Positions 1 to 58,843 of a DNA stretch of 58,843 bases are shown piece after piece. The stretch comes from Kofleriaceae bacterium (GTDB lineage Bacteria; Myxococcota_A; Polyangia; Haliangiales; Haliangiaceae), in contig JAGPCO010000032.1 in assembly GCA_018058095.1 (NCBI GenBank), positions 3,459 to 62,301 on the forward strand, read 5' to 3'. The notes under the pieces are model-generated. The model saw only the letters and a program-made list of their open reading frames with translations, searched no databases and had not been told where the DNA came from. Position 1 is the stretch's first letter, and every line of letters starts with the position of its first letter. A program made the translations under genes and the position numbers.

Positions 1-135
1 GAGCACACGTGCTGCACGTAGTCGATGCGGACGAGGCCCGAGATCACGGAGGGCTCGCCCGACCCAGGACCTCCGACGCCCGGATCATGGCCGAGCACAC
101 GTGCTGCACGTAGTCGATGCGGACGAGGCCCGAGA

Positions 136-2093
<1,958 letters not shown>

Positions 2094-2097
<4 letters not shown>

Positions 2098-2639
2098 GGC
2101 GCCGGCCGGTTCCACGCCACCGGCGCCAACCCGAACGCGCGCCGGCCGGCCCGGGTCATGAGGTACTTGAGCTGGAACACCGGCAGGAGCGCGACCACCT
2201 CGATGACCAGGGCGGCGCCGATCAGCGCGAAGGTCGAGGCGGCGCGGCCGAGCGCGCCGTACACCCCGGCCAGGTAGGCGGCCGAGACCAGGATGCGGGC
2301 GATCAGCACGATGGCCGCCAGCAGCAGCGCGCCGGCGGCGCCGGCGGATAGCCACCAGCCGACCCGCCGGCCGAGCAGCGCGCCGACCCCCATCAGCGCC
2401 GCCAGCACCGGCAGCGCCAGCAGGTGGGCCTGGGCCAGCGGCAGCCGGTTGGGCACCAGCCACACCACGCTCACGAAGTAGATGGTGGCCAGGACGAGAT
2501 CGAGCCCGCCGTAGATCCATCGGCGTGGGTCCGGGCGACGCGGGCTGACCGCGGCGGCGGGGACGACGGCCGGTGGTGAGGGCGGGGCCGACGCGGCGGC
2601 GGGAGGCTCGGCGGAGGGCACGGCGCGAACGTACCGCAC
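2094..2639 (-). CDS. hypothetical four-TM membrane protein
   Basis: A 181-aa protein with a Pro/Ala-rich cytoplasmic-looking N-terminus (about 45 residues). About four hydrophobic segments follow: YGGLDLVLATIYFVSVVWLV, LLALPVLAALMGVGALLG, AGALLLAAIVLIARILVSAA and ALIGAALVIEVVALLPVF. The GTG start is the first in frame after the divergent intergenic region. It is the first gene of a two-gene unit with the barrel-domain protein, overlapping by four bases. No family is recognised. A role in anchoring or exporting its partner is only an inference. Confidence 0.7.
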
Positions 2640-2733
2640 GGATCCACCAGGACCAGCCGCCGGGGCCTACATCGGCGCCGGCGCTGGCCGACCCAGCCAG
2701 GTAGAAAGCAGCCCCGGCGCGCGGCCGGTTTGC

Positions 2734-2739
2734 TATCGT
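2734..2739 (+). promoter_or_regulatory. candidate -10 element (TATCGT) of a leaderless promoter
   Basis: TATCGT lies six bases before the ATG at 2746. That spacing would put the transcript start at or next to the start codon. No good -35 box is visible. The same arrangement precedes several other genes in this window. Confidence 0.4.
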
Positions 2740-2745
2740 GAAACC

Positions 2746-3132
2746 ATGGATCCTCGTCCACCCCTTCGGCGCGAAGTCCAGGAGCCTGGCCCCGGCCCGG
2801 CCGCACGTGGCCTGGTCGCGGTCTCGGCCACGGCCATGATGCTGGCCTTGACCAGCTCGACCCTCCTGTTCTGGGCCAGCCTGCCCGGCGGGCGCGGCCC
2901 GAGCTGGCAGGCGACGGCCGAGCCGCTGGTGGTCAGCCCGTGGCCGGCGACCGGGCGCGCGGCGCCGCCGGCGGCGGTGGTCGCGCCCGCAGCGCCATGC
3001 CGCCAGGTCCCGGCGCGATCGCTGGCGCCAGCACCGGCGCAATGCGGCGCGCCGGTGTACCGCAGCCTGGGTGACGGGCGGACCGAGGTCGAGTTCGAGG
3101 CCTGCGCCGGCGTCCACGCCGACCGGCGCTGA
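2746..3132 (+). CDS. small single-pass membrane protein, unknown function
   Basis: A 128-aa protein with one hydrophobic segment at about residues 22-45 (GLVAVSATAMMLALTSSTLL). A Pro/Ala-rich region and a short C-terminal part with three Cys follow (PCRQVP, QCGAPVY, FEACAG). The ATG is preceded by a -10-like TATCGT at the leaderless spacing, which supports this start. It converges on the TIG/metzincin lipoprotein gene, with a strong hairpin between the two. No family is recognised, and it is small enough that its reality needs expression data. Confidence 0.55.
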   Translation: MDPRPPLRREVQEPGPGPAARGLVAVSATAMMLALTSSTLLFWASLPGGRGPSWQATAEPLVVSPWPATGRAAPPAAVVAPAAPCRQVPARSLAPAPAQCGAPVYRSLGDGRTEVEFEACAGVHADRR

Positions 3133-3139
3133 GCCGGCG

Positions 3140-3170
3140 CTAGCGGGCTGCTTCTTCAGCAGCCTGCTAG
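3140..3170. terminator. hairpin between convergent genes (13-bp stem)
   Basis: CTAGCGGGCTGCT at 3140-3152 and AGCAGCCTGCTAG at 3158-3170 pair over 13 bases with one G-T wobble around a 5-base loop. It lies between two convergent genes and overlaps the TAG stop (3167-3169) of the minus-strand one. No U-run follows on either side, so classical rho-independent action is uncertain. It could act on both transcripts. Confidence 0.6.
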
Positions 3171-5119
3171 TAGCAGGGCGGCCGGGTCAGGTCGGGCGGC
3201 GGGTCGCTGCTGGGCAGGATCATGCGCAGGTACGCATACTCCTCGTCGCAGAACACGCCCGGGCCCAGGCCCATCAGCTCGGCCCGCTCGAGGAACGGCC
3301 GATCGCCGCCGCTGTCCATCAGCCGGTTCGGCTCGTCGCCGTTGTTGTGGAAGCCCTCGGCGTTGGGGTTGGCCAGGCCGAGGGAGTGGCCGATCTCGTG
3401 CGCCAGCGTGCCGCCGATGAGGTTGCCGAGCACGAACACCGCGCAGTCCATCTGCGCGCCGCGATCGTCACTCGCGGCCGGGCAGGTGTCGCCGCTGCCA
3501 AGCGCGCGCACCGCGCCGGGGGAGTCGCTGCTGCTGATGGCGCGGCCGTCGCGATCGGACCGGAACGGATCGAAGATCTTGTCGAACTCCGGATCCGCGC
3601 CTGGCACCTGCATGGCCCAGCGGCCGGGGTCGAGCGAGAAGCCCATGAGGGACTCGACGAACACCCCGCCGAACCCCGGGTAGCCGTCCTGCTGGGTCGC
3701 GGCGTTGACGCCGCCGAGGCGGTCGTACAGGCGGACGTTGTTGTCGTCCTTGCCGGGCGTGTTGTCGTAGCCGAACAGGCCCTGCCCGTTCGGATCGGTG
3801 CCGTGCAGCTCGACGTGCGAGAACAGCGCGTAGTCGTCCGGCGCGCTGGTGCGGAACTCCATGTTGACGCCCTGGTAGGCCCGATCGACCACGGCCAGGA
3901 CCCGCTCGCGCACCTTGCTGTCGACCGCGCGCAGCCCGAACGCGCGCAGGCTCTCGACGTAGGTCGGCCGGAAGTCGAGGAACACGACCTGCCGGACCGG
4001 GGCGATGGAGAAGCTGGCGCTCAGGCCGACCCCGGTGACCCGATCGCCGCCGTACTCGACGATCGGGGTGATCGTGCCGGAGAACGTGCCGGTGTCGACC
4101 CGCAGGTCGATCAGCTGACCGATCGCGTCCTGCTCGCTCAGGACGTAGCGGACGCGGTTGCCGGCGGTGAACTCGGGGATCAGGGTCAGGCTGACCGGGG
4201 CCGGCATGGGCGCGCCGGTGGCCTGGAACGTGCCGACCAGATCGAGCTCGGTGATGGCGCCGGCCTCGCCGCCGACGAAGCCGCCGCCCTCGATCACGAC
4301 GTACTGGCCCAGGCTGACCGCGGTCGGGGTGACCCGGGTGATCTGCGACTCGATCAGGTCGTAGCTCACGCTGACCGGGCTGGCCTGCGGCGCCGGCCCG
4401 CCCTGGTGGCGGTTGATGACCGTCACGTCACCGGTGAAGGTGCCGGGCCGGATGCCGGCGATGGCCGGCTTGAACGGGAAGCTGGCCTGGCGGCGCGAGA
4501 ACGGCGTGCGCGGCCGCAGCGGCACCTCGACCGGGGCGACCGGGTCACACGCGCCGCCGCCCTGGGGCGTGAAGCAGCCGGTGACGCGGGCCACCGACTC
4601 GCCCTCGTCACCGCCGAGCAGGAAGCCGTCGCCCTCGATCTCGACCTGGTCGTTGACGAACAGCAGGGTGCCCGACGGCACGGCGATGACCTCCGGAGTC
4701 AGGCTGCGGACGAAGCGCAGGTCGACCCCGAGGTTGTTCGACACGTAGGTGTCGCCATCGACGGCCGACACCACCTCCAGCGCCAGCTCGCCCTCGGCCC
4801 GCGCGCCGTCGCCGATCTCGTCGATCATGTCGGCGCTGACGTCGACCACCATGTGCTCGAAGTCGACGAACCGGGCCGGCCACACCACCTCGACGTCGGC
4901 GCCCGACAGCCGGATCGACGCCTCGCCCCACTGCGGCCCGACGAACGAGCTCCCGCTCAGGGTCAGGGCCGTGCCGGGCACGATCACGTCCGGGCTGACC
5001 GCGCTCACCGCCAGGTTCTCCAGGCCGACGTCGACCGGGCTGGACGTCGCGCAGCCGACCGCCCCGGCCAGCAGCAGCAGGACCGGGGGGCGGCGGACGA
5101 GTGAGCCCACGCGCGCCAT
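3167..5119 (-). CDS. secreted TIG-domain lipoprotein with a metzincin-like zinc site
   Basis: A 650-aa protein. The signal peptide ends in a lipobox-like AVGC (Cys23), so it is likely a lipoprotein. The N-terminal half holds several IPT/TIG-type Ig domains (SPDVIVPGTALTLSGSSF is a typical TIG opening; similar units near residues 105 and 205). The C-terminal part has HEIGHSLGLAN at residues 574-584 and a following RLMDSG that fits a Met-turn, the layout of a zinc metallopeptidase of the HExxHxxGxxH/D class. The third-ligand position is Asn584 rather than His or Asp; His591 (GFHNNGDE) is a nearby alternative. The ATG overlaps the stop of the upstream lipoprotein gene by one base (TGATG), so the two are co-translated and probably work together at the cell surface. 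Confidence 0.85.
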   Translation of the reverse strand: MARVGSLVRRPPVLLLLAGAVGCATSSPVDVGLENLAVSAVSPDVIVPGTALTLSGSSFVGPQWGEASIRLSGADVEVVWPARFVDFEHMVVDVSADMIDEIGDGARAEGELALEVVSAVDGDTYVSNNLGVDLRFVRSLTPEVIAVPSGTLLFVNDQVEIEGDGFLLGGDEGESVARVTGCFTPQGGGACDPVAPVEVPLRPRTPFSRRQASFPFKPAIAGIRPGTFTGDVTVINRHQGGPAPQASPVSVSYDLIESQITRVTPTAVSLGQYVVIEGGGFVGGEAGAITELDLVGTFQATGAPMPAPVSLTLIPEFTAGNRVRYVLSEQDAIGQLIDLRVDTGTFSGTITPIVEYGGDRVTGVGLSASFSIAPVRQVVFLDFRPTYVESLRAFGLRAVDSKVRERVLAVVDRAYQGVNMEFRTSAPDDYALFSHVELHGTDPNGQGLFGYDNTPGKDDNNVRLYDRLGGVNAATQQDGYPGFGGVFVESLMGFSLDPGRWAMQVPGADPEFDKIFDPFRSDRDGRAISSSDSPGAVRALGSGDTCPAASDDRGAQMDCAVFVLGNLIGGTLAHEIGHSLGLANPNAEGFHNNGDEPNRLMDSGGDRPFLERAELMGLGPGVFCDEEYAYLRMILPSSDPPPDLTRPPCY

Positions 5120-7212
5120 CACTGCACCGTGATGGTGATGTCGTAGTCGTCGTTGCGGGCGCCGTTCCAGCCGACCACCTGCACGTAGTAGTTGCAGCTG
5201 CCGCCGCACGAGGCCGGGATGACGTACTCGGCGTGTTCGTCGGCGTCGACGCCCTGCCCGTTGGCGGTGTCGCACAGGAACGGGTCGTCGAACGAGCACG
5301 GCGTGGTGTCGACCCCGGCCGGATCGAGCAGGTGCAGGTCGAGGTCCTGCGCGGCCGAGGCCTGCGCGAAGTCGAGGTCGACGATGATGCGGTCGCCGGC
5401 CGAGACCGGGACCCGGTAGGTGTCGGCGTCGTTGGGGCAGATCTTGTTCATGGTCGAGGTGATCGGCAGCGCCGTGGTCCGGGCCTGGCTGCTGGTGTCG
5501 TCGTCCTCCTGCCCGTCGTCGACGCAGGCGGCGCAGGTCTCGGCGGTGCGGCTCCAGGTCAGGTTGTAGTCGTTCTCGATGAAGTCCCACGAGTAGACCC
5601 GGAAGTAGTAGGTCCCGGCCGGCTGGCAGGTGGTGATCATCTCGTCGGGCTGCAGGCTGGTCGAGGTCGACACGCGCGAGCCGTCGGGCTTGTACACGCC
5701 GAGGTCGAGGTCGGACGCGGCGCCGCCGTCGATGGCCACGTTGATGCGGGCGCTGGCCGCCAGGTCGATCCGGAACCAGTCCTCGTCGTCGTCGGTCCCG
5801 CCCGAGGCCGGGCAGCTGGTGAAGTCGTAGCTGCCGGGCGCCAGGGCCGGCTGGGCCTGGGCCTGGGCCCGGGTGTCGTTCTGCTCGTAGCTGTCGTCGA
5901 CACACACGCCGCCGCCGGTGCACGAGCCGGCGTTGGGCACACACTGGCGCGCGCTGGCGCCGCCGACCGACGTCACCGGCGAGCTGCTGCAGGTGTAGCC
6001 GGCCGGGCACGACCCGGTGGTGCAGGCCTCGAGGCAGTACGGGATCTGGGCCGCGCCGACGCGGACGCACAGGTCGCCGCTGCCACACTGGATGTCGGCC
6101 GAGCACGACTCGCACAGGCCGGCGTTGCCGGTGCCACCCGGGTTGGTCACCGTCATCTGGAAGTTGCTGCTCTGGGTCACGTGATCGCAGTTGCCGACCT
6201 CGTCGTCGTCGTCGTCGGCGACGATCACGTAGTACAGCTCGGCCATGCTGCCGGCGCCGCCGCCGACCGCGGGGTTGGGCACGTCGGCGGCCCAGGTCCC
6301 GTCCTGCATGCTGCCATCGATCAGCAGCATCGACACCTGGGTCATCGCCCCGAGGTCGGGGTCGGCGGCGATGGGCGAGGTCGAGTAGTACAGGAGCGGC
6401 GGCTGCTTGAGGCCCTTGTCGTCGGTGACCCGGGCGTCGAGGGTGAGATCGACCAGGGTGGTCGCGTCGCTGGCCGAGTGCAGGATGACCGGGGCCGCGC
6501 CGGGGCAGTTGGTGCCGATGTCACCGCGCAGCACCACCAGGTAGTTCTTGATGGTCTTGGGGTTGCTCTGGTCATCGGCCGACAGCGACAGCGTGTAGCG
6601 GTCCTCGGCCTCGGCCTGGGCCCGGGTCGGGCACCAGCGCCAGGCCGAGGTCAGACCGGAGGTCTCCTCGAGGGTCGCGCCCTCGATGATCGGCTCCTCC
6701 TGGGCGATGACCACCGAGGCCGAGTCCTGATCCTCGACGATGATGTCGAGGTCGAGGCACTCGTCGCGGGTCAGGTCGAGGGTGGTGCCGGTGCCGAGCG
6801 GCGACCGGAACAGCGGCGCGCTGTCGGACCCGGTGGCCGAACGCACGTCGATGCGCACCGTGACCGTGACCTCGTCGCCGCCGTCGGACGCGGTGAAGTC
6901 GAAGAACCACTCGCCGACGTCGGCCGCCTGCGGGGTCCACTGGAACACGCCGTAGCCGGCCGGCGACTTGGTCAGGGTGGCGCGGGCGTCGATGTCGGCC
7001 ACCTCGGCGGTGTACGAGTAGTCGATGTCGTCGCCGTCCTGATCGGTCGCGCGCAGCTCGATCACCAGCTGGTCGCCGACCGCCACGACCTGGTCGTCGA
7101 TGGCCGCCAGCTCGGGGGCCGACCCACCACAGGCTAGGGCGGTAGCCAGGCAGGTCACCACGATCATGGTCCGGGCCAGGCCCAGGGCACGCCGATCTTG
7201 TCCGAAACGCAT
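5119..7212 (-). CDS. secreted lipoprotein with Ig-like and two PPC-type domains
   Basis: A 697-aa protein with an N-terminal signal ending ALAC (Cys28), so probably lipid-anchored. Order: a cadherin/He_PIG-like Ig domain (FQWTPQAADVGEWFFDFTAS), further beta domains, a Cys-rich linker at about 430-490 (CESCSADIQCGSGDLC and similar), then two bacterial pre-peptidase C-terminal (PPC) domains. Typical openings are CVDDSYEQNDT and CVDDGQEDDD, with DEDWFRIDL and DADTYRVPV cores. PPC domains usually accompany secreted peptidases. Here no peptidase domain is present, but the coupled downstream gene encodes one. The start was chosen because GGAGGA lies six bases before this ATG; an open frame continues upstream without such a site. 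Confidence 0.85.
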   Translation of the reverse strand: MRFGQDRRALGLARTMIVVTCLATALACGGSAPELAAIDDQVVAVGDQLVIELRATDQDGDDIDYSYTAEVADIDARATLTKSPAGYGVFQWTPQAADVGEWFFDFTASDGGDEVTVTVRIDVRSATGSDSAPLFRSPLGTGTTLDLTRDECLDLDIIVEDQDSASVVIAQEEPIIEGATLEETSGLTSAWRWCPTRAQAEAEDRYTLSLSADDQSNPKTIKNYLVVLRGDIGTNCPGAAPVILHSASDATTLVDLTLDARVTDDKGLKQPPLLYYSTSPIAADPDLGAMTQVSMLLIDGSMQDGTWAADVPNPAVGGGAGSMAELYYVIVADDDDDEVGNCDHVTQSSNFQMTVTNPGGTGNAGLCESCSADIQCGSGDLCVRVGAAQIPYCLEACTTGSCPAGYTCSSSPVTSVGGASARQCVPNAGSCTGGGVCVDDSYEQNDTRAQAQAQPALAPGSYDFTSCPASGGTDDDEDWFRIDLAASARINVAIDGGAASDLDLGVYKPDGSRVSTSTSLQPDEMITTCQPAGTYYFRVYSWDFIENDYNLTWSRTAETCAACVDDGQEDDDTSSQARTTALPITSTMNKICPNDADTYRVPVSAGDRIIVDLDFAQASAAQDLDLHLLDPAGVDTTPCSFDDPFLCDTANGQGVDADEHAEYVIPASCGGSCNYYVQVVGWNGARNDDYDITITVQ

Positions 7213-7359
7213 GAGATTCCTCCGACCTAGGGGAGCCATCGTAGCAGGGCCCATCCCCGGGATGAGCAACAAACGGGCCGAGCCGACGTGGCCTGGATCA
7301 CCGCGTGGTCAGGGACCCGCGGGCGTGGCCGAGGAGTAACGATGCCCCCGGGGATGGAT

Positions 7360-10300
7360 CTACCCGACCAGCGCCGAGTGGTCCTCGCCGATGGCGAACT
7401 GGACCAGATCGGCGGCGTCGGGGTGATCCAGCGCGGCGGCGGGACCACCGTGGATACCGGCCTGGCCGGCGATGGCGGCGAGGCCGGCCGCGAGCGAGCC
7501 CGACGCGACCAGGCCGGCCCGATACGCCGCTGCACGCAGGCCGGCGGCCAGGCCGGTCACCTCGAGGCTGCCGCCGTCGAGCGCCAGCGCATAGGGGCGG
7601 AGAGCGTTCATCAGGCCCGACGGGATCAGCCGGCGCAGCTTCTGGACCTGGGTCGCGACCGCGTCGTCGGCCGCGCCCCGGCTCGGGAAGTCGGGCTGGA
7701 ACAGGCGGGCCATCGCCACCACCAGCACGGCCAGCTCGTCGGGCGGGAGGCGGAGCGGGATGGACAAGGACGCGCGCGCCAGCACCAGGGCCCCGCCGGC
7801 GGCGAAGCGGACCGCGCTGGCGCCGAGCTTGGCCAGCTCGGCGCCGATCACCAGCGACGGTGGGCTGGTCGGCTCGGCGATCATGACCCACGGCTGCCGT
7901 GGCGACAGGTAGACGTCGAGATCGCCGACCCCGAGGCCGTCGGCGACCTGGGCCGCGGTGGCGGCGATGGGGCTGTCCTTGGCGCGCAGGCGGTCGCCGC
8001 GGGTCGCGCCGTACGGGCGGAGATCGACGCCGACGTGCTTGGCCAGGCGGTCGCCGAGCTGGGCGAAGATCTGGCGCAGCTCGGTCGGGACGGCGCGCGG
8101 GTACAGCAGCTCGGTGTGCTCGGGCCGGGTCAGGCCGGCCGGCGCCAGCGTCGGCTGCGAGGTGAGGATCGAGCGCTCGCGATCCTCGGCGCCGCCGGTG
8201 ATCACCGCCAGCTCGGCCGCGGCCCGCGCCAGCTGGGCGCTGCCGGCCACGCCGGCGTCGGCGCGCGCGACCATGACCCGGGACAGCACCCGCGCCGCCG
8301 CGCCGTCGCGCAGGTCGGCGGCGATCCGCGCCCGCATCATGCCGGCGACCCGGTTGAGGTGGACCCGGACCGAGGTCACGTCGCGCACGTCCTGGTAGAA
8401 GCGGATGAGCGCGGTCAGGGCCTGGTCGTTGGTGGGCGCGCCGTCGAGGGCGACGTTGAGCGCGCGCTCGGCCCGGCGCCGGTCGCCCAGGCCGTCGGCG
8501 AACACCCGCGCCACCCGGTGCAGGTGGCGGACCCGCCGATCCGGATCGGCCTCGATCTTGATGAGCCGCTCGCACGCGCCCAGCGCCAGCTTCCACTCGC
8601 CGGTGGCGATGGCCAGCTCGGCCAGCCGATCGAGCGCGGCGTCGTCGTCGGGGTTGTAGCTGAGCGCCTTCTGGAACGCCTTGATGGCGATGCCCGGATC
8701 CGGGATCCGCTCGGCGTAGATGAGCCCGAGGCGGAAGAACAGGGTGCGCAGCAGCTGCGGATCGCGCTCGAGCTTGGCCCGGGCCATGAGCGCCTCGGCC
8801 GCCTCGGCCCACGCGCCCTGCTCCCAGCAGATGTCCGACACCGCGGCGATGGCCCGCACGTCGTGGCCGTCGATCTCGAGGATGGCCTGGTAGTGCCGCT
8901 TGGCGGTGTCGCGGTCGGACAGGAAGTTGCGGTGCAGCTCGGCCACCGCGCGATGCAGGGCGACCCGCTGGTCGACGTCGGTCTCGACGTCGAGCCGCTG
9001 CGACAGCAGGGCGGCGAGGTCGTCGTGGTTGGCGTCTTCCTCGAGCAGGATGCGGGTGCGCACGAAGGCGTCGCGGTGGGCCGGCTCGGCCGTCAGCGCC
9101 ACCCGCAGCGCCGCCAGCGCGCGGTCACCGTCGAGCGCCCGGTCCATCAGCGCGACCGCGGCGAGGTGGGCCAGGCGCGCGCGTGCGGCCGGGCCGGCCT
9201 GCTGCCCCGCCTCGGCCAGCGCCGCCTCGGCGACGTCGACCCACAGCTGCCCGCGCAGGGCGGCCCAGCGCCAGCCCGCCAGCGCCGGGACGTGCCCGGG
9301 GACCCGGGCCACCGCGTCCTTGAAGGCGGCGATGGCGCCGTCGAGATCGCCGATCTCGGTCAGGGTCTCGCCGGCGCGAGTCAAGAACGCCGCCGACGCG
9401 CCCGGGTCGGCCGCGTGCAGGTCGGCGATGGCCCGCTCGAGCGCGGCCAGCTCGCGGCTGGCGCCAGCGCGGCGCACCAGCGACTCGAGGTGGAACAGGG
9501 CCACGCGCTGGCCGGGTTCGCGCTCGACCACCGCCTGGTACACCGCGCGCAGCTCGGAATCGGCCAGGCCGGCCCGCTCGCTCAGCCCGGCCTGATCGAG
9601 GCCGAGCGCGACCAGGTCGGCCGGCGCGGCCGGCGTCGCCTGGGCCGCCGCCTCGAGCCGACGCAGCCGGGCCAGCTCGGCCCAGCGCGGGCTCGGCCCG
9701 GCCAGGTGCGCGCGCTCGAGGGCGCGGATGGCGGCCAGGCGGTGCGGATCGGCCGTGACCGCCGCCTCCCACGACACCACGGCGGAGCCGAGATCCGCGC
9801 GCAGCTCGGCGTCGACGTCGCCCAGGCGCTCGTACGCCTCGGCCACCGCGCGCTGGTCGGCCCGCGCCTCGGCGGTGCGCAGCTCGGCCAGGGCGATCGC
9901 GGCGACCGCCGCCGCCTCGCGCCCGTGGCGGGCGATGCGCAGCAGCGGCTGCTCGGCGATCGGGTCCTGCGGGCGCAGCGTGAGGGCCTTGCCGAGCAGC
10001 ACGCTGGCGGCGGCGCCGTCGCCGCGTGCGGCCGCCAGCTCGGCGTCGCGCACCAGGCGGGCGAACGCGTCGGGGCCGGCGGTGCTGGCTGGCGCCGCGG
10101 TGCGCGCCGCGACCTCGTCGAGATCACCCAGGCGGCGTCGCGCCGCGGTGGCCAGATCGTGGGCGACGGCGAGGCCCGGCTGCGCCTCGAGGACCTGGCC
10201 GAGCAGCTGCACCGCGCGCGCCGCCTCGTCGGCGACCAGCCACAGCGCGGCGGCGCGATAGCGCTGCGCCACGACCTCGGTGGCGCGCCCGGGACGGCCG

Positions 10301-13300
10301 GCCAGGGCCTCGGCCCGCTCGCCCAGCGCCGCCGCCAGGATCTGCGGCCGGCGCGTCCGCGCCGCCCACTCGGCGGCCAGGGCCAGGCGGCGCGGGTCCT
10401 CGCTGCCGCCGGCCAGGCTGGTCAGCTCCTCGAGCAGCTCGTCGACCCGCGCCGGATCGGTCGCGGGCGCGGCGATGGCGGCCCGGATCCGGGCCCGGGC
10501 CAGGGCCCGCGCCCGCGCCGGCTCGCGCTCGACCGCGAGGGCGCGGCCGAGCACGTCGAGCAGGACGTCGGCGTCGGCCAGCCCATCGGCCAGGGTCAGG
10601 CACGCGGCGTGCGCCTCCGCGTCCTCCGGATCACGCTCGATCACCCGGCCCCAGGCCTCGAGCGCGGCGACGATCATCGACCCGGCGTCGGCGCCGCTCT
10701 CGAGCTCGATGACCGCGTCGTGGCTGGCGCGCGCCGCCCGGGCCAGGGCCAGGCCGAGCGCGGCCTCGTCGGCGCCGGCCGCGACCTCGGCCCACAGCGC
10801 GGCCCGGGCCTGCCAGCGGCCGGCCGCGGCCAGGATGTCGGCCCGCGCCTCGACCGAGGCGTCGCCCACGCCGAGCGTTCGCGCGGGGGCGCCGCCGGGC
10901 GCCGACACCAGCAGCGCCAGGGCGGCGTCGACGTCGCCGGTGGCGGCCAGCCCGAGGGCCGCGCGCACGGCGGGGCGGGCCCGGGTTGGGTCGGCCGCGA
11001 CCGCGGCGACGTCGAGCGCGAGCGAGCGCTCGGCGTTGCCCTCGGCCACCAGCGCGCCGCGCCGCTGCGCCGCCGCGTACTCATCATCGGGATCGGCGGC
11101 GGCGGCCAGCTCCCACGCCGCGGCCGAGCCGCCGGCGAGCTCGGCCGCGACCACGGCGGCGTGGGCCCGCAGCGCCGGGCGCGCGTCGCTCCCGGCCAGG
11201 CGGGCGAAAGCCGCGGCCATGCCGTCGGTCGAGTTGCTGTCGCCGTTCAGGCGGGCCGCCAGGGTCGCCACCACCGGCTCGCTCGGCAGCGCGGCGCTGG
11301 CGACGGCGAGCGCGGCGGCGCGCTGCGCCGGGTCGGCGCCGTGGCGCTCGGCGCGGACGGCCAGGCCGCCCGCCAGCGTCGGCGTGGCGGCGGCGGCGGC
11401 CTGCGCCAGCGTGAGCAGCGCGGCGTGCGGCGTGGGCGCGGTCCGGACCAGCCCGAGCCAGGCCACCGCGCCGGCGCTGACGCCGTGCTGGAAACACTCG
11501 GCCGCGGCCGGACGATCGCCGCGGTGCTCGGCCAGGTGGCCCCGCGCGACCGCGACCGACGCCCGCAGCGGGGAGTCGGGCAGCGCGGCGGCGAGGCGAT
11601 CGAGCGCGTCGGCGAACTCGTCGGCCCGCCCGTCGAGGAAGGCCAGCTCGAGGTGGGCCAGGAGGCCGCGCACGTCCGACGGCGCGCCGTCGAGCAGCTC
11701 GCCCACGGCGACGCGCGCCAGGTCCTGCTCGGCGCCGGCCATGAGCAGGTCGACCCGGGCCAGCGCGAGCGGGCGCCGCTCCAGGCTGCCGGCCAGGCTC
11801 AGCTCGGCGTCGAGGTGGGTGGTGACCTCGGCCAGGTCGCCGACGGCGCGCGCGACCCGACGCAGGCCGTGCAGCGCCGGCAGGCAGCGCGGGTTGGCGA
11901 TGAGCGCCGCCTCGTAGTGGCCGCGCGCGCGCTCGGGGTCACCCAGGCGCTCGGCCAGGCGACCGGCCTCGGCCCGCAGCGCCGCCGCGGTGTGGGTGTC
12001 GTCGACGGCCTCCAGCTCGCGCTCGTAGATCATCAGACGATCGGCGACCGCGTCGTCGGTCTCGACCGGCCCGACCGGGCCCTGATCGGGCAGCACCAGC
12101 GCGTCGAGGTCGAGCGCGGGGTCGGGCAACTCGCGCGCGGCGTCGACGGTGGCGGTCGGCACCACCGGCGCCGGCGCGGCGGTGGCCGCCGCTGCGACGG
12201 TCCCCACCGCGTCGTCGGTGCCGGGGCCGGGGGCGGCGATCAGGGTCGGGCTCGTCGGCGCGGCCACCGCCGGCCCGAGCAGGGCCTCGAGCGGGACGCC
12301 CATCGGCGGCACCGAGGTCGGGGTCTTGACCCGGGCCGACAGCACCGCGCTGGCCGGCGCCGCCGGCACGGCGCCGGAGCCGGCCCCGGCTCCCGACCGG
12401 CTGGCCAGCGGCTCAGCGCGCGTCGCGTTGCCCGACGGTCGGCGCGGCCGGGCCTGGCCGGCCGGTCCGAGCACCGCGAACTCGTCGTCGATCCCCTCGG
12501 GGCCGATCTCCGTGCTGTCCTCGAACCCCGGCATGGCCTGGATCTCGGCGGCGTCGGAGTCCTGGTCCAGGTCGATCACGGGACGGCGCGCCTCGACCAG
12601 CTCGACCGGCCCGGTGGTGGCGGTCGAGGACGTCGGCTGGCTGGCCGGCTGGGCCAGGTCGGAGAAGTCGTCGAAGTTCAGCTCGGCCGGGGCCGCGCCG
12701 GTGGCGGCCGGCTCGTCGTCGGCCTCCATCTCGATGACCGGCCCGGCCTCGACCTCGGGGCCGAGCGGCGGCGGCCGGGTCGCGGCGGTGGCGCGGCGGA
12801 CGACGTGGACGGTGGTGCGGCGCGGCTCGGGAGCGCTCGGCGGCGGCGTGGTGATCGGCCCCGACCGCGTCGGCGCGACCGGGCTGGGCGCGGCGGCGCC
12901 GGCCTGGACCTCGATGTCGTCGTAGAACGCCTCGTCGAGGGTGAACTCGCTGGCCGGCGGCTCCTCGGCGAAGAACGCGGCGGCGCTCGCGGCCGACTGC
13001 GCCGCGGTCGGGCTGGCCACGGCGGTGGCCTCGACCAGGGCCGGGATCCCGCCGGCGGGGGTGACCCGGTCGGCCCGTGGATCGGGCCGGCGGACGATGG
13101 CCGGGCCGGTGCGGACCGGCGTGGGTGCCGGTGCGGGCGCGGGCGCCCGGCGCGACCGATCGACCAGCTCCGGGTCGAGCGAGGTCATCTTGGTCGGGCT
13201 CTCGGACGCGAAGTCGCCCGAGGCCGTCGACGACCGGGCCCGACGGGTCCGCACCTCCGCCGCCGGCACGGGCGCGGGTGGCGGCGCCAGATCGTCCTCG

Positions 13301-13938
13301 TCGCGGACGCCGTCGCGGCCGGCCACGGCCGGGCGTGAGGCCGAGGTGAACACGTCGTCGTCGAACGGGTTGGCGCCGAGCCCGGTCAGCGCGGTCGGGA
13401 CCCGGACCCGGACCGAGGTCGCGGCGTTGTCGTCGACCGCCGCGCTCGGTGCCGCCGACGGCATCAACGGGCTGGCGCCGAGCAGCTCGCCCAGGGCCTC
13501 CGGCGCGGCCAGGTCGAAGTCGTCGGCGACGGCGGTCCGGGTGACCGGGCGGGCCGGTCCGACCGGGCGCGGCCGCGACGTCGGCAGGCCGCGGTCGAGG
13601 GTGTGGACGTCGAGATCGACGGTGGGGCTGTCCTCGCCGAGGGCCGGTCCGGGCGCGACCACGTCGGCCGGATCGAACTCGGCCTCGAGGGTCGCGCCGC
13701 CACCATCATCGGCCTGGCCCAGGACCGGGTCGGCCGGGATCGCGGCCATGCCGAGGCGGGTCGGATCGTCGACGGCGGCGGATGGGTCGGCCTCGCCGGC
13801 GCGGCCGTCCTCGGCGCCGGACCGGCCATCGGCCTCGTGCAGGGCGTCGAACGTCGCGTCCCAGGCGTCGAGCTCGCGCAGCAGGTCGTCGTCGTCGCCG
13901 AGCGCGCCCAGCCCACCCTTCTTGGTCCCGTCGGTCAC
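7360..13938 (-). CDS. giant TPR-solenoid protein A with a shared C-terminal domain
   Basis: A 2,192-aa protein. Residues 1 to about 600 are low-complexity, acidic and Pro/Ala-rich with short acidic motifs (LGDDDDLLRELDAWDATFD, NPFDDDVFTSA), so probably disordered. About 600-1900 is a long run of TPR-like helical pairs with Ala-rich spacing (for example LGRALAVEREPARARALARA). The last 290 residues form a separate domain containing GVGDLDVYLSPRQPW and ALVLARASLSIPLRLPPDEL, clearly related to the end of the neighbouring giant protein. There is no signal peptide or TM segment, so it is probably cytoplasmic. The GTG start overlaps the upstream stop (GTGA), with GGAGGT six bases ahead. The function is unknown; a scaffold for a large protein assembly is the natural inference. 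Confidence 0.85.
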   Translation of the reverse strand: MTDGTKKGGLGALGDDDDLLRELDAWDATFDALHEADGRSGAEDGRAGEADPSAAVDDPTRLGMAAIPADPVLGQADDGGGATLEAEFDPADVVAPGPALGEDSPTVDLDVHTLDRGLPTSRPRPVGPARPVTRTAVADDFDLAAPEALGELLGASPLMPSAAPSAAVDDNAATSVRVRVPTALTGLGANPFDDDVFTSASRPAVAGRDGVRDEDDLAPPPAPVPAAEVRTRRARSSTASGDFASESPTKMTSLDPELVDRSRRAPAPAPAPTPVRTGPAIVRRPDPRADRVTPAGGIPALVEATAVASPTAAQSAASAAAFFAEEPPASEFTLDEAFYDDIEVQAGAAAPSPVAPTRSGPITTPPPSAPEPRRTTVHVVRRATAATRPPPLGPEVEAGPVIEMEADDEPAATGAAPAELNFDDFSDLAQPASQPTSSTATTGPVELVEARRPVIDLDQDSDAAEIQAMPGFEDSTEIGPEGIDDEFAVLGPAGQARPRRPSGNATRAEPLASRSGAGAGSGAVPAAPASAVLSARVKTPTSVPPMGVPLEALLGPAVAAPTSPTLIAAPGPGTDDAVGTVAAAATAAPAPVVPTATVDAARELPDPALDLDALVLPDQGPVGPVETDDAVADRLMIYERELEAVDDTHTAAALRAEAGRLAERLGDPERARGHYEAALIANPRCLPALHGLRRVARAVGDLAEVTTHLDAELSLAGSLERRPLALARVDLLMAGAEQDLARVAVGELLDGAPSDVRGLLAHLELAFLDGRADEFADALDRLAAALPDSPLRASVAVARGHLAEHRGDRPAAAECFQHGVSAGAVAWLGLVRTAPTPHAALLTLAQAAAAATPTLAGGLAVRAERHGADPAQRAAALAVASAALPSEPVVATLAARLNGDSNSTDGMAAAFARLAGSDARPALRAHAAVVAAELAGGSAAAWELAAAADPDDEYAAAQRRGALVAEGNAERSLALDVAAVAADPTRARPAVRAALGLAATGDVDAALALLVSAPGGAPARTLGVGDASVEARADILAAAGRWQARAALWAEVAAGADEAALGLALARAARASHDAVIELESGADAGSMIVAALEAWGRVIERDPEDAEAHAACLTLADGLADADVLLDVLGRALAVEREPARARALARARIRAAIAAPATDPARVDELLEELTSLAGGSEDPRRLALAAEWAARTRRPQILAAALGERAEALAGRPGRATEVVAQRYRAAALWLVADEAARAVQLLGQVLEAQPGLAVAHDLATAARRRLGDLDEVAARTAAPASTAGPDAFARLVRDAELAAARGDGAAASVLLGKALTLRPQDPIAEQPLLRIARHGREAAAVAAIALAELRTAEARADQRAVAEAYERLGDVDAELRADLGSAVVSWEAAVTADPHRLAAIRALERAHLAGPSPRWAELARLRRLEAAAQATPAAPADLVALGLDQAGLSERAGLADSELRAVYQAVVEREPGQRVALFHLESLVRRAGASRELAALERAIADLHAADPGASAAFLTRAGETLTEIGDLDGAIAAFKDAVARVPGHVPALAGWRWAALRGQLWVDVAEAALAEAGQQAGPAARARLAHLAAVALMDRALDGDRALAALRVALTAEPAHRDAFVRTRILLEEDANHDDLAALLSQRLDVETDVDQRVALHRAVAELHRNFLSDRDTAKRHYQAILEIDGHDVRAIAAVSDICWEQGAWAEAAEALMARAKLERDPQLLRTLFFRLGLIYAERIPDPGIAIKAFQKALSYNPDDDAALDRLAELAIATGEWKLALGACERLIKIEADPDRRVRHLHRVARVFADGLGDRRRAERALNVALDGAPTNDQALTALIRFYQDVRDVTSVRVHLNRVAGMMRARIAADLRDGAAARVLSRVMVARADAGVAGSAQLARAAAELAVITGGAEDRERSILTSQPTLAPAGLTRPEHTELLYPRAVPTELRQIFAQLGDRLAKHVGVDLRPYGATRGDRLRAKDSPIAATAAQVADGLGVGDLDVYLSPRQPWVMIAEPTSPPSLVIGAELAKLGASAVRFAAGGALVLARASLSIPLRLPPDELAVLVVAMARLFQPDFPSRGAADDAVATQVQKLRRLIPSGLMNALRPYALALDGGSLEVTGLAAGLRAAAYRAGLVASGSLAAGLAAIAGQAGIHGGPAAALDHPDAADLVQFAIGEDHSALVG

Positions 13939-16900
13939 GCGCCACCTCCGCGATCGGCGCCGAGCTCGTAGCCGAGCTCGTGCCGCAGGGCCAGGTGCGC
14001 CGCGCCGACCGACCAGGCGGTCAGCTCGAGCGCGAGCGGGCTGTCGACGACGGCGCGGCCGCCACGGCCGACATCGAGGTAGGCCAGCGCGATCGCCAGA
14101 TCGCCCACCGCGAGCAGGCCGAACCGGTTGCCGACCCCGGCGGCGTGGCGCCGGAACGCGGTGAGGTCGGCCGCGTCGATGGCGCGCGCCGCCGGCAGCG
14201 CCGCGAACGCCTTCTTGTCGCGCCGGCCCCAGTGCTTGTCGAGCAGCCGGACCCGTTCGTCGACGGGGTTGCGATCGGCGGCCGCGGCCTCGGCCAGGAT
14301 CGGCGGCACCGGCACCCCGGCCACCTGCAGCGCCGCCGCCCACATCCACAGCAGCTCGACGTCCTTGAGCTCGAGCAGCGGACCGGTCGCCTCCGCGGCC
14401 AGGACCAGGGCCCGGGCCAGCGCGAACCGGGCCGGGCCATGGTCGGCGCGGGCCACGTCCGCGCCCAGGCACAACGTCGGGGTGTCAGCCGCCAGCGCAC
14501 GCGCCACGCCGGCCCGGCCCTCGCTGACGTAGACGTCGAGATCTCCGAGGCCGAGCTGGCCGGCCAGCGCGGCGGCCAGGCCGAACTTCTCGCCCAGCTT
14601 CTTGAAGGCGACCCGATCGGCGCGGACGAAGCCGAGCTTGCCCGGCTCGAGCGCGAGCGCGGCGGTCACCGCCGGCGCCAGCGCGCGCCACAGCTCCCCG
14701 GTCGCGCCGAGGCGAGCGCCGTCCTGGCCGGGCCCGGCGGCGCCGATCAGGGCTCGCTGCGCCGGCGCCAGCGCCACCCGCTTGATGGCCGGCACGTGGG
14801 CCCGCCCGGCGGCGAGGACCGCGCGCTGCTCGGCCGACGGCGTGCCGAGCGCCTCGACGCCGGCGACGGCCAGCCAGCGGGCCTCGACGTCGCTCTGCCA
14901 GGCGGCGATGGTCGACAGGCGATCGTACAGCCCGACCTTGCCCGGGCCGGCGGCGATGGCCAGCCGCATCTCGTCGGCGGCGCTGGCCAGCAGCTGGGCG
15001 CGTGGCCCGGCCTCGAGCAGGTCGGCCAGCTCGCGGATGACCTCGAGGTTGAGCGGGTCGGCCTTGCGGCCGCGATCGAGGGCCAGCCGCGCCGCCGCCT
15101 TGTCGCGCACCTTGTCGCGCAGCACCGCGGCCAGGCGCAGCTCGTCACGGGCCCGCTCGGGCCCGCTGCCGCGCAGCCGGCCCATCTCGCGCAGGCTCGA
15201 CGCCACCCGCGTGAAGTCGCCGGCCCGGGTCGCCAGGCCGACCATCCGCTCGTGCAGGGCGAGGTCGTCCGGGCTGTGCTCGACCACCTTGGCCAGCTGC
15301 TCGACGGCGCCGGCCAGATCGCCGGTGTCCTCCGACAGGACCCGGGTCAGGGTCAGCTCGACCTCGGCCCGACGCTCGGCGCGGGGCTCGACCTCGACGT
15401 AGCGCCGCCACAGCGCCAGCGCCGTCGTGGTGTCACCCAGCTTGTGCGCCAGATCGGCGCGGAAGCGCAGCGCCTCACCGTTGCGCGCGTCCCGCCCGAG
15501 CAGATCGTCGAGGTCGGCGATGGCGCCGGCGTGATCGCCGATGCCGAAGGCCAGGGTGGCGCGCTCGAGCAGGATCGGCACCGCGGCCGGGCCGGCCGGG
15601 CCACCCTCGGCACCGAGCCAGGTCAGGCGATCGGACAGCGCGCCGTGCAGGCCGCCGACGTCGCTGGCCTGGCGCAGCAGCTCGGCGTAGCGGTTGAACT
15701 CGGCCGCGCCCGGGTCGGTCGCGAGCAGGCGACGGTAGGTCGCCATGGCCGCGGTGACGTCGGCCCCTGCCCCGCTGGCGGTGGCCGGTCGCGCGCCGGC
15801 GCGTGGCGCGGCGGCGGCGTCGAACACGGCGGCCGCCTCGCGCAGCAGGGCCAGGCGGTGGCCGGCGTCGCCGAGCAGGCAGGCCAGGCGGTAGGCGGCG
15901 CGGGCCGCGGTGCGGGTGTCGCCGCCCTTGCGGGCGAGCCGGCGCAGCGCCTCGAGCGCGCGCAGGTCGTCGCCGTCGGCGCGCAGCACGGCGGCCACGA
16001 CCTGCCCGGCCTCGCGCAGGCGGCCAGCGGCCTCGAGGGTCTCGGCCCGCTCGAGATCCCAGCTGGCCCGGCCGGCCTCGTCGGCCAGGTCGGCCCGCAT
16101 CGCCAGCACCTCGGCCCGCGCCAGCTGAGCGTCGACGTACGCCGACGGGTCGCGCGGATCGGGCTGGGCCACCACCGACGCCAGGTCGGCCGCGACCACG
16201 ACCGCGCCGACGTCATCGCTGGCGGCGCGGGCGGCCGCGACCTGGGTCACCACGCCGGCGCCATCACCGGCGGCCGCGGCCAGCGCCGCCGCCCGCAGGT
16301 GCAGGGCGGTCGCCGCCGCCGGCAGGCCGGCGCTGACGGCGAGCGCGCCGTAGGCGTGGGCCATGGCGGTCGGATCGCCACGCCGGGCCGCGACCAGCGC
16401 CGCCCCGAGCTGGCACCCCGGTCGGCTGGCGTCGATGGCCAGGGCCTGCGCGAACAGCTCGCCGGCGCGATCGGGATCCTCGAGGGTGAGCGCGGCGAAC
16501 CAGGCGGCGTCCTCGAGCAGGCTGCCGATCAGATCGGGCGCCTGGCCCCACGCCGCCAGCTGCTGGGTCATCTCCAGCCGCATCGCGCTGTCGCCGCTGG
16601 CCACCGCCAGCTCGACCAGGGCCAGCGCCGCCGCCTGGGCCGGCAGCCCGCCGTCGCCGGCGGTGACCAGGGCCCGGTAGGCGTCGACGGCGTCGTCGCG
16701 GCGACCGGCGCGCTCGAGCGCGAGGGCCAGCTCGAGCCGGGCCGCCGCCGCGTGTTCGGGCGCGGCCGCGTCGGCGATGCGCTCGAGGAACTCGACCGAC
16801 GCCGCCGGGTCGGCGCCGAGGGTCCGGACCAGGCCATCGAGCGCGGTGGCGTCGTCGGGCGCGCGGTCGAGCATGGCGCGCCACGCCGCCGCGGCCGCCG

Positions 16901-19900
16901 CTGGCTGGCCGAGCCGGACCTCGAGCACCCAGGCCGCCTCGCGCTGGGCCCGCCCCGCGGCCGCGCCGTCGGGGAGCGCCGCGGCCTCGCGTTGCCGCTC
17001 CTCCACCAGCTCGGCCCAGCGCTCGTCGGCGCGCAGCAGATCGACCAGCGAGGCGCGCGCGAAGGCGTCGTCGGGGTCGCGCCCGAGCACGAGCCGGTAC
17101 AGGCCGATCGCTTTGTCGACCTGGCCGATGCGCTCGAGCAGGCGGGCGGCGCTGGCGGCGGCGATGAGGCGCCGCTCCGGGCTGGGGTCGGACTCGGACA
17201 GGGCGACCAGGTGCTGGGCCCGCTCCTCGTCACGGCCGGCCTGGGCCAGCAGGCCTTCGATGCGCCAGCCGATGCGACCGTCGGGATCGCCGGCGACCGC
17301 GACCAGGCGCCGGTCGGCGTCGATCGCGCCATCGACGTCGCCGCGGCTGCGCCGCAGGTGGCCGAGGCGCTCGAGCGCGGCGCGCTGTTCGGGCGGCTGG
17401 CCGCGCTCGACGCGGGCCGCCAGCAGCCCGGCGGCGTCGTCGAGGCGACCGCTGGCCAGGGTGATGTCGAGCAGCGCCGCCAGCGCCGCCGCGTCGTCCG
17501 GCCGGAGCTCGAGCGCCTGCTGCAGCGCGGCCTCGGCCTCGGCGCGGCCGACGTCCCCGCCGACGTGGTGCGCCCACAGCTCGGCCGCGGCCACGTAGGA
17601 CGCGACCGCGGCGTCGGGGTCGGGCGCGAGGTCGGCGCCGCTCGCGCTCGGTCCGAGCACGGTGCCGAGCTTGTGGCTGTCGGCCGCGGCCAGGTACACG
17701 CGGGCCAGGTCGGCCGGATCACCCTGCTGGATCGCGTCGCGCTCGGCCAGCGCGGTCAACGCGACGAAGCCGCGGTGGCTGGCCTCGAGCGAGGCCAGGA
17801 GCGGGCGGGCCGCGTCGCGCTGCCCGCCGCGCAGGAGCGCGTCGACCCGGCGCAGCGACAGCGCCAGCCCGCGCCCCGGATCGGCCTCGATCGACTGCCA
17901 GCTCTCGACCAGCTCGGCCAGCTCGTCGTACCGGCCCAGCTCCTCGGCCAGCTCGATCAGGTCGGCCAGGAGGATGGGCTCGCCGGGGGCGACGGCCAGC
18001 GCCCGCTGCAGGTAGCCCCAGGCCTCGTCGGCCTGACCGCTGGCGCGGGCGACCTGGGCCTGACGCCGACGCACGGCGACCAGCTCGAGGCGAACCCGGG
18101 TGGACGGATCGGGCGGCTGGCCCGGGTCGCGCGCCAGCACCGCGACGCCGACGCCGGCCTCGCCGAAGCGAGCCTCGAGCGACGCGGCCCGGGCGTCGAG
18201 CGCGGCGCGCAGCGCGTCGGGCGCGTCGCCCAGCTCGGCCAGGCGGATCTGCTCGGCCACGACCCGATCGCGCTCGACCCCGAGCGCGCTGGCGCGAGCC
18301 ACCGCGTCCTGCGCCGGCGCGAACTCCCCGGCGTCGGCGTGGGCGCGCGCCAGGTCGAGCAGGTACAGGCAGCGGCGGACCGGATCGCCGGCGCACTCGG
18401 CCAGGCGGGCCCACACCTCGCGCAGCAGGCCGAGATCGCGATCGAGCTGGCCGATGCGCTCGAGCTCGAGCAGCGCGCCCTGGTGGCCCGGGTTGGCCTT
18501 GACCGCCTCCTCGAAGGCCTGCCGCGCCTCGGCCCGCTGCTCGAGGCGCTGGCCGACGACGCGCCCGCGCTCGACCCACAGCTCGGCGCGCTCGCCGTCG
18601 TCCTTGCACAGGCGCAGCTCGGCGTCGATCAGCTTGAGCAGGTTCGGCCACAGCGCGCGGCGGTAGAAGATGCGGCGGATGGCCCACAGGTTGGGCCGGT
18701 ACGACGGGTCGGCCGCCAGGGCGCGCCCGAACGCCTTGACCGCGCGCGCCTCGTCGGCCAGGCGGCGCTCGTACAGCTCGCCCAGCTCGTAGGCCAGCGC
18801 GGCCGCGGCGGGGCCGGTCGCCGCCTCCAGCTCGGCCGCGACCTCCTGGGCCCGCCGCTCGAGCGCGGCGTCGCCGGTGTCGGCCAGCGCCCGGTCGAGC
18901 ACGGTCGGGGTCTCGAGCTGGGTCTCGAGCGGGGTGTCGACCACCACCGTCGGGGTCTGCGTCGCCACCGCCAGGTCATCACCGCCGGCGCCAGGGCTGG
19001 CGCCGACCGGCTCGAGGTCGTCGACCTCGACCTCGACGGTGGAGGTGACGGCGGCGGCGGCGGCGACAGGCGCCGCTTCGTCGGCGACCAGGGCGATGGG
19101 CGCGGTGTGCAGGCGGGGCGACATCGACATCGCCACCGGCATGGCCATCAGCGACGACGCCGGCGCGTCGTCCTCGTCGGCGTCACGCCCCCGCTCGGCC
19201 ACGTCGAGCAGGTGGCTGGACGCGAGCGCCGCGGTGACCGCGGCGGCGGCGTCATCGGCCCCCGGTGGCTCGGCCGAGGCGCTCGCGAGCGGGCCGGCCG
19301 GCGTGGGCGACGGCGGCGACGCGGGCGTGGTCGGGCCCGGCGGCGGCAGCGGGGGGCGGCTCGAGGTCTTGGCCCGCGGCAGCGGCGGCACGGCCACGAC
19401 CGGGCGCCCCACCGGCGGCGCCGGCGGGATCCGCAGCGGTGGCAGCGGCGGCCGCAGCGGCGGCCGCACCGGCGGTCGCGCGACCGGGCGCGGCGCGGCC
19501 GGCACGTCGGCCTCGAGCTGCATGTCGTCGAGCTCGCTCAGCTCCTCGACCTCGCCCGACTCCTCGCGTGGAAGCGGGGCCGGCACCGACGCCGACGGCG
19601 CCAGCGGGGGGATGGCCACCACCAGGCGGCGGCCGGAGTCCGCCGCGGTGGTCGCGCCGGCGACCTCGACGGGCGCGGCCGGGACCGGCGCCGGCGGCGG
19701 TGGCGGTGGAGCGGCGGGCGCCGGCGCCTCGACGACCTGGCGCAGCGGCGGCACGGTGTCGCCGGCGCGCGCGCGCGCGACCTCGACGGCGACCGGCCGA
19801 TCGAACTCGACCTCGTCGACGTCCTCGTCGACGGCGACGCCGGCGGCGCCATCGGCGGTCAGGGCGAGCCGGGCGTCGACGCGGGCGGCCAGGCTGGAGA

Positions 19901-20087
19901 ACGGCGGCGGGCGGGTCTGCGACCGCAGCGGCTCGGGCGGCGCGACCAGCCCACCCTGCTCGGAGTCTGGACGCACCGGGGCCGCCGCCGCGGCGCCCTG
20001 GTCGCCCGCGGGCCGGCCGTCTTCAGAAGACTCGGGCGGCGTCCCCAACGTGCGGAAATCACAGCATCCGACGACCGTCCCTGTCAA
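13935..20087 (-). CDS. giant TPR-solenoid protein B, paralogue of protein A
   Basis: Up to 2,050 aa. It has the same plan as the downstream protein. About 370 low-complexity residues (Pro/Ala runs, PPPAPVPAAPVE-like) come first, then a very long TPR region (ELGELYERRLADEARAVKAF and FGRALAADPSYRPNLWAIRR are typical units). The C-terminal domain has GLGDLDVYVSEGRAGV and ALVLAAEATGPLLELKDVEL. No export signal is visible. The start is uncertain: the TTG at 20087 lies inside a TTGACA that may be a -35 box, so translation may begin at the in-frame GTG at 19976 (2,013 aa) or at the TTG near 20049. The stop overlaps the GTG of the second giant gene, so the two proteins are made together and may form a complex. 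Confidence 0.82.
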   Translation of the reverse strand: MTGTVVGCCDFRTLGTPPESSEDGRPAGDQGAAAAAPVRPDSEQGGLVAPPEPLRSQTRPPPFSSLAARVDARLALTADGAAGVAVDEDVDEVEFDRPVAVEVARARAGDTVPPLRQVVEAPAPAAPPPPPPAPVPAAPVEVAGATTAADSGRRLVVAIPPLAPSASVPAPLPREESGEVEELSELDDMQLEADVPAAPRPVARPPVRPPLRPPLPPLRIPPAPPVGRPVVAVPPLPRAKTSSRPPLPPPGPTTPASPPSPTPAGPLASASAEPPGADDAAAAVTAALASSHLLDVAERGRDADEDDAPASSLMAMPVAMSMSPRLHTAPIALVADEAAPVAAAAAVTSTVEVEVDDLEPVGASPGAGGDDLAVATQTPTVVVDTPLETQLETPTVLDRALADTGDAALERRAQEVAAELEAATGPAAAALAYELGELYERRLADEARAVKAFGRALAADPSYRPNLWAIRRIFYRRALWPNLLKLIDAELRLCKDDGERAELWVERGRVVGQRLEQRAEARQAFEEAVKANPGHQGALLELERIGQLDRDLGLLREVWARLAECAGDPVRRCLYLLDLARAHADAGEFAPAQDAVARASALGVERDRVVAEQIRLAELGDAPDALRAALDARAASLEARFGEAGVGVAVLARDPGQPPDPSTRVRLELVAVRRRQAQVARASGQADEAWGYLQRALAVAPGEPILLADLIELAEELGRYDELAELVESWQSIEADPGRGLALSLRRVDALLRGGQRDAARPLLASLEASHRGFVALTALAERDAIQQGDPADLARVYLAAADSHKLGTVLGPSASGADLAPDPDAAVASYVAAAELWAHHVGGDVGRAEAEAALQQALELRPDDAAALAALLDITLASGRLDDAAGLLAARVERGQPPEQRAALERLGHLRRSRGDVDGAIDADRRLVAVAGDPDGRIGWRIEGLLAQAGRDEERAQHLVALSESDPSPERRLIAAASAARLLERIGQVDKAIGLYRLVLGRDPDDAFARASLVDLLRADERWAELVEERQREAAALPDGAAAGRAQREAAWVLEVRLGQPAAAAAAWRAMLDRAPDDATALDGLVRTLGADPAASVEFLERIADAAAPEHAAAARLELALALERAGRRDDAVDAYRALVTAGDGGLPAQAAALALVELAVASGDSAMRLEMTQQLAAWGQAPDLIGSLLEDAAWFAALTLEDPDRAGELFAQALAIDASRPGCQLGAALVAARRGDPTAMAHAYGALAVSAGLPAAATALHLRAAALAAAAGDGAGVVTQVAAARAASDDVGAVVVAADLASVVAQPDPRDPSAYVDAQLARAEVLAMRADLADEAGRASWDLERAETLEAAGRLREAGQVVAAVLRADGDDLRALEALRRLARKGGDTRTAARAAYRLACLLGDAGHRLALLREAAAVFDAAAAPRAGARPATASGAGADVTAAMATYRRLLATDPGAAEFNRYAELLRQASDVGGLHGALSDRLTWLGAEGGPAGPAAVPILLERATLAFGIGDHAGAIADLDDLLGRDARNGEALRFRADLAHKLGDTTTALALWRRYVEVEPRAERRAEVELTLTRVLSEDTGDLAGAVEQLAKVVEHSPDDLALHERMVGLATRAGDFTRVASSLREMGRLRGSGPERARDELRLAAVLRDKVRDKAAARLALDRGRKADPLNLEVIRELADLLEAGPRAQLLASAADEMRLAIAAGPGKVGLYDRLSTIAAWQSDVEARWLAVAGVEALGTPSAEQRAVLAAGRAHVPAIKRVALAPAQRALIGAAGPGQDGARLGATGELWRALAPAVTAALALEPGKLGFVRADRVAFKKLGEKFGLAAALAGQLGLGDLDVYVSEGRAGVARALAADTPTLCLGADVARADHGPARFALARALVLAAEATGPLLELKDVELLWMWAAALQVAGVPVPPILAEAAAADRNPVDERVRLLDKHWGRRDKKAFAALPAARAIDAADLTAFRRHAAGVGNRFGLLAVGDLAIALAYLDVGRGGRAVVDSPLALELTAWSVGAAHLALRHELGYELGADRGGGA
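20058..20087 (-). promoter_or_regulatory. candidate sigma-70-type promoter for the giant TPR operon
   Basis: On the minus strand TTGACA (20087-20082) is followed by 18 bases and TGTGAT (20063-20058), a perfect -35 with a 4/6 -10. Transcription would start near 20051, downstream of the TTG that opens the longest reading frame. If the promoter is real, protein B starts later. Confidence 0.4.
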
Positions 20088-20148
20088 CCGACCGCGGCGT
20101 CGATCGCTCTGGCACCAGGCGCGAGAACGACGACCGCTGATGCCACGT

Positions 20149-20214
20149 GGCCGAGATCGTGATCGTGGCCGTGATCGCGATCAAGCCGGTGGCCGTGGCC
20201 GTTCACGTGAACGG
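20149..20214. repeat. degenerate hexamer repeat ending in a 16-bp perfect palindrome
   Basis: The stretch reads as imperfect six-base units (GATCGT, GATCGT, GGCCGT, GATCGC, then GCCGGT, GGCCGT, GGCCGT). It ends in CCGTTCACGTGAACGG at 20199-20214, a perfect palindrome. It lies between the 3' end of the ammonia-lyase gene and the giant TPR operon. The palindrome could be an operator for the TPR operon or part of the repeat. This 230-base gap holds no gene. Confidence 0.6.
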
Positions 20215-20317
20215 GAACGACACCGTGATCCTGCTCGCTCCCCGCGTGGGGGCCGGTGCGAGCGGACCGATCAGCAGGCTGTGGTGGCTCGTCAGGTCGC
20301 CGTCGGCCCCCGGCGCC

Positions 20318-21856
<1,539 letters not shown>

Positions 21857-21938
21857 CGGGCTCGTTTACACCAAAGCGCGCGGGGACGTCGACCCCACGG
21901 GATGACGCCTGCCGGTGGGCGCAAGATCGATCGGTTAC

Positions 21939-21978
21939 ATGGACACGTGGACGTGGATGTGGACGTGGCCGTGGCCGC
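21939..21978. repeat. degenerate GTGGAC/GTGGCC hexamer repeat
   Basis: About six imperfect units (GTGGAC, GTGGAT, GTGGAC, GTGGCC, GTGGCC). They lie upstream of hutH and resemble the hexamers on its other side. This 208-base gap also holds the terminator of the upstream operon and no gene. Confidence 0.55.
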
Positions 21979-21994
21979 GCTCGTGATCCCGCCC

Positions 21995-22028
21995 CGAAAA
22001 CGAAACGACCCCGCCGGCAGCGGGGTCG
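21995..22028 (-). terminator. rho-independent terminator of the BlaI-M56-DsbA operon
   Basis: On the minus strand CGACCCCGC (22028-22020) pairs perfectly over nine bases with GCGGGGTCG (22014-22006) around a 5-base loop and is followed directly by TTTCGTTTTC. It begins 36 bases past the stop of the DsbA-like gene. This is the clearest intrinsic terminator in the window. Confidence 0.85.
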
Positions 22029-22064
22029 AGCGTCACACGCGGCGTCAGGCCCGCGTGCCGACGA

Positions 22065-22910
22065 TCACTTGGGCATCTCGACGGCCTTGAGGCCCTTCTC
22101 CATGACCCAGGTCTGGTAGTAGCTCGCGGCCGGGGTGCCGGCGGCGATGCGCTCGTTGGCCTTCTTGAGCTCCTCGTCGATCACCGCGACGAAGGCGTCG
22201 AGCGGCTGCGCGCCCGACAGGAAGCGGCCGTTGATGAAGAAGGCCGGGGTGGCCGACACGCCGAGCGTGGCCAGGTCCTTCTGGTCCTTCTGGATGACGG
22301 CGTTGCACTCGCCCTTCATGTCAGCCTTGAACTTGCCGAGGTCGAGGCCGATCTCCTTGGCGATACCCTCGACGTTCGGGCAGCCGGCGTCCGAGGTCCA
22401 GCAGCGGTCGGCGTCGAACTTGCGGGCCTTGAAGATCTGGTCCCACAGGCCGACCTCCATGGCCGAGAACTTGCCCTGCTTGTGGGCCGCACACGCCGCC
22501 AGCGCGGTCGAGGTCGCGACCTGCGGGTGGACCACGTAGTGCTTGTAGACGATGCGCAGATCGTTGCCGTACTTCTTCTTGAGCTCCTCCGTCGTCGGCC
22601 GGACCTTCTCGCAGTACGGGCACGCGTACTCGTAGGCCTTGACGATGGTGATCTTGGCGTCGGCCGGGCCCTCGAAGGCCGCGCCGTCGATGGCGGCGGC
22701 GTAGGTCTTCGACGGGTCGGCCTGCGGGCGGCGCGGCTGCTGAGCCGCCGCGCCGGCGCCACGACCGCCGCCGGCCTTGACCAGGGCCAGGAGCTCGGCC
22801 TGGCCCTTCTTGAGCTCGGCGATGTCGGCTTCCATCTTCTTGTTGTCCTGCTGGCACGCGCCAGCGAGGAGGGACCACGCGATCGGGAGGGCTAGGACAA
22901 GCTTGTTCAT
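22065..22910 (-). CDS. DsbA-like thioredoxin-fold lipoprotein (CPYC)
   Basis: A 281-aa protein. The signal peptide ends LAGAC (Cys19), so it is probably lipid-anchored in the periplasm. A short coiled coil (about 24-46) and a Gly/Pro linker come next. A DsbA/thioredoxin_4-type domain from about residue 70 follows, with active-site CPYC at 97-100 and the cis-Pro loop GVSATPAFFINGR. It should oxidise or isomerise disulfides. An additional Cys pair (CWTSDAGC) lies in the helical insert. GGAG sits 8 bases before the ATG. The start overlaps the stop of the M56 sensor gene by four bases, making it the last gene of a BlaI-M56-DsbA operon. This suggests that envelope thiol status or damage is what the operon answers. 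Confidence 0.88.
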   Translation of the reverse strand: MNKLVLALPIAWSLLAGACQQDNKKMEADIAELKKGQAELLALVKAGGGRGAGAAAQQPRRPQADPSKTYAAAIDGAAFEGPADAKITIVKAYEYACPYCEKVRPTTEELKKKYGNDLRIVYKHYVVHPQVATSTALAACAAHKQGKFSAMEVGLWDQIFKARKFDADRCWTSDAGCPNVEGIAKEIGLDLGKFKADMKGECNAVIQKDQKDLATLGVSATPAFFINGRFLSGAQPLDAFVAVIDEELKKANERIAAGTPAASYYQTWVMEKGLKAVEMPK

Positions 22911-24229
22911 GGCAGGGCTCCTTCTTCGTCTCGGCAGGTACTGGACGGCGCGATCGCAGGATCGACAGCCGATGGGCCAGAGGAGGTGGATGGGGCGGAG
23001 GATGTACCCTCACCCTGGTCGCAATTGCAACAGAGGCGGCCGGTCAGCCAGGCCGCGGCCGGGTCGTCGCCTGGCGCCGGCGCCTCGAGCAGCACCGGGT
23101 CGTCGCCGCGACGGCGCAGCTCGACCTGCAGGTCGCACGCCTCGTCGCGGGTCAGGTCGCCGTCACCGTCGCGATCGGCCTCGGGGAACGAGGCCAGCAG
23201 CTCCAGCGCGATCTGCGGCGAGTACAGGCACAGCTCGCTGGCCGGGTGGCGCGCCGCCGCCGGGCGCGCGCCGGCCAGCGCCAGCGCGGTCCAGCCGGCC
23301 AGCACCAGCCAGGCGACCGGGCCCAGGCCACGCCCGGTCACCGGCGCGCCGAGCGCGGCGTCGATGCGCCGCGCCAGCGAGCGCCGACCACGCGCGGCCA
23401 GGCCGACGCCGCCGGCCGGGGTGGCCGGGGCCGCGGCATAGGTCAACAAGAGCCGGGCGTAGGCCGGCGGCGACACCGCGGTGGTGGCCAGCGCGCTGGC
23501 GTCACACGCGGCCTCACGGGCCGCCTCGAACTGCGCCACCGCCCAGCGCGCGACGGGGAAGAAGAAGAAGGCGGCCCGCACCAGCGTGGCCAGCACCGCC
23601 CAGTACGGGTCGCGCCGGCGCAGGTGGGTCAGCTCGTGCACCAGCGCCGCGGCGCGCACCGACGGCTCGGCGGCCAGGAGCGGGCCAGGCACCACGAGAT
23701 AGGTCCGGACCACGCCGACCAGGTACGGCGCGCCGCCGGCGCCGACCCGCACCAGCGGCATCGGCGCGCCGACCCGGGCCGCGAGCGCGGCGACCTGGGC
23801 CACCAGCGTGTCGTCGCCGGCCGGCAGCGCGGCCGCGGCGGCGCGGGCCCGGCGCTGACCGCCCGCGGCGCGGGCCAGCACGACGCCGACCCCGACCAGC
23901 CACGCCGCCAGGACGGCGGTCGGCCACCACGGCGTCGACGGCGCGGCGGCGGTCGCGAGGCCCGGCCCGGCCACCGCGATGGGTGCGGCCAGGATCGGGC
24001 CGCGGCCGGTGTCGCCATCGCGCAGCCACTCGATCAGGTCGGATGGCGAGTACGGCATGGCCGGCCCGACCGGGACGACGAACTTGAGCAGCACCACCGC
24101 CCACAGCGCGGCGACCAGGCTCGGCCCGAGCCGGCGCCCGAGCAGGCGGACCAGGACCCACGTCAGCGCCGCCAGCACGGTGCCGTGCACCAGCGCGATG
24201 GCCAGGATCTCGAGCGCAGCGCGGCTCAC
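22907..24229 (-). CDS. M56 (BlaR1/MecR1-like) membrane protease with a C-terminal EF-hand
   Basis: A 440-aa protein. N-terminal TM helices (about 5-55 and 100-122) flank the M56 zinc-peptidase domain. HELTH is at 198-202 (zinc ligands His198 and His202, catalytic Glu199), the hydrophobic stretch AFFFFPVARW comes next, and EAACD (Glu239 the likely third ligand) follows. A further TM is at about 304-320. In place of the penicillin-binding sensor of BlaR1, the short outer domain carries a canonical 12-residue EF-hand loop, DRDGDGDLTRDE (352-363), and several Cys. It probably senses an external signal and then cleaves the BlaI repressor encoded just upstream. GTG start; both ends overlap neighbouring genes by four bases. 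Confidence 0.87.
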   Translation of the reverse strand: MSRAALEILAIALVHGTVLAALTWVLVRLLGRRLGPSLVAALWAVVLLKFVVPVGPAMPYSPSDLIEWLRDGDTGRGPILAAPIAVAGPGLATAAAPSTPWWPTAVLAAWLVGVGVVLARAAGGQRRARAAAAALPAGDDTLVAQVAALAARVGAPMPLVRVGAGGAPYLVGVVRTYLVVPGPLLAAEPSVRAAALVHELTHLRRRDPYWAVLATLVRAAFFFFPVARWAVAQFEAAREAACDASALATTAVSPPAYARLLLTYAAAPATPAGGVGLAARGRRSLARRIDAALGAPVTGRGLGPVAWLVLAGWTALALAGARPAAARHPASELCLYSPQIALELLASFPEADRDGDGDLTRDEACDLQVELRRRGDDPVLLEAPAPGDDPAAAWLTGRLCCNCDQGEGTSSAPSTSSGPSAVDPAIAPSSTCRDEEGALP

Positions 24230-24696
24230 GGCCGCTCCGATCGCCGACCGGGGCGCGCCGCCCGGGCCGGACGCGCGGCCCGGGCGCGCTCGGCCGGCGC
24301 CGCCGGTGCCTCGGCCGCGGCCTCGGCGGTGGCGATGCGCGCCTCGAGCCGCTGCCGCTCCTGCGGCGACATCTCCTCCGCCTCGGCCAGGTGCAGCACC
24401 ATGGCCCGGGCGTCGCCGTCGAACACCTCGCGCACGAAGTCGCGCAGGCGGGCGCTGAGCACCGACTCGCGCCGCTCGGCGGCCTGGTACACGAACGGCT
24501 CGCGGCTGCGATCGACGACGACCGCGCCCTTGTGGGCGAGCCGGCCGAGCAAGGTCATCACCGTGGTGTACGCCACCTCGGTGCCGCGGCCGGCCAGCTC
24601 GGCCCGGACCTCGGCGACCGAGGCGTGACCCCGACGCCACAGCGCCTTGAGCACGTTGAACTCGGCCGGGGTGAGATCGGGGCGGGGCGGGCTCAT
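24226..24696 (-). CDS. BlaI/MecI-family transcriptional repressor
   Basis: A 156-aa protein with the winged-helix domain of the BlaI/MecI family at about residues 5-80: LTPAEFNVLKALWRRGHASV, then VAYTTVMTLLGRLAHKG. A C-terminal dimerisation region and an Ala/Arg-rich tail follow. Such repressors bind as dimers and are inactivated by proteolysis triggered by the M56 protein, encoded next in the operon with a GTGA overlap. The ATG was chosen because it matches the family N-terminus (MSPPRPDLTPAE); upstream in-frame codons run through the operator. No beta-lactamase gene is nearby, so the regulated function is probably the DsbA-like lipoprotein. Confidence 0.9.
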   Translation of the reverse strand: MSPPRPDLTPAEFNVLKALWRRGHASVAEVRAELAGRGTEVAYTTVMTLLGRLAHKGAVVVDRSREPFVYQAAERRESVLSARLRDFVREVFDGDARAMVLHLAEAEEMSPQERQRLEARIATAEAAAEAPAAPAERARAARPARAARPGRRSERP

Positions 24697-24726
24697 GGGG
24701 GGCGCTACGACAGCGTTCGTTTTATT

Positions 24727-24740
24727 ACTACGGTTGTAGT
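24727..24740. promoter_or_regulatory. BlaI-type operator (ACTAC-N4-GTAGT) within the operon promoter
   Basis: A perfect 5-bp inverted repeat with a 4-base centre, matching the TACA/TGTA style of BlaI/MecI operators, 30 bases upstream of the repressor start. On the minus strand it sits between TTGCCG (-35-like) and TAATAA (-10-like), 18 bases apart. Bound repressor would block RNA polymerase, giving autoregulation. The surrounding 40 bases are markedly AT-richer than the rest. Confidence 0.7.
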
Positions 24741-24908
24741 TTGTACGGCAAGCCGAATCGTCCAGGTCCCGCCTCAACCGGGCCCAGGCCGGTCCCATTC
24801 CCGGGCCGGCACCGGGCCGGCACCGGGCCGTCACCTGGCCGGAGCGGCGGCCAAAACCTGCGCCCCGGCGCCTTGACGATCTCGTGGCGTCCCGCAAACT
24901 TGCCGCCG

Positions 24909-27185
24909 ATGTTTGGTCGCGTCGCTGCCTCGTCCCCTGCCCTCGCGGCCCGCCTGCCACGCCCCCGCCGGCTCGGCCTGGGCGCCGCCCTGCTGGTGCT
25001 GCTGGCTGGCCCCTCCGCGTGGGCCGAACGGGTCGCCGGCAACGTGCTCGACGGCGCGACCCTCGCGCCGGTGGCCGGGGCGACGCTGACCGCGGCCGAC
25101 GGCACCAAGGTCAAGACCGACCGCACCGGCGCCTTCGTGTTCGAGGACCTGCCGGCCGGGCCGATCGAGATCACCATCAAGGCCAAGGGCTACGACGCCT
25201 CGGTCGAGGCGTACGAGGTGGCCGAGGGCGGCGCGGCCGAGCAGGTGTTCCTGCTGTTCGCGCCCGGCTTCGCGTCGGAGACCATCGAGGTCGAGGCCGA
25301 GACCCCGCTGCCGCCGCCGCCGGGCCGGCAGGACCTGCCACGCGAGGTCATCACCCGCATCCCGGGCGCGCGCGGCGACGCCCTGTCGACGGTGCGCAGC
25401 CTGCCCGGGGTGGCCAACCTGCCGGGCGGCGGGCTCATCGTCATCCGCGGCGCGGCGCCGGAGGACTCGCGCATCCTCATCGACGGCATCGAGGTGCCGA
25501 TCGCCTATCACTTCTTCGGCCTGCAGAGCGTGGTGCCGTCCGAGCTCATCGCCAACATCGAGTTCGTGCCGGGCGGGTTCGGCGTCGAGGAGGGTCGGGC
25601 CACCGGCGGCATCATCAACATCGTCACCCGCGACGAGGTGGTGGCCAAGCCGACCGGCTTCGCCGAGCTGTCGTTCATCAACCTGGCCGGCCTGGTCCAG
25701 GCCCCGATCTCGAAGTCGCGCGGCCTGCAGGTCCAGGCCGGGTTCCGCCGCTCGATCATCGACTTCATCCTGCCGGCGGTGCTCGGCCCCGACTCCGGGG
25801 TCAACTTCACGACCGCGCCGACCTACTACGACGGCCAGCTCCGGGTCGACTGGCGCAAGAGCGAGCGCGACAAGCTCAGCCTGCTCGGCCTGACCAGCTC
25901 GGACCTGCTGTCGCTGCTCAACAACAACCTCGACCCCAACGAGCCCGACCTCAACAACGCGACGTTCGAGAACGAGACCTCGTTCTCGCGCGCGATCGCG
26001 ACCTGGACCCACGGCGGGCCCACGGTCGACAACCGCCTCATCCTGTCGGCCGGCGTGCAGGGCTTCCGGTTCGAGATCGGCGACCGCTTCCTGCGCATCA
26101 ACCAGGACATCATGGAGGTGCGCAACGACCTGACCTACAAGCACGGCAAGCAGCTGCGGGTCCGGGTCGGGGCCGAGGCCCGCTACGACCAGCGCGAGCT
26201 GGCCGTGCGTTTCCCGCAGCAGCCGAGCGAGGGCATGCCGCCGCCGACCAACTTCACGACGCTGCCGCTGGTCGAGACCGAGCAGACCTTCGACAACAGC
26301 GCGTCGGGAGCGTACGCCGCGGTCGACCTCCGGCCCGACGACAAGACGACGATCACCAGCGGCGTGCGGCTCGACCACTACTACCACGTCGACGCCAGCA
26401 CCTGGTCGCCGCGCCTGCAGGTCACGCGCGAGCTCGACGCCGACTGGCGGGTCCGCCTGGCCTACGGCCGCTACTCGCGTGGGCTCGACCAGGCCGAGAG
26501 CGTGCCGACCTACCTCGAGCCCGAGCTGGCGACCCAGCTGGTGCTGGGCGCCGACCTCGACGTCGCCGACGGGGTGACCGCGACCGGCTCGGTCTTCTAC
26601 ACCGGCCGGCAGCAGCTGGTGGTGTCGGACCCGCTCCTGGCCGAGACCAACCCGGGCGAGACCTTCGTCAACCGCGGGCGCGGCCGCTCGTACGGCGTCG
26701 AGGCGCTGGTGCGTGGCCAGCGTCAGAACCTGTTCGGCTGGATGGCCTACACCTTCGCGCGGTCGGACCGGATCGACGATCCGACCGGGGCGCGCCGGCT
26801 GTTCGACTTCGACCAGCCGCACAACTTCATCGCCCTGGCCGCCTACAAGCTGGGCAAGTGGCAGTTCGGCGCGCGCTTCCAGGCGTCGTCGGGCACGCCG
26901 GAGACGCCGATCACCGGCTCGGTCTACCTGGCCGACGCCAACGTGTACATCCCGCAGTACGGCGGGGTGAACTCGCAGCGGGTCGAGGCCGCCCACGCGC
27001 TCGACCTGCGGATCGATCGCAGCTGGACCTGGAACACGTTCAAGCTGTCGGCCTTCCTCGACGTCACCAACGCCTACGCCCACGCCCGCGTGCTGGGCTA
27101 CTCGTACAACTTCGACTACACCCAGCGCGAGCCCATCACCGAGCTGCCGATCCTGCCGACGATCGGCCTGCGCGGCACGCTGTAG
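24909..27185 (+). CDS. TonB-dependent receptor-like outer-membrane protein with a carboxypeptidase-regulatory-like domain
   Basis: A 758-aa protein. The signal peptide ends GPSAWA. Residues about 36-115 form a carboxypeptidase-regulatory-like (CarboxypepD_reg) domain (TKVKTDRTGAFVFEDLPAG). A TonB plug follows (TVRSLPGVANLPGGGLIVIRG, RILIDGIEVP, EVVPGGFG-like FVPGGFGVEEGRATGGIINI). The rest is a 22-strand-type beta barrel rich in aromatic, alternating strands. It should import a large or metal-bound substrate, or export material, using TonB energy; the substrate is not evident. No TonB box is clear. The start was chosen as the ATG giving a proper signal peptide; no good ribosome site precedes it. 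The C-terminus (LRGTL) lacks the usual final Phe. Confidence 0.88.
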   Translation: MFGRVAASSPALAARLPRPRRLGLGAALLVLLAGPSAWAERVAGNVLDGATLAPVAGATLTAADGTKVKTDRTGAFVFEDLPAGPIEITIKAKGYDASVEAYEVAEGGAAEQVFLLFAPGFASETIEVEAETPLPPPPGRQDLPREVITRIPGARGDALSTVRSLPGVANLPGGGLIVIRGAAPEDSRILIDGIEVPIAYHFFGLQSVVPSELIANIEFVPGGFGVEEGRATGGIINIVTRDEVVAKPTGFAELSFINLAGLVQAPISKSRGLQVQAGFRRSIIDFILPAVLGPDSGVNFTTAPTYYDGQLRVDWRKSERDKLSLLGLTSSDLLSLLNNNLDPNEPDLNNATFENETSFSRAIATWTHGGPTVDNRLILSAGVQGFRFEIGDRFLRINQDIMEVRNDLTYKHGKQLRVRVGAEARYDQRELAVRFPQQPSEGMPPPTNFTTLPLVETEQTFDNSASGAYAAVDLRPDDKTTITSGVRLDHYYHVDASTWSPRLQVTRELDADWRVRLAYGRYSRGLDQAESVPTYLEPELATQLVLGADLDVADGVTATGSVFYTGRQQLVVSDPLLAETNPGETFVNRGRGRSYGVEALVRGQRQNLFGWMAYTFARSDRIDDPTGARRLFDFDQPHNFIALAAYKLGKWQFGARFQASSGTPETPITGSVYLADANVYIPQYGGVNSQRVEAAHALDLRIDRSWTWNTFKLSAFLDVTNAYAHARVLGYSYNFDYTQREPITELPILPTIGLRGTL

Positions 27186-27186
27186 C

Positions 27187-28128
27187 TCAGCGTCCGCCGC
27201 GCCGCCGCCGCCACCACGCCAGCACGCGCTGCGGCGGGCGCTCGACCGCCAGCAGCGGGGCGTAGGCCACGCCGACCAGCGGGTACGGGAAGACGATGGC
27301 CATGAGCAGCACCACGCCGAGGTGGAAGCCCCACGCCGACACGGCCCAGGCGCGGGCCCACCAGCCGCCGAGCAGCGCGACCGGCGCGCCCAGCTCGAGC
27401 ACCAGGGTCGACCAGGCCAGCGCGCCCAGCACGCGCGGGTGATCGAGCAGCAGCGTGGCGAGCGGGGCCATGGCGTCGCCCAGCAGCAGCTTGCGGGCGT
27501 TGTCCATCGCGATCTGGTTGCGCAGCTGATCGCCGGTGGTCCAGGCGTCGCCGCCGAGGCGGACCTTGGCCAGCCCGGCCAGGACGTAGGTGATCACGGT
27601 GAGCGCGGCGGCGGTGCGCACCGCCCACGCGTGGCGCCCGTCGGCTGGGGCCGGCGCGGCGCCGCGCCGGTCGGCCCGCCAGCGATCGAGCGACCAGGCG
27701 TCGCTGGCCGGCGCCAGGGCGACGACGCCGACGTGCAGCACCAGCAGGTTCTCGGTGTGGAACACCATCCCCCACGAGTTGCGGTAGGTCAGGACCAGCA
27801 AGAGCAGCAGCGCGAACACCGGCGCCAGCCAGCGGTGGGCCAGGCCGAGCACGAACGCCACCGCCAGGGCCCAGGTCGCCAGCACCAGCGCGGTGACCAC
27901 CGGGCGCGGCCACGGCGTCGACGTCAGCAGCTCGACCGCGCCGACCGGGCGCCAGCTGCCGCGCGGCAACCCGGGCAGGGCCAGCAGCTGACCGAGCCGG
28001 CTGCTGAGGTAGGCCAGCGCGAACAGGCCGACCAGCACGCGCAGGGCGGCCAGGCGCTCGGCCGGCAGCGGCGCGAACCACCAGCCGGCCAGCGCGCGCC
28101 AGGCCCGGCTGCAGGCCCGGGCGATCAC
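27187..28128 (-). CDS. HTTM (gamma-carboxylase-like) membrane protein
   Basis: A 313-aa polytopic protein with the HTTM pattern: ALRVLVGLFALAYLSSRL at the first helix, a Trp/Pro-rich loop, RNSWGMVFHTENLLVLHVGV, then VITYVLAGLAKVRLGGDAW and a helix before LELGAPVALLG. These features are shared with vitamin-K-dependent gamma-carboxylase and bacterial HTTM proteins. Bacterial members are mostly uncharacterised, so carboxylase activity should not be assumed. GTG start, overlapping the stop of the upstream partner gene (GTGA). The stop lies 1 base from the end of the convergent TonB-type receptor gene. Confidence 0.85.
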   Translation of the reverse strand: MIARACSRAWRALAGWWFAPLPAERLAALRVLVGLFALAYLSSRLGQLLALPGLPRGSWRPVGAVELLTSTPWPRPVVTALVLATWALAVAFVLGLAHRWLAPVFALLLLLVLTYRNSWGMVFHTENLLVLHVGVVALAPASDAWSLDRWRADRRGAAPAPADGRHAWAVRTAAALTVITYVLAGLAKVRLGGDAWTTGDQLRNQIAMDNARKLLLGDAMAPLATLLLDHPRVLGALAWSTLVLELGAPVALLGGWWARAWAVSAWGFHLGVVLLMAIVFPYPLVGVAYAPLLAVERPPQRVLAWWRRRRGGR

Positions 28129-28577
28129 GGCGCCCCACCCGGCACCGGGCACCGGACCCGCTCGACCTCGCTGCCGCGCGCGCCGGTGGTGACCAGGGCG
28201 ATCACGTCGTGCCGCCCGCTCACCAGCACCACGGCGTGGGCCCCGGCGTGGGCCGGGCTGTGCGCGACCCGGGCGGCGATCTGCGCACACAGCGCGGCGC
28301 GCGGGCCCGGGCCGGCGCCGACCGCGGCGGCGATGGTGGCGCGCGCCTGCAGCACCTCGGCCGAGCCGACCAGGCGCGGCGGCACCCGCAGGCGGCGGCC
28401 GTCGGCGGTCAACACCAGGGCGTAGTCGAGCGACAGCTGCGTCGGCCGCGGCGTCGCGAACATGGGGTAGGTCGACAGCGGGAACGAGTCGTCGTGCAGG
28501 TTGGCGCGCAGCCCGGGCCACGCGGCGGCGCCGAGCATGGTGAGCGAGGCCAGGGCCGGCCACAGGCGACGACGCAT
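28125..28577 (-). CDS. HTTM-partner protein, exported, unknown function
   Basis: A 150-aa protein with an N-terminal hydrophobic segment (LWPALASLTMLGAAAWPGL) and then a small soluble domain beginning DDSFPLSTYPMFA. The phrase with Ser-x-x-Pro-Met-Phe is typical of small proteins encoded beside HTTM genes. It overlaps the HTTM gene by four bases, so the two are co-translated and probably form one membrane complex. The ATG was chosen for the signal-anchor it gives; an open frame extends upstream across the divergent promoter region. Confidence 0.7.
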   Translation of the reverse strand: MRRRLWPALASLTMLGAAAWPGLRANLHDDSFPLSTYPMFATPRPTQLSLDYALVLTADGRRLRVPPRLVGSAEVLQARATIAAAVGAGPGPRAALCAQIAARVAHSPAHAGAHAVVLVSGRHDVIALVTTGARGSEVERVRCPVPGGAP

Positions 28578-28582
28578 GCGGA

Positions 28583-28597
28583 CCTGGTTGTACCAGG
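28583..28597. promoter_or_regulatory. inverted repeat (CCTGGT-N3-ACCAGG) just upstream of the HTTM operon
   Basis: A perfect 6-bp inverted repeat starting six bases ahead of the ATG of the HTTM-partner gene. On that strand it includes TACAAC, a possible -10. It could be an operator or a translation-blocking hairpin. The rest of the 139-base divergent gap to the kinase gene shows nothing further. Confidence 0.35.
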
Positions 28598-28716
28598 CGG
28601 GCGTGGCGCCCACATCGCCACACCGCGATCGCCAGCGGCCTGACGCGGCCCCGTCAGCATTGTCGGAAGACGGCCGATACCTCTCCCGAACCCGGCGAAT
28701 CGACAAGGTGTTCCCC

Positions 28717-29739
28717 ATGGCATCCCGCGTGCAGCAAAGCGAAGACGTGCGCCAACGCCCCGACCATTCGCCCTCCGCCTCGGCCCCGACGCTGCGTCCG
28801 GTCCCGACCTTTCGCCTCAAAAGCGACAGCGAGATCGAGGCCCTGCTCGGACCACCGCTACCGCCCGACCGGGCCCGGGTCGACCACTACGACGTGCTCG
28901 ACCTGCTCGCCCTCGGCGGCATGGGCGGGGTGTACCTGGCGCAGGACCGGCGCACCGGCGAGCGGGTCGCGCTCAAGGTGCTCGACCCGCGCTTCGCCGC
29001 CCACCCGGACCTGGTGGCCCGCCTGTTCGACGAGCTGGAGGTGTCGGCCCGGTGCCGCCACGACGGCCTGGTCGAGGTGCGCGCGGCCAGGAAGTCGCGC
29101 TGCGGCCTGTCCTACCTGGTGATGGAGCTGGTCGACGGCGAGAACCTGGGCCAGCTGCTCGATGGGCGCAAGGTCGAGCTCGGCGCCATCGCCGCGTTCG
29201 GCGCGCAGATCGCCGACGCGGTCGCGGCCATGCACGAGGCCGGGGTGGTGCATTGCGACCTCAAGCCGGAGAACGTGCTGGTCCGGTACGAGCACGGCCT
29301 GGCCGGCTGGCCGCGTATCAAGGTGCTCGACTACGGCGTGGCCCAGTTCGTCGAGCGCCCGGTACCGGAGCCCGACGCCATCGCCGGCACCCCGGCCTAC
29401 ATGGCGCCCGAGCAGTGGCACGGCGCGGTCGACCGCAAGACCGACGTGTACGCCCTGGGCTGCCTGCTGTACGAGCTGCTCACCGGCACCCCACCCTTCC
29501 GCGGCTCGCTGGCCGACACCATGACCGCACACTGCGAGGTGCGCCCGACCCGGCCGCGCCTCCTGCGCAGCGGCCTGGGCGACACCCTCGACGACCTGGT
29601 GATGCGGATGCTGGCCAAGGACCCGGGCCTGCGCCCGCGCATGTGCGACGTCGCCTGCTGGCTGACCGAGCTGGCCTTCGCCCACCCGCCCGGCTCGCGC
29701 GACGAGGACGAGACGACGCTGATGGCGATGGCCGGCTAG
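28717..29739 (+). CDS. soluble Ser/Thr protein kinase (Hanks type)
   Basis: A 340-aa protein made almost wholly of a kinase domain after a 55-residue disordered N-terminus. Motifs: Gly-rich loop ALGGMGGVY (65-73), ATP lysine in ALKV (Lys87), catalytic HCDLKPEN (Asp181), DYG in place of DFG (205-207), APE (230-232) and DVYALGCLLYELLTG. HCD for HRD means it lacks the Arg that usually contacts the phosphorylated activation loop, so it may not need loop phosphorylation. No TM or sensor domain. The ATG has AAGGTG seven bases upstream. Targets are unknown; it is divergent from the HTTM operon. Confidence 0.9.
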   Translation: MASRVQQSEDVRQRPDHSPSASAPTLRPVPTFRLKSDSEIEALLGPPLPPDRARVDHYDVLDLLALGGMGGVYLAQDRRTGERVALKVLDPRFAAHPDLVARLFDELEVSARCRHDGLVEVRAARKSRCGLSYLVMELVDGENLGQLLDGRKVELGAIAAFGAQIADAVAAMHEAGVVHCDLKPENVLVRYEHGLAGWPRIKVLDYGVAQFVERPVPEPDAIAGTPAYMAPEQWHGAVDRKTDVYALGCLLYELLTGTPPFRGSLADTMTAHCEVRPTRPRLLRSGLGDTLDDLVMRMLAKDPGLRPRMCDVACWLTELAFAHPPGSRDEDETTLMAMAG

Positions 29740-29778
29740 GGGGCTACACCTCGGCCGCACCCGGTCGATTCCCCCGGC

Positions 29779-29949
29779 ATGAACGTGTCCGGACCATCCC
29801 GCCCCGACCCCGGGGCCTACGCCGTGCGGGTCGCCCGCGTCGCCCAGGACCAGCAGAAGCAGGAGGGCGAGCAGGCGGTCGCCCTCATCGAGCAGGCGGC
29901 GGCGCCGGCGCCGCGGCGACCGGGCGCGCTGATCGACGTCATCGCGTGA
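29779..29949 (+). CDS. small YjfB-like protein (putative motility-associated family)
   Basis: A 56-aa reading frame 39 bases after the kinase gene. It reads VRVARVAQDQQKQEGEQAV, then ALIEQAA, a Pro-rich break and GALIDVIA at the end. A helix with DxQKQxGE and a final short hydrophobic IDV strand is the pattern of the YjfB-like putative motility family (about 60 aa, described from flagellated bacteria). It overlaps the 3' end of the convergent DUF72 gene by 11 bases. The match is by eye, on a short sequence; function is unknown and no flagellar gene is in the window. Confidence 0.55.
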   Translation: MNVSGPSRPDPGAYAVRVARVAQDQQKQEGEQAVALIEQAAAPAPRRPGALIDVIA

Positions 29950-30688
29950 GCGGAGCGGCGTCGGCCGCCAGCGCGACCAGCTCCTCGGCCATCTCCGGCC
30001 CGCGCGCCGTGTCCTCGTGCTTGAAGAAGACGAAGGCCTCGGTCGCACCGGTGGCGCGCAGGCGCCCCAGCCAGGCCGCCAGCTGCTCGGCCGAGTAGTC
30101 GTCGCGGCGCAGGCGCAGGTAGGCCCAGGCCCCGACCGCCGGGGTGCGCGCGCTGCCGTCGTCCTTGTCGGCGATGCAGCGGGCGCAGCCGGCCTCGACC
30201 AGGACCTGGTCGACCTCGTCGTCGTCCCACGATGGGTGCTGCAGCTCGAACGCGGCCCGGCGCGGCTGGCCGAGCGCATCGGGCCCGGCGCCGGTGATGG
30301 TGGCGGCGACGAACTCGCGCAGCAGGCCGAGGTCCTTCTTCTGGTACGGCGCGCTCTGCAGGAGGACCGGGCCGAGCTGCGGCCCGAGCGCGGCCGCGAC
30401 CTTCCACAGGTAGGCCATGCTGTCGTGCGCCTCGGGTGGCTTCAGCTTGGCCTGGTGGGTGACTCGCCGCGACACCTTGAGCACGAAGGTGAAGCTGGCC
30501 GGGACCTGGGCGCGCCAGGCCTCGAGCACCGCCGGCTTGGGCATGCGGTAGAAGGTGTTGTTGATCTCGACCGTCGCCAGCCGGGTGGCGTAGCTGGCCA
30601 GCATGGCGTCGTCGCCGAGGTCGGCCGGGTACCAGCGGCCCTTCCACTGCGGATACGCAAAGCCCGAGGTGCCAACGCGGAGGTTCAT
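29939..30688 (-). CDS. DUF72 (YecE-like) TIM-barrel protein
   Basis: A 249-aa protein, full length for the family. It opens RVGTSGFAYPQWKGRWYP and has TVEINNTFYRMP and FTFVLKVSRRVTH, then YLWKVAAALGPQLGPVLLQ and the closing FVFFKHEDTA. These are hallmarks of DUF72/YecE, a TIM-barrel family of unproven function that is often found beside DNA-repair genes. The ATG overlaps the stop of ligD by four bases, so it is made with LigD, which supports a nucleic-acid role here. Confidence 0.93.
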   Translation of the reverse strand: MNLRVGTSGFAYPQWKGRWYPADLGDDAMLASYATRLATVEINNTFYRMPKPAVLEAWRAQVPASFTFVLKVSRRVTHQAKLKPPEAHDSMAYLWKVAAALGPQLGPVLLQSAPYQKKDLGLLREFVAATITGAGPDALGQPRRAAFELQHPSWDDDEVDQVLVEAGCARCIADKDDGSARTPAVGAWAYLRLRRDDYSAEQLAAWLGRLRATGATEAFVFFKHEDTARGPEMAEELVALAADAAPLTR

Positions 30689-33408
30689 CGAGGGCGCTTC
30701 CTTGCTGGTCGGGCCGGCGCCCCCGACGGTGACGGCGTGGCGACGGCGGGCTCGGCCGGGGCCGGGGCGACGCCGGCGGCGAGCGGGGCCAGCCGCTCGA
30801 GCGCGGCCAAGAGGTCGGGTCGCTCGGTCAGGACCGGGCGGACCGGGTCGCCGCGCGACTCCATACGCGCCAGCGCGTTGCCGAGGTGGAACTGCTTGGG
30901 GTCGAGCCCGGGCACGACCTCGTCCCAGGTCATCGGCATCGACACCGCGGCGCCGGCGACCGGCCGCACCGACAGCGGCGCCACCAGCAGCTGGCCGTGC
31001 GCGTTCTGGCCCCAGTCGAGGTAGACCTTGCCGCCGCGCCGCTGCGGGTTGCGCAGCGTCGTCGCCATGGTCGGGTGGCGCTGCGCCACCACCTCGGCCA
31101 GCAGGTAGGCCAGGTTGCGCGCCTGCTCGAACGTGCACTGGCCGCCGAGCGGAATCAGGATGTGCAGCCCGGTCTGGCCGCTGGTCTTGACGTAGGTGGG
31201 CAGGCCGATGGCCTCGCACAGCTCGTGGCACGCCAGCGCCAGCGGCACCACCCACTCGATCGGGGCGCCCTTGGGATCGAGATCGATGATGGTCCAGTCG
31301 GGCCGGCCCAGGTCGGCGACGCGGCTGGCCCAGACGTGGATGGGGATGGAGCCGAGGTTGGCCAGGTAGGCCAGGCCATCGGCGTCGTCGACCAGCAGGT
31401 AGTGGATCTCGCGCTGGCTGTGCTCGCTCCACAGCGCGGTCGTGCGCAGCCAGGGCGGGACCCAGTCGGGCATGTCCTTCTGGTAGAACATCTTGCCGTC
31501 GACGCCGTCGGGGTAACGGGTCAGCACGGTCGGCCGGTCCTTGAGGTACGGCAGGATCCACGGCGCGATGGTCCGGTAGTAGGTGATGAGGTCGCCCTTG
31601 GTCAGGCCCTCGCGCGGCCAGAACACCTTCTTGAGGTTGGTCAGGCGCAGCTCGCGCTCGGCCTTGTCGTGCTCGATCACGCCGCCGGCCGCGGCCGGAT
31701 CGGGCGCGTCGTCGACCTCGGCCGGGCCGAACGCGCCCGGCGGCGGCGTGCAGTCGACCGCGGCCTTGTCGTCGCGCAGGCGGACGAACACCGGGAAGCG
31801 CGGGACCCGGCCGCCACTGTCGGAGTCGATCCACTCGCGGTAGCGCACCGCCGCCACCAGCGTGGGCTCGACCCAGCGCGCGCCGGCGACCCGTTCGGGC
31901 AGCGCGAAGTCGGGTGTCCACGCCGGCGCCGCCTCGAGCTGGGCCCGCAGGCCGGCCAGCTGGGCGTCGTCGAGGCCGGTCCCGACCTTGCCGGCGAAGC
32001 GCCAGCGCTCGGTCTCGGGCTCGCGCAGGCACAGGTACAGCGCGCCCAGGCCGGTCCGGCTGCCCTTGGGCGGGGTGTAGCCGCACACCGCGAAGTCGTG
32101 CTCGGGGTCGACCTTGAGCTTGAGCCAGTCGCGGCTGCGCGCGCCCTTGTACGGCGCCGCCTTGCGCTTGCCGACCACACCCTCGAGCCCGCGCGCCACC
32201 ACCGCGGCCAGGAAGCGGTCGCCGACCTCGTCGACGTGATCGGCGTAGCGGACCGGGCCGACGTCGCCGAGCAGGCGGCGCAGCGCCGCCTTGCGCTCGA
32301 CCAGCGGCAGCGCGCGCAGGTCGCGGCCGTCGGCGGCGAGCAGGTCGAACGCGAACCAGGTCGCCGGCAGGTTGGCGGCGGCCCGGCTGATCTCGGACGC
32401 GCGGGTCAGCTGGGCCCGCTGCTGCATGAGCGGGAACGACGGCCGCCCCTCGCCGTCGGTCACCACCACCTCGCCGTCGATGACCAGGCCGGGGCACGGC
32501 AGCGCGCGCAGGGCCGAGGCGATCTCGGGGAAACGCTCGGTCGCGACCTGGCCCGAGCGGTAGCGCAGCTCGGCCAGGCCGGCGCCGCCGAAGCCGATCA
32601 GCCGGAAGCCGTCGTACTTGAGCTCGAACAGCCAGTCGGGCGACGCGAACGGGGCGTCGGCGGTGTGGCACAACATGGGCGAGAAGCCGGCCGCGACCAG
32701 GGTGGAGACCGGCAACACACGCGCGGCCAGGTCGCGCCGCAGGCCGGCGATCCGCGTCGCCCCGGCCGCCAGCTCGTCGACGGTGAGGCCGCTCAGGATC
32801 GACGCGCCCGACAGCGGCGCGCCGCTGGCGAGGTGGGCCTCGGCCCAGGGGTCGCGCTTCTTGATGAGCAGCCAGTCGTCGGACCCGGCCCCGGCGCCGC
32901 GGCCGCGCTTGCCGCGCCCGGTGTGGACCAGGGTGAAGGCGCCGCGCAGCTTGTAGCCGGCCAGCTCGAACTTGATCTCGCCGTCGAGCAGGCCCTGGCG
33001 CGGGTCGAGCAGCGGCAGGAACGCGCCGCGGTCCCACACGATCATCGGCCCGGCCCCGTAGTTGCCGGCCGGGATCACCGCCTCGAAGTCGATGTACTCG
33101 CGCGGGTGGCTCTCGACCTTGACCGCCAGCCGCTTGTCGTCGGGATCCATCGACGGCACCTTGGGCACCGCCCACGACACCAGCACGCCGTCGATCTCGA
33201 GGCGGAGGTCCCAGTGGTGCCGCGTCGCCTTGTGCTCGTGCACGACGAACAGGCCGCTCTTGCCGCGCACCGGCGCCGCGCCCATCGGCTCGGGGGTGGC
33301 GCCGGCGCTGCGCTTTTGCCGGTAGCGCGCGAGGGGATCGTCGATGGTCGGGCTGGCGGCGGCGGCGCCGGCACCAGCGCCGGGCGGATCGGAGGTGGAC
33401 CGGGCCAC
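30685..33408 (-). CDS. ligD: multifunctional ATP-dependent DNA ligase D (PE-LIG-POL)
   Basis: A 907-aa enzyme of bacterial non-homologous end joining. Domain order is phosphoesterase - ligase - polymerase, as in Pseudomonas. The PE domain (about 45-200) has HEHKATRHHWDLRLE (His57, His59, His65, Asp67). The ligase domain from about 240 has the adenylation motif ELKYDGFR (Lys264) and VVDGEV-like VIDGEVVV, ending with the OB-fold region. The primase-polymerase domain from about 580 has IIDLDPKG (Asp709, Asp711), WASRVADLGRPDW and SGQTGLHILIPL. It should process, fill and seal breaks held by Ku. GTG start, 24 bases after the membrane kinase gene; a DUF72 gene follows with a 4-base overlap. Ku is encoded divergently 2 kb away. 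Confidence 0.96.
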   Translation of the reverse strand: MARSTSDPPGAGAGAAAASPTIDDPLARYRQKRSAGATPEPMGAAPVRGKSGLFVVHEHKATRHHWDLRLEIDGVLVSWAVPKVPSMDPDDKRLAVKVESHPREYIDFEAVIPAGNYGAGPMIVWDRGAFLPLLDPRQGLLDGEIKFELAGYKLRGAFTLVHTGRGKRGRGAGAGSDDWLLIKKRDPWAEAHLASGAPLSGASILSGLTVDELAAGATRIAGLRRDLAARVLPVSTLVAAGFSPMLCHTADAPFASPDWLFELKYDGFRLIGFGGAGLAELRYRSGQVATERFPEIASALRALPCPGLVIDGEVVVTDGEGRPSFPLMQQRAQLTRASEISRAAANLPATWFAFDLLAADGRDLRALPLVERKAALRRLLGDVGPVRYADHVDEVGDRFLAAVVARGLEGVVGKRKAAPYKGARSRDWLKLKVDPEHDFAVCGYTPPKGSRTGLGALYLCLREPETERWRFAGKVGTGLDDAQLAGLRAQLEAAPAWTPDFALPERVAGARWVEPTLVAAVRYREWIDSDSGGRVPRFPVFVRLRDDKAAVDCTPPPGAFGPAEVDDAPDPAAAGGVIEHDKAERELRLTNLKKVFWPREGLTKGDLITYYRTIAPWILPYLKDRPTVLTRYPDGVDGKMFYQKDMPDWVPPWLRTTALWSEHSQREIHYLLVDDADGLAYLANLGSIPIHVWASRVADLGRPDWTIIDLDPKGAPIEWVVPLALACHELCEAIGLPTYVKTSGQTGLHILIPLGGQCTFEQARNLAYLLAEVVAQRHPTMATTLRNPQRRGGKVYLDWGQNAHGQLLVAPLSVRPVAGAAVSMPMTWDEVVPGLDPKQFHLGNALARMESRGDPVRPVLTERPDLLAALERLAPLAAGVAPAPAEPAVATPSPSGAPARPARKRPR

Positions 33409-33432
33409 GGCGTCACCGGCCCCGGCGCGAGG

Positions 33433-35421
33433 TCACTTCCGCACCATGGTCCGCACCAGCGAGGTGAACACGCCGGAGCGCGGGCTGGCCGACGGCACCA
33501 GCTGCGACAGCTGCCACGCCTGCAGCTCGAGGTGGACCTGGGCCTCGCGGTTGCGCCGGGTCAGGCGGTACGCGTGGTAGCCAGCCACGGTGAGGAGGAC
33601 CACGGTGAATCCGATCGGCAGGAGCTGGGCCGGGACCGGGCGGAGGTCGAGGAACGACGAGGTCATCGTGAACAGGCCACCCTCGACGTGCTGGGTCGAC
33701 GGCAACACGCCGGCCAGCTCGAGCACCCACGGCAGCAGCGCGGCGCCGAGGAACACCCCCCACAGCAGGAGCAGGCGGGTCGCGTACGGGTGGGTCGCGT
33801 AGATCAGCAACATGGTGGCGGCCAGCGCCGGCGCGACCACGAACGGCCCGACCATGCGCCCGAGCAGGAAGATGATGCCGACGTTGATGCCGACGTTGAC
33901 GAGGAGGCGGCGGCGGCCGGTTTCCCGCCCGCGCGGCGGCAGGCTGGCGACCACGACGTGGACGATGAGGCCGCCGTAGGCCAGCACGATGGGGAGCCAG
34001 CTGCGCACGCCGGCCCACAGCAGCAGCGGCAGCATGAGCAGGTAACCGACGAACGCGACCCGGACCAGGGCGCCGTGAGCGCGCGCGCCCTCGGCGTCGA
34101 GCTCGTCGAGCCGCCGCTGCACCTCGGGCGGCACGTGGTCGGGCCGGCGCAGCATGAGCAACGACACCAGCTCGGCCGCGTCGGTCAGCGTCGGGTCGAG
34201 CGCGAGCGCGCGGGCGGCGGCACGCATGGCCAGCTTGCGCCGCTCCGGGTCGTCGGCGGCCTGCAGGCCCTCGAGCGCGCGCTGGGCCAGGTCGAGCTCG
34301 ACCCGGGCCAGCTCGGCCCGCATGGCGTGGTCGCGGTCGCCGTCGAGGTGGGCGCTGACCGCGTCGGCCAGCGCGCGTGCGCTCGGGAAGCGATCGGCCG
34401 GCGCCATCGAGGTCGCGCGCACGCAGATGGCGTCGAGCTCGGGCGGCACCTCGCGCCCGGGCGAGCGCGCCGATGGCCGAGCGTCGCAGCCCTCGAGCGT
34501 GCTGGTCATCGCCGCCTGCCCGCGCGGGTGCAGCGGTTCGCCCGACAGCAGCTCGAACAGGACGCAGCCGAGCGAGTAGATGTCGACCGCGGCGGCCGGC
34601 TCGGTCTCCCCGTGCAGCTGCTCGGGCGCCATGTACCCCGGCGTGCCGACGACGGCGCCACTGAGCGCGTCCTCGGAGCTGTCCCGGGTCACCATCAGCG
34701 ACGCCTCCGGGCCCGGCAGGTGGCTGGCGGCGAGGGCCGCTCGCGCCGCCACGCTGAGCGAGCCGAGCGGCGGGGTCGCGTTCGAGCGCGGCCGCTTCGG
34801 CTCACCGGCCAGGTAGGCCACGCCCCAGTCGAGCACGTAGCACTCGCCGAAGTCGCCGAGGATGATGTTGCTGGGCTTGAGGTCGCGGTGGATGACGCCG
34901 CGGGTGTGGGCGAACTCGACCGCCAGGCACACGTCGATGAACGCGCGCAGCAGCTTGGGGCGGGCGTACTGGCCGGCGATGGCCGGATCCCCCGCGCCCG
35001 GCAGCTGCAGGATCTGGGCGAGGGTGGCGCCGGTCAGGCGCTTCATGGCGATGAACGGCTGGTCGTCCTCGTCGACGTCGAGGTCGTGCACCGGCGGCAC
35101 CGCTGGGTGCTCGAGGCGGCCCTGGACCCGGCCCTCGCGGAGCAGGCGCGCGGTCGCCTCCGGGTTGCCCGGGTCGCGCAGGCGCTTGACGGCGACCTCG
35201 CGCCCGACCCGGGTGTCGAGCGCGGCCACCACCTCACCCATCCCCCCACGCCCCAGCAGCGCGCCGAGCTGGTAGCGCTGGCCGCGCTCCGCCGTCGACA
35301 GCTGGTGGGCGATGGCCGGGTCCCACACCTGGCCCGCGCCGTCGCCGGCGGTGGGCAGGCCGTCCGCGCCCGCGGCCAGGGTCGGCCCGTCGAGCGGATC
35401 GGCGTCGGGAGGCGGTGCCAT
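33433..35421 (-). CDS. membrane-bound Ser/Thr protein kinase, first gene of the ligD operon
   Basis: A 662-aa protein. The N-terminal kinase domain (about 48-340) has LGRGGMGEVV (56-65), Lys79 in VAVKRL, HRDLKPSN (Asp180), DWG in place of DFG (198-200) and GTPGYMAPEQLHG. A charged helical region with TPR-like character follows (ALEGLQAADDPERRKLAMRA). Then come about six TM segments from roughly residue 470 to 620 and a short cytoplasmic tail. No outer sensor domain is evident, so sensing may be through the membrane bundle. It lies 24 bases ahead of ligD on the same strand and is divergent from ku. This places a membrane kinase inside an end-joining locus, which suggests control of repair, though read-through needs proof. 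Confidence 0.9.
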   Translation of the reverse strand: MAPPPDADPLDGPTLAAGADGLPTAGDGAGQVWDPAIAHQLSTAERGQRYQLGALLGRGGMGEVVAALDTRVGREVAVKRLRDPGNPEATARLLREGRVQGRLEHPAVPPVHDLDVDEDDQPFIAMKRLTGATLAQILQLPGAGDPAIAGQYARPKLLRAFIDVCLAVEFAHTRGVIHRDLKPSNIILGDFGECYVLDWGVAYLAGEPKRPRSNATPPLGSLSVAARAALAASHLPGPEASLMVTRDSSEDALSGAVVGTPGYMAPEQLHGETEPAAAVDIYSLGCVLFELLSGEPLHPRGQAAMTSTLEGCDARPSARSPGREVPPELDAICVRATSMAPADRFPSARALADAVSAHLDGDRDHAMRAELARVELDLAQRALEGLQAADDPERRKLAMRAAARALALDPTLTDAAELVSLLMLRRPDHVPPEVQRRLDELDAEGARAHGALVRVAFVGYLLMLPLLLWAGVRSWLPIVLAYGGLIVHVVVASLPPRGRETGRRRLLVNVGINVGIIFLLGRMVGPFVVAPALAATMLLIYATHPYATRLLLLWGVFLGAALLPWVLELAGVLPSTQHVEGGLFTMTSSFLDLRPVPAQLLPIGFTVVLLTVAGYHAYRLTRRNREAQVHLELQAWQLSQLVPSASPRSGVFTSLVRTMVRK

Positions 35422-35491
35422 GGCCGAATCGTACACGGCCCGCGGCCGCGCGCCGACCACTGGCAATCGGTTCAGGCGAGCGTCGCAAGGA

Positions 35492-35522
35492 TTGCGGCCA
35501 GGCCTGCGCGGCCAGGTACAAT
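35492..35522 (+). promoter_or_regulatory. candidate ku promoter (TTGCGG-N19-TACAAT), leaderless
   Basis: TACAAT (35517-35522) lies seven bases before the ku ATG, with TTGCGG at 35492-35497. Transcription would start at about the A of the ATG. The divergent kinase-ligD promoter must lie in the same 108-base gap, so the two could be controlled together. Confidence 0.5.
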
Positions 35523-35529
35523 TTCGCCC

Positions 35530-36408
35530 ATGCCCGCCCGCTCGATCGGAAACGCCACCATCTCTTTCGGCCTGGTCTCCATCCCGATCAAGCTGTACAC
35601 GTCGACCGAGACCTCGGGCGACGTGTCCTTCAACATGCTGCACGGCGCGTGCGGCTCGCGCCTCAAGCAGCAGTACATCTGCACCAAGGACGGCGAGCTC
35701 GTCGAGCGCGACCAGACCGTGAAGGGCTACGAGTTCGCCAAGGGCCAGTACGTCGTGCTGTCGCCCGACGAGCTCAAGGCGCTCGACGCCGTCGCCACCA
35801 ACACGATCGCCCTCGAGGAGTTCGTGCCGGCCACGGCGATCGACCCGACCTTCATCGACAAGTCGTACTACCTCGGCCCCGACAAGGGCGGCGAGAAGGC
35901 CTACCGCCTGCTGGCCGAGGCCATGATCGAGACCGGGCTGGTCGGCATCGCCACCTACTCGGCGCGCGGCAAGCAGTACATCGTGCAGGTCCGTCCGTAC
36001 AAGAACGGGCTCATCTTCCACCAGCTGCGCTACGCCGACGAGATCAAGGCGTGGAGCGAGGTGCCGATGCCCGACCTGCCCGAGGTGCGCGCGCCCGAGC
36101 TGAACCTGGCCAAGCAGATCATCCAGCAGATCTCGGCCGAGACGTTCGCGCCCGAGAAGTACAAGGACGAGGTCAAGGCCAAGGTCCTGGCGCTGATCCA
36201 GCAGAAGATCGAGGGCCAGGAGATCACCGCCGCGCCCGAGGCGCCGGCCGGCAAGGTCATCGACCTGATGGAGGCGCTCAAGGCCAGCCTGGGTATGGCC
36301 GCGCCCGGAGACGCCGAGCGCAAGCCGGCCATGGCCGCGCCGGCCGAGGTCACCGAGCTCGCGGCCGAGGCCGCGACCGCCGGCAAGAAGGCACGCAAGA
36401 AGGCGTAG
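35530..36408 (+). CDS. ku: Ku homodimer protein of non-homologous end joining
   Basis: A 292-aa bacterial Ku. The core begins RSIGNATISFGLVSIPIKLY and includes FNMLHGACGSRLKQQYIC, DGELVERDQTVKGYEF, KGQYVVLSPDEL, IDPTFIDKSYYLGPDKGGEK and RPYKNGLIFHQLRY, all family hallmarks. The C-terminal extension ends in a Lys-rich tail (GKKARKKA) typical of DNA-binding or LigD-recruiting tails. It threads onto broken DNA ends and recruits LigD, which is encoded divergently nearby. The two Cys of a possible Cys pair (about 41 and 51) are kept. Confidence 0.97.
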   Translation: MPARSIGNATISFGLVSIPIKLYTSTETSGDVSFNMLHGACGSRLKQQYICTKDGELVERDQTVKGYEFAKGQYVVLSPDELKALDAVATNTIALEEFVPATAIDPTFIDKSYYLGPDKGGEKAYRLLAEAMIETGLVGIATYSARGKQYIVQVRPYKNGLIFHQLRYADEIKAWSEVPMPDLPEVRAPELNLAKQIIQQISAETFAPEKYKDEVKAKVLALIQQKIEGQEITAAPEAPAGKVIDLMEALKASLGMAAPGDAERKPAMAAPAEVTELAAEAATAGKKARKKA

Positions 36409-36460
36409 CCGTCGGGGCCGCGGCAGGCGCGGCTCGTCGGCGCGTGATCGCGGCCTGCTC

Positions 36461-39076
36461 TCACGGAGTCTGGATCGTGAGCCGCTTGCCCTCGCGCTCC
36501 ACGTGCCAGCGCGGCCTTCCGTCGAGTGGCCAGAAGAACGCCAGCGCCTTCATGGCCTCGGTGCTGAGGCCTTCCAGCGGGGTGTCGTCGACCGCCAACA
36601 CCAGGTCGCCCGGGCGGAACCCGAGCCGAGCGGCTCGCTTCTGGACGGCGAGCACGCGCGCGCCGCCGGGTTCGGCCACGACCTCGGCGCCGAGCGGGAC
36701 GCCGTTCGCCCGTAGCCGCACCACGCGCACCGTGGCCGCGGTCGCCGCGGCGGTGACCTCGACGAAAGTTCGCCCAGGCGCGTAGCCATCTCCGTCGCAA
36801 TGCGCCTGGATCCCTCCCTGCGAGACGCGGAGCCGAAAGGAGCCATCCGGCCCCGACGTCACGCTTGGGTCTCCGCCGATCTGCCCCTGCCCCAGTGACC
36901 AGCGCGCCGTGCAGGAGATCCCGGCGACCGGCTGGTCGCCAGGGTACGCCACCACGCGCCCCGAGACCTCGCCCGCGGGCATGACCTCGAGCACCGCGAC
37001 CGAGGTCTCGCCGCTCCGAAGCTCGACCCGCTGGCCTGCGTACTCGAAAGCGCCCTTCTTGGCGGCGACCAGGTACGCCCCGTTCGGCAGCCCGGTCACG
37101 GTGCCCCCACACGCCGCGCCGAGGCGGCGGTGTCCTGACACGATCTCGACGTAGCCCATCGGTGAGAAGCCCTTGCACTCGACGCGCAGCGTGGCCGGCT
37201 GCTGCAGCACGACCGTCTCGGGACCGCGCCCTGGTCGGATCGTGTCGACCGCCCCCACGCGCCCATCGCCTGCGATGACCATCACGGCGTGGCCGCCGGG
37301 CAGCAAGCCGTCCCCACTCGACGGGCTCCACGCAAACCTGCCCTGCGCATCCGTTCGCGCCGGCAGGGGGTACTGGCTGAAGTAGGCCATCGTCTCGAAC
37401 CCAAGGCTCACGCCGGGTTGCGTCCACGGCTGCGCGTCGCCCTGCAGCTCACTCACGGTCACCACCGCGTCCGCCACGGCGCGACCCTGGGCGTCGACCG
37501 CCACCCCCTCGATGCGCCAGTGCAGCGTCGGGTCCGACACGTCCAGCGCCGGCAGCGTGTCAGGGACCGGCCACACCCAGCGCAGCGGCCCGCGCGGAAA
37601 CTCGAGCGAGCCACCTCCATGGGCCGTCAGGACCCGACCGGCGGCATCGAAGGCGAGCGGCTGACCGGCGACCACGCCCTTGACCACCGCCTGGGACAGC
37701 TCGACGATCGTCGAATCGAACGCGAGAAAGTCCCCGCCGCCGGCGGTTGGGTATCCCTCGGCGCCGGCGAGCGGGCGCGGCGCGGCGCTCGCCCCCACCT
37801 TGAGGAAGTACTGCTCCCCCTCCTTGGTGAGGATGTTCGCGCCCACGATGCCAACCACGTGCCCGCGCAGCGCGACCGGCTGGCCGTCGGCGAGGGCCAC
37901 GCACTCGGTCGGCCCGACGCACAGGTACGGCGAGTCCAGCGGCTGGACCCCTCGACCGGGATCCGGCCGGTCGCCGCCGCCGGGCAGGCGCGCGTGGACA
38001 CCGGGGCCGTACAACTCGAGCCCGTCACCCGACGAGCAAGCGACGACCAGCCGCGGCGGCGCGACGGAGGCAGCGAGCACCTCTCCATCGCAGCTCGCCG
38101 GCACGAACACCTCGTCTCCCACCTTGATCGACTTGTCCGCTGTCTTCCTGACCGCGCGCCCGCCGAGGAACGTCAGCATGGCTGGATCCTCGCGCACCTC
38201 GCCCGTCTCGACGTTGAGCCACGCGGTGCGAACCTCGTCGCCCTCTGCGCCGCCGAACCTCGAGTACGACGTCGCAGGCCCGGTGCAGGCCTGCCCGAGC
38301 GGCGCGTTGGTGTGAATCCGCGGCCAGTCGAGCGAGCCGTTCTTGTTCGAATCCTCGGCGATGAAGCGAAGCTGCGCCCAGGGCCCTTCCGTCGCCGGCA
38401 CGACGTGCCACGGCTCGACGCGTGGAAGCGGGAGGGTGCGCTCACGGTCGGTGGTCAGGTCGCGGACGATGACCCGTGCACCGCCCTGCCCCGTGCGGAA
38501 GTAGACCAGCCGCTTGCCGGTTGCGTCGAACGAAGCACACCGGGCCAGGCCTGCCTGGTCGGGCCGTGTGTCTGCGTCCGGCAGCGTGACCTCGGTTCCG
38601 GCAGCGTCGTCGACGAGGATGAGCTGGTCGTCCCGGACCAGGACCAGCGCGTGGCCGTCGCGCGAATGAGCGACCAGCCCGTCGAGCGGCTGGCCAGGCC
38701 CGCCGCCCCGGAACAGGTACGGCGACATCTCGTCGCCGTAGAGGTCGCCGTGCTGCCCCAACCGGACCGCGATGCCGTCTTCGCCATCCGTGTCGGCGCG
38801 CGCCTGGCAGGCGACGACCCAGGCCCCGTCGGGCGCCGCGGTCAGGAACGCGATCGGACTCGAGGTTCCGATGTCGGCCGACGCGTCACGGGCTGGCAGG
38901 GTCCGAGCCTGCAGCGGCGCCGCTGCGTCGTCGACCGGACCGATCGCGAGCCGGGCGACACGTGGTCGCTTGTCGGAGCAGGCCATGGCCTGGGCAGCGG
39001 CGAGCAGCGCCGGGACCAAGGCAGGTCCCGACCTGCGTCGCGGACCGCTCGGAATCCGAACCTGTGCTGTGTGCAT
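36461..39076 (-). CDS. large exported protein with beta-rich repeats and a C-terminal PDZ domain
   Basis: An 871-aa protein. The N-terminus has a basic stretch then PALLAAAQAMAC (Cys33), so a lipoprotein is likely though the lipobox is imperfect. Residues about 60-480 look like a beta-propeller or WD40-like series (GKRLVYFRTGQGGARVIVRD, DGHALVLVRDDQLILVDDA). About 500-780 has carboxypeptidase-regulatory-like Ig units (DAQGRAVADAVVTVSELQG, TSGPDGSFRLRVSQGG). The last 80 residues are a PDZ domain (AARLGFRPGDLVLAVDDTPL). No catalytic motif is seen. The start was chosen because GGAGGGG lies five bases before this ATG; earlier ATG codons in frame lack such a site. Its third-position GC appears a little lower than its neighbours, perhaps recent acquisition. 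Confidence 0.8.
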   Translation of the reverse strand: MHTAQVRIPSGPRRRSGPALVPALLAAAQAMACSDKRPRVARLAIGPVDDAAAPLQARTLPARDASADIGTSSPIAFLTAAPDGAWVVACQARADTDGEDGIAVRLGQHGDLYGDEMSPYLFRGGGPGQPLDGLVAHSRDGHALVLVRDDQLILVDDAAGTEVTLPDADTRPDQAGLARCASFDATGKRLVYFRTGQGGARVIVRDLTTDRERTLPLPRVEPWHVVPATEGPWAQLRFIAEDSNKNGSLDWPRIHTNAPLGQACTGPATSYSRFGGAEGDEVRTAWLNVETGEVREDPAMLTFLGGRAVRKTADKSIKVGDEVFVPASCDGEVLAASVAPPRLVVACSSGDGLELYGPGVHARLPGGGDRPDPGRGVQPLDSPYLCVGPTECVALADGQPVALRGHVVGIVGANILTKEGEQYFLKVGASAAPRPLAGAEGYPTAGGGDFLAFDSTIVELSQAVVKGVVAGQPLAFDAAGRVLTAHGGGSLEFPRGPLRWVWPVPDTLPALDVSDPTLHWRIEGVAVDAQGRAVADAVVTVSELQGDAQPWTQPGVSLGFETMAYFSQYPLPARTDAQGRFAWSPSSGDGLLPGGHAVMVIAGDGRVGAVDTIRPGRGPETVVLQQPATLRVECKGFSPMGYVEIVSGHRRLGAACGGTVTGLPNGAYLVAAKKGAFEYAGQRVELRSGETSVAVLEVMPAGEVSGRVVAYPGDQPVAGISCTARWSLGQGQIGGDPSVTSGPDGSFRLRVSQGGIQAHCDGDGYAPGRTFVEVTAAATAATVRVVRLRANGVPLGAEVVAEPGGARVLAVQKRAARLGFRPGDLVLAVDDTPLEGLSTEAMKALAFFWPLDGRPRWHVEREGKRLTIQTP

Positions 39077-39177
39077 CCGCTTCCCCTCCGACACGTGCTT
39101 CGTTGGCATCATGACGCCGCGGCTTCCAGCCAGGACGCGGCAGCCCGAGATGGACAACGTGGACCACGTCCGGTTTC

Positions 39178-39216
39178 AACGATCGGGCACGGGCACGCGC
39201 ACCCGCACGGGACCAG
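39178..39216. repeat. degenerate hexamer repeat (GGGCAC/CGCACC type)
   Basis: Imperfect units GGGCAC, GGGCAC, GCGCAC, CCGCAC fill most of the gap between two minus-strand genes. They resemble the hexamer tracts around hutH. The 150-base gap holds no gene. Confidence 0.45.
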
Positions 39217-39226
39217 GATCGCCCTG

Positions 39227-40306
39227 CTAGCGGCGACGCGGGATGAGACCCCACAGGTCGAGGTCGAGCACGATGCGCGGATCGAGGGCGGCCTTGGCGC
39301 CGGCGCCGAGCGGCGCGACCGGCACCGTCTCGCTGGCCAGGTCGGTGTTCTTGACGGCGACGAGGCGCAGGCGCAGCGCGCCGAGGTCGGTCCGCCCGGG
39401 CAGCTCGGCCCGCTCGATCACCTCGGTGAACGCGCTGATGGTGTCGCCGGCGAAGGTCGGCGCGGCGTGGGTGCCGCCGTTCCAGGCGGCGATCCGCAGC
39501 ACGTTCTCGAGGCCGTCCTGGGCCAGCGCCCACGCGACCGAGATGACGTGGCCGCCGTACACCAGGCGCCGGCCGAAGCGTGAGCTGGCCATGCCGTGGC
39601 CGTCGAAGTGCACGCGCGCGGTGTTGTGGTACAGGCGGGTGGCCTGGACGTGGTCGGCCTCCTCGATCGTCATGGCCCCGGGGTGGACCAGCCGCTCGCC
39701 GGCCTGGTAGTCGTCCCACAGCGCGGCGCCACCGGTCGCCCACAGCAGATCCGGGAAGCGCTGCAGGTTGAGCGTGTCGGGCACCGGCAAGGCCGCGACC
39801 GCGACCGTCGCCGGCAGGGTCGGGACCCGGCCCTCGCCGGTGCGGGCGGCGCGATCGCGCTTGGGCACCAGGACCCAGCGCACGAACGACACCACCTCCT
39901 GCCCCTTCTGGTTGCTGCCGCGAGTGTGGACGTAGACCACGCCGGCGTCGCCGGCCGAGACCTCGCGCAGGCCGATGACCTCGGTCTCGGCCAGGAGGGT
40001 GTCACCCGGGTAGACCGGGCGGTGGAAGCGGACGTCGGCGTAGCCAAGGTTGGCGGTCGCGTTCTGCGAGACGTCGCGCACGCTCTTGCCGAACACCAGG
40101 TGGAACACCAGCAGGTCCTGCGCCACCTCGCGGTAGAACCCGAGCGAGCGGGCCAGCTCGGTCGAGGACGACAGCGGATGGCGGTCGCCGGTCAGCGCCA
40201 TGTAGGCCGACAGGTCCCCGCCGTGGATGGTCCGCGGCACCGGGTGCGTCAGCCGCTGCCCGATCGCGAAGTCCTCGAACCAACGCCCAGAAAACACCTT
40301 GCTCAT
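39227..40306 (-). CDS. MaoC-family hydratase, mesaconyl-CoA hydratase-like
   Basis: A 359-aa double hot-dog protein. It reads FEDFAIGQRLTHPVPRTI at the start and LLVFHLVFGKSVRDVSQNA, NLGYADVRFHRPVYPGDTL and FVRWVLVPKRD in the first half. In the second half it has TIEEADHVQATRLYHNTARV, FGRRLVYGGHVISVAWAL and IAAWNGGTHAAPTFAGDT. The length, two-domain plan and these motifs match mesaconyl-C1/C4-CoA hydratases (beta-methylmalyl-CoA dehydratase). These enzymes interconvert mesaconyl-CoA and methylmalyl-CoA in the ethylmalonyl-CoA pathway and in the 3-hydroxypropionate cycle. The partner lyase is not in the window, so the exact pathway here is inferred. Confidence 0.85.
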   Translation of the reverse strand: MSKVFSGRWFEDFAIGQRLTHPVPRTIHGGDLSAYMALTGDRHPLSSSTELARSLGFYREVAQDLLVFHLVFGKSVRDVSQNATANLGYADVRFHRPVYPGDTLLAETEVIGLREVSAGDAGVVYVHTRGSNQKGQEVVSFVRWVLVPKRDRAARTGEGRVPTLPATVAVAALPVPDTLNLQRFPDLLWATGGAALWDDYQAGERLVHPGAMTIEEADHVQATRLYHNTARVHFDGHGMASSRFGRRLVYGGHVISVAWALAQDGLENVLRIAAWNGGTHAAPTFAGDTISAFTEVIERAELPGRTDLGALRLRLVAVKNTDLASETVPVAPLGAGAKAALDPRIVLDLDLWGLIPRRR

Positions 40307-40388
40307 GACCTGGTCGGCGAACCTACACGCGGCCGCCGGTGCGGGGCAAGGGCGGAGGGTGCGACGCCGCGCCGCCCGCCTGTCCGGC

Positions 40389-41795
40389 TCACTCGTCGGG
40401 CGGCGAGTAGGTGTAGTTGACCGTCATGACCGCGCCGTCCCAGGCCGGGAAGCTCGCGCCGGCGGCGGCCTTGGCGACACACTCGCCGCGCGCGGTGCCG
40501 GCGAACGCGCCGCCGGCCTTGGCGCTCTTGACCGAGCCATCGGGTGCGACCGTCAGCTTGACCGGCACGTTGCCGCTCGGTCCATCCTTGCTGAAGCAGT
40601 CCTTGGCGGCGCCAGCGCGGGCGCTCATGGCGGTGCGGATGTCGCCGGCGGTGAGGCCCTTCTTGTCGAGGGTCGGCTTGTCGGCCTTCTTCGGCGCGTT
40701 GGGGTCGACCCCGGCCTCGCGCAGCAGATCGTCGAGCGACTGGTCCTGCTGGTCACCCTTGAGCACGGCGGCGCCGCTGCCGGCGCCGGGGACGGCCTTG
40801 CCCGTGCCCTTGTCACCGTCGGCGCCCTTGCTGTCCTTGCTGTCCTTGGTGTCCTTCTCGTCCTTGTCGTTCTTGTCGCTCTTGTCGGTGCGCCCGGACC
40901 GGTCGTCATCACCACCACGACCACGCCCCTCCTCGGCCTGGCCGCCCGCGCCGGCGACGCTGTCGGCCCCTGGGGCGACCACTGCCGGGGCGGCGGCAGT
41001 GTCGGCGGCGGCCGGGGCCGCGGCCGCGGCGGACTTCTCGGCCGTCACCGGCTCGGCCGGCAGCTCGGTCACGACGGCGCGGCTGGTGCTGGCGCCTGCC
41101 GCCGGGCTGGCCGCCTGCTTGTCAGCACCGGGGCCGATCGCGAGGTAGCCGACCACGCCAGCGGCGGCGGCCAGGGCGGCGCCGGCGGCCATCAGGGGCG
41201 CCCGGCTCTTGCGGGCCGGCGCGGCCGGGGCGGCCCGTCCGCCGAGCGAGAAAGCCGGGGCCGACGCGGCGCTGGTGGCGGCGGCGGCCGGGGCGGCGTC
41301 GACCGCCGACAGGCTGGCCGGGACGACCGGGGTCGCCGACGGCGCCTTGGCGCGCGCCGCGGCCGGCTCGAGGCCGACCGCCGACAGCTCGGGCAGCGCG
41401 ACCATCCGGGCCGGCTCGGGCAACGCGACCGCGCGCAGGCCCGACGACGACGCGCCCAGGGCGATGTCGTCGACCGGGTTCTGCGTCGGCATGCGGCGCG
41501 ACATGCGCTGCTTGGTGCTCTGGGCCAGGGCCTTGAGGTCATGCAGGCCGGAGTCCTCGACGCGCCCGGCGGCGGCCGGGGCGGCGGCGGCCGGGGCGGC
41601 GGCGGCCGGCGGAGGAACGACGGTGCGCGACGAGTCGGGCGAGCTGTTCTGGCCGGTGGGCTGCATCGTGGTGGGGTCCTCCAGGCGGGTCATGATCTGG
41701 TCGGGCAGCTGGTCGAAATACTGATCGGGCAGGCCAGGGACGAGGGCATCTAGCGCCTTCATGGCTCCGCGCAGCTGCTCATCCAAGGGGTCCAT
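40389..41795 (-). CDS. putative anti-sigma/regulatory membrane protein with an AgmX/TonB-like C-terminal domain
   Basis: A 468-aa protein beginning 39 bases after the ECF sigma factor gene. A short N-terminal helical part (MDPLDEQLRGAMKALDALV) may bind the sigma factor. A Pro/Ala linker, one TM (about 201-222, LMAAGAALAAAAGVVGYLAI) and a Lys/Asp-rich linker with repeated DK pairs (KSDKNDKDEKDTKDSKDSK) follow. The outer C-terminal domain (about 385-468) has one Cys pair and FSKDGPSGNVPVKLTVAPDG, then FPAWDGAVMTVNYTY, the pattern of the AgmX/PglI or TonB-like C-terminal domain common in myxobacteria. The gene order suggests it holds the sigma factor inactive, but it has no recognised zinc anti-sigma (ZAS) motif, so this is inference. 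Confidence 0.75.
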   Translation of the reverse strand: MDPLDEQLRGAMKALDALVPGLPDQYFDQLPDQIMTRLEDPTTMQPTGQNSSPDSSRTVVPPPAAAAPAAAAPAAAGRVEDSGLHDLKALAQSTKQRMSRRMPTQNPVDDIALGASSSGLRAVALPEPARMVALPELSAVGLEPAAARAKAPSATPVVPASLSAVDAAPAAAATSAASAPAFSLGGRAAPAAPARKSRAPLMAAGAALAAAAGVVGYLAIGPGADKQAASPAAGASTSRAVVTELPAEPVTAEKSAAAAAPAAADTAAAPAVVAPGADSVAGAGGQAEEGRGRGGDDDRSGRTDKSDKNDKDEKDTKDSKDSKGADGDKGTGKAVPGAGSGAAVLKGDQQDQSLDDLLREAGVDPNAPKKADKPTLDKKGLTAGDIRTAMSARAGAAKDCFSKDGPSGNVPVKLTVAPDGSVKSAKAGGAFAGTARGECVAKAAAGASFPAWDGAVMTVNYTYSPPDE

Positions 41796-41834
41796 CGGGT
41801 TGGTGTGACGAACGCGGGTCAGCGGATACCACGG

Positions 41835-42437
41835 CTACGGTGAAGTGCGATCAGAATTTGCGTTGGCAGCCGCTGGCGCCAGCTGCAACCGGAGGCGGAG
41901 CAGGCGCCTCGCCTCACCCACCCGCCAGGCCACGGTCCCCTCAGGGACCTCAAGGATCTCGGAGATTTGCCGGTACGGCAGGCCCTCGACCGTGGCCAGG
42001 ACCAGGGTGATCCGTAGAGGCGGCGACAGCTCGGCCACGGCCGCCAGGACCGTCTGTACATCCTCTGCCAGCTCGGCCCGGCGATCAGTCCCGGCCGGGT
42101 CGCCGAGCGCCTCGGGCCGGCCCCCGAGGTGGGCGGCCTCGGCCCCACCCCGGCTGACCAGGGCGCCGCCCCGCTGGCCGCTGCGCAGGGTGTTGAGGGC
42201 GGTGTTGATGGCGATGCGATACAGCCAGGTGAACAGGTCGCTGCGGCCGTCGAACCCGGCCAGGCCCTTGTAGGCCCTGACGAACGTCTCCTGCACCACG
42301 TCATCGGCATCGGCGTGGTTACCAAGGATGTGGAGGGCTGCGGCATAGACACGGCGCTGGTGGCGACGAACGAGGTTGGCGAACGCGGCCCGGTCGCCCG
42401 CGCGTGCGCGCGCCAGATCGGGATCCGGGTCGGCCAT
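41835..42437 (-). CDS. ECF-type RNA polymerase sigma factor
   Basis: A 200-aa ECF sigma factor. Region 2: FANLVRRHQRRVYAAALHIL, then NHADADDVVQETFVRAYKGL and FDGRSDLFTWLYRIAINTAL. Region 4: LAAVAELSPPLRITLVLATV, LPYRQISEILEVPEGTVAWR and VGEARRLLRLRL. The start is the ATG seven bases after a TATAGT -10 box, so translation appears leaderless; a GTG three codons earlier is in frame but would lie at the edge of the promoter. It is followed by a membrane protein likely to control it. The promoter does not show the typical ECF GAAC -35, so it is probably not autoregulated. Confidence 0.93.
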   Translation of the reverse strand: MADPDPDLARARAGDRAAFANLVRRHQRRVYAAALHILGNHADADDVVQETFVRAYKGLAGFDGRSDLFTWLYRIAINTALNTLRSGQRGGALVSRGGAEAAHLGGRPEALGDPAGTDRRAELAEDVQTVLAAVAELSPPLRITLVLATVEGLPYRQISEILEVPEGTVAWRVGEARRLLRLRLQLAPAAANANSDRTSP

Positions 42438-42444
42438 CCCGGGC

Positions 42445-42474
42445 ACTATAAGGACAGCGATGGCGGTTGGACAA
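42445..42474 (-). promoter_or_regulatory. promoter of the ECF sigma operon (TTGTCC-N18-TATAGT)
   Basis: TTGTCC (42474-42469) and TATAGT (42450-42445) are 18 bases apart on the minus strand, and the ATG follows seven bases later. This fits a housekeeping-sigma promoter with a leaderless message. The other side of this 137-base gap holds no gene. Confidence 0.6.
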
Positions 42475-42574
42475 CGCCGAGGTGGCCTGGCTTGGGTCCG
42501 GGCCGTCGATCGTGGGTGAAATCGCCCGCGGCGACCTGCCCGCTCGGCCCGCCGTCGGCCCGTGGCCCGCCAGG

Positions 42575-42952
42575 CTAGCCGCCGAGGCGGCGATCGAGCG
42601 CGAGCAGCATGGGCACCAGGGGCGCGGTCAGGTCGTCGAGGCGCGCCAGGTCGCGCGCGGCCGAGGCCCGGGCCGCCAGGTCGGCGCCCAGCCGGGCCGC
42701 GGCGGCGACGGCGCCAGCCTGGACGCGGACCCGGGCGGGGGCGTCGAGCAGGCCGGCTGGATCGACGCCGAGGCGACGGCCGAGCTCACGGGCTCGCTCG
42801 CGGGCGGCGCGCAGGGCGTCGAGCAGGTCGTCGCGCACCAGCGCGACCATGGCTGGATCACCATCCGGGGTGATCGCGTCGAGCTCGACCAGGGCGAGAT
42901 CACGCAGGCGCAGCAGCAGGGCCTGGTGCGCGGCCACCTCGACGTCGCTCAT
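42575..42952 (-). CDS. small helical protein, last gene of the HK-RR-PspA operon
   Basis: A 125-aa protein predicted nearly all helical, Ala/Leu/Arg-rich with regular charge spacing (LLRLRDLALVELDA, DDLLDALRAARERARELGRR). No TM, no known motif. The ATG overlaps the stop of the PspA-like gene by four bases, so it is translationally tied to it and may bind PspA. I do not recognise a family. Confidence 0.65.
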   Translation of the reverse strand: MSDVEVAAHQALLLRLRDLALVELDAITPDGDPAMVALVRDDLLDALRAARERARELGRRLGVDPAGLLDAPARVRVQAGAVAAAARLGADLAARASAARDLARLDDLTAPLVPMLLALDRRLGG

Positions 42953-43746
42953 GACCCGTCGCCGTCGCCGGTGCCCCCGGTGCTGGATCCCGTCCGGCCC
43001 GGGCCAGCCTCGGCCGGGGCGGCCCCCGCCGCCAGCTGCTTGTCCTTGGCCGCGCGCTGGGCCGCGACCTTCTCCTTCATCGCCGCCAGCTCGCGATCGG
43101 CCGTCGGGCCAGCGCCGGCGCCGAGCGCGGCGACGTCGCCCCCGGACGCGGCCAGCAGCTTCTGGTCGAACTCGGCCGAGGCCAGCTCCTCGCCCCGCAT
43201 CGCGCTGTCGACCTCGCTCTCGATGGCCTCGGCGTCGATCCGATCCTCGGCCGCCTTGAACTTGTCCCACACCGAGGTGTCGTTGCCGAACTGGTCGCCG
43301 CCGGCGCGGGCGGCGGCCAGCTGGGTCGCCAGCGTGCCCTTGCGCAGCTTGAGGGTCTGCAGCTTGACCTCGAACTCCTTGCGGCTCTTGTTGAGCTGGA
43401 CGGCGTAGCCGGTCGCCTCGTCGCGATCGCGCTGGATCTTGCCGACCTCGACCAGGCACGCCTTGTGCTGCCGCAGCGCCTCCTTGGCGGCCTCGTCGTT
43501 GCCGGCGCGCACGGCGTTCATGGCTCGTTTCTCCCACTCCTCGGCCCGGGCCCGCTGCCGCTCGATGTCCTGCTCCATCTGCTTGGCGGTGGCCTTGTAC
43601 GACACCAGCTCGGCCAGCGCCTTCTTGCGCTGCTCCTCGAGCTCCAGGATGGCCATGTCGATCTCCTTGGCCGGATCGATGGCCTTGTCGAGCGCGGCGT
43701 TGGCAGAGCTCGAGATGCCGCCCTTGAGCCGGGAGAAAAACCCCAT
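42949..43746 (-). CDS. PspA/IM30-family coiled-coil protein
   Basis: A 265-aa protein beginning MGFFSRLKGGISSSANAALD, close to the PspA/IM30 (ESCRT-III-like) N-terminus with its membrane-binding amphipathic helix. Long coiled coil follows (AILELEEQRKKALAELV, QMEQDIERQRARAEEWEKRA, about residues 28-160) and a Gly/Ser-rich tail in place of the usual C-terminus. PspA-type proteins assemble on stressed inner membranes and stabilise them. It lies 11 bases after a sigma-54-dependent response regulator, the kind of activator that drives psp genes in enterics (PspF). Here the activator is a two-component one. Confidence 0.85.
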   Translation of the reverse strand: MGFFSRLKGGISSSANAALDKAIDPAKEIDMAILELEEQRKKALAELVSYKATAKQMEQDIERQRARAEEWEKRAMNAVRAGNDEAAKEALRQHKACLVEVGKIQRDRDEATGYAVQLNKSRKEFEVKLQTLKLRKGTLATQLAAARAGGDQFGNDTSVWDKFKAAEDRIDAEAIESEVDSAMRGEELASAEFDQKLLAASGGDVAALGAGAGPTADRELAAMKEKVAAQRAAKDKQLAAGAAPAEAGPGRTGSSTGGTGDGDGS

Positions 43747-43757
43747 GGTGTGCCTCG

Positions 43758-45184
<1,427 letters not shown>

Positions 45185-45188
<4 letters not shown>

Positions 45189-47068
45189 GGCGCGGCTCCG
45201 TCGGGGTCGCCGCCGCGCGGGCCGGCCACGAGCGACAGCGCGGCGACGCCGACCAGGTCGGTCGGCAGGGTCACCACCACGGTGGTGCCGCGCCCCTCCT
45301 CGCTGTCGATGAGGAGCCGACCCTGGTGCGCGCTGACGATGCGCTCGGCGATGGTCAGGCCCAGCCCGGAGCCGGTGTCCTTGGTCGTGTAGCCAGGGGC
45401 GAGGATACGGACCAGGTGCGCGCGCGGGATGCCGGCGCCGGTGTCGGCCACGACGATCTCGATGCGCGGCGCGCCGGCGCCGACGAGGGCCCGCACCCCG
45501 ACCCGGACCTCGCCAGCGATGGCGCCACCTGACCCCAGGCAGGCCTCGGCCGCGTTGCCGACCAGGTTGTGCACCACCTCGCCCAGCAGCATCCGGTCGC
45601 CGCGCAGGTCGGGCAGCGCGGCCTCGAGCTCGACGGTGATGGGCACCGGGGTCTTGGCCTGGGCGGCGACGACGACGCCCTGCACCAGCGCCGCCACCGG
45701 CACCGTCTCGAGCACCGGCCGGACCGACTGCATCGACCGCAGGTACTGAGCCCACTCCTCGTACAGGCCCTGCACGTCGCGCTCGAGCTCGCGCAGGCGA
45801 TCGGCCAGCGTGCCGTCGGCCAGCTTGCGGGCCGAGCGGGTGCGGGAGCCGATGACGCCGAGCAGGTTCTTGACCCGGTGGCCGTGGGCGTACACGCCGG
45901 CCAGCAGATCGTCGCGCGCGACCTCGGCGGTGGCCGACACCAGGCGCGGGGCGACCGCGCCGGCGAGCGCGCCGGCGCCGGGGTTGGCGGCGTCGAGCAG
46001 GCGCACCACCAGCTCGCGCAGCGCCGGGGCCGGGGCGCCCGACGAGGCCGCCAGCGCGGCGTCGAGCATACGCGCGGCCTGGCGCCAGGTCCCGCCCAGG
46101 CCGGCGTCGACGCGCAGGGCGCGCTCGAGCTGATCGATGGCGCCGGCCTCGTCGCCGCGGGCCAGCAGCAGCAGGGCCAGGCGGGTGGTGGCCGCGACCT
46201 CGGTCGGGCGCAGGGCCAGGCCGCGCCGGTAGGCCGCTTCGGCGCGCGCCAGCTGATCGGCGCCGGCGCGCTCACACGCGCCGGCCAGGGTGAACCAGGC
46301 CCGGGCTTGATCGAGCGGCGCCAGCACCACGGCCGGGGCGTCCTCGACCAGCGCCGCCAGCGCGCGGATGAGCGTGACGAGCTCGGGCCCGTTCGCGGCC
46401 CGCGCCGCGCGCTCGAGGGCGCGCAGGGTCAGCCCCGGGCCGCCGACGGCCGCCGCCGCGGTCAGGGCGGTGATGGCGCTGGCGTCGTCGACGCCGTCGC
46501 GGTGGCTGGCCCGGGCGTTGCCGAGGAGCGCGGCCAGCACGCCGCCCGCGTCGGTGGGTCCGGCCGCGAGCTGGGCCTGGGCCTCGGCGCCGCCGCCGAG
46601 CGTGACGAGCAGGGCGCACACCTCCTCGGCCAGGGCCAGCGGTGGCGCCGGCACGCTGGCCAGCACGGTCAACGCCTCGCTGGTGTTGGCCAGCGCGCCG
46701 GCGCCGTCGCCGCCGGCCTGGGCGGCGCGGGCCAGGCCGAGGTGGGCGGCGGCGCGGGCCAGGGGCGGCGCCGCGCGGGCGTCGAGCACGGCGGCGTAGC
46801 TGCGGCGGGCCGCGCCCAGCTCCTTGCTCACCAGCTGGGCCCGCCCCAGCAGCAGGCGGGCGTCGACGCCGCCGCCGGCGCTGACCGCCGCGGTGGCGTC
46901 GGCGACCGCGCCGGCGCCGTCGCCGCGATCGAGCGCGAGCTCGGCCAGGCGCAGCGCGGCCGCGCCGTCGGGATCGCCACCCGCGCGCGCGCGCGCGTAC
47001 GCCGCGCGCGCCGCCGCCCACAGACCGAGCGCGCGGTATCGATCGCCGAGGTGAAGGAGGCTGGCCAT
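45185..47068 (-). CDS. soluble TPR-sensor histidine kinase
   Basis: A 627-aa protein. Residues 1 to about 345 are TPR-like helical repeats (YRALGLWAAARAAYARAR, RAEAAYRRGLALRPTEVAAT). A dimerisation/phosphoacceptor helix is HGHRVKNLLGVIGS (His397), of the H-R-x-K-N kind. The HATPase_c domain has N box HNLVGNAAEAC (501-505 Asn pair), G1 ADTGAGIP and G2 GSGLGLTIAERIV. No TM or signal peptide is visible, so it probably senses a cytoplasmic partner through the TPRs, a layout seen in several myxobacterial kinases. It overlaps the response regulator gene by four bases, so the two are a cognate pair. Confidence 0.92.
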
Positions 47069-47144
47069 CCCGGAGCGGCGTGAGCATATCGCGTTCGCTG
47101 CGGCGGGGGCACCGCCGGCGGCCTCGGTGCGGGCCAGGCTGCGA

Positions 47145-47150
47145 TATGGT
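47145..47150 (+). promoter_or_regulatory. candidate -10 element (TATGGT) of a leaderless rhodanese promoter
   Basis: TATGGT ends seven bases before the ATG at 47158. The spacing puts the start of transcription at the start codon. The divergent histidine-kinase operon begins 89 bases away, and the rest of the gap shows nothing further. Confidence 0.4.
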
Positions 47151-47157
47151 CGCCGGC

Positions 47158-47598
47158 ATGCGCTCCTGTCGGCACCTCGCCCTCGCCCTCGCCCTGCCCT
47201 GCCTCGCCGGCGCGATCACCGCGTGTGACCGCGACCGAGGGCCGGGCCCCGCCGTGGCGCCGTCGGCGACCCCGACCGGCGCCGGCAGCGCCGCGCCGGC
47301 GCCGGCGACCCGGCGCGATCCGGCCACCGCCCGGCAGTGGCTCGCCGCCGGCGCGGTCGCGCTCGACGTGCGCAGCGCCGAGGAGTTCGCCGCCGGCCAC
47401 CTGCCGGGCGCGATCAACATCCCGGTCGGCGAGCTGGCCGCGCGCAAGGCCGAGCTGCTCGGCGCGGTCGGCGATCTCGCGCGCGACGTGGTGGTGTACT
47501 GCGCCTCGGGCAACCGGGCCGGCAAGGCGGTGCCCGTGCTGGCCGAGCTCGGCCTGCGCAAGGTCGTCAACGGCGGCGGCTACGACGACCTGCGCTAG
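47158..47598 (+). CDS. rhodanese-domain lipoprotein
   Basis: A 146-aa protein. The signal peptide ends in lipobox ITAC (Cys23), then a Pro/Ala linker of about 30 residues. A single small rhodanese domain follows (about 54-146) with ALDVRSAEEFAAGHLPGAIN and the active loop VVVYCASGNRAG, active-site Cys115. It should transfer sulfur or act on thiols in the envelope. Single-domain rhodaneses with this CxSGxRA loop are close to the PspE type. That is notable next to a pspA-like operon, although the gene is on the other strand. Confidence 0.92.
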   Translation: MRSCRHLALALALPCLAGAITACDRDRGPGPAVAPSATPTGAGSAAPAPATRRDPATARQWLAAGAVALDVRSAEEFAAGHLPGAINIPVGELAARKAELLGAVGDLARDVVVYCASGNRAGKAVPVLAELGLRKVVNGGGYDDLR

Positions 47599-47607
47599 CG
47601 TGCGACG

Positions 47608-48207
47608 TCAGGCGCTGGCGTAGAACAGCCAGCCGACCAGCACCAGCACGCCGGTGGCGAGCAGGGTCAGGGCCGTGGCCGACCGCCGCGCCGCCGGATC
47701 GACCAGCTCGGCCCGCGGCAGGTCCGCCGTCGCCTCGGTGCGCGAGGGCGGCGCTGGCACCGACGGGCCCAGGCCGGTGCGCGCGACCTGCACCACCAGG
47801 TCGCCGCACGCGCCCGCGCCAACGCGGCCACCTGCGCCGGCGACGCGGAGCCGCGTGCCGTCGCCGACCTCGGCCGGCACGGTGACGGTCACGACACCGC
47901 CGCCGTCGACCACGCCCCGGCCGTCGCAGAAGCCACACGGCTCGACCATGTGGCGGCCCAGGCCGTCACACGAGCGGCACCGGGGCGACCCGACCCGGCG
48001 CGGGTCGAGCCCTCGGCCACCGCAGGCGTCACACGGCACCGGCTGGTCGTCCGGCGAGGTGCTGCCGCGGCCGGCGCAGCGGCCGCAGGAGGCCCGGCCG
48101 GGCACGGTCACCGCGTGTGCACCACCCACCGCCGCCTCGGCGTCGGTCAGGGGCAGCACCACCAGCAGGTCAGGCCAGGCCGGCGGCGCGTCGGGACCAG
48201 GCGACAT
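47608..48207 (-). CDS. membrane protein with a DnaJ-type zinc-finger domain but no J domain
   Basis: A 199-aa protein with four CxxCxGxG-type repeats in order: CGRCAGRG, CDACGGRG, CRSCDGLG and CGFCDGRG (about residues 41-98). It then has a beta-rich part (TVTVPAEVGDGTRLRVAGAG, the DnaJ C-terminal opening) and a C-terminal TM (about 180-197, ATALTLLATGVLVLVGWLFY). This is the zinc-binding and substrate-binding half of DnaJ without the J domain, so it cannot stimulate DnaK in the usual way. It may be a membrane-tethered holdase or oxidoreductase. It is last in a run of five same-strand genes. Confidence 0.8.
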   Translation of the reverse strand: MSPGPDAPPAWPDLLVVLPLTDAEAAVGGAHAVTVPGRASCGRCAGRGSTSPDDQPVPCDACGGRGLDPRRVGSPRCRSCDGLGRHMVEPCGFCDGRGVVDGGGVVTVTVPAEVGDGTRLRVAGAGGRVGAGACGDLVVQVARTGLGPSVPAPPSRTEATADLPRAELVDPAARRSATALTLLATGVLVLVGWLFYASA

Positions 48208-48272
48208 ACACGGCACTGTGCCAGACCCGGCGACCGGCAACAACGACCCCGTGTCGGGGCCACCGGCCGCCG

Positions 48273-48671
48273 CTACCGCCGCGGATCGTCGTCGGGGCCA
48301 CGCCGCACGCTGACCAGCTCGGCGTTGTGGCCCGGCCCGGTCTGCAGGCGCTGGTGGCCGATCGTGTACAGCTCGGTGAAGCCGCAGCCCCGGCACACCT
48401 GGGCCACCAGCACCGCCAGCGGCCGCGCGAAGTCGGCCTCGACGTACTGCGGGTTGAGCTCGAAGCCGAGGGTGACGACCTGCGCGCCGGCGCGCACCGG
48501 CGTGCGCACGAACTCGTCGTGGTTGCAGCGCGGGCACGGCCGGACCAGCACGTCGAGCGGGACGTGGACGTAGCCGGTCGCCTTGGCGCAGCGGCGGCAC
48601 AGGCGGTGGACCCGCTCGACCTCGGTGCCAAGGGCGAAGTGACCACACGCGGGGCACACCGGCTCGCTCAT
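48273..48671 (-). CDS. small protein with four CxxC zinc-ribbon pairs
   Basis: A 132-aa protein with four CxxC pairs at 6/9, 25/28, 46/49 and 93/96 (CPAC, CRRC, CPRC, CRGC), enough for two zinc sites. It reads as a zinc-ribbon scaffold with no other motif. The ATG lies 17 bases after the stop of the HAMP-2 gene, so it is probably co-transcribed. No function is recognised. Confidence 0.75.
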   Translation of the reverse strand: MSEPVCPACGHFALGTEVERVHRLCRRCAKATGYVHVPLDVLVRPCPRCNHDEFVRTPVRAGAQVVTLGFELNPQYVEADFARPLAVLVAQVCRGCGFTELYTIGHQRLQTGPGHNAELVSVRRGPDDDPRR

Positions 48672-48687
48672 CGGCAGCTCGGCTCGA

Positions 48688-49347
48688 TCACGACAGGGCG
48701 GCGCGCCGCGTGGTCACGTGCTGGTCGAGCGCGGCCAGCTGGGCCGCGAGGTCGCCGCCGGCGGCGTGGCCCTGGGCCGCGCTGACCAAGGCGGCCATCA
48801 CCTCGGCGTCGGCGCCGAAGCGGGCCCGGACCGCCTCGTGCATCTCCTTGAAGTTGCCGTAGAAGTCGACCAGCATGTCGCCCTTGCGCAGGTTGCCGAC
48901 GAAGCCGAGCCGGCCGGCCGCCATCTTGTCGAAGTACAGCGACACCTTGAACAGCGGGCCGGCCACCTTGTGGGTCATCACCACCAGGTAGGCCGACAGG
49001 ATCACGACCAGGCCGACGCCGACGAGCGCCATGGTGACGACCAGCTGGCGGTCGCCAGCTCGCATGTTCTGCGAGATCTCGGTGTCGCTGGTGAAGGTCG
49101 CCAGGCCCTCGGCCAGGGCCTCGGACGCCGCGGCTTCCTGGCGGTAGATGAGGTACCCCAGCGCGCCGCTGATGATCGCCGAGACGATCGTCAGCAGCAG
49201 CACGTAGCGGAGCTGCAGGCGCTTGTCGAGCAGGAAGTTGGACAGGTGCCGCTTGTACGGCGGCCGCACCGGGCCACCACCGGGCCGGGGCACGTCGCCG
49301 CCGAGCTTGCCGCCCTCGACGACCTTGGCGTTGGGGACGTCACTCAA
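48688..49347 (-). CDS. HAMP-type membrane protein 2 (no output domain)
   Basis: A 219-aa protein with two TM segments (about 47-66, YVLLLTIVSAIISGALGYLI, and 107-127) enclosing a small outer loop. A HAMP-like region follows (MTHKVAGPLFKVSLYFDKM, NLRKGDMLVDFYGNF) and then only a short helical tail. It is clearly paralogous to the gene upstream. There is no kinase, cyclase or chemotaxis domain, so any signal must pass to a separate protein. The TTG start is supported by GGAG seven bases before it and overlaps the HAMP-1 stop by eight bases. Confidence 0.8.
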   Translation of the reverse strand: MSDVPNAKVVEGGKLGGDVPRPGGGPVRPPYKRHLSNFLLDKRLQLRYVLLLTIVSAIISGALGYLIYRQEAAASEALAEGLATFTSDTEISQNMRAGDRQLVVTMALVGVGLVVILSAYLVVMTHKVAGPLFKVSLYFDKMAAGRLGFVGNLRKGDMLVDFYGNFKEMHEAVRARFGADAEVMAALVSAAQGHAAGGDLAAQLAALDQHVTTRRAALS

Positions 49348-50275
49348 GGGACTTCTCCTTCTGCGCCAGCAGCACACGCGCTGCCTCGAGCTGGCGATCG
49401 AGCTCGGGCGAGGTGCCGGCGACCCCGGCGGCGTCCGCCGCGGCCAGCACCGCGCGCAGCCGCGCGATGTCGGCCTTCTGCAGCTCCACCACGCCGGCGT
49501 GGGCGGTCTTGAAGTGCTCGTAGAAGTCGACCAGCTGGTCGCCCTTGCGCAGGTTGTAGACGGTGTCGTAGCGACCGTCGCGCATCTTGGCCAGGTACAG
49601 GCTGACCTTGTAGAGCGGGCCGGCCACCTTGTGCGTCATCTTGATGCCGTACACCGCGAGGCCCAGCACGAGCAGGATCCCGGTCGCCAGCAGCACGAGC
49701 AGGATGTGGCCGCGGCCGCGCTCGAGCCGCTCGATGGCGGCGACCTGGCGCAGCACGCACTCCCACTTGCTGGCGGCCTGGGTGGCGAAGTCTGCCGGGG
49801 CGACCGCGGTCATGGTGAGGGAGCTCTCGTCGATGTTGACCACCGCGTGACGGCGTTCGCCGTCGTCGCCCTCGCCGCTGCCGTCACCCGCGCCGCTGCC
49901 GTCACCCGCGCCGCTGCCGCTGCCGGCGCCGCTGCCAGCCGCCGCGCCGCTGCCGTCACCCGCGCCGCTGCCGTCACCCGCGCCGCTGCCATCGCCTGGG
50001 CCCAGGTCGGGCTCGATCGGCGTCGGGCTGTCCTCGTCGACCGGCAGGGCCTCGCCCTCGCCCACCGGCGGGACCTCGGCGCACGCCTCCCCCATCACCA
50101 GGGTCACGCCGACCTGGGTCGCCTTCGACGCCACGTGCATGACCCAGTAGCCGAGCGCGCCCATCAGCACCGCCGCCAGCGCGACCATGAACAAGGTGAA
50201 GCGCAGCTGGTACCGCTTGTTGATCAGCAGGTTCTTCCAGCTGCGCTTGTATCCGCGGCTTGTCTTCTCACTCAT
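49340..50275 (-). CDS. HAMP-type membrane protein 1 with a Gly/Ser/Asp repeat in the outer loop
   Basis: A 311-aa protein with two TMs (about 25-45, FTLFMVALAAVLMGALGYWV, and 190-211). Between them is an outer domain of about 140 residues containing a GDGSGA-type low-complexity run of nearly 50 residues. After the second TM comes a HAMP-like region, MTHKVAGPLYKVSLYLAKM then NLRKGDQLVDFYEHF, and a short helical end. The same blocks are in the next gene, so the two are tandem paralogues. There is no output domain. It lies four bases after the HEAT-repeat gene. Confidence 0.82.
   Translation of the reverse strand: MSEKTSRGYKRSWKNLLINKRYQLRFTLFMVALAAVLMGALGYWVMHVASKATQVGVTLVMGEACAEVPPVGEGEALPVDEDSPTPIEPDLGPGDGSGAGDGSGAGDGSGAAAGSGAGSGSGAGDGSGAGDGSGEGDDGERRHAVVNIDESSLTMTAVAPADFATQAASKWECVLRQVAAIERLERGRGHILLVLLATGILLVLGLAVYGIKMTHKVAGPLYKVSLYLAKMRDGRYDTVYNLRKGDQLVDFYEHFKTAHAGVVELQKADIARLRAVLAAADAAGVAGTSPELDRQLEAARVLLAQKEKSLE
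49875..50000. repeat. 18-bp tandem repeats coding for GDGSGA units
   Basis: Units close to CCGCTGCCGTCACCCGCG recur about six times in phase with the reading frame, coding for (GDGSGA)n with variants such as AAAGSGAGSGSG. They will vary in number between strains by slippage and would set the length of the outer-loop spacer. Confidence 0.8.
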
Positions 50276-50279
50276 GGCG

Positions 50280-51158
50280 CTAGCGGCTCTTGGTCTCGAT
50301 GGCCGGGATGATCTTCTTGCGGACCAGATCCTCGACGACAGCGGCGACGCAGTCCTCGCGGGCCAGGGCCATGTCCGATGGCGAGGTCGACGCCGACACG
50401 CTGGCCCCTCCGTTGAGGAAGCCGAACATGCTCTTGTCGGGGAACGTGGCGATCAACATGCTGATCTTGCACGAGACGGTGGCCGCCGCGCCTCTTTCTT
50501 TCACGTTCATCTCGGTCAGGGTGCCGTCCACGTGGAAGCCGACCACCCCCTTCTTGTCGAGGTCGGCCTTGCTCGGCGACTTGCCGCCGGGCCACGCCGT
50601 GGACATGTCCTTGGCGGTCTTGGTGAAGGTCTTCAGCGCGGTCTTCCGCATGAGATCCTTCATCTTTTGCGCGTCCTCCGTGGGCTTGGACCCCATCGGC
50701 CCGAGGTCGATGAAGATGCGCCCGACCGCGCCGCCGCTGCTGCCCGCGCTCGCCCCGGCCAGGGCTCGCAGCGCCTCGGCCGAGGCCCGGGCCGGCTTGC
50801 GCACCAGGTCCGCACTGTCCTTCTGTGCAGCCTTGTCGAGCGCAGCCACGGCGAGGTCGCGCGTGGCGGCCTTGGTCTGCGCGGTGACCAGCTTGCCCAG
50901 GCCGACCGCGGCCGCCGCGCGCACGTTCTTGTCGCCATCCGACAGCGCCGCGATCAGCGCCGGCACGCCGCGGGCGTCGCCAAGGCTGCTGAGGCTGAGC
51001 GCCGCCGACAGGCGAAGCTTGTAGTCCGACCCGCCACGCAGCTTGCCGATGAGGTCACCGACGCGATCGGCCCGTGCCGGCGCCGCCGCCGTGAGCAGCA
51101 CCGCCAGCACCGCCAGCACCCTCAGCGCGACCGGGCCACGGCGCGGCTGGCGGGCCAC
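50280..51158 (-). CDS. exported HEAT-repeat protein, first gene of the HAMP cluster
   Basis: A 292-aa protein from the GTG chosen. The signal peptide is VARQPRRGPVALRVLAVLAV then LLTAAAPARA. HEAT-like helical repeats follow (KLRLSAALSLSSLGDARGVP, KNVRAAAAVGLGKLVTA). A separate alpha/beta domain from about residue 145 contains GRIFIDLGPMGSKPTE and VVGFHVDGTLTEMNVKERG. An earlier TTG at 51257 is in frame (325 aa) but would bury the signal peptide; neither has a clear ribosome site. It is exported, so it could be a ligand or cofactor of the HAMP membrane proteins encoded directly after it. No family is recognised for the C-terminal domain. Confidence 0.72.
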   Translation of the reverse strand: MARQPRRGPVALRVLAVLAVLLTAAAPARADRVGDLIGKLRGGSDYKLRLSAALSLSSLGDARGVPALIAALSDGDKNVRAAAAVGLGKLVTAQTKAATRDLAVAALDKAAQKDSADLVRKPARASAEALRALAGASAGSSGGAVGRIFIDLGPMGSKPTEDAQKMKDLMRKTALKTFTKTAKDMSTAWPGGKSPSKADLDKKGVVGFHVDGTLTEMNVKERGAAATVSCKISMLIATFPDKSMFGFLNGGASVSASTSPSDMALAREDCVAAVVEDLVRKKIIPAIETKSR

Positions 51159-51360
51159 GAGCAGCAGACGCGAGGAAGGCGAGGCAGGGGCTGGCACGGA
51201 GGATTGGACGAGCCGGTCGATGCGGCCTTCACCGCGACGACGTGATCCGAAGCTCAACGGTAAGCGGCGCGGGCCGCGCTCGCAAGGTGCCCGGCGAGAT
51301 CGGCGAGGCCCGACGAGGTGGGCGGGTGTGGGCGCGCGCCGTCGGAGTGGTCGCTGGGGA
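51159..51360. other. intergenic gap before the HEAT/HAMP operon
   Basis: About 200 bases between the gamma-carbonic-anhydrase-like gene and the chosen HEAT start, both genes on the minus strand. If the earlier TTG at 51257 is used, the gap is about 100 bases. I see no gene, hairpin or clear promoter. Confidence 0.5.
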
Positions 51361-51876
51361 CTACCCCGCCAGGTATCGTTCGGTCAGCTCGACGTAGTGC
51401 GCCGCCGAGCTGGCGATCCACGCCCGCTCCTCGGCGCTGACCGGGCGCTTGACCCGGGCCGGCGAGCCGACCACCAGCGACCCGGGCGGCACCCGCGTGC
51501 CCGGCGTGACCAGCGCACCAGCCCCGACGATCGAGCCGGCGCCGATGTGGGCCCGGTCCATCACGATCGCGCCCATGCCGATGATGCAGTCGTCGTCCAC
51601 CGTGCAGGCGTGCAGGATGACGTTGTGACCGACCGTGACCCGATCGCCGACCACGGTCCCGGCGACGTCGTGGGTCACGTGCACCACCGAGTTGTCCTGG
51701 ATCGACGTGTGCGCGCCGATGCGGATCGGCATGCTGTCAGCGCGGATGACCGTGCCGAACCACACCGACGAGCCGGCGCCGATGCTGGCGTCCCCGATGA
51801 CCGTGGCGTTGTCGGCGATGAAGGCGCCAGCGGCGATCGACGGAGCGGCGCCAGCGAAGGGGCGGATGATCGACAT
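51361..51876 (-). CDS. gamma-carbonic-anhydrase-like hexapeptide protein
   Basis: A 171-aa left-handed beta-helix protein with hexapeptide turns (FIADNATVIGDASIGAGSSV, RIGAHTSIQDNSVVHV, GDRVTVGHNVILHACTV, CIIGMGAIVMD). The three zinc-binding His of the YrdA/gamma-CA family are present in VVHVTH, TVGHN and ILHACT. Family members act as carbonic anhydrases or in acyl transfer; many are inactive, and the catalytic Glu loop is not obvious here. The ATG was chosen from the family N-terminus (SIIRPFAGAAP). Confidence 0.9.
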   Translation of the reverse strand: MSIIRPFAGAAPSIAAGAFIADNATVIGDASIGAGSSVWFGTVIRADSMPIRIGAHTSIQDNSVVHVTHDVAGTVVGDRVTVGHNVILHACTVDDDCIIGMGAIVMDRAHIGAGSIVGAGALVTPGTRVPPGSLVVGSPARVKRPVSAEERAWIASSAAHYVELTERYLAG

Positions 51877-51886
51877 GGGCCGCACT

Positions 51887-52333
51887 CTACTCCGCGCCGC
51901 CGGGGCGCGCCGGCGCCGCGCCGCGGCTCGGCGTCGACGGCGCCGCGCCGCCGCGGCGCAGGGCCCGCGCCGCCAGCGTGGCGCCCAGGCCGGCGCCGAT
52001 GGCGTCGGCCACGAGGTCGGCCAGCGAGCTGTCCCGACCTGGCACCGACGCCTGGTGCAGCTCGTCGACGACCCCGAAGCCGATCGCCAGCCCGACCGCC
52101 AGCACCAGGCGCCTCCAGCCGCGCCCGGCCGCCGTCGCCTGCGCCAGCAGCGCGGCCAGCACCAGCCAGGCCAGCGCGTGCTCGAGCTTGTCGAGGCCGT
52201 CCATCGGCGACGGCGGCAGGGCGTCGCCTGGGGTGTGCGAGGCCACGGTCAGCGCGACCATCACCAGCAACGCCCCCACCGCGCCCAGCGCCCGCGCGTG
52301 CAGCAGGCGGCTTGGCAGGGAGCCGGGCGGCAT
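51887..52333 (-). CDS. VanZ-like family membrane protein
   Basis: A 148-aa protein with about four TM segments. It contains LDKLEHALAWLVLAALLAQA and GFGVVDELHQASVPGRDSSL then DLVADAIGAGLGATLAA, the Asp-x-x-x-His-Ala and DELHQ-x-x-PGR-x-x-x-x-D signature of VanZ-like proteins. The VanZ family is linked to low-level teicoplanin resistance, but most relatives have no known role. The ATG overlaps the stop of the PDZ-thioredoxin gene by one base. Confidence 0.88.
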   Translation of the reverse strand: MPPGSLPSRLLHARALGAVGALLVMVALTVASHTPGDALPPSPMDGLDKLEHALAWLVLAALLAQATAAGRGWRRLVLAVGLAIGFGVVDELHQASVPGRDSSLADLVADAIGAGLGATLAARALRRGGAAPSTPSRGAAPARPGGAE

Positions 52334-53163
52334 CAGCGCCGGCGCATCGCCCGCGCCGCCGCCGCGGTCACGTCGTCGAGCGCGTCACGCTCGGACAGCT
52401 CGGCGGCGTCGAGCAGGGCGGCGTGCCGGACCACTCCGCGTGGGTCGGTCACCACCACGGTCATCCCGCCCGGGCTGATCACGAACTGCCGGATCACGTC
52501 GCCCAGCCCGCCCGGCCGGCGGGTCGGGTCGAGCAGCAGCGACACCAGGAGTGGGGTGCGGCCGAGGAAGGCGCGGCCGACCGGCAGCTCGGCGCCGGCG
52601 ACGGCGAACAGGGTCAGCGCCGAGGCCGGCTGCCGCCGCGCCCACTGGCCGAGGTCGTCGAGCGCGGCCACACACTCGGCGCAGCCGAGCTCGAAGAACA
52701 CCAGCACCCCGACCCGGCCGCGCAGCGCGCGATCGTCGATCCAGCGCCCGTCGTCGGCGCGCTGCAGCAGCCAGCCCGGCGCGCGCCGGCCGACCAGGCG
52801 GTTGTGCAGCAGCTCGTCGTCGCTCGGCTTGACCGTGAGCGTGGTGGTGACCGAGATCAACGCCCCGGCGCGCAGCACGTCGAGCACGACCCGGTCGCCG
52901 GCCTGCCGGCTGCGGATGACCTGGCCGAGGGCGCCGCTGCCGGGGTTGACCGGCACCTGATCGATGCCGAGCACCAGGTCGCCGGCGCGCAGCCCACAGG
53001 CCGACGCCGCCGACCCTTCGTGCACCTCGAGCACGCGCGCGCCGAGGGCGCTGCCGGAGTCGTCGTAGGTGATCCCGAGCCAGGGCACCTCGGCGCGGGC
53101 GGCGGTCGGCGCGAGCACCAGCCCGAGCACGAACCCCACGGCGACCACCCAGCTGCGAAGCAC
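52333..53163 (-). CDS. exported PDZ-thioredoxin fusion protein
   Basis: A 276-aa protein. Signal peptide LRSWVVAVGFVLGLVLAPTA then ARA. A PDZ domain (about 40-110) has RVLEVHEGSAASACGLRAGD and VLGIDQVPVNPGSG. A thioredoxin/redoxin-like fold from about 125 has VLVFFELGCAECVAALDDLG. The active pair is CAEC in place of CGPC. PDZ on a thiol protein suggests it is aimed at peptide C-termini in the periplasm. GTG start. It is coupled to the VanZ-like gene by a TGATG overlap. Confidence 0.85.
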   Translation of the reverse strand: MLRSWVVAVGFVLGLVLAPTAARAEVPWLGITYDDSGSALGARVLEVHEGSAASACGLRAGDLVLGIDQVPVNPGSGALGQVIRSRQAGDRVVLDVLRAGALISVTTTLTVKPSDDELLHNRLVGRRAPGWLLQRADDGRWIDDRALRGRVGVLVFFELGCAECVAALDDLGQWARRQPASALTLFAVAGAELPVGRAFLGRTPLLVSLLLDPTRRPGGLGDVIRQFVISPGGMTVVVTDPRGVVRHAALLDAAELSERDALDDVTAAAARAMRRR

Positions 53164-53194
53164 GCGGTGAATCTAACCCCGACCCGGGTCGTGG

Positions 53195-54199
53195 TCACGC
53201 CCGTTTCCTCGGCCCCGGGCCGACGCCGCCATGGTCGCGGAACCACGCCACCGCGCTGGCCACGGTCTGGTCGAGCGACGTGACCGGCATGCCGAGCGCG
53301 CGCGCCTTGCGGGTGTCGTACCAGACCCGACGGGTCGCGTAGTCGGCCGACTGCCGGGTCAGCCGGGGCGGGCGCCCGAACCGATCGGCGACCGCCTCCT
53401 CGGCCCAGCCGACCGCTCGCACGATCGCGGCCGGCAGGGCGCGGCAGATCGGCGGCAGACCGGCGACCCGGCACAGCACCTGGTAGAACTCGCGGTACGT
53501 CACGTTGTGGGCGCCGGCGATGTAGCGCTCACCGAGCGCGCCCCGCTCCTCGGCCAGCAGGTGACAGGCCGCGACGTCGTCGACGTCGACCGCGCAGAAG
53601 CCACCCGGTGGCAGGCCGGGCACACGTCCGGCCAGGGCCTCGACGATGAGGCGCCCGGTCGGGGTCGGTCCGAGGTCGCGCGGGCCGAACGGGAAGGCCG
53701 GGCAGACGATGACGATGGGCGCGCCCGCCGCCGCCATGTCCTGCGCCTGCCGATCGGACAGGTACTTCGAGCGGACGTAAGCGTTGCCCTGGCGCCAGCC
53801 GGTGAACGGCGTCGACTCGTCGGCCAGCCCGCCGTCGGCGCGCCAGCCGATGGCGGCGATCGACGAGGTGTGGATGATGCGCCGGGCCCCGGCGCGATGG
53901 GCGGCGCCGAGCACGCGCCGGCTGCCCTCGACGTTGACGTCGTACAGCACCTGATCGTCGGGCATCCACAGGCGGTAGATCGCCGCCAGGTGGTAGACGA
54001 CGTCACACCCGGCCACGGCGCGCGCGACGGCGCCGGCGTCGAGCACCGAGCCGACCTGCTGCTCGACCTCGAGCCCGGCCAGCGCCCGGGTGTCGCCGCC
54101 CGGCTCGACCAGCACCCGCACCGCCCGCCCACGCGCCAGCAGCGCCCGCACCACCGCCGAGCCGATGAACCCGGCGCCGCCGGTGACGAGGGTGACCAT
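53195..54199 (-). CDS. NAD-dependent epimerase/dehydratase, HpnA-like
   Basis: A 334-aa extended short-chain dehydrogenase. It has the Rossmann motif TLVTGGAGFIGSAVVRALLA, then DVVYHLAAIYRLWMPDD, VNVEGSRRVLGAAHRAGARR and active-site YVRSKYLSDR (Tyr-x-x-x-Lys). It also has PAFPFGPRDLGPTPTGRLIV and VDVDDVAACHLLAEERGALG. The AAIYRLW and PTPTGR features match HpnA, the hopanoid-associated sugar epimerase. No other hopanoid genes are in the window, so an unspecified sugar-nucleotide or sterol-type dehydratase remains possible. The ATG lies seven bases after TATAGT, so translation is probably leaderless. Confidence 0.85.
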   Translation of the reverse strand: MVTLVTGGAGFIGSAVVRALLARGRAVRVLVEPGGDTRALAGLEVEQQVGSVLDAGAVARAVAGCDVVYHLAAIYRLWMPDDQVLYDVNVEGSRRVLGAAHRAGARRIIHTSSIAAIGWRADGGLADESTPFTGWRQGNAYVRSKYLSDRQAQDMAAAGAPIVIVCPAFPFGPRDLGPTPTGRLIVEALAGRVPGLPPGGFCAVDVDDVAACHLLAEERGALGERYIAGAHNVTYREFYQVLCRVAGLPPICRALPAAIVRAVGWAEEAVADRFGRPPRLTRQSADYATRRVWYDTRKARALGMPVTSLDQTVASAVAWFRDHGGVGPGPRKRA

Positions 54200-54206
54200 G
54201 GCGGCG

Positions 54207-54212
54207 ACTATA
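54207..54212 (-). promoter_or_regulatory. -10 element (TATAGT) of a leaderless hpnA-like promoter
   Basis: On the minus strand TATAGT ends seven bases before the ATG at 54199, identical in hexamer and spacing to the ECF sigma promoter. No strong -35 is seen. Confidence 0.5.
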
Positions 54213-54264
54213 TAAAGGATGTGGGGCCCTCGCCTGTATTCAGATGTAGGTGTGAGTAGGTTTT

Positions 54265-54293
54265 TTGACTTCACCTGACCACAGCGTGATCAT
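54265..54293 (+). promoter_or_regulatory. candidate promoter of the PilZ gene (TTGACT-N17-GATCAT)
   Basis: TTGACT (54265-54270) and GATCAT (54288-54293) are 17 bases apart, and the GTG follows six bases later, a leaderless layout. An 8-bp inverted repeat (TCACCTGA at 54271-54278 and TCAGGTGA at 54312-54319) surrounds the transcription start and could be an operator. Confidence 0.45.
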
Positions 54294-54299
54294 TTCCAG

Positions 54300-54749
54300 G
54301 TGAAGCCCTCCTCAGGTGACGTCCTCGGCCCTCCTCTCGACGACGCTGGTGGTGATGCGAGGGCGGCGGCGCCGGCGCGCGACCGGGTGGCCGACCTGGC
54401 CGAGCAGCGCATCCATATTCGCTTCGATAAGCTGTTTCCGGTCGTGGTCGACAGCGAGCTGTTCGGCGAGGCGCCGGCGATCGCCCGCAACATCTCGCGC
54501 GGCGGCATGCTGGTCGAGATGGCGTCGCCGCTGCCGCTCGGCGCCGTGGTCTCGGTCCACTTCCGGACCACGCGCGAGGACGGCTCGGTCGACGAGATCA
54601 TCGCCCGGGCCGAGGTCAAGCATCACTACTGCCTCAACTTCGCGGGGGCCAGCGGCGAGGCGTTCTCGCGCGCCGTCGGCCTGCGCTTCATCGACTTCGA
54701 CGAGCGGCCCTCGCTCGATGGGCTGACCTCGGCCCGCTGGCTGCACTAG
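54300..54749 (+). CDS. PilZ-domain protein
   Basis: A 149-aa protein. After about 35 residues comes a PilZ domain with RIHIRFDKLFPVVVDSELFG, the ARNISRGGMLVEMASPLPLG motif (the second half of the RxxxR-(D/N)xSxxG signature) and VGLRFIDFDERPSLDGL. The first signature residues are RIHIR, so both Arg are kept. It may bind cyclic di-GMP, or be one of the divergent myxobacterial PilZ proteins that do not. GTG start, six bases after a -10-like GATCAT. Confidence 0.85.
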   Translation: MKPSSGDVLGPPLDDAGGDARAAAPARDRVADLAEQRIHIRFDKLFPVVVDSELFGEAPAIARNISRGGMLVEMASPLPLGAVVSVHFRTTREDGSVDEIIARAEVKHHYCLNFAGASGEAFSRAVGLRFIDFDERPSLDGLTSARWLH

Positions 54750-54918
54750 CGGGCTGCTGAGAAACCCGAGCCGGCGGGCAGGACGCTGACCGCGCACCCG
54801 GCGCGGAAATACCCGGGCCGGCCCAGGCGTACCGGGATCGATGTCCACGCGGTCGCGGCGCCGGCTCAGATCGTGGCCGGGATGTTGCGACCGCCAGCCG
54901 GGCACGCTACGCAGCGGG

Positions 54919-56454
54919 GTGACCGTGTCGATCCGTCGCCCTGCCCCGCTCGCCCTGCTCGTGGTCCTCCTCGCCAGCCTCGGCGTGACGGCGGCGCCGC
55001 GCTCGGCCGCGGCCGGCCCCGACGAGGACAAGGCCGACGCCGTGCTGCGCGAGCTGGCCAGCGCCGCCGACGCCTCGACCCGGCTGCGGCTGGCCGCGGA
55101 GCTCACGCCGCTGGCGCCCCGGATCATCCCGCACCTGGCCACCTTCCTGACCCGGACCCGCACCTCGACCGTCGACCAGCGGCGCCTGGTGCTGGTCGGC
55201 ATCCGCGCCTCGGTGCCCGACGCCAAGGGCAAGTTCGAGACCCCCAAGCGGCAGCAGGAGGCGCAGATCCGCGCCGACGAGGCGTTCGACTGGCTGGCCG
55301 AGCTGGTCACCGTCGACGCGGCGACGCCCGGCGCGGCCGAGGTGCTGGCCGACGTCGTGGTGGTACGCGCCCTGGCCGACAGCCGCGAACAGGCCGCGGC
55401 CCAGGTCATCTTCGACGCCGCGTTCGCCGAGCCGACCCAGATCCTGCGCGACGAGTGCGGGCGCCGCCTGCGCAAGATGGCGCCGGTGTCGCTGCCGGCG
55501 CTCATCATCGAGTCGCAAGGCAAGGGCGACCGCAAGCGCTACTCCAACTACCAGCTCGAGCGCCTCGACCGGCAGGACCCGGCCAAGGCGCTGATCGCCG
55601 CGGTCGACGCGCCCGGGCTGGAGGTGGCGATCCTCGACGCGTTCCGGACCAGCCGGCACCGCGAGGCGGTGTACGCCGTGCTGTCGAAGGTCGACGACGA
55701 CGCGCCGGCGGTGCGGGCGGCGGCGCGGGCGGCGTGGATGGCGTACGTGACCGGGCCGCCGCCGCCGCCGGCGCCGAAGAAGAAGATGGTGCTGCCGGGC
55801 GGCAAGCTGGCCAACAAGGAGACGCCCCTGTGGCTGACCTACCGCGAGCTGGCCGACCACGAGCTGCGCGGCCGGCTCGAGCAGCTGCTGGGCGAGGTCA
55901 CCCCCGAGGGCCAGAAGCTCGACCTCGAGGCGGCCAGCAAGCGGCTGTTCGCGCACTTCGACGGCGAGCGGCAGAAGCGCGACGCCGGCCTGCTCGCCAG
56001 CGCGCGCGAGCTGGCCGGCAAGGGCGACCTGGCCGGGGCCGCCGCGGCGTTCGACCGCCTGATCGTGCTCGACCCGGAGCGGCCCGAGCGCGCGGAGATG
56101 GCGCCGGTGTTCCTCGACCTGGGCCGGGCGCTCGGCAAGGACGGCAAGTGGGCCGAGGCGGCCGAGGCGTTCAGCAAGGCGCACGGCCTCGCGCCCGAGG
56201 GCAAGGACGGCGTGCTGGCGCTGGCCGCCCACCACCACGCGCTCGGCAAGGCGCTCGAGGCCGCCGGCAAGGACGGCGACGGCCAGTTCCGCGAGGCGGC
56301 GCGAATCGACCCCAGCTTCCAGGCCGCGGCGGTGGCCGAGGGCGCGGCGCCGCCGAGCGACCGGTCGTGGCTGCTGGCCGCCGGCGCCGGCGCCGCGGTG
56401 GCCGCGCTCGCCCTGTTCGCGGCCGGCATCGTCCGACGCCGCCGGCCGGCCTGA
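54919..56454 (+). CDS. exported protein with HEAT/TPR-like helical repeats and a C-terminal TM
   Basis: A 511-aa protein. Signal peptide LALLVVLLASLGVTAAPRSA. About 40-300 is helical and HEAT-like (LAAELTPLAPRIIPHLATFL, EVLADVVVVRALADSREQAA). A Pro/Lys linker follows (PPPPPAPKKK). Residues 370-480 are TPR-like (FDRLIVLDPERPERAEMAPV, KWAEAAEAFSKAHGLAPEGK). A single TM at about 487-505 ends in RRRRPA, which would hold it in the inner membrane facing outward. The GTG pair at 54919/54925 gives two possible starts. Its stop overlaps the thymidylate kinase ATG by one base, so the two are co-translated. Confidence 0.78.
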   Translation: MTVSIRRPAPLALLVVLLASLGVTAAPRSAAAGPDEDKADAVLRELASAADASTRLRLAAELTPLAPRIIPHLATFLTRTRTSTVDQRRLVLVGIRASVPDAKGKFETPKRQQEAQIRADEAFDWLAELVTVDAATPGAAEVLADVVVVRALADSREQAAAQVIFDAAFAEPTQILRDECGRRLRKMAPVSLPALIIESQGKGDRKRYSNYQLERLDRQDPAKALIAAVDAPGLEVAILDAFRTSRHREAVYAVLSKVDDDAPAVRAAARAAWMAYVTGPPPPPAPKKKMVLPGGKLANKETPLWLTYRELADHELRGRLEQLLGEVTPEGQKLDLEAASKRLFAHFDGERQKRDAGLLASARELAGKGDLAGAAAAFDRLIVLDPERPERAEMAPVFLDLGRALGKDGKWAEAAEAFSKAHGLAPEGKDGVLALAAHHHALGKALEAAGKDGDGQFREAARIDPSFQAAAVAEGAAPPSDRSWLLAAGAGAAVAALALFAAGIVRRRRPA

Positions 56455-57080
56455 TGGCGCCGCTCATCGTCCTCGAGGGCCTCGACGGCGCCGGCACCAC
56501 CAGCCAGGCGCAGCGGCTGGCGACCGCGCTGACCGCGGCCGGCCACCGCGTGCACGTCACGCGCGAGCCCTCGGACGGGCCGATCGGCCGGCTGCTGCGC
56601 GCCATGCTGACCGGGCAGCACGCGCTCGAGGGCCAGGCGCTCGACCAATCGATGTTCTCGCTGCTGTTCGCGGCCGACCGCATGGATCACCTGCAGCGCG
56701 AGGTCGAGCCGGCGCTGGCGGCCGGCGCCATCGTCATCTCCGACCGCTGGTACCACTCGTCGCTGGCCTACCAGGGGACCGGCGCCGAGCGGGCCTGGAT
56801 CCGCACGCTCAACCAGCGGGCCCGGGTGCCGGACCTGACCCTGCTGCTGCGGGTGCGGGCCGAGGTCGCGGCCGCGCGCCGCCACGCCGCCGGGCGCAGC
56901 CAGGAGCTGTTCGAGGACCTGGCCATGCAGGAGCGGGTGGCCGCCGGCTACGACGCGGTCATGGCCGACCTGGCCGCCGCCGGGCAGCCGATCACCATCC
57001 TCGACGGCGAGCAGCCGCTCGACGCCGTCACCGCCGCCATCGTCGCCGCGGTGACGCCGGTGCTGCCCGCGGCCGGGTAG
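56454..57080 (+). CDS. tmk: thymidylate kinase (non-canonical P-loop)
   Basis: A 208-aa dTMP kinase that makes dTDP from dTMP for DNA synthesis. It has the family order: P-loop LEGLDGAGTTSQAQRL, VHVTREPSDGPIGRLLR, DQSMFSLLFAADRMDHLQRE, ISDRWYHSSLAYQ (the DRY-like core) and a lid region RRHAAGRSQELFED. The P-loop is EGLDGAGTTSQ: Thr15 stands where nearly all kinases of this fold have Lys. The remaining motifs are intact, so it is probably still a kinase, perhaps using a lid Arg, as some TMKs do. Overlaps the upstream TM protein gene by one base (TGATG). Confidence 0.93.
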   Translation: MAPLIVLEGLDGAGTTSQAQRLATALTAAGHRVHVTREPSDGPIGRLLRAMLTGQHALEGQALDQSMFSLLFAADRMDHLQREVEPALAAGAIVISDRWYHSSLAYQGTGAERAWIRTLNQRARVPDLTLLLRVRAEVAAARRHAAGRSQELFEDLAMQERVAAGYDAVMADLAAAGQPITILDGEQPLDAVTAAIVAAVTPVLPAAG

Positions 57081-57148
57081 CCGGCGGGCGGGGCCCGGCC
57101 GATCGCAACTATCTTGCGCCCGCGCCGGGCCGGACCGATCGTCGCGCC

Positions 57149-57757
57149 ATGATACGCGCGCTCGTCGCTGCGGCGACGCTGTCCCTGGCCTGCGGGCCGA
57201 AGGTCAAGCTCGACTCGCCGTTCGAGGCCGACGACCCACGGGCCGGGGTGGTGACGCCGACCGATGGCGACGGCGCGGCCGACCCGTCCACGCTGTCGAC
57301 CGCGCCGGCCCGCGTCGACGAGCGCCCGCTCGCACCGGCCGGGGCGCGCGCGCGCACCGGCACCATCGATCGGACCCGCCTGTTCGGCGTGCTCGACGGC
57401 GGGCCCGGCCTGTTCCTTCGCGGGTTCGAGGTCGTCAGCGCGCTGCAGGACGAGCGCTTCGTCGGCTGGCAGCTGGTGCAGGTGCTCGACGACAGCTCCC
57501 CGCTGGCCCAGGTCGACGTCGAGCCGGGCGACATCCTGCTCGCGGTCAACGGCCTGTCGGTGTCGCGGCCCGATCAGCTCATGGTGGTGTGGGACGGCCT
57601 GCGCACCGCCAACCAGCTGGTGTGTGACCTGCGCCGGGGCGACAGCCGCCTGCAGCTGCGCTTCGCCATCGAGCCCGCCGTCGGCCGCACCCCGCCCGAC
57701 CTGCCGGTGACCCAGGTCGGCCCGGGCGCGGGCGCCGCCGCCCCGACCGCGCGCTAG
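57149..57757 (+). CDS. PDZ-domain lipoprotein (GspC-like)
   Basis: A 202-aa protein. Short signal peptide ending LACG (Cys15), then a disordered linker of about 60 residues. Next is RLFGVLDGGPGLFLRGFEVV and a PDZ domain with VGWQLVQVLDDSSPLAQVDV and PGDILLAVNGLSVSRPDQLM. The order of a short beta block and a C-terminal PDZ resembles the GspC/PilP type of secretion-system proteins. No type II secretion genes are nearby, so the role is open. Confidence 0.82.
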   Translation: MIRALVAAATLSLACGPKVKLDSPFEADDPRAGVVTPTDGDGAADPSTLSTAPARVDERPLAPAGARARTGTIDRTRLFGVLDGGPGLFLRGFEVVSALQDERFVGWQLVQVLDDSSPLAQVDVEPGDILLAVNGLSVSRPDQLMVVWDGLRTANQLVCDLRRGDSRLQLRFAIEPAVGRTPPDLPVTQVGPGAGAAAPTAR

Positions 57758-57826
57758 GAGTCCGACCCCGTATTCTGGGCGCCGCGACGGCCGGACTCGC
57801 TCAGGCCTCATCGCGGCGGGGCACCG

Positions 57827-58627
57827 TCATCGCGCGCGTGGAGGGCGTGGAGGCCGTCGGTCCAGCAGCTCGGCCGGGTCGATCGGCCCGCCGGCGCGGA
57901 GCCAGCCCTCGCGCGCGAGCCAGGTCGTGGGCCCAGACACCGGCCGCGCTCCGCCCAGCGGCGGAGACTGGCCGTTGTCGAACCATCGACCCGACGACCA
58001 GCGGTCGGGCTCGAAGAAGCGCAGGCGCTGGCGTAGCTGGCCGCGGTTCGCCTGCCAATCCCGGATGGAATGACTCACGTGGTTGAACAGGACGTAGCGC
58101 AGCGTGTTGCGCATCTGCGTCGGTGAGGTGACGGGGCGGGCGTGGTAGCGGTCGGCGAAGACCCGGCCGCGCCGGGCGAAGGCCTTGTTCCAGCCGCGGG
58201 CGAGGCGGATCGCCAGCCCCTTCATGCCGCGCGAGAGCGCGGTGTCATCGTCGGCCTCGACGATGAGATGGAGGTGGTTGCCCTCGAGGGCGTAGTGCAG
58301 GACGCGGAAGCCGGTGACGCGGGTGTGGTCGCGCGCGCCGGTCAGGGCGCGTTCCAGGACCTCGAGGCCGGCGCGGGTGCGCAACCTGGGCAGGGTGTCG
58401 ACGGTGCGCAGGCTGACGTGGTGGACGGTGGTCCTCGCGAAGCGAGGTCTTCGGCAGCGCTTGACCGAGTTGCGGTGCTGCAGGGGCGGCCGGCCGCGCC
58501 GGCGCCGTCGCGGCCGTCGCGGTGGCGTGGTGATGCCGCGCACGAGGTCGTCGAAGCTGACCTGGGCCCCGGCCGGCACGGCGCGGCGACGCCGGTCGCT
58601 GCGGGGGCGAGCCGCGGGCGAGAACAT
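57827..58627 (-). CDS. RAYT/Y1-type (REP-associated tyrosine) transposase
   Basis: A 266-aa protein with the single-strand HUH-nuclease fold. The metal-binding HUH is NHLHLIVE (His118, His120) in VLHYALEGNHLHLIVE. GRVFADRYHARPVTSPTQM and LRYVLFNHVSHSIRDW match the second half of the Y1_Tnp/RAYT family. The nucleophile is probably Tyr178, with Tyr161 an alternative. The N-terminus is Arg-rich. RAYTs cut and rejoin REP palindromes; an inverted repeat lies upstream. The ATG follows TATATA by eight bases. A homologue of this length is usually a single-copy, domesticated gene. Confidence 0.88.
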   Translation of the reverse strand: MFSPAARPRSDRRRRAVPAGAQVSFDDLVRGITTPPRRPRRRRRGRPPLQHRNSVKRCRRPRFARTTVHHVSLRTVDTLPRLRTRAGLEVLERALTGARDHTRVTGFRVLHYALEGNHLHLIVEADDDTALSRGMKGLAIRLARGWNKAFARRGRVFADRYHARPVTSPTQMRNTLRYVLFNHVSHSIRDWQANRGQLRQRLRFFEPDRWSSGRWFDNGQSPPLGGARPVSGPTTWLAREGWLRAGGPIDPAELLDRRPPRPPRAR

Positions 58628-58640
58628 TTAGAGCGTATAT

Positions 58641-58657
58641 ATCATCGCGACGATGAT
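58641..58657. promoter_or_regulatory. inverted repeat (ATCATCG-N3-CGATGAT) at the transposase promoter
   Basis: A perfect 7-bp inverted repeat 14 bases upstream of the transposase ATG, next to its TATATA box. It could be an operator or a REP fragment bound by the transposase itself, giving autoregulation. Confidence 0.4.
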
Positions 58658-58743
58658 GACGAGGGATTTCGTCGAAGGTCCGACGATTTCCGGGACGGCG
58701 GGGACGCCGGGCGTGGACCGACCCGGGCGTCGGCTGAAGCCTC

Positions 58744-58816
58744 CTGCTGTGGACAGGCGCAGGGCGTGGCACGGGTGGTGACGGGCGCGGAGAGGGGTAG
58801 CGCCTGCCCACAGCAG
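58744..58816. repeat. 17-bp inverted repeat near the transposase gene (REP-like)
   Basis: CTGCTGTGGACAGGCGC at 58744-58760 and its complement GCGCCTGCCCACAGCAG at 58800-58816 pair over 17 bases with one mismatch, with a 39-base spacer. It lies about 120 bases upstream of the RAYT-type gene, the setting expected of a REP/BIME element. The rest of the 216-base edge region holds no gene. Confidence 0.6.
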
Positions 58817-58843
58817 TCCGCCCGGGCCTGGATAGGCGGACCC

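Follow-up and report, generated by a model that had tools for sequence, protein, structure and literature searches.

A conserved pair of giant TPR proteins ending in degenerate M48-type domains suggests a two-part intracellular scaffold in Myxococcota

Myxobacteria have large, socially complex genomes with many giant proteins to which no role has been assigned. The window we investigated, the whole analysed stretch of 58,843 nucleotides from the 7.57 Mb draft genome of a Kofleriaceae bacterium, contains two neighbouring genes (A and B) for giant TPR proteins that resemble each other at their C-termini. The locus raises the question of what the shared C-terminal domain (CTD) is and where it comes from, and whether the two proteins belong together.

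Two overlapping genes with a common plan

Genes A (13935..20087; 2,050 aa when counted from its first TTG) and B (7360..13938; 2,192 aa from a GTG) both lie on the minus strand, as do all their features given below, and are defined by their open reading frames and a strong coding signal (GC3 of 0.93-0.95 versus GC2 of 0.56-0.59). Plus-strand reading frames of similar size were dismissed as GC-driven shadows. The real start of gene A is probably the TTG at 20048, as judged from homologous N-termini, which read LGTPPES here and LGSPPED or LGAPPED in relatives. The GTG of B lies on the stop codon of A in a 4-bp overlap (13935..13938) that we read as translational coupling, and the description of A and B as coupled giant neighbours in the initial annotation stands.

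The two proteins were also said to follow one plan, and this is what we find: an acidic, low-complexity N-terminus, Pfam-supported TPR-type repeats and a related CTD. The N-termini are rich in Pro, Ser, Thr and Gly, with a net charge of -28 over residues 1-400 of A and -48 over residues 1-600 of B. An export-like hydrophobic N-terminus was found in neither protein, and a transmembrane-grade hydrophobic segment is absent from both (maximum Kyte-Doolittle-19 of 1.7); in agreement with their earlier description as cytoplasmic-looking, A and B are predicted to be cytoplasmic. The TPR-type regions extend over residues of about 503-1638 in A (15174..18581) and about 657-1806 in B (8521..11970), where TPR_8, TPR_19, TPR_14 and TPR_2 exceed the Pfam cut-off in A, and TPR_2, TPR_1 and TPR_19 in B. 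The repeats are degenerate, and a 34-residue period is not significant in a simple test. A weak match of B to the Pfam family fvmX3 (E 0.41) was taken as noise.

Near the start of B is a short motif, DLLRELDAWDATFDALHE (13834..13887), with the pattern D/E-W-x-x-x-L-x-x-W-D, which recurs in B-type proteins of other families. Its strict form is present in about half of 17 B-type N-termini and looser forms are visible in others; it is missing from the B-type proteins of the two f35 genomes. Conserved within an otherwise disordered tail, the motif is likely a docking peptide.

The C-terminal domain and its relation to M48 peptidases

A blastp comparison aligns A and B at their 3' ends only (E 4e-10, 26% over 353 aa), in a segment that includes GLGDLDVYVS in A, GVGDLDVYLS in B and the ALVLA block; outside the CTD, no similarity between the two proteins was detectable. 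The domain comprises about 260 residues and is located at residues 1768-2050 of A (13938..14786) and 1934-2192 of B (7363..8139). At least one CTD is encoded in 182 of the 285 Myxococcota genomes of a spread sample, and this recurrence places the sequence block shared by A and B far beyond chance. No Pfam or NCBIfam model covers the CTD (family sets of 29 and 48 members), PDB sequence searches with CTD profiles returned no CTD relative, and a description of the family was not found in full-text literature searches.

AlphaFold2 was given the last 363 residues of B with 29 homologues and the A CTD alone with 48 homologues. Both models are confident (pLDDT of 91.7 for B and 91.4 for the A CTD) and have the same order of elements in the CTD: helices, a three-strand meander (EEE), a helix, and more helices. 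Together with the blastp match, the common predicted fold bears out the claim that the two CTDs are related. The B model, which includes the last TPR helices, retrieved mainly TPR matches in Foldseek and was not informative on the CTD; for this reason the A CTD was modelled alone. In a VIA-align search with this model, nearly all 42 rows were metallopeptidases of the gluzincin type. The M48 structures among them were 3c37 (Z 6.8; 170 residues, rmsd 5.5), BepA (Z 6.6) and ZMPSTE24 (Z 4.7), and other gluzincins included M56 BlaR1 (Z 6.5) and M1 PepN (Z 5.0); M3, M32, MATCAP and selecase were further neighbours. These scores are modest, with every Z below 8 and Foldseek E-values above 1. The fold assignment therefore leans on the uniformity of the neighbour list and on a profile-profile match, and the sequence was tested independently of the structure. 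On both lines, the CTD is predicted to have a gluzincin fold.

Searched against the host genome, the CTD profile finds seven strong matches and then small M48 proteins that carry HExxH (on contig C222 with E 3e-4 and 5e-4, and more weakly on C186, C217, C11 and C191); the same small M48 proteins were found separately by PF01435. In hhalign, the CTD profile matched 24 M48 sequences from this and related genomes with a probability of 96.1% (E 3.3e-9, 148 columns), whereas reversed and column-shuffled controls did not exceed 0.4%. The alignment places the ALVLA block on the HExxH helix of M48 and NRxGLL on the M48 helix with (A)DRxGLL. By these matches, the CTD is homologous to the M48 peptidases.

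The catalytic residues of M48 have been lost from the domain. The helix of A at the position of the HExxH helix, GPARFALARALVLAA (14394..14438), retains no ligand residue, and its counterpart in B is VRFAAGGALVLARA (7774..7821). HExxH occurs in none of 91 distinct CTDs; in the aligned columns, Arg has mostly taken the place of the first His, Ala that of the Glu, and Leu that of the second His. The third-ligand column, which falls in a loosely aligned helix, holds Glu in 20 of the 91, Arg in 18, and other residues elsewhere, and across the 91 the third-ligand Glu and the AD that follows it are not kept as a ligand set. No member of the family sets of 29 and 48 reaches the gathering score of PF01435. 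Since none of the 91 CTDs retains HExxH, we infer that the CTD is a pseudoprotease domain, catalytically dead for want of these residues; judged by sequence, A and B are functionally not M48 peptidases. The initial annotation knew of no named family for the C-terminal block, and none exists in Pfam or NCBIfam; however, what is new is an unrecognised degenerate branch of M48, and not a new fold.

An alternative explanation is that the CTD is an enzyme that has built a new active site on the gluzincin fold, using conserved Arg and Asp residues (such as those of GxxRxDRL and the Arg of RAGLL). A few charged residues are indeed strongly conserved in B-type CTDs (R126, K138, R151, D153, R154, R249 and R311 in the numbering of the CTD model), and the Arg of NRxGLL is conserved throughout the family. 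However, in the family as a whole just three columns come close to invariance, a small number for an active site, and we consider a new enzyme quite improbable.

Distribution of the domain and conservation of the pair

The host genome encodes seven CTD copies: A, B, a protein on contig C14, and ORFs of 1,653, 2,241, 2,876 and 4,028 aa. The CTD is therefore not confined to the A-B pair, and the notion of a speciality of two proteins was not borne out. Given the 4,028- and 2,876-aa ORFs, A and B are also surpassed in size within their own family, which qualifies the expectation that they would be among the largest proteins in the cell. The protein on C14 (1967-4705) is a DUF4388 protein of 912 aa that ends in the pseudo-M48 CTD, an instance of the domain being reused on other architectures. 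A lineage of about 3,300-4,000 aa with the same CTD is found on contig C68 of the host (L113/L114) and at loci L127, L128 and L130, in several Myxococcota families. In a narrower-set contig search, nearly all of the 22 loci were in myxobacterial or deltaproteobacterial records, and the close homologues come from records labelled Kofleriaceae or Myxococcales/Deltaproteobacteria MAGs. Plasmid and phage searches gave no match to the CTD family.

A 2,119-aa ORF on contig C11 with an intact M48 motif was considered as an active ancestor of A and B and rejected, as it is a helicase-type protein. At 675-10975 of this contig, beside a BrxC gene, lies the gene for a 2,088-aa protein in which an HExxH M48 domain at the N-terminus is joined to a superfamily-1-like helicase. 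PADLOC matches the M48-helicase protein to PDC-S37 and Hhe, and it may possibly be a BREX-linked defence protein.

The A-B pair itself is strictly conserved in its order. In all 17 loci dissected in detail, an A-type gene is immediately upstream of a B-type gene on the same strand; the overlap is exactly 4 bp in 12 of the 17 homologous pairs and the spacing lies between -2 and 14 in the rest. Among 20 further B-type loci, A is directly upstream in all 19 that could be tested; in the twentieth the contig breaks off. This gives 36 loci with A before B (17 + 19), usually with the 4-bp overlap, and 23 genomes in the list of the 285-genome survey have A-B-like spacing. Wherever the region upstream of B could be read, the two genes are thus found together throughout Myxococcota, which answers for these loci a check proposed at the outset.

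In a tree of 36 A-type and 36 B-type CTDs, the two types form separate groups, with 2 label changes as compared to 24.3 in shuffles, a split that by sequence is one between two ancient clades. The main B clade and the larger of two groups formed by A branch along the same groups of genomes. The adjacency of the genes and the matching branching of the two clades together show that the pair is ancient and was inherited jointly. The duplication, which the initial annotation took for a tandem one, is ancient and not local, and no similarity remains outside the CTD that would point to a duplication of whole genes.

The surroundings of the pair are much less constant. Downstream of B, a gene whose product is predicted to be a lipoprotein carrying Ig-like and PPC domains (5119..7272, minus strand) is probably co-transcribed with B; such a gene follows B in 8 genomes of the taxonomic order and its closest relatives, and in seven genomes a second predicted lipoprotein gene comes next. 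Conservation of these lipoprotein genes is limited to the order and those relatives. Upstream of A is a HutH-like aromatic amino acid lyase (20318-21856), homologues of which lie close to A and B in five genomes. Other families have different neighbours, namely a kinase with an M19 dipeptidase, ATP-synthase-type subunits with a rotamase, or a penicillin-binding protein; urocanase is also among the neighbours that vary between families. Only the A-B adjacency persists between families, and as the other neighbours differ, the genomic context does not name a pathway. PADLOC gave no match for A or B, and a role of the pair in defence is thus without support. Elsewhere in the window, a three-domain LigD (phosphoesterase, ligase and primase-polymerase; 30685-33408) implies bacterial end joining.

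One could assume that A and B are TPR proteins of the ordinary kind, that the C-terminus they share is no more than a helical domain capping the solenoid, and that their pairing reflects an old operon without a joint complex. TPR-rich proteins are common, and the neighbours vary widely, as this would lead one to expect. However, the CTD contains a beta-meander and aligns with M48 over 148 columns, and it is the adjacency of A and B that survives between families while other neighbours do not; this explanation is therefore unlikely. A second possibility is that the CTDs are regulatory pseudo-peptidases that bind or sequester the substrates of the small M48 peptidases active in the cell, or form heterodimers with these peptidases, so that A and B would regulate proteolysis and not serve as a general scaffold. 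The host genome has several HExxH-bearing M48 proteins to which the CTD profile aligns in register, and the TPR domain of BepA serves to bring substrates to its M48 domain (PMC7950410). Nevertheless, no M48 gene was recognised among the examined neighbours of the pair, and we doubt that A and B regulate proteolysis as much as we doubt the ordinary operon.

A proposed scaffold and its relation to known systems

The explanation we favour, and hold to be rather probable, is that A and B each supply one half of a heteromeric TPR scaffold that lies in the cytoplasm and is capped by pseudo-M48 domains. Each half would begin with an acidic disordered tail, continue as a long TPR-type solenoid and end in a cap descended from an M48-type zinc peptidase, whose dead cleft may have been retained as a surface for binding proteins or peptides or for dimerisation. 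Coupling of the genes would yield A and B in equal amounts, and the two may pair through their CTDs, the TPR superhelix, or both. Client proteins might dock on the TPR arms and on the W..L..WD motif at the N-terminus of B, and the disordered tails might also collect clients. BepA provides a precedent for a TPR domain and an M48 domain acting together to recognise substrates. The two-part idea of the initial annotation is strengthened by the depth of the A and B clades, whereas the scaffold function is still something we infer.

The joint retention of the two genes, in a constant order, throughout the myxobacterial phylum suggests a two-part intracellular scaffold that has not been described so far, and the A-B pair belongs, as one conserved unit, to a larger family. 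More tentatively, and with less confidence than we have in the scaffold itself, this family may represent an intracellular organising system found across the phylum Myxococcota, in which a set of giant TPR proteins (some seven in the present genome, with lengths of 900 to more than 4,000 aa) use dead M48 domains as connector modules and the A-B heteropair forms the conserved core. As the CTD marks the whole family, unnamed TPR proteins become one testable family; with a traceable origin from a dead M48 domain and an obligatory operon pair, it would be a large bacterial case of evolution from protease to scaffold.

The closest known relatives are the M48 peptidases (PF01435), in particular the small myxobacterial proteins with VIGHE(L/V)GH and CDRAGLL or ADRAGLL. 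They are similar to the CTD in sequence register and in the predicted order of the fold, with three strands, the active-site helix, and a later helix with (A)DRxGLL; however, the CTD lacks the set of HExxH and third ligand (91 CTDs) and has no Pfam M48 match. YfcM and domain I of lethal factor, which we take to be pseudo-gluzincin domains, are gluzincin-like neighbours of the A CTD with low Z scores (2.4 to 4.3) and unrelated architecture. PrsT, PilW and Tgl are similar in the TPR region only, and A and B score far below their curated cut-offs; these are small lipoproteins or periplasmic proteins, unlike A and B. BepA/YfgC, the structural match with Z 6.6, also combines a gluzincin domain with TPRs. 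It is a periplasmic and active enzyme with an N-terminal M48 domain followed by 4 C-terminal TPR motifs (PMC7950410), whereas in A and B the order of the domains is reversed, the proteins exceed 2,000 aa and are predicted to be cytoplasmic, and the peptidase site appears to be dead.
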